In this document: positions 1 to 36,798 of the stretch, piece by piece
Layout: each line of letters opens with the position of its first letter
Numbering within the stretch: position 1 is the first letter of the stretch
Assembly (NCBI GenBank): GCA_003194525.1
Contig: NBIV01000446.1
Span: forward strand, 1 to 36,798
Length of the DNA: 36,798 bases
Direction of reading: 5' to 3'
DNA from: Gracilariopsis chorda
Taxonomy: Eukaryota; Rhodophyta; Florideophyceae; Gracilariales; Gracilariaceae
Program-made: the position numbers and the translations under genes
Notes under the pieces: generated by a model
Databases searched by the model: none
The model's input: the letters and a program-made list of their open reading frames with translations, nothing else
What the model was told of the DNA's origin: nothing

Positions 1-655
1 CAAGCTGTACGATGTGATCAATTGTTGTTGCGCGTATGTATGGTAGCCGATCGACGCCTTAAACTCTCGGCGCGCCTGAAAACTTAAACGTCTTTTCCGA
101 CTGTGCGGCACCTCTCCAGCAGTCTGTAGTCATTCACACGACGACTGTCTCCTTTGCAATGATCGCGCAGCGGCACACCGTCCGGAGCACCGGTTCCATG
201 CATGATCCATAATACATGTCTACCACAGCCTCCCAGTCATTCAGATAGGCTTCGTCCACATCCGAGGACGTGGAGCCGTGGCTGCGGGTACGCACGCTAT
301 GGAATCAATCTTCGCCACCCTCAAACGCGCTGGGGTTGGATGTGGGCATTGTGCGTGCGGACAGACGGCTGCGTTTTGCAGGGACGTTCCGTCATTGGCG
401 AAGACCGAGGTAGAGAGGGCACGGACGCCAACGTGCCGAGGGCCTGTGGAGGCCGCTGTTCAGGGGCGTATTGGAGGGTAGGAGCACGCTGAGACGTGCG
501 GCCGGCCGGATGCACAGGCGCCACGGGTGGTATGGGGTTAACTGTCGCGGGGGGGGCTCCATTGCCCGACTGTGGGCAGGACGTGACTCGAGTTAAGCCC
601 TCTCCGTCAGCAAAGGTTAGATTGACGGTGCAGCTGGAGTGAAAGTTGAAGGTGT

Positions 656-759
656 CTGTGTGTAAGGAAACGAAGAAAGAAGAACTTGTTTGTCAGCAGC
701 TGGCAAAAGGGAGGTAGAAAGGGGGTGGGGCGGAGGGATTGGTGAGCCATTGAACATAC
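656..759 (-). other. Spliceosomal intron in gene A, unit 1 (104 nt)
   Basis: Minus-strand reading: 5' site GTATGT, branch-like GCTGAC, pyrimidine tract TTCTTCTTTCTTCGTTTCC, 3' site CACACAG. Removing it keeps the two coding frames in phase (phase 1, new Tyr codon). Confidence 0.75.
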
Positions 760-886
760 AATAGTTTTGAACATAAGTCTGCACGCCCGTTACTTGAAGT
801 TGAGCAGGCTCACCATTGGGGTGGTCATTATGAGAGACCACTGGCGGCAGATTGCTCGGGCCTGGCGCCGTTTTGTTCGTCAGGTT

Positions 887-934
887 CTGCGGAGGGTGCT
901 GCGGAGGGTGCTGCGGAGGGTGCTGCGGAGTGTG
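887..934. repeat. 12-bp minisatellite in gene A, 4 units
   Basis: CTGCGGAGGGTG is repeated in tandem, the last unit degenerate. On the minus strand it encodes repeated His-Pro-Pro-Gln in the proper frame. Four units here, three in unit 2, about one plus degenerate remains in unit 3. Confidence 0.9.
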
Positions 935-1074
935 TGGAGGAGAGAGCGGCGAACGGAGCTGTGATGCAGAGGGTGCTGCAGCGGGAGCGGGAGCCGCGGC
1001 GGGAGCTGCGGGGGGTGCTTTGGAGAAGGCTGATTATTACGTGAACCGTGGGGGCCGGGGGGAGTCACGTTCAT

Positions 1075-1900
1075 TTGTGGGTGCCAAAGGTTGAGCCGTT
1101 ATTTCTGTTTTTGGGACGATGGAGGTGCAAGCGGAGTTGGTAATGGGAAGGGTCACAGGTTCTGCCTTTCTTCGTTTTCGAAGAGAGGTGGGGCGGCGAA
1201 ACAGAGCGGTGCCGACGCGCGCTCCCTTAAGTACGGAAGCTGGTGGTGCGAAGGTAGGTGGGCGCCACGTGCGGATGCTGTTTTTCGCGTTAGTTTGGGT
1301 GCAGTACCGGAGCACGTGGCGGGGGGTGCGCTGTCCGCGGCGCGTTTGTGCCGCGTCCAGAGAGCGTGCGTATAACGCGTGCGAACGGCTCGCTGGAGGG
1401 GGAGGGGGGGAGAGAGTGTCGGTGACGGGGTGTAACTTTTTGAATGGACGGGCGGGCTTTTCCCTCCTCCAACACTTATTTCTGCTGCGTATGTGACAGC
1501 GTCGGTTTCGTACCGGCACTGTCCTTGGCGCGGCTGCCCTCAAGGCGGCGTTTTGACCGCTTTTCGAGCCGGCTGAAAAAGAAAAATGTGATCGCTGCCA
1601 GCTGGCGGGAGAAAGTGACGGCGATTGAAATGCCAAACGGCTCTGTGTTCGATTTCACCTGTGTGTCAGCGCTTTTGGTCGGGTATTGCTGATTATCGAC
1701 AACGAAGGTAGCCGCATCGATCGCGCCTGTTCGGTGCATTCTCCCGGAAACATGTAGATACCACGGATTTTGCGCTTTCGGCAATCTCCCTCCGGCAGCC
1801 TTGCTTCGGCCGTACCGCGCTTGTGATGCACCTACGTAGAGATTACAAGACGCGCTGTCTCAAGATTCACGTGACACCCTGCGGTCGATCTCTCAACGCA
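1075..1900 (-). other. Upstream region of gene A with possible 5' exons, unit 1
   Basis: Minus-strand frames are open across much of this stretch: a 102-codon frame 1784-1476 starting MPKAQNPWYLHVSGRMHRTG, and a 199-codon frame 1636-1037. A good 3' splice-like site (pyrimidines then TTTTTCTTTTTCAG) lies near 1570, and GTGAAATC after CACACAG near 1658 could be a 5' site, but joining these in phase gives an early stop. I therefore cannot assign exons. The G-rich runs at 1393-1415 vary in length among all three units. The rest may be promoter or 5' UTR of gene A; no TATA box is obvious. Confidence 0.35.
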
Positions 1901-2322
1901 CAACGTGCCAGGTGGTGGGTTGAGAGGTAGTACCTTGCCACGCACCAACATCCACACCCGTCGCATTGCTCCCGTGACCGATATTCACCTGGCCATCATT
2001 GGTAACATGCCGAACGCTCCAACTCAGCGCGCTTCACGTACAATCCGTTTCCGCACCAAATGTACTCCGAAAATGGTAACACTTTCTACTTCAATGCAGA
2101 CACGTAGTCCTTCAAGGACGTATGGTTCCTTCCCAACTTGCTCTCGCATTCAAGCTACCTCGCCTTCATGTTTTGTGTCTGCTGTCGTTTCCGACACTAA
2201 AAGAGAGTGTCCGAGCCCTCGCCACTCACTCTCGGCCCTTCAAACATGTTAACATGTACTTGCTACTAGTGGCGAACTGTTCTAACCCACAATGAAGAAA
2301 TTAGAGAACGGAATGTTTACAT
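1901..2322. other. No recognisable gene, unit 1
   Basis: Short frames exist on both strands here, but they change between units 1 and 2 through single-base indels and match no family I know. The stretch separates the divergent upstream side of gene A from the 3' flank of gene B. Confidence 0.5.
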
Positions 2323-2346
2323 TAAACAGGAGTACGCTCCTGTTTA
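2323..2346. repeat. Inverted repeat, 10-bp arms, 3' of gene B, unit 1
   Basis: TAAACAGGAG and CTCCTGTTTA flank a 4-nt loop. It lies downstream of gene B on the minus strand, just after a long A/T homopolymer (2357-2368) and a CA-rich microsatellite (2376-2399). It could be a 3'-end RNA hairpin or a relic of a mobile-element end. Confidence 0.7.
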
Positions 2347-2375
2347 CTTTCAACGCAAAAAAAAAAAACAACTAT

Positions 2376-2399
2376 ACACACAAGACACACACACACACA
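2376..2399. repeat. CA-rich microsatellite, unit 1
   Basis: An interrupted CA tract (ACACACAAG then ACACACACACACA). The unit 2 counterpart near 19827-19849 is the same apart from the adjoining A-run. Confidence 0.8.
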
Positions 2400-2491
2400 T
2401 GAACAAAACATGCAAAAGTGAAAGTGTCAACACGGTTCTCCCCACTACAAGGACTCCAAGTACTCTAGATGCCTTTCTCTTCATATTAGCC

Positions 2492-3627
2492 TTAGTGAAG
2501 ATGTGACAACGAGCTGCAGGTATCTTCTGGCAGATTTTCGCGGCAGTGCGGACAGATCCACGTTCCGCTCGCCTTTGCACTTTCAAAGTCCCATTACAAC
2601 TCTCCGAAGCACGGTCGACACACCGCCTTCCGACACTTGCGATACGTATGCAGGTTCGCACAGAAGATATTTTCCGACTTCTGAGTGCGGGCGCAGACGC
2701 GACAGAAGCGCGACGGACCGCGCAGCAACGGAGAGAGAGGAGGTGAGCGTGGCTTCTTTCTTAACGGTGGAGTTAGTGGAATTGGCAGCGATGGTTGAGG
2801 CGCCAGATGCACTTGTAGGAGCGTTGGTGGCGCCTGAAGCGGTGCTTGAGATGGGGGGGCTAGTGGCACGGCGGCAGTCAGCGGTGACGGCGATGTGGTG
2901 CTGAGATAGGCGGTGGCGTGCAGGTGCGGAGTAGGCGGTGTGGTAGGAGGGGCATGCGAGAGTGCTCGCTCACAGCGACGAGACGTGATCGCCTCGAGTT
3001 CGGCCACAATATCCTCGTGCTGCGAAGACGGCTGCTTCTGGGGCGGCGAGGGCAAGAAAAAGTCCGGGAAAAAGCCATGCTCAGGAGCCCGAAGCGGTGT
3101 TTGAGGTGGGGGGTCGGGTGGCGCGGCGGCAGTTAGCGGTGACGGCGATGTGCGGCTGAGATGCGCAGTGGCGTGCAGGTGCGGAGTAGGCGGTGGGGGA
3201 GGAGGGGCAGGCGTACGGCAACGACACGCGATCCACACGATTGCGGCCACAGAATCTTTGTCCCGCGAAGGCGGCTGCCTTTCGGACGGCAGAGGGAAGA
3301 GAGAGGATACAGAAACGTCCTGCTCACGCACGAGGGCGAGGTCAGCCTCCGTGAACACAAGCCAAGGCAACCAAGCTTGCGTGGGCGGCATATCTAGAGG
3401 AAGAGTGTTGTCGGCGATGTGGGTGACGTTTAAGGCGGCGGGGCGGAATGGGACGGTGGAGTTGGCGGAGAGCGCGTGGGTGTGAGAGTGGGGAGGGGTA
3501 TGGGGAGCGATGTGGAGAGTTTCGGGCGGACGTCAAGCTGGCGACGAGCGTGCTTTAAGAAGGCAGTGCGAACGAGCGCGCGCCCGGTGCATTCAAGCCT
3601 CGTCTGGTGATCTAGCCCTCGTATCAT
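2492..3627 (-). pseudogene. Gene B: Pro-rich protein with C-terminal R1-type (zf-4CXXC_R1) zinc finger, unit 1
   Basis: The C-terminus has cysteines spaced C-x2-C-x10-C-x8-C-x4-C-x2-C (CRVCARTQ, FCANLHTYRKC, AVCRPCFGEL). A TAA follows (2594-2596), and the same frame resumes with GTWICPHCRENLPEDTC. Spacing and the W-x-C-P-x-C-R block match the zf-4CXXC_R1 finger of CDCA7-type chromatin proteins and their plant relatives, which act in the nucleus with HELLS/DDM1 remodellers. The last cysteine cluster is degenerate. The N-terminal part is Pro/Ser-rich and low complexity, with an internal duplication. The stop inside the finger is shared with unit 2. In unit 1 the frame also breaks near 3430 (extra G residues); in unit 2 that junction is open. 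Start chosen at the Met at 3627 because unit 2 reads from it through MPPTQAWLPWLVF. Family call good; functional status doubtful. Confidence 0.65.
2830..3300. repeat. Diverged internal tandem duplication in gene B, unit 1 (period about 255 bp)
   Basis: 2830-3060 and 3085-3300 align, sharing blocks such as GGCGTGCAGGTGCGGAGTAG and AGCGGTGACGGCGATGTG. On the minus strand both copies encode HLHATA(H/Y)LS(R/T)TSPSPLTAA with Pro-rich flanks, so the duplication kept the frame. Confidence 0.85.
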
Positions 3628-3816
3628 ATCATCTGTTTTTCGAGTTTTACAGCATCATGAATCCAGGCCATGCAGCGTGGAGCTCTCTGAGAAAGAGTCA
3701 CTCTCGGCCCAGTGGTAGTTCTGGTTTGACAGTGTCACTCTCATCCTGAGATTGTATTTGTCAGAAAAACTCGAGATCTTCCGCTGCCAAGGTCTGGCTC
3801 CACGACGCCCGTTCTT

Positions 3817-4017
3817 TCACTTCTGGACTAGAATAGCACCTCGACGCACGCAGATTTCAATCTTTTCATCACCAATGCCAAGCGTTTTGCAGAAAGCCCT
3901 GTACTCAGAAATGCCGCTGCGTTCATTCGGATTGTGCTTTGCTATTATTTCTAGAACGGGCAGGCTCGTGGTGGAAGTGAACGGCAGCCCTGAGGGCTGC
4001 TGTTCGCTTCTTGTCAC
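3817..4017 (-). CDS. Small ORF, 66 codons, unknown, unit 1
   Basis: The frame (SEYRAFCKTLGIGDEKIEIC, RRGAILVQK) has a mixed charged and hydrophobic composition, unlike the low-complexity frames around it. It is unchanged in unit 2, but that is weak evidence because the units are almost identical here. No family recognised. It may be a fragment of a larger decayed gene, since the frame is open further upstream on the minus strand. The rest of 3628-4281 holds nothing I can name. Confidence 0.25.
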   Translation of the reverse strand: MTRSEQQPSGLPFTSTTSLPVLEIIAKHNPNERSGISEYRAFCKTLGIGDEKIEICVRRGAILVQK

Positions 4018-4281
4018 GCAAACGATACATCCTCAAACGCGTCAGATTTGTGCCCTAATTTCCTGTTGACTGCCACCCACTTGTTCTCCGCTAAGCCATG
4101 CCAAGTGTTGATCAGTAAGGTCACCCAATCCTTCACTATGCCCCCGTTGCTTAGGGCCAAATGAAAAGTCTTGCGATTATTCGTGTGCTCTTCTTCCGCC
4201 GAGCAGGAAAGAATTCCAAATTCATTAGTTTACTTGTTGTTCCCGAAAGCTCTTATGCCACAGTAGGTGCGTAGAACCCGG

Positions 4282-4559
4282 AGACCACTCTTTTGGTATA
4301 GACTGCCGCCTTATCTCCACACGGACAATGGTTCCCAATTCATCTCGAAGTTTGCCATCACTTCTGCTGAGTCTCAGGACTGAAACATTTCTTCACCACC
4401 ACCTACCACCCCCTGACCGATTGGCATACGAAATGGTTCAACAGCTGCAGCTGTCAATATACACGGGTGCAACGCACCGTTTCTTTTGCTGCTATCCGCG
4501 CCCGTCAAAAACAGCTGTTGGACCCACGTGCGCGAAAAGGACTTCAGTCTTTGGCTTAA
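4282..4559 (+). mobile_element. Ty3/gypsy-type integrase core relic, unit 1
   Basis: The first frame gives WYRLPPYLHTDNGSQFISKF, ending in TGA at 4381. A second frame, overlapping by a few bases from 4380, continues with LKHFFTTTYHPLTDWHTKWF. These are two neighbouring landmarks of the retroviral/Ty3-gypsy integrase core: the TDNG-x-x-F block with the second catalytic Asp, and the TTYHPQTDGQTE block with the catalytic Glu. Here the Glu is Lys (DGQTE is DWHTK), so the enzyme would be dead even without the frameshift. No reverse transcriptase, LTR or primer-binding site was found, so this is an isolated fragment. It is not a virus-like intact element. Upstream to about 4070 the weak CQ-x-x-K-like context may belong to it but is not convincing. 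Confidence 0.75.
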
Positions 4560-4875
4560 ATCGTGATCATGAACTTTGGAACGGGTCTGTCTCCGGGCTC
4601 AAGAATAGAGCACTTCGGGCACCTCGATGGTTTCCTCGGTGGAATTGCGTATTCTGATCTTCTTGGTCCAAGGTTAGTCGCTAGGAGATTGCGATCAGGG
4701 CGCACCAAATTCGTGATGAGCCTGTTATGTCTTTTTTCATACGCGATGCAACAAGTCGAATTTATCTTATCCGCGGGTTGCTACAGAGGGACTGAGTTTG
4801 TTCTACGTTGTATTTTGTCAAAAGTGCGAAGCAAGGCATTATCCGTGGAAGGCGCTGTTATCGGATGAATCTTTA
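4560..4875. other. No recognisable gene, unit 1 (unit 2: 22005-22320)
   Basis: A plus-strand frame at 4563-4868 is open for 101 codons here but is broken twice in unit 2. It could be an eroded continuation of the retroelement C-terminus, but no motif supports this. Confidence 0.35.
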
Positions 4876-5932
4876 AAAGAGCTACAGATGTTTGAAGCGA
4901 GGAGATAGCTATACGGGCCTGTGTGGTGCGACTAGGCCAGCAGCGTCAGCGCAACTTCTAGCGAAACTACCCTTGATTCATCAATTCCTACACTTGATGC
5001 TCTGATGACGAGCGTTGTGATATTTTCGTCCACTGCAATCACCATTACGTCGGCTCTACTGGCTAGCCTCACCACTGCAGGGCTACCAAAGGCATTTGTC
5101 GTTATGAAGAGGACGTCAACATTCGCAGCCGTAGTAACTGAAGAATCTACGTCCGTCCGATTGTTGGTAACCAGATGAGGTGCTCGAGAAAGCTCAACAA
5201 GCACGCTGGACAAAACTGTATAGTCAAGCTCTTCCGCTGTTGACTTTGGTGAAACGCTGTCATCTGCTGGCAGCGGTTGAAGTGGTGGAGAATGCGCACA
5301 TGTTAGGCGGAACTCTCGAGTGACAAGATGGCTGATCACTGCTTCTGCACCAGAATTCGCATCAACTGCGTTTCCAGATCGGTAGTTTGCGAGTTGTACA
5401 TGATCTTCCTCAGAAAATTGGGAAACAACTGCTTAGCCTGACAGCTATGCTTTTCAAGGTGCTGGACTGAAAGCAACAAAGCCGCTGGGTCAGCGGTAGG
5501 CCCCCATGATGAAGCGCCTCCCTTCGATGACGCTATTTTGACAAATAATTGTCAAAATACGTTGTCGTGCGGTGCGTGATATCCAAGCGTAATGTAGCAC
5601 GAGCAGCATCTGTGGTGTATCTATGGCGAAGGATGGTCTCTTCGGGCCTGCCTGAATCAAGTACTATTCTGAGACGATTTGATGTAGATGAAACTGGGGC
5701 TGGGACCCATTTCAATACAAGCAAATCGATCAAGAGCGTATCCTTCCACGTATAACGCATTGGAGATTGGCCAATACATTAGTGCGCCTTTCAGAACATC
5801 CGAGTGAATAATGAGCGTGTCAGTGACGCGTAGGGGAAGTCTTGCAGCCGGAAGTGAATCGCTAGCGTACCCGCCGATGGCACCCCCAACACCTGTGGGG
5901 ACTATGAGCACTGTTGTATGCTGCGAACACAC
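4876..5932 (-). pseudogene. DUF3326 family protein relic, unit 1
   Basis: The order of segments follows the DUF3326 protein of cyanobacteria, algae and plants across nearly its whole length. They are TTVLIVPTGVGGAIGGYASD, YWPISNALYVEGYALDRFAC, then in another frame NRLRIVLDSGRPEETILRHR and DAARATLRLDI, then ASSWGPTADPAALLLS, and in a further frame NYRSGNAVDANSGAEAVISH, CAHSPPLQPLPADDSVSPKS and a Rossmann-like end (NVDVLFITTNAFGSP, VMVIAVDENIT). At least four frame changes are needed. Upstream of 5932 a Ser-rich segment in another frame (5862-6083) might be an old transit peptide, which would fit plastid targeting; this is inference. The function of the family is unknown to me. An early frame shift at the first junction (about 5725) is common to both units. 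Confidence 0.85.
5535..5558. repeat. Inverted repeat with 10-bp arms inside the DUF3326 relic, unit 1
   Basis: ATTTTGACAA and TTGTCAAAAT flank a 4-nt loop. The related proteins have the stretch between DLTDYVVTDAP and GASWG at this point, which is unrecognisable here, so the hairpin may mark an old insertion or deletion footprint. Confidence 0.8.
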
Positions 5933-7561
5933 AACCAGTGCATCTCGACTTCGGACAGAGAGGTGACGCGGGTACTGCTACAACGCTTGAACTTTTGTGG
6001 CTCGCTTGAACTGTGAGTTTGCAAAGCCCAGGAATGTGAGAAAAGCACACGAGTGAGGTAGGCTGGGGATTCTCTGGGAGCACATCTCGATAACGCTGGA
6101 TTCTGTGAAGGGCACGTCAGTCTAGTGGGGCCAGGGAGCAGAAGTGCAGCCGCCGGTACTTCTGAACACGCTTTTCAAGACTTTCGCTGTTTGAAACGCG
6201 ACGTAGACAGTGCCTACTTTCATACTCTATCTGTATCTTGTTTCTTCTGCATGTGTTCTGGTTCAGTGATAGAATTAAGGTTGATAGAATGTATTCTATT
6301 GACACTCTTTTGTCTTGAAACATGAGAAAGCTCTTTTACCCTGCTGCTAAAGGTTATTGTTCTCGTACAAGCGTTAATCGTAAGAAAACGGATCTTCTCC
6401 TCCAACTGGAGGTATGAAACTCCTCAACTTTTGCACCTTTTTCCCTACCTTCCAGCTAGGGATATCCGCCATTACGTTTGATTCCCACGTGCTGTATTGT
6501 TCTGTCTACAAATAGAAGAACACATCAAGGAAGGGACGAACAGGATACGAATTGCGAGCTCCTTAGGCGTCTTTGCTCTGATTTCATGAGGCGGTAGGAG
6601 CATATAAATCAGGGATTGACACTTACCTTTGCTACAAGACGAGCTTCATCCCTAGCTTGTAAAAATGGAATGATCGCTAAAAAGAATGTTCTTTTTCTCT
6701 TGTTGCAAATAAATCCCTACCAAAGAAAATTGAACATGAATAGAGAGTGGGGTTGGTCAAGTCAGGGTCAGATTGATTGAGACATGTGGAGGTTATTGGA
6801 CGGATGAAATCACACATCTTCGCTTAAATTTAAAAGTACTAATGCAAGTAGAAGCTGTATGACATGACCAGCGCGGTTCCGAACAAGAGTGGGCCGGCAG
6901 CAGGCCCGATTGAGCGGGGAACATTTCTGGCAATGTTGATAGGAGCGTGTCCGCCGTTGGGAGCCACCTCCTGTTGTACGGCTCAATGCGGCAGTGGTCT
7001 GTGCCGTGCCTCGATTGCCGTCAGCATGGACTTGCGCACGCAGAAGATGGAGTACACCCGACACAGGCGTAGGATTTAATCACGGGAGGGATTTAATGAA
7101 AATAGCGCTTCGGTGAGCGGCTCAGATGGAAAGCGATCGCGGAGGCATGCGCATTTCTCTACCTGCTTGCAGTACCAGGACCACCTGTAGAATACGATAA
7201 TCTAGATGATAGCAGTCATCCGAGACCCCAAACAAAGCAGAAACCTAAAACTGTGACGACGATAGGAGCAGTCCATCATCATCATAATCATGTTTACATA
7301 GCCGTCTAGCTTCTGCACTGGGTGACACCTTTATCTCTGCTGCCCCATTCGAGAAGAAATCTATCCTTTTGGTGCATAACGGCGGAAACGTTTCAACAAA
7401 TCGCATGAGTATCGTGAAAAATGTATGGTACCATTGATATCGATGTTTCCATGAGAGCAACGAGAGCACTTCAGTGGTCGTTTCGTTTCGAAACTTTCCA
7501 GGCGACTAGAGCATCATGGTGTGGTCGCCTCGACAAATCGGTCCCTACACGTAGTTGAGAA
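5933..7561. other. No recognisable gene, unit 1
   Basis: Frames of 60-85 codons occur on both strands (for example 6864-7079 plus and 7245-7469 minus), mostly the same in unit 2, but none matches a family I know. A CATATAAATCA sequence at 6600 resembles a TATA box. A CATCATCATCAT run lies at 7275. A plus frame of about 66 codons from 7110 to 7308 (KAIAEACAFLYLLAVPGPPV) has protein-like composition and may be an exon fragment. Confidence 0.45.
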
Positions 7562-7577
7562 ACGCCGCCGGCGGCGT
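7562..7577. promoter_or_regulatory. 16-bp GC-rich perfect palindrome, unit 1
   Basis: ACGCCGCCGGCGGCGT reads the same on both strands. It sits 32 bp from a second 16-bp perfect palindrome. Possible binding site for a dimeric protein; role unknown. Confidence 0.55.
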
Positions 7578-7609
7578 CATGAGAAGGAGCTAGCAATTCA
7601 CGGGTAGAT

Positions 7610-7625
7610 GTGTAGAATTCTACAC
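7610..7625. promoter_or_regulatory. 16-bp AT-rich perfect palindrome, unit 1
   Basis: GTGTAGAATTCTACAC is a perfect palindrome about 540 bp upstream of the MTR4 relic. A T-rich run follows at 7640-7660. Confidence 0.55.
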
Positions 7626-8168
7626 CCCTGTCTCGTAGGTTTTTTTTGTCTTTTTTTTTTAATTGAATCATTGCAACTGTTGTGCAGTGCAATAGCACTG
7701 GAGATATGACAGTGAGGCTACAGCCGCAGGGTTGATCCGCGGTTGATGTGAACAGACGTTCAGATCTTGCTAAGTTCCAAAAGTTTGAACCTGCAATTGT
7801 TGCGGCACTTCCTCGTTGCTTTTGTGAGCACTTTCTTGCGAAGCTGGAGGTTATTGTTATGTCCCTAGCATCCTGTGGGGGCCCTTTTCCGTACAGCGTA
7901 AGAGTTCCTCATACTGCAAGTAGTTGTAGAAGAGAGGAGTGCACGAGCACAAGCTCAACAAACTTAACTTTACGACATAGCTTGAGGTCCAACCACCTCG
8001 CGCTCGTGGTTACCGCCGAATCCTACTACTCAATTTATTCTACCCGTAGAGCATAAAGCGGTTGCCAGCCGATAGGGAAGCAAAGATGAGAATTCTGGGA
8101 AGAGCAATACTTCGCGTGGTGCAATCGGCATCCATTGATAACCTAAGAACACATCTTTCGCCCCAATT
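7626..8168. other. Upstream of the MTR4 relic, no gene recognised, unit 1 (unit 2: 25074-25615)
   Basis: A plus frame at 7748-8056 is open for 102 codons, but its first third is in another frame in unit 2 after one T is added near 25304. Its composition does not look conserved. The stretch probably held the promoter and 5' UTR of the MTR4-like gene when it was alive. Confidence 0.4.
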
Positions 8169-9377
8169 ATGTCAAATAAGAGAGATAGCACAGGTTTAAA
8201 CGGGGCCAATCCCCATGTTGTTTCGAAGAAACCAAGGCTTGCAGATAAGGACTCGAGCAATGATGTTCACATATGTGAAGAACAAGAGCCAGCATTGGTG
8301 TCTTCAAAACTTCCCTCTACTAATTCAATGCCACGTTGTATAACATCTCGTGTGGAATCGACGGGAACAACAGGATCGTCTGTTCTGCCCGACAAGCTTG
8401 GGCAATCTCCGCCAATGCTAAAAACATCATGTAAGCATGGCATTTTCCTTCCCGGAGACTGCAAAAAAGAATACAACATTTCTGAGCTTAAGATGCCAGA
8501 GAAACTAGCGAAGCAGTATTCCCTTTCACTGATTTCATTTGAGCGGGAAATTGTAAAAGGGGTAGAGCGGAACGAGAGCATTCTGGTTGCAGCACACACG
8601 AACGTATTGAAGGCAGCGATAACGGAATACGATGGCACGAAGAGACAACCAAAGGGTAAGGTATACGTCGCCAATCAAAGCCCTCAGCAATCAAAAATAT
8701 CGAGAACTTGAAGCAGAATTTAGTGATGTTAGATTGATGACCGGGGATGCAACGATAACAAGAATACCTCTTGTCTTGCAATGACTACCAAAACTCTCAG
8801 AAGCATGCTCTACAGAGTAATTTAAGTTTTACGTGAGGTCTCTTGAGTTATTTTTGATGCAGTTCACTATATGCGGGACAAAAAAAGAGGGGTCATGTGG
8901 GAGGAATCAATCATCCTTGTTCCGCAAACTGTCAGATTTGTACTCCTGAGCGCTACGATTCCAAACGCACGTGAATACTCGGAATAGATTGGCCATTTGA
9001 ATATCAAACGAACATAGCGCGAGCATCTCAAAATGCAGTAGCATCTCTGCACGACGAGGATCAGGATTTGCTCCAGACAACACCCATTTTTCAACTGCTG
9101 GATCTCGGAATTGACATCCAATCTATTTCAGTAAGGGCTATTGAAATGTCTTTTCGCGACAGAGACTTTTGAGATGGGACTAAACGTGCCAGCCAAAACA
9201 GTGCTGTTTACCAGTATCAGGCCGCTTGACGGGTTACAGTTCAGAAAGCCTGCCGGAGGCGAATACATGCAAATGAGTGGCCGGGTCGATCGTCGAGGTA
9301 TTGATAAAGAGGAATCAGCAGTGCATTGTCCAAGGTTGGAAGAAGAGACCATTGCCGAAGTGGTAGTGTACAGGTGA
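8169..9377 (+). pseudogene. MTR4/SKI2-type RNA helicase relic, unit 1
   Basis: MTR4 is the nuclear exosome helicase. The N-terminus has a basic SKKPRL, then CKHGIFLPG, KLAKQYSLSLISFEREIV and NESILVAAHT, as before the Walker A loop. The GKT of that loop is gone (NVLKAA). A frame change then gives [20 protein letters not shown] and [11 protein letters not shown] (8662-8760); another gives [12 protein letters not shown]. The Walker B box is [12 protein letters not shown] (8856-8867), DEVH having lost its catalytic Glu. [12 protein letters not shown] follows with a TAG stop (8985-8987). About 120 residues are then missing before NAVASLHDEDQDLLQ. A second short deletion precedes [20 protein letters not shown], and motif VI is [10 protein letters not shown] instead of QMSGRAGRRG. 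The start at ATG 8169 fits the family N-terminus. Family identity is certain; the gene is dead. Confidence 0.92.
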
Positions 9378-9590
9378 GGTGCAAGCCGGGCAGCAAAGCT
9401 ATCATTGACATTGTTGAGGACAATGGATCGTGTCCCATACACTGTGACGCTACCCAACGTGTAATACATGCAAACATGCGTCGCTGCCTGTAATATATTG
9501 TTTCGAGAAAATGAATTTACGTGCACCTTTTTTCGCTGAACTAATGATTATGTATAGCGCTTTATATCCAGCAATAGAGATTGTTCCTGT

Positions 9591-9779
9591 TTGAAGTGCG
9601 TGACCAACTGTCGCGTGACCATCCCATTCCAAAGATTTCATCAATTCGGTAGGGCCACTGCGGCCAATGAGCTTGTTGCCGGGCGAGTCGCCGCAGAATT
9701 TCACGACTTATACGGCCGAGTGTTCGAGGCAAAGATAGTTGTGCCGCATTCGGAATGGGTGCCTCCGTCATGTAGCAAT
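9591..9779 (+). pseudogene. Possible distal MTR4 fragment (GRVA segment), unit 1
   Basis: The plus frame reads FQRFHQFGRATAANELVAGR then VAAEFHD, resembling the MTR4/SKI2 segment beyond the helicase core, R-x-LG-x-A-(S/T)-x-x-x-V-x-x-KGRVACEIS. It lies 0.2 kb downstream of the helicase relic on the same strand, consistent with a large deletion of the arch region. The match is short, so this is tentative. The frame runs on without a break into the start of the RRM relic, so two unrelated fragments may be fused here. Confidence 0.45.
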
Positions 9780-10158
9780 GCCTGGCGTGCCACAAAGAAA
9801 TTCTTCATCGTAGTTTACCCACCACATGTCGCGAAGCAGACGTTTCGATCTGCATGCCCACTTTACTCGCTTCGGTGATATCGCAGAATGTCAGGTCATG
9901 TACGACCATCAGACTGATAACTGGAGGGGGTTTGGCTTTGTCACGTTTACATCCGAACTAACATTCCACAAAGTGGTGGATGTAGACCACGAAATCATGC
10001 ATAAACACGTCAACGTAAAGCGTGCGGAGCCGAAACAAGCGCTTGACGCAAGTCTTGGACGCGAGACAGCAGCTGCTCTACTGCCCTTTTCTTCTACTCA
10101 TTCATCCACCTCTTCATTACATGTATCCTCTCAAAAGCAACAGAGTCATATGTCATGA
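9780..10158 (+). pseudogene. RRM (RNA-binding) protein relic, unit 1
   Basis: An RRM of the hnRNP/Musashi/DAZAP type is split over two frames. The first supplies RATKKFFIVVYPPHVAKQTF, with the RNP2-like beta strand. A shift near 9850 leads to the second: HFTRFGDIAECQVMYDHQTD, then the RNP1 octamer RGFGFVTF (9925-9948), then HEIMHKHVNVKRAEPK, which matches the family's final strand (x-V-x-VKRA-x-PK). After the domain comes a Ser/Thr/Gln-rich tail to the stop at 10156-10158. The family binds mRNA and acts in splicing or translation control. RNP2 is altered (the family has K-x-F-VGGLP). The shift is shared with unit 2, so it is ancestral. Confidence 0.88.
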
Positions 10159-11393
10159 AGTTCGTAGAATTTGGAATCAAATTTTGCTGCTTCTATCCCG
10201 TATGGGTCCTAAGCATTCGCGATTCCAAATACATCTTCTATCCCGCATGCTATTTCGCCTCTTGCTCACACAACTTTCCAATGGATTTCGCCTTGCTTTG
10301 GCGTCCTGTCATGGAAGGCGGGCTCCAGCTGGACCTCTGTTCAAGCCTTCTCGTGTTGCGGTTCTGGCAAGCTGTCAATTCGTTATCACGTCAGTCAAGT
10401 GCCGTTCTAAGTCGGACAACGTCCCAAACATCTCAAGCTGGTATGAGATTCTTCACACTAGGAATTTCGTACTCTCCAGACCTGCTCAATGCCCATACGA
10501 CGAGGTTTACGCAGTTTCCGCTCCACTCAACCCTCCTGCACTTAATCTTACCAACTTCATACCTAGCACAAGAACAGAACGAAAGTTTCATCCATACTCA
10601 TCTATGGAACGATTTGAGGGTTCGAATCGGTAATTATACCGTGCAGTGTATATTTCCTTTTTCAGCCTCGGGACTCAGTGCCCTCTTTTCGGCTGCACAG
10701 AGTTTTGTTGGGCGGGATCACTCTCTTCAATTCTTCTCGTACTTTTGTTCTTTCTATAGAAACATACTATGTTATAACTTGTAGTTAGTGCAGCGGTTTG
10801 TGTGAAGTGGCGATGTAGTTTGGAAATTTTTGCAGCTTTGGTACATTAGCGAGATCAGGTGCCTTTCGTAAACAATTTTTGCTCCGTACCTGTCATCATG
10901 TTCAGCAAGAACAAATTGTACATCTTAAGTGAAGTCTAGCACAACTATGATAGAAGCATGGGACCGGTGGAAAGCAAATTGAGAAACAACGTGAGGGAGG
11001 TTGAGGAGTCTAACATAACTTCTGCCACAGCAATACGCAGCTGTTCGTTTTTGCAATGTGCGTTCAATGACTCCCAGTACTTTTGAGGTTACGAAAAGAT
11101 CGGGTTCCAATACTACGGATGCACCAACTAGAAAGACAGAAATGCGGGATCACCCTCTTTCCCTTTACGAATCGTGAAAGAGACAGCTACCGCTCTCAGT
11201 AAAATGCAGCGTGGCATGGAGCTGCAATGAGGATATCGGATTTGCAGCTTCTACCCCTCTGTGCGTAAATTTGTTCACAAACCCCAAATCATAACAATAT
11301 TAGTAAGAGTGATGATCGAGTACGAGAACAAACTATTATTAAACCAGGCTTACAATACAACAAAGTCCTCAAAAGCTTCAAACCCCTTCAAAG
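10159..11393. other. No recognisable gene; possible short introns, unit 1
   Basis: Plus frames of about 200 codons (10022-10633 and 10155-10784) are open, but they shift between units and may be 3' sequence of the RRM gene. A possible 36-nt intron (10630-10665, GTAATT to TATTTCCTTTTTCAG) ends the first of them. On the minus strand, TTTCTGTCTTTCTAG near 11135-11121 resembles a 3' splice site. It is followed by a 61-codon frame (11110-10925; PDLFVTSKVLGVIERTLQKR) of protein-like composition that I cannot assign. An ORF at 11261-11491 on the plus strand is probably chance. Confidence 0.4.
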
Positions 11394-11731
11394 CTATGAG
11401 GAGAACCCATCCTTATGTCGTTGATTTAGCGCGTCAGCAGCGGCTAACATATCATATGCATCGTCGGCCATTTTTTCTGCTCGTCAGGTAGTTCTTTCCA
11501 TGTTTTTTCCGTGTTCATGAATACGGACATGAGTTTCTGAGAACAGATCCTACGCACTCTGTACAGTTCTTGCCTTTTACTTGACGTGAGAAGACTCCGA
11601 ATCATTCTTAGAGTTCGCCGCGCTGAAACTGAAAGCAGCGGCTGCGACATAACAAACGATGTATCGAAAAGCCTTGAAGGAGGAAGCGACACCAGCCTCA
11701 AAGACAGCCTAATCCTTCTTTCTCTTCGCAT
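11394..11731 (-). pseudogene. Unassigned ORF, weak HMG-box-like end, unit 1
   Basis: A 95-codon frame (11731-11444) ends SVFMNTEKTWKELPDEQKKW. A shift of frame at that point gives a second ending, MADDAYDMLAAADALNQRHK, to a stop at 11394-11396. WKELPDEQKKW followed by an Ala-rich helix is weakly like helices 2 and 3 of an HMG box (WKELS-x-EEK-x-x-Y), but the first helix is missing, so this is a guess. It directly follows gene C on the same strand and overlaps its end by 23 bases, so it may be a downstream exon of gene C. Confidence 0.3.
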
Positions 11732-12619
11732 GAGTGGGTTTGATATATCGCAGATGCGCTAACAATTCTTCCAAGTTACCGGTTGGACCAGGAATGTTAT
11801 ATTCCGCGACAGGAGAACAAACCAATAGAGCACCAGGCTCCGGGACCTTTCCCTTCGGTTGTTTGGCGGGACTCTTCACTTCATGCCCCTTATCAAAAGA
11901 GTTTCGATGCGCAGCTTCCTTCGTACGAGTACATGGTGTGGGCATGTTCGGAGTATCTGCCAGAATGGGTGAGAGTAGTGAAAGATTGGAGGCGATCTCA
12001 AGCTGTTCATCCGCGGAAGCGCGTTCTGGCTTTCGATTTAAACGTTGATATTCGTGTTTCAGGCCCATTTGCTGTTACACGAGGCGGTAACGTTATTCCT
12101 TTGTGATCCGCAAAAAAGGGCTGCCAAAGACGCTCGCATGGCTTCAATGGCCACCTTTTGATGTTCGGGAGAGCAACCAAGCTCAACATCTGTGATGGGG
12201 GACGTGGGCGGCGATTAAGTCCGAAGCGGGGGTGCAACCGGTCTTGGAGGCGGTTGTGGCGAGTGTGGTTTTGGCCGGTCGGTATCAACATAATCAGAGT
12301 GAGAATCATCTGAACCTTCGGAAGGACCGTATGTAATATGAATGATGTGTTTGTGATGAGCAGAATACTGAACCGGACGCGCTTCAACAATGGGCTCGTC
12401 GTGTGGCTCAGCGTGGTTTGGAGGAACGAGTCGTTTTGTTTCATTGAGAACTGAAGTCATTTGATTCATGATTTGATCCATTTGGCTGCGAAGGCGGTCC
12501 CTCCTTTGCAAGGCGTTGGGATTTGAAGGGTCTATAGCAAGCATGTCACATTTGAGATTTTCCCATTGTTGACGAAGATGTTCGCAACGCTCGAAAGCGG
12601 CATTGACGGCGTCGGACAT
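11709..12619 (-). CDS. Gene C: coiled-coil protein of unknown function, frame interrupted, unit 1
   Basis: Start at ATG 12619 (context GTCGCCATGT). The first about 65 residues look like an amphipathic helix or coiled coil (FERCEHLRQQWENLKCDMLA, DRLRSQMDQIMNQMTSVL). An acidic and Pro-rich linker follows (SEGSDDSHSDYVDTDRPKP), ending at a TAA near 12215. A different frame then gives EHQKVAI, and unit 2 shows DVELGCSPEHQKVAIEAMRA. A third frame, 12068-11709, ends with YNIPGPTGNLEELLAHLRYI and a basic KRKKD tail. The three pieces have one protein-like character and are collinear. They are either exons, with TCACACAG near 12190 a possible acceptor, or one frameshifted gene. One base fewer in the C5 run at 12228-12232 would join pieces 1 and 2. 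No family recognised. Confidence 0.45.
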
Positions 12620-12935
12620 GGCGACGACGGTAAGTTGCGTTTGGTGTGGAGAGAGGGGGCAGGAGGGAGAAAAAAGGAAGAGGGAGTGCGCTTGTAGAGT
12701 GACGAGAACAGAAGTGAAGGTCAGTTCCAGAAAGCGGTTCCGGGTCGCGCGGACGAGGTTGCTGTGCTAGCGCGCTCGTCAGCTGTGCATCTTCTTCCAT
12801 ACAACGCGCGTGTGACGTGGCCTGAGGTGCGGTGCAGGCTACTGTTGCGATGCCACCACGTTTCCCGCCACGTGGACAGGTGGGCGCGGTTGCACAACAA
12901 AATCTCAGCACGTCGCGCTCAACAAAAGAATCTTC

Positions 12936-13300
12936 TTGGAAGATGCATCGAACGCGCAGCTCACCAGCAGCACGCCGTCCGCTGCGCTAGCATCACCACC
13001 GCCGTCTTCACCTTTACCTACCCAGAGCGTCATGGGCAAATCTGAATTCGGTGACCCTCCGTGTCTCTATTCCTCGCCACACCCTCAGCCTGATGAGGCA
13101 CAGACGGAGTTCTACTCCGCGCTCGCCGCCTTCCTTACCGCCGTCTTCACAACCGCCTGTGCCACCGCCCTCTCCCTCGAAATGCGCTGTAGCCACACTT
13201 GCACAAGAGCGACCCTAGTCCCTCCCGCAATATGCGCACTGGGCCGCGACCGAATCGTCATCGATCCGGATCCGACAACACGTCAACAAGTGAACTAAAT
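12936..13300 (+). CDS. Gene D: Ser/Pro-rich ORF, unknown, unit 1
   Basis: A 120-codon plus frame (AQLTSSTPSAALASPPPSSP, then MGKSEFGDPPCLYSSP) lies head to head with gene C, about 0.3 kb from its start. Composition is low complexity and codon bias is C-rich, so it may be only an open frame in skewed sequence. It could also be the 5' part of the gene whose 3' part is the PGM2 relic just downstream, but its frame ends at 13298 and no splice site stands out. Confidence 0.3.
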
Positions 13301-13337
13301 GCTCTCCCACTGCCTATGCTCCCCCGCGGAGCCATCC

Positions 13338-14839
13338 CGTCTGCCCGTCGCCCTCGACCAAACCCACCGTCTTCGATTTGGTACAGAGGGCTTACACGCA
13401 GCCGTCGGGCCGTCTCAATTGTCTAGTCCTTTCTGCGGCGCAGGCGCTGGCAAGGATCTCCAATCCTATTTCGCGCGTCTTCGTCGTCAGTCATGACACC
13501 AAAACGGATTCCACAAAGTTTGCGGTGCTCATTGCAGACGTTTTTAGGATCCATGGAGCGCAAAAACAGCTTTTCTCCAGACCGTTTCCCACCCCATGTG
13601 TCGCCTTGGCAGTACGAAGCCTTCAAGCTGCGCTGGGTTTGTGCGTTACAGCCAGTCATAACCCGTCACAGGACAACTGGCTCAAAGTTTTCTGGAGCGA
13701 CGGCATTCAAATTCGACCTGATGTGTAGAGAAACCTGTCAAACTCTGCTCACGCCCTTGAAAAACAAGTATGCCATATCTGACCATGATCTACCACCAGT
13801 ACCAGATCCCCATCACCAAATTACTGAACAGTACTTTTCGGCGGTTACCACTGCTTTATATAAGCTTCTGCTTGATGTCAGTCCTCCACGCATGGTATAA
13901 ACCGCTTGACACGGCATCGGCACCTCGTTAATCGCCGAAATCTTTCGACGCTTTCAACTTCCACGTTCGCACCGGTTGAGGAACAATGTACACCAGACCC
14001 AGCCTTCCCAACGCTACCGTTTCCCAATCCAGAGGAAAAAGATGCTCTGGACCTTGGCGTTGAAACTTGAAAACGATGCAATGCTCCAATTGTGGTTGCG
14101 AATGATCCTGATGCCGGTCTCTAGGGGCTGCCAAAATTTCAGCCCATGGGGCGCTGTGTATATTCACCGGTTATGAAATCGCACTGTTGCTGGCTGATCA
14201 CTTGACCAAACACATAAACGATGATCTTACGCAATGTGCTGTCGTTGCCAGAACAGCTTCTTTCAATGTTCTCGCCTCTATAGGCAAAACGAAAGGTTTC
14301 GTCTTCAGGGAAGCATTCACGGGACTCACGTAGATCAACAAGGTAACCTTGGACCTTGAAGAAGAGAGAAAGATGCCCATTTTGGCCAATGAAGAAGCAT
14401 TCGGGTATAATATCACAAGAAACATCGTTTGTGATAAAGACAGTTTTTTGCTGTGGCCATGATGGCCCAGCTGATAGCCATTATATACGAAAAGGAGAAT
14501 GCGATAGGCGAGCGCATACAAGAGTTGCTTATGGAGTACGGTATTAATTTGTCCAGCAACGGTTATTACCGCTTGACTGACTCTTGAACTAAGGCATCAG
14601 AAATATTCGACTCGGCCAGGGAAAATGGACTACCCAGTAAACTCTGCAGTGCTGTAGTGAATTCTGTCCGGGATCTGACGTATGGAAGGGAGACAGCTGA
14701 ACCAAGTAGCAAAGCTCTCCTACCAGCAGATACCTCTTCACAATCCTTGAATTTTAGGTGCTCGAAGAAAAACAGCGATGACGAAGATTGTACTCTCATT
14801 ATTCATTTGCGCGGAAGCGGCACTGGTAAGTTCACTTAG
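13338..14839 (+). pseudogene. Phosphoglucomutase-2/phosphopentomutase-type (alpha-D-phosphohexomutase) relic, unit 1
   Basis: The enzyme moves phosphate between C1 and C6 of hexoses (or C1 and C5 of pentoses). Landmarks in order: LRFGTEGLHAAVGP (start domain); VFVVSHDTKTDSTKFAVLIA; the active-site loop TASHNPSQDN with its phosphoserine (13648-13677); then a stop. In another frame follow EEQCTPDPAFPTLPFPNPEE and the metal-binding loop NDPDAG (14101-14115; family DPDADR, third Asp lost). In further frames come IFTGYEIALLLADHLT, GFVFREAFTGLT, ANEEAFGYNI, MAQLIAIIYEKENAIGERIQ, SVRDLTYGRE and a C-terminal phosphate-binding loop (LRGSGTG; family RTSGTEPK). The relic covers most of the family length. 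An extra base near 13470 separates the first two blocks in this unit only. Confidence 0.93.
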
Positions 14840-15330
14840 ATCTTCACGGGTTTGATTTCAGTGCACCTGGAATTGATCTGGCCAGGACCCCTGCAACGTA
14901 TCATTGTTGAGAAAGGAATGGAAATTTTCTCCCCAGCATAGCGGAAGATGCTGTCAGTAGCTTTTCCTCAAGCGGAAACTGACGAGACATCACGTGTTTT
15001 GTTGTTTCTCCATCGCACAGAGCCGAAAATCAACACTACACAGAGCTCCGGACTACGAACGAAGAGCACAAAAGTAGATCAGCTGAGCGATTCTTGAATC
15101 ATGCCGTACGAGAGGCGGTACGTCAGGTATTGCGCCCATTAGCAAACCATGTTTTACAAAGATGATAGCAAACCATGTTTTACAAAGATGACCCGTGTTG
15201 GTCAAAATGGATCCGTCAACGAGACGGAGAGAGGCGCACAACAGATGAATGTAAGTAGTTCGCACGTACTGGCATCAACAGTTCACTGTATCAGGGTGTC
15301 GTCGTAGCCAAGTTGAGAAAGGAAGAATCT
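14840..15330. other. No gene recognised; 3' flank of PGM2 relic, unit 1 (unit 2: 32298-32761)
   Basis: The stretch starts with a GTAAGT-to-TTTCAG segment (14826-14861) that could be a 36-nt intron at the end of the PGM2 frame. From about 15030 the two units begin to differ by real substitutions. Minus frames at 15265-15053 are open but altered in unit 2. Confidence 0.4.
15140..15191. repeat. 26-bp perfect tandem duplication, unit 1 only
   Basis: A 26-bp segment beginning TAGCAAACCATG (15140-15165) is repeated at 15166-15191. Unit 2 has it once (near 32598), so the duplication is variant-specific. Confidence 0.95.
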
Positions 15331-16092
15331 TTACTCAGTGGTTGTCAACTCCCCTATTTCTGCCAGCTTCTTTATCAGGCTTGTGAGCTGTGAATTAAAC
15401 TCATCAGCAGATGTCCTAATCTTTGCAAAAACCGTTGGAGGTGCATTGTCTGCAAACCCAGTGGCACTCATCCTCTTTCCTAGGCAGTTGGAGTTTTTAC
15501 ATTGACAGACTGCTTTTCAATCCTCTTCAATTCCTTTTCAAAATCGATCATATCAGGCATGGGTATGACGCCCCCGAGATTGTTGCAATGTAAAAATGAA
15601 GGGCATTGCCGCCGAAATCTGTTTCAGTAGCGGATCCTCCCACACCGTCAATGAGTTTAATCGTCAGTTTCTCAGAATTATATTTGGTCAGAAAAGTAGC
15701 ATCCCCTTCTTGGCATGTACATCCGACGCTGGGACGGCGTCAGTTCGAATTGAGAGATAAAATTGTCGACCATGGTCCACTTGATACTCTGCTCTAGCAT
15801 TTCGTATGTAGCGAAACAGAAATTGCATTCTTTCAAAGCGCTCTATAGCCTCTTGCTCAATGCTTCCGCCAGGTGGACATTACGCAATAATTAGTGCCTG
15901 CTTTGGGCTGCCTTCTCACGTGAAGCGATGCCAGATTTCGTTTGTGACATGTAGCATCAACGGATGTACAAAACTAAGACATGTATCCATTACGTAGTGT
16001 TGTTCAGTGCTGGGGTACAGCCCAACAGCGGAAGAGGGCAGAAAAGAAACGGTAGATGGAGGAATGCACTCGTACTGGGATTTAGTGGACAA
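15331..16092 (-). pseudogene. Valyl-tRNA synthetase C-terminal relic, unit 1
   Basis: ValRS charges tRNA-Val. The relic covers the anticodon-binding domain and C-terminal coiled coil. In minus-strand order: EQHYVMDTCLSFVHPLMLHV, then TNEIWHRFT (family LHPFMPFVTEELWQR), ALIIA (family APWP region), GGSIEQEAIERFERMQFLFR, YIRNARAEYQVDHGRQF (family AIRNIRAEYNV), a stretch with stops, PMPDMIDFEKELKRIEKQ (family PLAGLIDVEKEIARLEKQL), FADNAPPTVFAKIRTSADEF (family F-V-x-KAPAEVVAK-x-R) and KKLAEIG, ending at 15331-15333. The catalytic Rossmann domain is absent. There are at least three frame changes and stops, one of them (TGA after HRFT) absent in unit 2. The two collinear ends make the family identity firm. 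Confidence 0.88.
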
Positions 16093-17177
16093 GAAGGAGA
16101 TGTTAGATTACAAAAAGGGTTAAACGGCGTTATGTGGTGAGTTAGTGCATGGAAATCGAAACTTTGTACAGTTTGGAGAACTTACAATCATCTTTCTTAA
16201 GCTCTGACTGGAACTCATCCTCACAAAGGGAGGAAGTGAACCATCCACTGAAGGCAGACAATTGCTTGCAAGGAACTTTGAGCAAAACATGTCAGTTAAA
16301 TCTCTTCGTTGACGTTGTGGATACCGTATTAAGAGTGAACCTTTAACTTTTTGGATTTGTGAGTAGTGCTGCACGTGGTGCGTGAGGGTGATGGAATTAG
16401 ATTTTAGAGTAGGCAACGAGTACATCGGACGACAAACTTGTGACATGGACGTAAACTTTGGGTGAACATGCGCAGCACATGGTGTGATGTGGGCGGTTAG
16501 TTTGGTAGCGCAAACTGCACGGAAGAGTCTTACAAGGGTGAAGCGCGAGAGACGTTCGAGCGCGGACTAACAGCGTCGACTTGTGCTTGAGAGCTAGACA
16601 GCTGCAACATGAAGCGATACCGTCCCACTTGGCACGACAGCAGGCTGAAATTCTGCCTACAAAAGCGGGCTGGGGAGGCAAAAGCGGTTGGAAGCAAATT
16701 CACAACTCGCGGCGCGGTCTCTAGGAGGGACGGAAATGAGACTGTATGTGCAAGCAGTGCGCGGTACGCTGCTGCGTACAAGGGTAGCGCTTATGTATTT
16801 GATAATTTGTATGGCACACAAGCTGTGATGCAATGGCTAAAGGGTTAGACGTCTACCTTTCGTCGCCGGAGAGGGCAACTGCGGACAAGCGCTGTAATCC
16901 GCCGTGACGGCCTGTGACCGCCGCGGCGCTGAAGCGCCAATGAGAGGCGCGCATGGCGGCCGCATCGCACTCGCGTCACGACGCGCCGCGCACATGCGCA
17001 CATGCGCAGCCGGCGAGCAGCGACCGCAGCAACGCAGCGACCGCAGCAACAGAGCAGCCCTTCACAGGTGCTCGCCATCGCAGATATCCAAAGCTTCATG
17101 CTCAGCCCCAAAAATCAACACCCAAAAATGAAAAGTACCCAAACAACCTCCCGCTTCCGCCCCTTTGAGCGCAGCTG
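16093..17177. other. No recognisable gene; GC-rich 3' flank of gene A, unit 1
   Basis: A minus frame at 16446-16120 (108 codons) lies upstream of the ValRS relic. A GTAAGT near 16189 and an acceptor AAATCCCAG near 16083 could remove about 105 nt and join it in phase to the relic, but its sequence is not like ValRS. A plus frame at 16609-16848 is open here and replaced by another in unit 2. Sequence from about 16850 to 17060 is GC-rich, with CGCACATGCGCACATGCGCA and a doubled GCGACCGCAGCAAC. Confidence 0.4.
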
Positions 17178-18115
17178 TTATCTACCCTCCGTACGTCTCA
17201 CGAGAGCTACCGATCGCTTGCCTTGACGCGCAGTTCCAGGCATCACAGAAATGCGCGTAGATCTGCCGGGCATGGAGCTCTGACACGTCGGCTCCGCCTT
17301 GCGGTTCGCCTCGCGTTCCTCCTTGGCGCGTTCCTTGTCGCGAATGCGCGTGTCAATCATCTCTGCCAGCATCGCAAAGACATCCGGCATGGGCTCACCC
17401 GCCTTCCTCATAGCGTTCAAAACGCGACAACGATTGATCACATTGTACAACTTCTGCTTGCGGCGCAAGCTGTACGATGTGATCAATTGTTGTTGCGTAT
17501 GGTAGCCGATCGACGCCTTAAACCTCGGCGCGCCTGAAAACTTAAACGTCTTTCCGACTGTGCGGCACCTCTCCAGCAGTCTGTAGTCATTCACACGACG
17601 ACTGTCTCCTTTGCAATGATCGCGCAGCGGCACACCGTCCGGAGCACCGGTTCCATGCATGATCCATAAATACATGTCTACCACAGCCTCCCAGTCATTC
17701 AGATAGGCTTCGTCCACATCCGAGGACGTGGAGCCGTGGCTGCGGGTACGCACGCTATGGAATCAATCTTCGCCACCCTCAAACGCGCTGGGGTTGGATG
17801 TGGGCATTGTGCGTGCGGACAGACGGCTGCGTTTGCAGGGACGTTCCGTCATTGGCGAAGACCGAGGTAGAGAGGGCACGGACGCCAACGTGCCGAGGGC
17901 CTGTGGAGGCCGCTGTTCAGGGGCGTATTGGAGGGTAGGAGCACGCTGAGACGTGCGGCCGGCCGGATGCACAGGCGCCACGGGTGGTATGGGGTTAACT
18001 GTCGCGGGGGTAGGGGCTCCATTGCCCGACTGTGGGCAGGACGTGACTCGAGTTAAGCCCTCTCCGTCAGCAAAGGTTAGATTGACGGTGCAGCTGGAGT
18101 GAAAGTTGAAGGTGT

Positions 18116-18219
18116 CTGTGTGTAAGGAAACGAAGAAAGAAGAACTTGTTTGTCAGCAGCTGGCAAAAGGGAGGTAGAAAGGGGGTGGGGCGGAGGGATT
18201 GGTGAGCCATTGAACATAC
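18116..18219 (-). other. Spliceosomal intron in gene A, unit 2 (104 nt)
   Basis: It has the same GTATGT, GCTGAC and CACACAG signals as in unit 1. Without splicing the upstream frame hits a stop at 18077, shortly after the intron; with splicing it continues into the FADGEGL frame. This rescue of frame is the main evidence for the intron. Confidence 0.8.
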
Positions 18220-18346
18220 AATAGTTTTGAACATAAGTCTGCACGCCCGTTACTTGAAGTTGAGCAGGCTCACCATTGGGGTGGTCATTATGAGAGACCA
18301 CTGGCGGCAGATTGCTCGGGCCTGGCGCCGTTTTGTTCGTCAGGTT

Positions 18347-18382
18347 CTGCGGAGGGTGCTGCGGAGGGTGCTGCGGAGTGTG
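18347..18382. repeat. 12-bp minisatellite in gene A, 3 units
   Basis: Same CTGCGGAGGGTG motif with one unit fewer than in unit 1. This copy keeps an open Pro/Gln-rich frame on the minus strand. Confidence 0.9.
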
Positions 18383-18529
18383 TGGAGGAGAGAGCGGCGA
18401 ACGGAGCTGTAAAGGGTGATGCAGAGGGTGCTGCAGCGGGAGCGGGAGCCGCGGCGGGAGCTGCGGGGGGTGCTTTGGAGAAGGCTGATTATTACGTGAA
18501 CCGTGGGGGCCGGGGGGAGTCACGTTCAT

Positions 18530-19360
18530 TTGTGGGTGCCAAAGGTTGAGCCGTTATTTCTGTTTTTGGGACGATGGAGGTGCAAGCGGAGTTGGTAATG
18601 GGAAGGGTCACAGGTTCTGCCTTTCTTCGTTTTCGAAGAGAGGTGGGGCGGCGAAACAGAGCGGTGCCGACGCGCGCTCCCTTAAGTACGGAAGCTGGTG
18701 GTGCGAAGGTAGGTGGGCGCCACGTGCGGATGCTGTTTTTCGCGTTAGTTTGGGTGCAGTACCGGAGCACGTGGCGGGGGGTGCGCTGTCCGCGGCGCGT
18801 TTGTGCCGCGTCCAGAGAACGTGCGTATAACGCGTGCGAACGGCTCGCTGGAGGGGGGAGGGGGGGGAGAGAGTGTCGGTGACGGGGTGTAACTTTTTGA
18901 ATGGACGGGCGGGCTTTTCCCTCCTCCAACACTTATTTCTGCTGCGTATGTGACAGCGTCGGTTTCGTACCGGCACTGTCCTTGGCGCGGCTGCCCTCAA
19001 GGCGGCGTTTTGACCGCTTTTCGAGCCGGCTGAAAAAGAAAAATGTGATCGCTGCCAGCTGGCGGGAGAAAGTGACGGCGATTGAAATGCCAAACGGCTC
19101 TGTGTTCGATTTCACCTGTGTGTCAGCGCTTTTGGTCGGGTATTGCTGATTATCGACAACGAAGGTAGCCGCATCGATCGCGCCTGTTCGGTGCATTCTC
19201 CCGGAAACATGTAGATACCACGGATTTTGCGCTTTCGGCAATCTCCCTCCGGCAGCCTTGCTTCGGCCGTACCGCGCTTGTGATGCACCTACGTAGAGAT
19301 TACAAGACGCGCTGTCTCAAGATTCACGTGACACCCTGCGGTCGATCTCTCAACGCACAA
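18530..19360 (-). other. Upstream region of gene A with possible 5' exons, unit 2
   Basis: Same as the unit 1 stretch. The 102-codon frame at 19241-18933 is unchanged, while the long frame is split by an added G in the run near 18851-18867. That the first frame survives in units 1 and 2 says little, since the units are nearly identical here. Confidence 0.3.
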
Positions 19361-19777
19361 CGTGCCAGGTGGTGGGTTGAGAGGTAGTACCTTGCCACGC
19401 ACCAACATCACACCCGTCGCATTGCTCCCGTGACCGATATTCACCCTGGCCATCATTGGTAACATGCCGAACGCTCCAACTCAGCGCGCTCACGTACAAT
19501 CCGTTTCCGCACCAAATGTACTCCGAAAATGGTAACACTTTCTACTTCAATGCAGACACGTAGTCCTTCAAGGACGTATGGTTCCTTCCCAACTTGCTCT
19601 CGCATTCAAGCTACCTCGCCTTCATGTTTGTGTCTGCTGTCGTTTCCGACACTAAAAGAGAGTGTCCGAGCCCTCGCCACTCACTCTCGGCCCTTCAAAC
19701 ATGTTAACATGTACTTGCTACTAGTGGCGAACTGTTCTAACCCACAATGAAGAAATTAGAGAACGGAATGTTTACAT
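19361..19777. other. No recognisable gene, unit 2
   Basis: Counterpart of 1901-2322, with several single-base gaps relative to unit 1. No stable frame and no RNA gene was seen. Confidence 0.5.
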
Positions 19778-19802
19778 TAAACAGGAGTTACGCTCCTGTT
19801 TA
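19778..19802. repeat. Inverted repeat, 10-bp arms, 3' of gene B, unit 2
   Basis: Same arms as in unit 1 with a 5-nt loop. The neighbouring A-run is 6 nt here against 12 nt in unit 1. Confidence 0.7.
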
Positions 19803-19940
19803 CTTTCAACGCAAAAAACAACTATACACACAAGACACACACACACACATGAACAAAACATGCAAAAGTGAAAGTGTCAACACGGTTCTCCCACTACAAG
19901 GACTCCAAGTACTCTAGATGCCTTTCTCTTCATATTAGCC

Positions 19941-21072
19941 TTAGTGAAGATGTGACAACGAGCTGCAGGTATCTTCTGGCAGATTTCGCGGCAGTGCGGA
20001 CAGATCCACGTTCCGCTCGCCTTTGCACTTTCAAAGTCCCATTACAACTCTCCGAAGCACGGTCGACACACCGCCTTCCGACACTTGCGATACGTATGCA
20101 GGTTCGCACAGAAGATATTTTCCGACTTCTGAGTGCGGCGCAGACGCGACAGAAGCGCGACGGACCGCGCAGCAACGGAGAGAGAGGAGGTGAGCGTGGC
20201 TTCTTTCTTAACGGTGGAGTTAGTGGAATTGGCAGCGATGGTTTGAGGCGCCAGATGCACTTGTAGGAGCGTTGGTGGCGCCTGAAGCGGTGCTTGAGAT
20301 GGGGGGCTAGTGGCACGGCGGCAGTCAGCGGTGACGGCGATGTGGTGCTGAGATAGGCGGTGGCGTGCAGGTGCGGAGTAGGCGGCTTGTGGTAGGAGGG
20401 CATGCGAGAGTGCTCGCTCACAGCGACGAGACGTGATCGCCTCGAGTTCGGCCACAATATCCTCGTGCTGCGAAGACGGCTGCTTCTGGGGCGGCGAGGG
20501 CAAGAAAAAGTCCGGGAAAAAAGCCATGCTCAGGAGCCCGAAGCGGTGTTTGAGGTGGGGGGTCGGGTGGCGCGGCGGCAGTTAGCGGTGACGGCGATGT
20601 GCGGCTGAGATGCGCAGTGGCGTGCAGGTGCGGAGTAGGCGGTGGGGGAGGAGGGGCAGGCGTACGGCAACGACACGCGATCCACACGATTGCGCCACAG
20701 AATCTTTGTCCCGCGAAGGCGGCTGCCTTTCGGACGGCAGAGGGAAGAGAGAGGATACAGAAACGTCCTGCTCACGCACGAGGGCGAGGTCAGCCTCCTG
20801 AACACAAGCCAAGGCAACCAAGCTTGCGTGGGCGGCATATCTAGAGGAAGAGTGTTGTCGGCGATGTGGGTGACGTTTAAGGCGGCGGGGCGGAATGGGA
20901 CGGTGGAGTTGGCGGAGAGCGCGTGGGTGTGAGAGTGGGGAGGGTATGGGAGCGATGTGGAGAGTTTCGGGCGGACGTCAAGCTGGCGACGAGCGTGCTT
21001 TAAGAAGGCAGTGCGAACGAGCGCGCGCCCGGTGCATTCAAGCCTCGTCTGGTGATCTAGCCCTCGTATCAT
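19941..21072 (-). pseudogene. Gene B: R1-type zinc-finger protein, unit 2
   Basis: Same gene as at 2492-3627. Here the N-terminal segment from the Met at 21072 reads continuously into MPPTQAWLPWLVF, which fixes the likely start. A base missing near 20798 then shifts frame where unit 1 continues with TEADLALVREQD. A further missing G near 20138 breaks the frame just after CRVC. The TAA inside the finger (20042-20044) and the resumed frame with GTWICPHCRE are as in unit 1. The single-base breaks at homopolymers are probably sequencing errors; the TAA is probably real. Confidence 0.6.
20278..20750. repeat. Diverged internal tandem duplication in gene B, unit 2
   Basis: Counterpart of the unit 1 duplication (about 20278-20510 and 20534-20750), with a few single-base gaps. 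The duplication is older than the unit duplication, because both units carry the same two diverged copies. Confidence 0.8.
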
Positions 21073-21261
21073 ATCATCTGTTTTTCGAGTTTTACAGCAT
21101 CATGAATCCAGGCCATGCAGCGTGGAGCTCTCTGAGAAAGAGTCACTCTCGGCCCAGTGGTAGTTCTGGTTGACAGTGTCACTCTCATCCTGAGATTGTA
21201 TTTGTCAGAAAAAACTCGAGATCTTCCGCTGCCAAGGTCTGGCTCCACGACGCCCGTTCTT

Positions 21262-21462
21262 TCACTTCTGGACTAGAATAGCACCTCGACGCACGCAGAT
21301 TTCAATCTTTTCATCACCAATGCCAAGCGTTTTGCAGAAAGCCCTGTACTCAGAAATGCCGCTGCGTTCATTCGGATTGTGCTTTGCTATTATTTCTAGA
21401 ACGGGCAGGCTCGTGGTGGAAGTGAACGGCAGCCCTGAGGGCTGCTGTTCGCTTCTTGTCAC
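21262..21462 (-). CDS. Small ORF, 66 codons, unknown, unit 2
   Basis: Identical in translation to the unit 1 frame at 3817-4017. Same caveats: it may be a fragment of an unrecognised dead gene. Nothing else can be named in the flanks 21073-21725. Confidence 0.25.
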   Translation of the reverse strand: MTRSEQQPSGLPFTSTTSLPVLEIIAKHNPNERSGISEYRAFCKTLGIGDEKIEICVRRGAILVQK

Positions 21463-21725
21463 GCAAACGATACATCCTCAAACGCGTCAGATTTGTGCCC
21501 TAATTTCCTGTTGACTGCCACCCACTTGTTCTCCGCTAAGCCATGCCAAGTGTTGATCAGTAAGGTCACCCAATCCTTCACTATGCCCCCGTTGCTTAGG
21601 CCAAATGAAAAGTCTTGCGATTATTCGTGTGCTCTTCTTCCGCCGAGCAGGAAAGAATTCCAAATTCATTAGTTTACTTGTTGTTCCCGAAAGCTCTTAT
21701 GCCACAGTAGGTGCGTAGAACCCGG

Positions 21726-22004
21726 AGACCACTCTTTTGGTATAGACTGCCGCCTTATCTCCACACGGACAATGGTTCCCAATTCATCTCGAAGTTTGCC
21801 ATCACTTCTGCTGAGTCTCAGGACTGAAACATTTCTTCACCACCACCTACCACCCCCTGACCGATTGGCATACGAAATGGTTCAACAGCTGCAGCTGTCA
21901 ATATACACGGGTGCAACGCACCGTTTCTTTTGCTGCTATCCGCGCCCGTCAAAAAACAGCTGTTGGACCCACGTGCGCGAAAAGGACTTCAGTCTTTGGC
22001 TTAA
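21726..22004 (+). mobile_element. Ty3/gypsy-type integrase core relic, unit 2
   Basis: Same fragment as in unit 1, with the same TDNGSQF block, the same frame break after SAESQD and the same Glu-to-Lys change. A run near 21952 has one more A than in unit 1, altering only the tail. The shared lesions show the fragment was dead before the unit duplicated. Confidence 0.75.
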
Positions 22005-22320
22005 ATCGTGATCATGAACTTTGGAACGGGTCTGTCTCCGGGCTCAAGAATAGAGCACTTCGGGCACCTCGATGGTTTCCTCGGTGGAATTGCGTATTCT
22101 GATCTTCTTGGTCCAAGGTTAGTCGCTAGGAGATTTGCGATCAGGGCGCACCAAATTCGTGATGAGCCTGTTATGTCTTTTTTCATACGCGATGCAACAA
22201 GTCGAATTTATCTTATCCGCGGGTTGCTACAGAGGGACTGAGTTTGTTCTTACGTTGTATTTTGTCAAAAGTGCGAAGCAAGGCATTATCCGTGGAAGGC
22301 GCTGTTATCGGATGAATCTT

Positions 22321-23380
22321 TAAAGAGCTACAGATGTTTGAAGCGAGGAGATAGCTATACGGGTCCTGTTGTGGTGCGACTAGGCCAGCAGCGTCAGCGC
22401 AACTTCTAGCGAAACTTACCCTTGATTCATCAATTCCTACACTTGATGCTCTGATGACGAGCGTTGTGATATTTTCGTCCACTGCAATCACCATTACGTC
22501 GGCTCTACTGGCTAGCCTCACCACTGCAGGGCTACCAAAGGCATTTGTCGTTATGAAGAGGACGTCAACATTCGCAGCCGTAGTAACTGAAGAATCTACG
22601 TCCGTCCGATTGTTGGTAACCAGATGAGGTGCTCGAGAAAGCTCAACAAGCACGCTGGACAAAACTGTATAGTCAAGCTCTTCCGCTGTTGACTTTGGTG
22701 AAACGCTGTCATCTGCTGGCAGCGGTTGAAGTGGTGGAGAATGCGCACATGTTAGGCGGAACTCTCGAGTGACAAGATGGCTGATCACTGCTTCTGCACC
22801 AGAATTCGCATCAACTGCGTTTCCAGATCGGTAGTTTGCGAGTTGTACATGATCTTCCTCAGAAAATTGGGAAACAACTGCTTAGCCTGACAGCTATGCT
22901 TTTCAAGGTGCTGGACTGAAAGCAACAAAGCCGCTGGGTCAGCGGTAGGCCCCCATGATGAAGCGCCTCCCTTCGATGACGCTATTTTGACAAATAATTG
23001 TCAAAATACGTTGTCGTGCGGTGCGTGATATCCAAGCGTAATGTAGCACGAGCAGCATCTGTGTGTATCTATGGCGAAGGATGGTCTCTTCGGGCCTGCC
23101 TGAATCAAGTACTATTCTGAGACGATTTGATGTAGATGAAACTGGGGCTGGGACCCATTTCAATACAAGCAAATCGATCAAGAGCGTATCCTTCCACGTA
23201 TAACGCATTGGAGATTGGCCAATACATTAGTGCGCCTTTTCAGAACATCCGAGTGAATAATGAGCGTGTCAGTGACGCGTAGGGAAGTCTTGCAGCCGGA
23301 AGTGAATCGCTAGCGTACCCGCCGATGGCACCCCCAACACCTGTGGGGACTATGAGCACTGTTGTATGCTGCGAACACAC
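22321..23380 (-). pseudogene. DUF3326 family protein relic, unit 2
   Basis: Same relic as 4876-5932. In this unit the C-terminal frame runs further (22788-22213), through GLVAPQQDPYSYLLASNICS, because of single-base differences near 22370 and 22418. An additional T near 23240 and a missing G near 23284 change the N-terminal part, so the frame open in unit 1 at IVPTGVGGAIGG is not joined to YWPISNALYVEG here. The main frame changes of the middle section are shared with unit 1. Confidence 0.85.
22984..23007. repeat. Inverted repeat with 10-bp arms inside the DUF3326 relic, unit 2
   Basis: Identical to the unit 1 hairpin, including its 4-nt loop. Confidence 0.8.
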
Positions 23381-25009
23381 AACCAGTGCATCTCGACTTC
23401 GGACAGAGAGGTGACGCGGGTACTGCTACAACGCTTGAACTTTTGTGGCTCGCTTGAACTGTGAGTTTGCAAAGCCCAGGAATGTGAGAAAAGCACACGA
23501 GTGAGGTAGGCTGGGGATTCTCTGGGAGCACATCTCGATAACGCTGGATTCTGTGAAGGGCACGTCAGTCTAGTGGGGCCAGGGAGCAGAAGTGCAGCCG
23601 CCGGTACTTCTGAACACGCTTTTCAAGACTTTCGCTGTTTGAAACGCGACGTAGACAGTGCCTACTTTCATACTCTATCTGTATCTTGTTTCTTCTGCAT
23701 GTGTTCTGGTTCAGTGATAGAATTAAGGTTGATAGAATGTATTCTATTGACACTCTTTTGTCTTGAAACATGAGAAAGCTTCTTTTACCCTGCTGCTAAA
23801 GGTTATTGTTCTCGTACAAGCGTTAATCGTAAGAAAACGGATCTTCTCCTCCAACTGGAGGTATGAAACTCCTCAACTTTTGCACCTTTTTCCCTACCTT
23901 CCAGCTAGGGATATCCGCCATTACGTTTGATTCCCACGTGCTGTATTGTTCTGTCTACAAATAGAAGAACACATCAAGGAAGGGACGAACAGGATACGAA
24001 TTGCGAGCTCCTTAGGCGTCTTTGCTCTGATTTCATGAGGCGGTAGGAGCATATAAATCAGGGATTGACACTTACCTTTGCTACAAGACGAGCTTCATCC
24101 CTAGCTTGTAAAAATGGAATGATCGCTAAAAAGAATGTTCTTTTTCTCTTGTTGCAAATAAATCCCTACCAAAGAAAATTGAACATGAATAGAGAGTGGG
24201 GTTGGTCAAGTCAGGGTCAGATTGATTGAGACATGTGGAGGTTATTGGACGGATGAAATCACACATCTTCGCTTAAATTTAAAAGTACTAATGCAAGTAG
24301 AAGCTGTATGACATGACCAGCGCGGTTCCGAACAAGAGTGGGCCGGCAGCAGGCCCGATTGAGCGGGGAACATTTCTGGCAATGTTGATAGGAGCGTGTC
24401 CGCCGTTGGGAGCCACCTCCTGTTGTACGGCTCAATGCGGCAGTGGTCTGTGCCGTGCCTCGATTGCCGTCAGCATGGACTTGCGCACGCAGAAGATGGA
24501 GTACACCCGACACAGGCGTAGGATTTAATCACGGGAGGATTTAATGAAAATAGCGCTTCGGTGAGCGGCTCAGATGGAAAGCGATCGCGGAGGCATGCGC
24601 ATTTCTCTACCTGCTTGCAGTACCAGGACCACCTGTAGAATACGATAATCTAGATGATAGCAGTCATCCGAGACCCCAAACAAAGCAGAAACCTAAAACT
24701 GTGACGACGATAGGAGCAGTCCATCATCATCATAATCATGTTTACATAGCCGTCTAGCTTCTGCACTGGGTGACACCTTTATCTCTGCTGCCCCATTCGA
24801 GAAGAAATCTATCCTTTTGGTGCATAACGGCGGAAACGTTTCAACAAATCGCATGAGTATCGTGAAAAATGTATGGTACCATTGATATCGATGTTTCCAT
24901 GAGAGCAACGAGAGCACTTCAGTGGTCGTTTCGTTTCGAAACTTTCCAGGCGACTAGAGCATCATGGTGTGGTCGCCTCGACAAATCGGTCCCTACACGT
25001 AGTTGAGAA
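23381..25009. other. No recognisable gene, unit 2
   Basis: Counterpart of 5933-7561, differing from it only by a few homopolymer gaps. The TATA-like CATATAAATCA is at about 24050. Confidence 0.45.
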
Positions 25010-25025
25010 ACGCCGCCGGCGGCGT
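25010..25025. promoter_or_regulatory. 16-bp GC-rich perfect palindrome, unit 2
   Basis: Same palindrome as 7562-7577, unchanged. Confidence 0.55.
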
Positions 25026-25057
25026 CATGAGAAGGAGCTAGCAATTCACGGGTAGAT

Positions 25058-25073
25058 GTGTAGAATTCTACAC
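25058..25073. promoter_or_regulatory. 16-bp AT-rich perfect palindrome, unit 2
   Basis: Same palindrome as 7610-7625, unchanged and at the same distance from its partner. Confidence 0.55.
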
Positions 25074-25615
25074 CCCTGTCTCGTAGGTTTTTTTGTCTTT
25101 TTTTTTTAATTGAATCATTGCAACTGTTGTGCAGTGCAATAGCACTGGAGATATGACAGTGAGGCTACAGCCGCAGGGTTGATCCGCGGTTGATGTGAAC
25201 AGACGTTCAGATCTTGCTAAGTTCCAAAAGTTTGAACCTGCAATTGTTGCGGCACTTCCTCGTTGCTTTTGTGAGCACTTTCTTGCGAAGCTGGAGGTTA
25301 TTGTTTATGTCCCTAGCATCCTGTGGGGGCCCTTTTCCGTACAGCGTAAGAGTTCCTCATACTGCAAGTAGTTGTAGAAGAGAGGAGTGCACGAGCACAA
25401 GCTCAACAAACTTAACTTTACGACATAGCTTGAGGTCCAACCACCTCGCGCTCGTGGTTACCGCCGAATCCTACTACTCAATTTATTCTACCCGTAGAGC
25501 ATAAAGCGGTTGCCAGCCGATAGGAAGCAAAGATGAGAATTCTGGGAAGAGCAATACTTCGCGTGGTGCAATCGGCATCCATTGATAACCTAAGAACACA
25601 TCTTTCGCCCCAATT

Positions 25616-26826
25616 ATGTCAAATAAGAGAGATAGCACAGGTTTAAACGGGGCCAATCCCCATGTTGTTTCGAAGAAACCAAGGCTTGCAGATAAGGACT
25701 CGAGCAATGATGTTCACATATGTGAAGAACAAGAGCCAGCATTGGTGTCTTCAAAACTTCCCTCTACTAATTCAATGCCACGTTGTATAACATCTCGTGT
25801 GGAATCGACGGGAACAACAGGATCGTCTGTTCTGCCCGACAAGCTTGGGCAATCTCCGCCAATGCTAAAAACATCATGTAAGCATGGCATTTTCCTTCCC
25901 GGAGACTGCAAAAAAGAATACAACATTTCTGAGCTTAAGATGCCAGAGAAACTAGCGAAGCAGTATTCCCTTTCACTGATTTCATTTGAGCGGGAAATTG
26001 TAAAAGGGGTAGAGCGGAACGAGAGCATTCTGGTTGCAGCACACACGAACGTATTGAAGGCAGCGATAACGGAATACGATGGCACGAAGAGACAACCAAA
26101 GGGTAAGGTATACGTCGCCAATCAAAGCCCTCAGCAATCAAAAATATCGAGAACTTGAAGCAGAATTTAGTGATGTTAGATTGATGACCGGGGATGCAAC
26201 GATAACAAGAATACCTCTTGTCTTGCAATGACTACCAAAACTCTCAGAAGCATGCTCTACAGAGTAATTTAAGTTTTACGTGAGGTCTCTTGAGTTATTT
26301 TTGATGCAGTTCACTATATGCGGGACAAAAAAAGAGGGGTCATGTGGGAGGAATCAATCATCCTTGTTCCGCAAACTGTCAGATTTGTACTCCTGAGCGC
26401 TACGATTCCAAACGCACGTGAATACTCGGAATAGATTGGCCATTTGAATATCAAACGAACATAGCGCGAGCATCTCAAAATGCAGTAGCATCTCTGCACG
26501 ACGAGGATCAGGATTTGCTCCAGACAACACCCATTTTTCAACTGCTGGATCTCGGAATTGACATCCAATCTATTTTCCAGTAAGGGCTATTGAAATGTCT
26601 TTTCGCGACAGAGACTTTTGAGATGGGACTAAACGTGCCAGCCAAAACAGTGCTGTTTACCAGTATCAGGCCGCTTGACGGGTTACAGTTCAGAAAGCCT
26701 GCCGGAGGCGAATACATGCAAATGAGTGGCCGGGTCGATCGTCGAGGTATTGATAAAGAGGAATCAGCAGTGCATTGTCCAAGGTTGGAAGAAGAGACCA
26801 TTGCCGAAGTGGTAGTGTACAGGTGA
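25616..26826 (+). pseudogene. MTR4/SKI2-type RNA helicase relic, unit 2
   Basis: Same relic as in unit 1 with the same Walker A loss, DAVH box, TAG stop and large deletion. In this unit the reading across the second deletion stays in frame: GIDIQSIFQ, then TAA at 26581-26583, then [12 protein letters not shown]. The family has FQEGLLKVLFATETF here, so the TAA most simply replaces a Glu codon (GAA to TAA). Unit 1 is 2 nt shorter just before this point, probably sequencing noise or a later deletion. Confidence 0.92.
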
Positions 26827-27049
26827 GGTGCAAGCCGGGCAGCAAAGCTATCATTGACATTGTTGAGGACAATGGATCGTGTCCCATACACTGTGACGCT
26901 ACCCAACGTGTAATACATGCAAACATGCGTCGCTGCCTGTAATATATTGTTTCGAGAAAATGAATTTACGTGCACCTTTTTTCGCTGAACTAATGATTAT
27001 GTATAGCGCTTTATTATCCAGCAATAGAGATTGTTCCTGTTTTGAAGTG

Positions 27050-27231
27050 CGTGGACCAACTGTCGCGTGACCATCCCATTCCAAAGATTTCATCAATTCG
27101 GTAGGGCCACTGCGGCCAATGAGCTTGTTGCCGGGCGAGTCGCCGCAGAATTTCACGACTTATACGGCCGAGTGTTCGAGGCAAAGATAGTTGTGCCGCA
27201 TTCGGAATGGGTGCCTCCGTCATGTAGCAAT
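27050..27231 (+). pseudogene. Possible distal MTR4 fragment (GRVA segment), unit 2
   Basis: Same segment as 9591-9779. Small indels near 27014-27052 alter the upstream frame only. The GRVAAEF block is unchanged. Confidence 0.45.
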
Positions 27232-27610
27232 GCCTGGCGTGCCACAAAGAAATTCTTCATCGTAGTTTACCCACCACATGTCGCGAAGCAGACGTTTCGA
27301 TCTGCATGCCCACTTTACTCGCTTCGGTGATATCGCAGAATGTCAGGTCATGTACGACCATCAGACTGATAACTGGAGGGGTTTGGCTTTGTCACGTTTA
27401 CATCCGAACTAACATTCCACAAAGTGGTGGATGTAGACCACGAAATCATGCATAAACACGTCAACGTAAAGCGTGCGGAGCCGAAACAAGCGCTTGACGC
27501 AAGTCTTGGACGCGAGACAGCAGCTGCTCTACTGCCCTTTTCTTCTTACTCATTCATCCACCTCTTCATTACATGTATCCTCTCAAAAGCAACAGAGTCA
27601 TATGTCATGA
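27232..27610 (+). pseudogene. RRM (RNA-binding) protein relic, unit 2
   Basis: Same relic as in unit 1, with the same shift between the RNP2-like strand and HFTRFGDIAEC. In addition one G is missing in the run just before RNP1 (near 27380), which breaks the RGFGFVTF frame here. That one is a G-run difference and may be a sequencing error. Confidence 0.87.
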
Positions 27611-28851
27611 AGTTCGTAGAATTTGGAATCAAATTTTGCTGCTTTCTATCCCGTATGGGTCCTAAGCATTCGCGATTCCAAATACATCTTCTATCCCGCA
27701 TGCTATTTCGCCTCTTGCTCACACAACTTTCCAATGGATTTCGCCTTGCTTTGGCGTCCTGTCATGGAAGGCGGGCTCCAGCTGGACCTCTGTTCAAGCC
27801 TTCTCGTGTTGCGGTTCTGGCAAGCTGTCAATTCGTTATCACGTCAGTCAGTGCCGTTCTAAGTCGGACAACGTCCCAAACATCTCAAGCTGGTATGAGA
27901 TTCTTCACACTTAGGAATTTCGTACTCTCCAGACCTGCTCAATTGCCCATACGACGAGGTTTACGCAGTTTCCGCTCCACTCAACCCTCCTGCACTTAAT
28001 CTTACCAACTTCATACCTAGCACAAGAACAGAACGAAAGTTTCATCCATACTCATCTATGGAACGATTTGAGGGTTCGAATCGGTAATTATACCGTGCAG
28101 TGTTATATTTCCTTTTTCAGCCTCGGGACTCAGTGCCCTCTTTTCGGGCTGCACAGAGTTTTGTTGGCGGGATCACTCTCTTCAATTCTTCTCGTACTTT
28201 TGTTCTTTCTATAGAAACATACTATGTTTATAACTTGTAGTTAGTGCAGCGGTTTGTGTGAAGTGGCGATGTAGTTTGGAAATTTTTGCAGCTTTGGTAC
28301 ATTAGCGAGATTCAGGTGCCTTTCGTAAACAATTTTTGCTCCGTACCTGTCATCATGTTCAGCAAGAACAAATTGTACATCTTAAGTGAAGTCTAGCACA
28401 ACTATGATAGAAGCATGGGACCGGTGGAAAGCAAATTGAGAAACAACGTGAGGGAGGTTGAGGAGTCTAACATAACTTCTGCCACAGCAATTACGCAGCT
28501 GTTCGTTTTTGCAATGTGCGTTCAATGACTCCCAGTACTTTTGAGGTTACGAAAAGATCGGGTTCCAATACTACGGATGCACCAAGTAGAAAGACAGAAA
28601 TGCGGGATCACCCTCTTTCCCTTTACGAATCGTGAAAGAGACAGCTACCGCTCTCAGTAAAATGCAGCGTGGCATGGAGCTGCAATGAGGATATCGGATT
28701 TGCAGCTTCTACCCCTCTGTGCGTAAATTTGTTCACAAACCCCAAATCATAACAATATTAGTAAGAGTGATGATCGAGTACGAGAACAAACTATTATTAA
28801 ACCAGGCTTACAATACAACAAAGTCCTCAAAAGCTTCAAAACCCTTCAAAG
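27611..28851. other. No recognisable gene; possible short introns, unit 2
   Basis: Counterpart of 10159-11393. One or two added bases change the plus frames, which argues against long coding frames here. The CCTTTTTCAG acceptor-like sequence is kept at about 28120. The minus-strand frame seen in unit 1 is interrupted by one base near 28492. Confidence 0.4.
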
Positions 28852-29189
28852 CTATGAGGAGAACCCATCCTTATGTCGTTGATTTAGCGCGTCAGCAGCG
28901 GCTAACATATCATATGCATCGTCGGCCATTTTTTCTGCTCGTCAGGTAGTTCTTTCCATGTTTTTTCCGTGTTCATGAATACGGACATGAGTTTCTGAGA
29001 ACAGATCCTACGCACTCTGTACAGTTCTTGCCTTTTACTTGACGTGAGAAGACTCCGAATCATTCTTAGAGTTCGCCGCGCTGAAACTGAAAGCAGCGGC
29101 TGCGACATAACAAACGATGTATCGAAAAGCCTTGAAGGAGGAAGCGACACCAGCCTCAAAGACAGCCTAATCCTTCTTTCTCTTCGCAT
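28852..29189 (-). pseudogene. Unassigned ORF, weak HMG-box-like end, unit 2
   Basis: Same translation as the unit 1 frame at 11394-11731, with the same two endings and the same overlap with gene C. Confidence 0.3.
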
Positions 29190-30077
29190 GAGTGGGTTTG
29201 ATATATCGCAGATGCGCTAACAATTCTTCCAAGTTACCGGTTGGACCAGGAATGTTATATTCCGCGACAGGAGAACAAACCAATAGAGCACCAGGCTCCG
29301 GGACCTTTCCCTTCGGTTGTTTGGCGGGACTCTTCACTTCATGCCCCTTATCAAAAGAGTTTCGATGCGCAGCTTCCTTCGTACGAGTACATGGTGTGGG
29401 CATGTTCGGAGTATCTGCCAGAATGGGTGAGAGTAGTGAAAGATTGGAGGCGATCTCAAGCTGTTCATCCGCGGAAGCGCGTTCTGGCTTTCGATTTAAA
29501 CGTTGATATTCGTGTTTCAGGCCCATTTGCTGTTACACGAGGCGGTAACGTTATTCCTTTGTGATCCGCAAAAAAGGCTGCCAAAGACGCTCGCATGGCT
29601 TCAATGGCCACCTTTTGATGTTCGGGAGAGCAACCAAGCTCAACATCTGTGTGATGGGGACGTGGGCGGCGATTAAGTCCGAAGCGGGGGTGCAACCGGT
29701 CTTGGAGGCGGTTGTGGCGAGTGTGGTTTTGGCCGGTCGGTATCAACATAATCAGAGTGAGAATCATCTGAACCTTCGGAAGGACCGTATGTAATATGAA
29801 TGATGTGTTTGTGATGAGCAGAATACTGAACCGGACGCGCTTCAACAATGGGCTCGTCGTGTGGCTCAGCGTGGTTTGGAGGAACGAGTCGTTTTGTTTC
29901 ATTGAGAACTGAAGTCATTTGATTCATGATTTGATCCATTTGGCTGCGAAGGCGGTCCCTCCTTTGCAAGGCGTTGGGATTTGAAGGGTCTATAGCAAGC
30001 ATGTCACATTTGAGATTTTCCCATTGTTGACGAAGATGTTCGCAACGCTCGAAAGCGGCATTGACGGCGTCGGACAT
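29167..30077 (-). CDS. Gene C: coiled-coil protein of unknown function, frame interrupted, unit 2
   Basis: Same three collinear pieces as in unit 1. Here the middle piece reads openly from QDRLHPRFG through HHTDVELGCSPEHQK, because small differences near 29570-29660 restore a frame broken in unit 1. The first break, after the Pro-rich linker, is the same in both units, so it is real or marks an intron. Confidence 0.45.
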
Positions 30078-30393
30078 GGCGACGACGGTAAGTTGCGTTT
30101 GGTGTGGAGAGAGGGGGCAGGAGGGAGAAAAAAGGAAGAGGGAGTGCGCTTGTAGAGTGACGAGAACAGAAGTGAAGGTCAGTTCCAGAAAGCGGTTCCG
30201 GGTCGCGCGGACGAGGTTGCTGTGCTAGCGCGCTCGTCAGCTGTGCATCTTCTTCCATACAACGCGCGTGTGACGTGGCCTGAGGTGCGGTGCAGGCTAC
30301 TGTTGCGATGCCACCACGTTTCCCGCCACGTGGACAGGTGGGCGCGGTTGCACAACAAAATCTCAGCACGTCGCGCTCAACAAAAGAATCTTC

Positions 30394-30756
30394 TTGGAAG
30401 ATGCATCGAACGCGCAGCTCACCAGCAGCACGCCGTCCGCTGCGCTAGCATCACCACCGCCGTCTTCACCTTTACCTACCCAGAGCGTCATGGGCAAATC
30501 TGAATTCGGTGACCCTCCGTGTCTCTATTCCTCGCCACACCCTCAGCCTGATGAGGCACAGACGGAGTTCTACTCCGCGCTCGCCGCCTTCCTTACCGCC
30601 GTCTTCACAACCGCCTGTGCCACCGCCCTCTCCCTCGAAATGCGCTGTAGCCACACTTGCACAAGAGCGACCCTAGTCCCTCCCGCAATATGCGCACTGG
30701 GCCGCGACCGAATCGTCATCGATCCGGATCCGACAACACGTCAACAAGTGAACTAA
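30394..30756 (+). CDS. Gene D: Ser/Pro-rich ORF, unknown, unit 2
   Basis: Identical in translation to the unit 1 frame at 12936-13300. Directly downstream, the ORF starting at 30757 runs into the PGM2 relic without a break in this unit. Confidence 0.3.
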   Translation: MEDASNAQLTSSTPSAALASPPPSSPLPTQSVMGKSEFGDPPCLYSSPHPQPDEAQTEFYSALAAFLTAVFTTACATALSLEMRCSHTCTRATLVPPAICALGRDRIVIDPDPTTRQQVN

Positions 30757-30795
30757 ATGCTCTCCCACTGCCTATGCTCCCCCGCGGAGCCATCC

Positions 30796-32297
30796 CGTCT
30801 GCCCGTCGCCCTCGACCAAACCCACCGTCTTCGATTTGGTACAGAGGGCTTACACGCAGCCGTCGGGCCGTCTCAATTGTCTAGTCCTTTCTGCGGCGCA
30901 GGCGCTGGCAAGGATCTCCAATCCTTTTCGCGCGTCTTCGTCGTCAGTCATGACACCAAAACGGATTCCACAAAGTTTGCGGTGCTCATTGCAGACGTTT
31001 TTAGGATCCATGGAGCGCAAAAACAGCTTTTCTCCAGACCGTTTCCCACCCCATGTGTCGCCTTGGCAGTACGAAGCCTTCAAGCTGCGCTGGGTTTGTG
31101 CGTTACAGCCAGTCATAACCCGTCACAGGACAACTGGCTCAAAGTTTTCTGGAGCGACGGCATTCAAATTCGACCTGATGTGTAGAGAAACCTGTCAAAC
31201 TCTGCTCACGCCCTTGAAAAAACAAGTATGCCATATCTGACCATGATCTACCACCAGTACCAGATCCCCATCACCAAATTACTGAACAGTACTTTTCGGC
31301 GGTTACCACTGCTTTATATAAGCTTCTGCTTGATGTCAGTCCTCCACGCATGGTATAAACCGCTTGACACGGCATCGGCACCTCGTTAATCGCCGAAATC
31401 TTTCGACGCTTTCAACTTCCACGTTCGCACCGGTTGAGGAACAATGTACACCAGACCCAGCCTTCCCAACGCTACCGTTTCCCAATCCAGAGGAAAAAAG
31501 TGCTCTGGACCTTGGCGTTGAAACTTGAAAACGATGCAATGCTCCAATTGTGGTTGCGAATGATCCTGATGCCGGTCTCTAGGGGCTGCCAAAATTTCAG
31601 CCCATGGGGCGCTGTGTATATTCACCGGTTATGAAATCGCACTGTTGCTGGCTGATCACTTGACCAAACACATAAACGATGATCTTACGCAATGTGCTGT
31701 CGTTGCCAGAACAGCTTCTTTCAATGTTCTCGCCTCTATAGGCAAAACGAAAGGTTTCGTCTTCAGGGAAGCATTCACGGGACTCACGTAGATCAACAAG
31801 GTAACCTTGGACCTTGAAGAAGAGAGAAAGATGCCCATTTTGGCCAATGAAGAAGCATTCGGGTATAATATCACAAGAAACATCGTTTGTGATAAAGACA
31901 GTTTTTTGCTGTGGCCATGATGGCCCAGCTGATAGCCATTATATACGAAAAGGAGAATGCGATAGGCGAGCGCATACAAGAGTTGCTTATGGAGTACGGT
32001 ATTAATTTGTCCAGCAACGGTTATTACCGCTTGACTGACTCTTGAACTAAGGCATCAGAAATATTCGACTCGGCCAGGGAAAATGGACTACCCAGTAAAC
32101 TCTGCAGTGCTGTAGTGAATTCTGTCCGGGATCTGACGTATGGAAGGGAGACAGCTGAACCAAGTAGCAAAGCTCTCCTACCAGCAGATACCTCTTCACA
32201 ATCCTTGAATTTTAGGTGCTCGAAGAAAAACAGCGATGACGAAGATTGTACTCTCATTATTCATTTGCGCGGAAGCGGCACTGGTAAGTTCACTTAG
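30796..32297 (+). pseudogene. Phosphoglucomutase-2/phosphopentomutase-type relic, unit 2
   Basis: Same relic as in unit 1. Here the N-terminal part is continuous: one frame (30757-31185) carries both LRFGTEGLHAAVGP and the active-site loop TASHNPSQDN, then ends at TAG 31183-31185 (IQIRPDV). Later blocks show the same frame changes as in unit 1, so the decay is shared. One substitution and a run-length change lie near 31497. Confidence 0.93.
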
Positions 32298-32761
32298 ATC
32301 TTCACGGGTTTGATTTCAGTGCACCTGGAATTGATCTGGCCAGGACCCCTGCAACGTATCATTGTTGAGAAAGGAATGGAAATTTTCTCCCCAGCATAGC
32401 GGAAGATGCTGTCAGTAGCTTTTCCTCAAGCGGAAACTGACGAGACATCACGTGTTTTGTTGTTTCTCCATCGCACAGAGCCGAAAATCAATACTACACA
32501 GAGCTCCGGACTACGAACGAAGAGCACAAAAGTAGATCAGCTGAGCGATTCTTGAATCATGCCGTACGAGAGGCGGTACGTCAGGTATTGCCCCCATTAG
32601 CAAACCATGTTGTACAAAGATGACCGTGTTGGTCAAAATGGATCCGTCAACGAGACGGAGAGAGGGGCACAACAGATGAGTGTAAGTAGTTCGCAAGTAC
32701 TGGAATCAACAGTTCACTGTATCAGGGCGTCGTCGTAGCCAAGTTGAGAAAGGAAGAATCT

Positions 32762-33515
32762 TTACTCAGTGGTTGTCAACTCCCCTATTTCTGCCAGCTC
32801 TTATCAGGCTTGTGAGCTGTGAATTCAACTCATCAGCAGATGTCCTAATCTTTGCAAAAACCGTGGAGGTGCATTGTCTGCAAACCCAGTGGCACTCATC
32901 CTCTTTCCTAGGCAGTTGGAGTTTTTACATTGACAGACTGCTTTTCAATCCTCTTCAATTCCTTTTCAAAATCGATCATATCAGGCATGGGTATGACGCC
33001 CCCGAGATTGTTCCAATGTAAAAATGAAGGGCATTGCCGCCGAAATCTGTTTCAGTAGTGGATCCCCCACGCCGTCAATGAGTTTAATCGTCAGTTTCTC
33101 AGAATTAACTTTGGTCAGAGAAGTAGCATCCCCTTCTTGGCATCTACATCCGACGCTGGGACGGCGTCAGTTCGAATTGAGAGATAAAATTGTCGACCAT
33201 GGTCCACTTGATACTCTGCTCTAGCATTTCGTATGTAGCGAAACAGAAATTGCATTCTTTCAAAGCGCTCTGTAGCCTCTTGCTCAATGCTTCCAGATGG
33301 ACATTACGCAATAATTAGTGCCTGCTGTGCCTGCCTTCTCGCGTGAAGCGATGCCAGATTTCGTTTGTGACATGTAGCATCAACGGATGTACAAAACTAA
33401 GACATGTATCCATTACGTAGTGTTGTTCAGTTCTGGGGTACAGCCCAACAGCGGAAGAGGGGAGAAAAGAAACGGTAGATGGAGGAATGCACTCGAACTG
33501 GGATTTAGTGGACAA
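32762..33515 (-). pseudogene. Valyl-tRNA synthetase C-terminal relic, unit 2
   Basis: Same relic in the diverged block. The first frame (33515-33315) is open through GLYPRTEQHYVMDTCLSFVH and HVTNEIWHRFTREG; the Arg replaces the TGA of unit 1. Downstream blocks carry different small indels from unit 1 (for example shorter runs near 32800 and 32865), so some damage arose after the two variants separated. Confidence 0.87.
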
Positions 33516-34635
33516 GAAGGATATATTAGATTACAAAAAGGGTTAAACGGCGTTTGGTGAGTTAGTGCATGGAAATCGAAGCTTTGAACAGTTTGGAGAA
33601 CTTGCAATCATCTTTCTTAAGCTCTGGCTGGAACTCATCCTCACAAAGGGAGGAAGTCAACCATCCACTGAAGGCAGACAATTGCTTGCAAAGGAACTTT
33701 GAGCAAAACATGTCAGTTAAATCTCTTCGTTGACGTTGTGGATACCGTATTAAGAGTGAACCTTTAACTTTTTGGATTAGTGAGTAGTGCTGCACGTGGT
33801 GCGTGAGGGTAATGGAATTAGATTTTAGAATAGGCAACGAGTACATCGGAAGACAAACTTGTGACATGGACGTAAACTTTGGGTAAACATGCGCAGCACA
33901 TGGTGTGATGTGGGCGGTTAGTTTGGTAGCGCAAACTACACGGAAGAGCCTTACAAGGGTGAAGCGCGAGAGACGTTCGAGCGCGGACTAACAGCGTCGA
34001 ATTGTGCTTGAGAGCTAGACAGCTGCAACATGAAGCGATATCGGAAACGGTCGGCGTTCGTCTTTTGCAGAGATACGTTGGCAGCGTTGGAGCTGGTACC
34101 GTCCCACTTGGCACGACAGCAGGCTGAAATTCTGCCTACAAAAGCGGGCTGGGGAGGCAAAAGCGGTTGGAAGCAAATTCACAACTCGCGGCGCGGTCTC
34201 TTAGAGGGAGCGAAATGAGACTATGTGCAAGCAGTGCGCGGTACGCTGCTGCGTACAAGGGTAGCGCTTATTTATTTGATAATTTGTATGGCACACAAGC
34301 TGTGATGCAATGGCTAAAGGGTTAGACGTCTACCTTTCGTCGCCGGAGAGGGCGACTGCGGACAAGCGCTGTAATCCGCCGTGGTGGCCTGTGGCCGCCG
34401 CGACGCTGAAGCGCCAATGAGAGGCGCGCATGGCGGCCGCATCGCACCCGCGTCACGACGCGCCGCGCACATGCGCACATGCGCAGCTGCGCAGCCGCCG
34501 AAGCGACCGCAGCAACAGAACAGCCCTTCACACGTGCTCACCATCGCGGAAATCCAAAGCTTCATTCTTAGCCCCAAAAACCAACACCCAAAAATGAAAA
34601 TACCCAAACAACCTCCCGCCCTTTGAGCGCAGCTG
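33516..34635. other. No recognisable gene; GC-rich 3' flank of gene A, unit 2
   Basis: Counterpart of 16093-17177 with several percent substitutions. The donor-like GTAAGT of unit 1 reads GCAAGT here. A plus frame at 34030-34218 (62 codons, starting MKRYRKRSAFVFCRD) exists only because of the 58-bp insertion. No family recognised. Confidence 0.4.
34041..34098. repeat. 58-bp segment present in unit 2, absent in unit 1
   Basis: Unit 1 goes from GAAGCGATA directly to CCGTCCCAC, while unit 2 has 58 bp between. The ends show a 2-nt TA microhomology, which fits a deletion in unit 1's lineage. It is a simple marker for telling the two variants apart. Confidence 0.95.
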
Positions 34636-35929
34636 TTATCTACCACTCCGTGGCACGGAGTCCGTGCGTCTCACGAGAGCTACCGATCGCTCGCCTTGAC
34701 GCGCAGTTCTGGGCATCACAGTAATGCGCGTAGATCCGTCGGGCATGGAGCCCTGACACCTCGGCTCCGCGGTGCGTTTCGCCTCGCGTTCCTCCTTGGC
34801 GCGTTCCTTGTCGCGAATGCGCGTGTCAATCATCTCCGCCAGCGTCGCAAAGTCATCCGGTACGGGCTCACCCGCCTTCCTCATGGCGTTCACAACGCGA
34901 CAACGATTGATCACAATGTACAATTTCTGCTTTCGGCGCAAGTTGCCGTCCCAACGGTAGCCGATCGCCGCCTTGAACCTCGGCGCCCCTAAAAACTCAA
35001 ACGTCTTTCCGACTGTGCGGCGCTTCTCCAGCAGTCTGTAGTCATTCACACGACGACTGTCTCCTTTGCAATGATCGCGCAGCGGCACACCGTCCGGAGC
35101 ACCGGTTCCATGCAAATACATGTCTACCACAGCCTCCCAGTCATTCAGATTGGCTTCGTCCACATGGGCGGACGTGGAGCCGTGGCTGCGGGTACGCACG
35201 TTATGCAATCCATCTTCGCCACCCTCACACTCGCTGGAGTTGGATGTGGGCATTGTGCGTGCGGACGGACGGCTGCGTTTGCAGGGTTGTTCCGTCAGTG
35301 GCGAAGACCGAGGTAGAGAGGGCACGGACGCCAAACCGGGGGCCTGTGGAGGCCGCTGTTCAGGGGCGTATTGGAGGGTTGGAGCACGGTGAGACGTGCG
35401 GCCAGCCGGATGCACAGGCGCCACGGGCGGTATGGGGTTAACTGGCGCGGGGGCAGGGGCTCTATTGCCCGACTGTGGGCAGGACGTGACTCGAGTTAAG
35501 CCCTCTCCGTCAGCAAAGGTTAGATTTACGGTGCAGCTGGAGTGAAAGTTGAAGGTGTCTGTGTGTAAGGAAACGAAAAAAAGAACTTGTTTGTCAGCAG
35601 CTGGCAAAAGGGAGGTAGAAAGGGGGTGGGGCGGAGGGATTGGTGAGCCATTGAACATACAATAGTTTTGAACATAAGTCTGCACGCCCGTTACTTGAAG
35701 TTGAGCAGGCTCACCATTGGGGTGGTCATTATGAGAGACCACTGGCGGCAGATTGCTCGGGCCTGGCGCCGTTTTGTTCGTCAGGTTCTGCGGGGTGCTG
35801 CGGAGGGTGCTGGCGGAGGTGCGGAGGGTGCTGCAGCGGGAGCGGGAGCCGCGGCGGGAGCTGCGGGGGGTGCTTTGGAGAAGGCTGATTATTACGTGAA
35901 CCGTGGGGGCCGGGGGGAGTCACGTTCAT
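34636..35929 (-). CDS. Gene A, third copy: Pro-rich protein of unknown function, longest open version
   Basis: An uninterrupted frame runs from 35742 to 34636 (368 codons), and an upstream exon can start near 35929. Visible parts, N to C: a Pro/Gln-rich segment, an intron-encoded or spliced segment, CTVNLTFADGEGL, a long Pro/Ala/Ser-rich stretch, a basic KRSRPSAR cluster that could be a nuclear signal, an acidic patch (SECEGGED), then a compact domain of about 130 residues with LNDWEAVVDMYLHGTG, CKGDSRRVNDYRLLEKRR and LRRKQKLYIVINRCR, and a charged helical tail rich in RDKERAKEEREAKR. I recognise no family. The copy is preferred as functional because it lacks the TGA of the other copies. One caution: upstream of 35742 the minisatellite has lost 2 nt relative to unit 2, which shifts the N-terminal Pro/Gln part out of frame. 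A start at 35742 or sequencing error would resolve this. Confidence 0.6.
35559..35660 (-). other. Spliceosomal intron in gene A, third copy (102 nt, frame-neutral)
   Basis: The splice signals are unchanged, but the pyrimidine tract is 2 nt shorter. The intron is now 102 nt, a multiple of three, with no in-frame stop. Both spliced and unspliced transcripts would stay open, differing by 34 codons, so it could behave as an exitron. Confidence 0.7.
35788..35832. repeat. 12-bp minisatellite in gene A, collapsed and degenerate
   Basis: Remnants of the CTGCGGAGGGTG array with small internal deletions that shift the minus-strand frame relative to unit 2. The downstream array-like sequence reaches directly into GCTGCAGCGGGAG. 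Confidence 0.8.
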
Positions 35930-36798
35930 TTGTGGGGCCAAAGGTTGAGCCGTTATTTCTGTTTTTGGACGATGGAGGTGCAAGCGGAGTTGGTAATGGG
36001 AAGGGTCACAGGTTCTGCCTTTCTTCGTTTTCGAAGAGAGGTGGGGCGGCGAAACAGAGCGGTGCCGACGCGCGCTCCCTTAAGTACGGAAGCTGGTGGT
36101 GCGAAGGTAGGTGGCGCCACGTGCGGATGCTGTTTTTTCGCGTTAGTTTGGGTGCGGTACCGGAGCACGTGGCGGGGGGTGCGCTGTCCGCGGCGCGTTT
36201 GTGCCGCGTCCAGAGAGCGTGCGTACAACGCGTGCGAACGGCTCGCTGGAGGGGGGGAGGGGGGGGAGAGAGTGTCGGTGACGGGGTGTAACTTTTTGAA
36301 TGGACGGGCGGGCTTTTTCCCTCCTCCAACACTTATTTCTGCTGCGTATGTGACAGCGTCGGTTTCGTACCGGCACTGTCCTTGGCGCGGCTGCCCTCAA
36401 GGCGGTTTTGACCGCTTTTCGAGCCGGCTGAAAAGAAAAAATGTGATCGCTGCCAGCTGGCGGGAGAAAGTGACGGCGATTGAAATGCCAACGGCTCTGT
36501 GTTCGATTTCACCTGTGTGTCAGCGCTTTTGGTCGGGTATTGCTGATTATCGACAACGAAGGTAGCCGCATCGATCGCGCCTGTTCGGTGCATTCTCCCG
36601 GAAACATGTAGATACCACGGATTTTGCGCTTTCGGCAATCTCCCTCCGGCAGCCTTGCTTCGGCCGTACCGCGCTGTGATGCACCTACGTAGAGATTACA
36701 AGACGCGCTGTCTCAAGATTCACGTGACACCCCTGCGGTCGATCTCTCAACGCACAACGTGCCAGGTGGTGGGTTGAGAGGTAGTACCTTGCCACGCA
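35930..36798 (-). other. Upstream region of gene A with possible 5' exons, third copy
   Basis: Homologous to the stretch upstream of gene A in the other units. The MPKAQNPWY frame (36638-36333) is present but is altered after SNTEP by single-base losses. The G-run near 36249-36266 is longer than in the others. The window ends here, so any promoter may lie outside it. Confidence 0.3.

Follow-up and report, generated by a model that had tools for sequence, protein, structure and literature searches.

How did decayed pieces of several conserved genes come to lie together inside a large tandem repeat of a red alga? We analysed contig C446 of the Gracilariopsis chorda assembly (91.3 Mb, 1,081 contigs); the window is this whole stretch of DNA, 36,798 nucleotides (36.8 kb). 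It holds two copies of a unit and the beginning of a third, arranged head to tail with a period of ~17.45 kb and a spacing of 17,421–17,460 between copies 1 and 2. Loci carrying the relic of an RRM gene number at least 44 on 36 contigs, in one array or several (57 rows merged; 61 of 61 candidates scored), and these copy counts are lower bounds because the assembly is broken within the array. Apart from C130, array contigs of known length are 13–45 kb long and break off inside the repeat. The kilobase-scale unit, the head-to-tail order, the high identity between copies and the tens of copies are those of a macrosatellite. We conclude that the 17.45-kb unit is very probably a chimeric segmental duplication that was amplified head to tail, with its genes dead from capture onwards.

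Five places in the same genome, on contigs C353, C20, C14, C80 and C108, account for 16,673 of the 17,449 unit positions (95.6%), with blastn identities of 74–88%. The pieces and the relics within them are as follows.

Positions 42–2155, + strand: C353-type duplicon segment, matching C353:37601–39838 (79% by blastn, 86% ungapped).
Positions 2156–3588 (alignment 2162–3590), − strand: C20 insert, relic of a zf-4CXXC_R1-type gene, matching C20:231931–233196 (83% and 74%).
Positions 3589–4488, + strand: C353-type segment, continued, matching C353:39829–41042 with gaps.
Positions 4488–6192: the entire C14 segment, matching C14:518985–520693, reversed.
Positions 4488–4795, + strand: C-terminal relic of a rhomboid gene from C14, 29% of the CDS, with 1 stop and 2 frame-breaking indels.
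Positions 4750–6150, − strand: DUF3326 relic, 100% of the source CDS (C14:519068–520396), with 2 in-register stops and 6 frame-breaking indels.
Positions 6218–7181, 7180–9001 and 8998–9317: C80 sub-pieces, matching C80:30714–31709, 33274–35103 and 35470–35831.
Positions 6218–7181, − strand: GRIM-19 relic with introns, matching C80:30714–31709 (81.5% by blastn, 85.2% ungapped).
Positions 7180–9317, + strand: DNA upstream of MTR4 and a partial MTR4 (relic CDS 8169–9317), matching C80:33274–35831.
Positions 9318–9666: C80–C108 joint, 349 bp, no source found.
Positions 9667–10966, 10965–12002 and 11973–15997: C108 sub-pieces, running from C108:66181 down to 58906, reversed.
Positions 9667–10966, + strand: RRM gene relic, 77% of the source CDS, with flanking DNA, matching C108:66181–64827 reversed.
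Positions 10965–12900: C108 stretch between RRM and PGM, matching C108 from 64055 downward, reversed, after a gap of ~770 bp.
Positions 12900–15010, + strand: phosphoglucomutase (PGM) relic from C108, 91% of the source open frame, with 8 stops and 8 frame-breaking indels.
Positions 15200–15997, − strand: C-terminal relic of valyl-tRNA synthetase (ValRS), 22% of the source open frame, from C108 reversed, ending at C108:58906.
Positions 15998–16363: C108–C353 joint, 366 bp, no source found.
Positions 16364–17460, + strand: C353-type segment that closes the unit onto itself, matching C353:36444–37578.
Positions 17450–34900: second unit copy; identity to copy 1 is 98.9% in the first 16.6 kb and 90.7% in the final 0.85 kb.
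Positions 34355–36798: end of copy 2 and start of the third copy, which belongs to another subfamily, ~92–94% identical to the first copies.

Adjacent pieces therefore come from different genomic places and meet at sharp joints, in the order C353, C14, C80, C108 and C353 again, with the C20 insert within the first C353-type part. The C14, C80, C108 and C353 loci were 87.0% identical to the unit over ~15,000 columns (15,081 when slightly overlapping pieces are counted in full), and no DNA match to the unit was found at five other ValRS-like or PGM loci (L043, L044, L045, L034 and L035; two further PGM loci, on C158 and C102, lay outside this control); together, these results exclude chance similarity. 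Pieces from C14, C80, C108 and C353 alike diverge from the unit by 11–16%. The C20 piece is more divergent and may be older than the others. Relative to C80, the unit lacks ~1.56 kb between GRIM-19 and MTR4, including the SURF6 gene (joint 7180/7181), and a further 366 bp inside the MTR4 relic (joint 8998/9001). For the 349-bp joint, a search with a 60-residue translation of 9308–9487 revealed no source; its 56 matches were on array contigs (57 of 57 candidates scored). A DNA search with 15998–16363 likewise found none among the best 40 of 49 candidates, which were scored. Further pieces or old deletions may lie behind both joints. We note that the segment at 42–2155 includes part of a decayed copy from a family of ORFs that have no Pfam domain, that the C20 insert contains a local tandem duplication of ~230 bp (2829–3057 and 3084–3300), and that the source of the interval between RRM and PGM has an open frame with weak Pfam matches only (L046:3–626).

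The relics were identified by scanning the six read-through frames of one unit against Pfam (E ≤ 0.01). DUF3326 matched in two frames (E = 1.3e-26 and 3e-42), and further matches were to DEAD/MTR4 (5.6e-7), RRM_1 (2e-7), PGM_PMM_I and II (5e-22 and 1.4e-9) and Anticodon_1/ValRS (7e-5; 23.2 bits against a cut-off of 25.1); the ValRS relic aligned with the ValRS gene of C108 over 217 codons at 70% identity. The zf-4CXXC_R1 match at 2.15–3.6 kb was weak (E = 0.025; 15.2 bits against a cut-off of 22.7), and here the assignment comes from the alignment to C20, where the frame is open for 323 aa. Two relics were new to the list that the original prediction had drawn from the sequence: GRIM-19 (E = 9e-6) and the rhomboid C terminus (E = 0.007, below the cut-off), which aligns to an open source ORF. 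That prediction had named seven decaying families on both strands. The frames bear out the two strands and six of the families, the R1 zinc finger through its C20 alignment, and the near-complete state claimed for DUF3326 and PGM agrees with the coverage listed above. The seventh family, a gypsy integrase, was not found: no integrase or pol domain was found in the unit at E ≤ 0.01, nor at E ≤ 5 within 15.9–17.0 and 2.15–4.6 kb, and the one broken gypsy-type element that we encountered lies at the edge of the array on C130. Stops and frame-breaking indels occurred in all six relics that were aligned to source frames; those of RRM had 3 in-register stops and 4 such indels, MTR4 5 and 8, and ValRS 3 and 4.

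The originals of these genes are open. A search of the host genome found one full-length, stop-free DUF3326 frame on C14 (443 aa) and, on C80, its one MTR4 (1,052 aa), with GRIM-19 nearby. C108 carries open PGM and ValRS frames close together (769 and 997 codons between stops) as well as the RRM gene, and the RRM and rhomboid source frames are open for 440 aa and 347 aa. The intact source genes that the original prediction proposed to look for elsewhere in the genome thus exist, on C14, C80, C108 and C20.

Were these loci captured as DNA or as cDNA? Both had been proposed. Inside each piece, the unit keeps the order and relative strand of its source, GRIM-19 (−) with MTR4 (+) from C80 and RRM with PGM and ValRS from C108, and alignment is as good in intergenic as in coding DNA. 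Between the GRIM-19 exons, 241 of 285 positions align and 15 more are gapped; judged by eye, the interval contains introns with GT–AG ends. Retained intergenic DNA and introns, and neighbouring genes that moved together, indicate that DNA was captured and rule out a cDNA origin. Processed cDNAs of several genes, inserted singly and then decayed, could have left unrelated relics on both strands; introns were kept and genes arrived with their neighbours, so that this account is refuted for the C14, C80 and C108 pieces and has almost no chance of being right. The view of seven unrelated captures in no functional order gives way on the same evidence to five genomic pieces, of which one brought RRM, PGM and ValRS and another GRIM-19 and MTR4, in the order and on the strands of their source loci.

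The relics, once captured as DNA, changed in a manner close to neutral. Differences from the source amounted to 319 of 2,553, 265 of 2,553 and 364 of 2,549 at codon positions 1, 2 and 3, and to 953 of 6,990 at noncoding positions; in this comparison GRIM-19 exons were counted as noncoding, the C353 pieces at 3589–4011 and the C20 piece were excluded, and tens of columns overlapped. DUF3326 changes common to representatives of three unit families were flat as well (49 of 427, 33 of 427 and 44 of 428), which indicates that decay started before the three families split. We next assigned changes to the relic or the source using outgroup proteins, which sided with the source in 94 cases and with the relic in 3. 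Of 94 amino-acid differences in DUF3326 (36 outgroups), 42 favoured the source, 1 the relic and 3 neither, and 48 were uninformative; the 82 differences in MTR4 (14 outgroups) gave 52, 2, 1 and 27, respectively, and 64:3 for the source when the three closest proteins were used. The host MTR4 is 83% identical to those of Agarophyton chilense and Gracilaria domingensis and 71% to that of Chondrus crispus, with the best homologue at 93%; the best named match of the host DUF3326 protein is from G. domingensis (66%). Near-equal change across codon positions and outgroups that side with the source together argue that the relics decayed neutrally since capture, in keeping with the earlier view of loci that were captured and later decayed.

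These data also bear on a foreign origin, in which a different alga or a hybrid parent supplied the unit and its divergence predates capture. The similar divergence of the C14, C80, C108 and C353 pieces would fit such a history. Divergence between working genes would, however, be mainly silent, and here the codon positions are near-equal and outgroups assign the changes to the relic. Relative to the noncoding rate, at which 243.4 silent, 621.1 missense and 28.7 nonsense changes would be expected, we counted 250, 517 and 24, so that missense and nonsense changes together ran at 0.83 of that rate (0.77–0.89); the noncoding spectrum was taken from the C80, C108 and C353 pieces, including the GRIM-19 exons and the C353 ORF. 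We regard a foreign origin as very improbable. By gene, the missense and nonsense value was 0.63 for rhomboid, 0.75 for PGM, 0.78 for DUF3326, 0.83 for MTR4, 0.97 for RRM and 1.07 for ValRS, and this spread between genes counts against the explanation that we prefer, neutral decay of same-genome pieces.

Silent rates exceeded amino-acid-changing rates by a factor of 1.24 (bootstrap 1.07–1.42) across the 2,133 codons compared in six relics. If silent sites of the source are neutral, the source branch would have ~0.24 times the length of the unit branch, and the lineage of the unit may have evolved ~4 times faster than its source (2.4–13); we treat this sequence-based estimate as a lead, not as proof. 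The 0.83 from the noncoding comparison agrees with a faster unit branch, and constraint on silent sites of the source would mimic the same signal. In short gaps between unit and source, the unit has lost DNA more often than it has gained it: we counted 97 deletions totalling 613 bp and 57 insertions totalling 213 bp. Decay driven by methylation or a RIP-like process was considered and set aside, as there was no clear CpG excess: C>T changes from source to unit occurred at 0.091 in CpG, 0.085 in CpC, 0.073 in CpT and 0.066 in CpA, and the observed/expected CpG of the unit is 0.96–1.03.

A single alignment extended through both the C353/C14 and the C14/C80 joint in all 19 unit loci (8 of the window type, including the window, 5 at 97–99% and 6 at ~93%). 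As these joints flank DUF3326 and are present in three divergence classes, this part of the unit formed once and was then amplified. The C14/C80 joint and the joint at the SURF6 gap likewise fell within one alignment in 10 of 10 loci of the divergent family, and all 40 matches that were scored for the 366-bp C108/C353 joint (the best 40 of 49) had it complete, at 96–100%. Collapsed or chimeric contigs could in principle have produced such a mosaic, and short contigs that end within the repeat are what an assembly artefact would leave. Yet the same joints recur in all 19 loci across classes up to ~7% apart, two successive units are present on several contigs, and C130 has array copies beside other sequence, so that an artefact is vanishingly unlikely. 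Families of the unit are interleaved; C416 carries one copy at 97% and one at 94%. A 5.6-kb repeat on C459 and other contigs was rejected as an ancestral core, since 550 bp of the C14 piece are still inside it; it arose from the 17.45-kb unit by an internal deletion, with a joint at 5037/16878, a 6-bp overlap and 99.3% identity to its parent. On C130 (217,722 bases), which was read from 189.5 kb onwards, the array begins at 192,650, at unit position ~7094, where it abuts the broken gypsy-type element, whose aspartyl protease, RVT_1 and RNase H are split over frames and lie outside the unit. At unit position ~10,170 a copia-type element (RVT_2) interrupts the array, which resumes behind it and continues to the contig end; the two terminal repeats of this element, each of 290 bp, are 98.6% identical.

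The C353-type part of the unit is itself multi-copy and rearranged. In the stretch of C423 that was read, the relatives lack the C20 insert, and on C480 some pieces contain it and others do not; these rearranged relatives weaken the case for C353 as a single-copy donor, and we refer to it as the nearest relative found. Multiple copies, and a 10-bp direct repeat at both edges of the C20 insert that is single in C353, would also suit a gene-capturing transposon of the Pack-MULE or Helitron type, the array then being tandem copies of the element. Both kinds of element combine gene fragments of several loci in one unit and keep introns, as the unit does. MULEs make target duplications of 9–11 bp and have terminal inverted repeats, and Helitrons have ends of their own. 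Among inverted repeats of at least 300 bp, no element termini were found in the unit, nor were transposition genes (no transposase, helicase–Rep or integrase domain in Pfam at E ≤ 0.01). Its pieces span up to ~7 kb of source, neighbouring genes included, and outside array contigs, fragments of the unit alone (C327, C480 and C423) were among the matches listed. Transposon capture is therefore improbable as the origin of the unit.

We favour a chimeric segmental duplication, in which pieces of DNA from the same genome (the C353-type duplicon with its C20 insert, C14, C80 and C108) would have been copied and linked one after another into a chimera. This chimera would then have been amplified in tandem, and unequal exchange or gene conversion would have maintained the similarity among its copies. 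Joining could have occurred by break repair, through end joining or template switching and possibly via a chimeric circle, and tandem spread by unequal exchange or rolling-circle copying. The C353-type duplicon probably spread first, and the C20 piece entered one of its copies. That copy would then have been joined to the C14, C80 and C108 pieces and grown in tandem, and families would later have split, with shortened variants, the 5.6-kb unit among them, arising by deletion and amplifying in turn. The similar 11–16% divergence of the C14, C80, C108 and C353 pieces favours large joins within a short interval. We read the array, from its sequence, as satellite-like passenger DNA that probably has no gene function. 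A bolder version, possible although we rather doubt it, has one repair event close the fragments into a ring and the circle integrate and grow into an array that measures hundreds of kilobases and would mutate several-fold faster than its source loci, and that might lie on a supernumerary or sex-linked chromosome. If this version is right, the array would be a dated natural experiment on mutation rate in satellite chromatin.

The origins of satellites are seldom traceable, and their source is often gone. Here nearly every large piece of the unit can be matched within the same genome, and open genes are present at most of these places; with these sources introns, neutral decay, shared joints and the rate of the array against that of single-copy DNA become directly measurable; the ~4-fold faster unit lineage is an estimate that can be tested with sister species.

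Several known systems share features with this array. The macrosatellites D4Z4 and DXZ4, which are reported to have 3.3-kb and 3-kb units (PMC13138017, PMC3218863), are likewise head-to-tail arrays of many kilobase-scale copies. The unit described here differs in being a 17.45-kb mosaic; it matches five places in the genome and contains the remains of at least eight genes. B chromosomes carry amplified fragments that have become pseudogenes. They gather fragments of standard chromosomes and amplify them, as described in PMC5704207, in likeness to this array; they are supernumerary chromosomes, whereas the array is known from contigs of one genome alone. Chimeric circular DNA that reintegrates (PMC9527254) offers a further parallel, since a ring would yield a tandem unit with its last piece joined to its first; a putative ring here would be compatible with the order of pieces. 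Segmental duplications have been explained by a model of mosaics and core duplicons. The blocks of pieces from different places in PMC3040729 and PMC6920530 resemble the unit, whose pieces are gathered around the repeatedly duplicated C353-type piece, with the difference that this mosaic was fixed as one unit and tandemly amplified and that its tested genes are dead. The original prediction held that no macrosatellite of such content had been described; among the matches listed, nothing contradicts this, but among known kinds of sequence, mosaic segmental duplications come close. A macrosatellite built from a mosaic segmental duplication is an unusual combination of known ingredients.

Contig C459 carries a 5.61-kb tandem repeat that arose from the 17.45-kb unit by an internal deletion, which removed positions 5037-16878 (window coordinates of the first copy). 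Adjacent copies of this repeat are 99.76% identical across 2.9 kb, and ORF matches on C668, C533 and C519 are also spaced at about 5.61 kb. Judged by the spacing of the decayed DUF3326 copies, unit length depends on the family: this spacing is 17.45 kb in the window, compared with smaller values on C508 and C768.

Unit-related loci and a further ValRS-like locus in the G. chorda assembly.
C459:14000-22500 (L055), tandem repeat of 5.61 kb
C508, DUF3326 relics at 11133 and 24993, spacing 13.86 kb
C768, DUF3326 relics at 3096 and 19579, spacing 16.48 kb
C130:189500-217722 (L051, L064, L040, L041), array edge adjoining a broken gypsy-type element
C327:33500-40500 (L066; contig of 54.9 kb), isolated fragment, unit 15906-16810, ~96.5% identity
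Window 34636-35742 (-) and L056:3300-4427 (-), ORF family, 368/375 aa
C91:189921-194732 (L044), ValRS-like locus; in-match stops, 4 TGA, 4 TAG and 2 TAA

At the array edge, the first unit is interrupted at unit position ~10,170 by a copia-type element with terminal repeats of 290 bp that are 98.6% identical. The isolated fragment on C327 crosses the C108|C353 joint (15998-16363), for which a DNA search found no source among the best 40 of 49 candidates. The C80|C108 joint (9318-9666) overlaps an open frame of 60 aa at window 9308-9487, and searching with its translation revealed no source for this joint.

The ValRS-like locus on C91 is either a pseudogene or an intron-bearing gene.

The C353-type duplicon carries the 368/375-aa ORF family, which has no Pfam domain and whose reading frame is open in some unit copies. 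A search for relatives of this family found 25 homologues, including one in Agarophyton chilense (63%).
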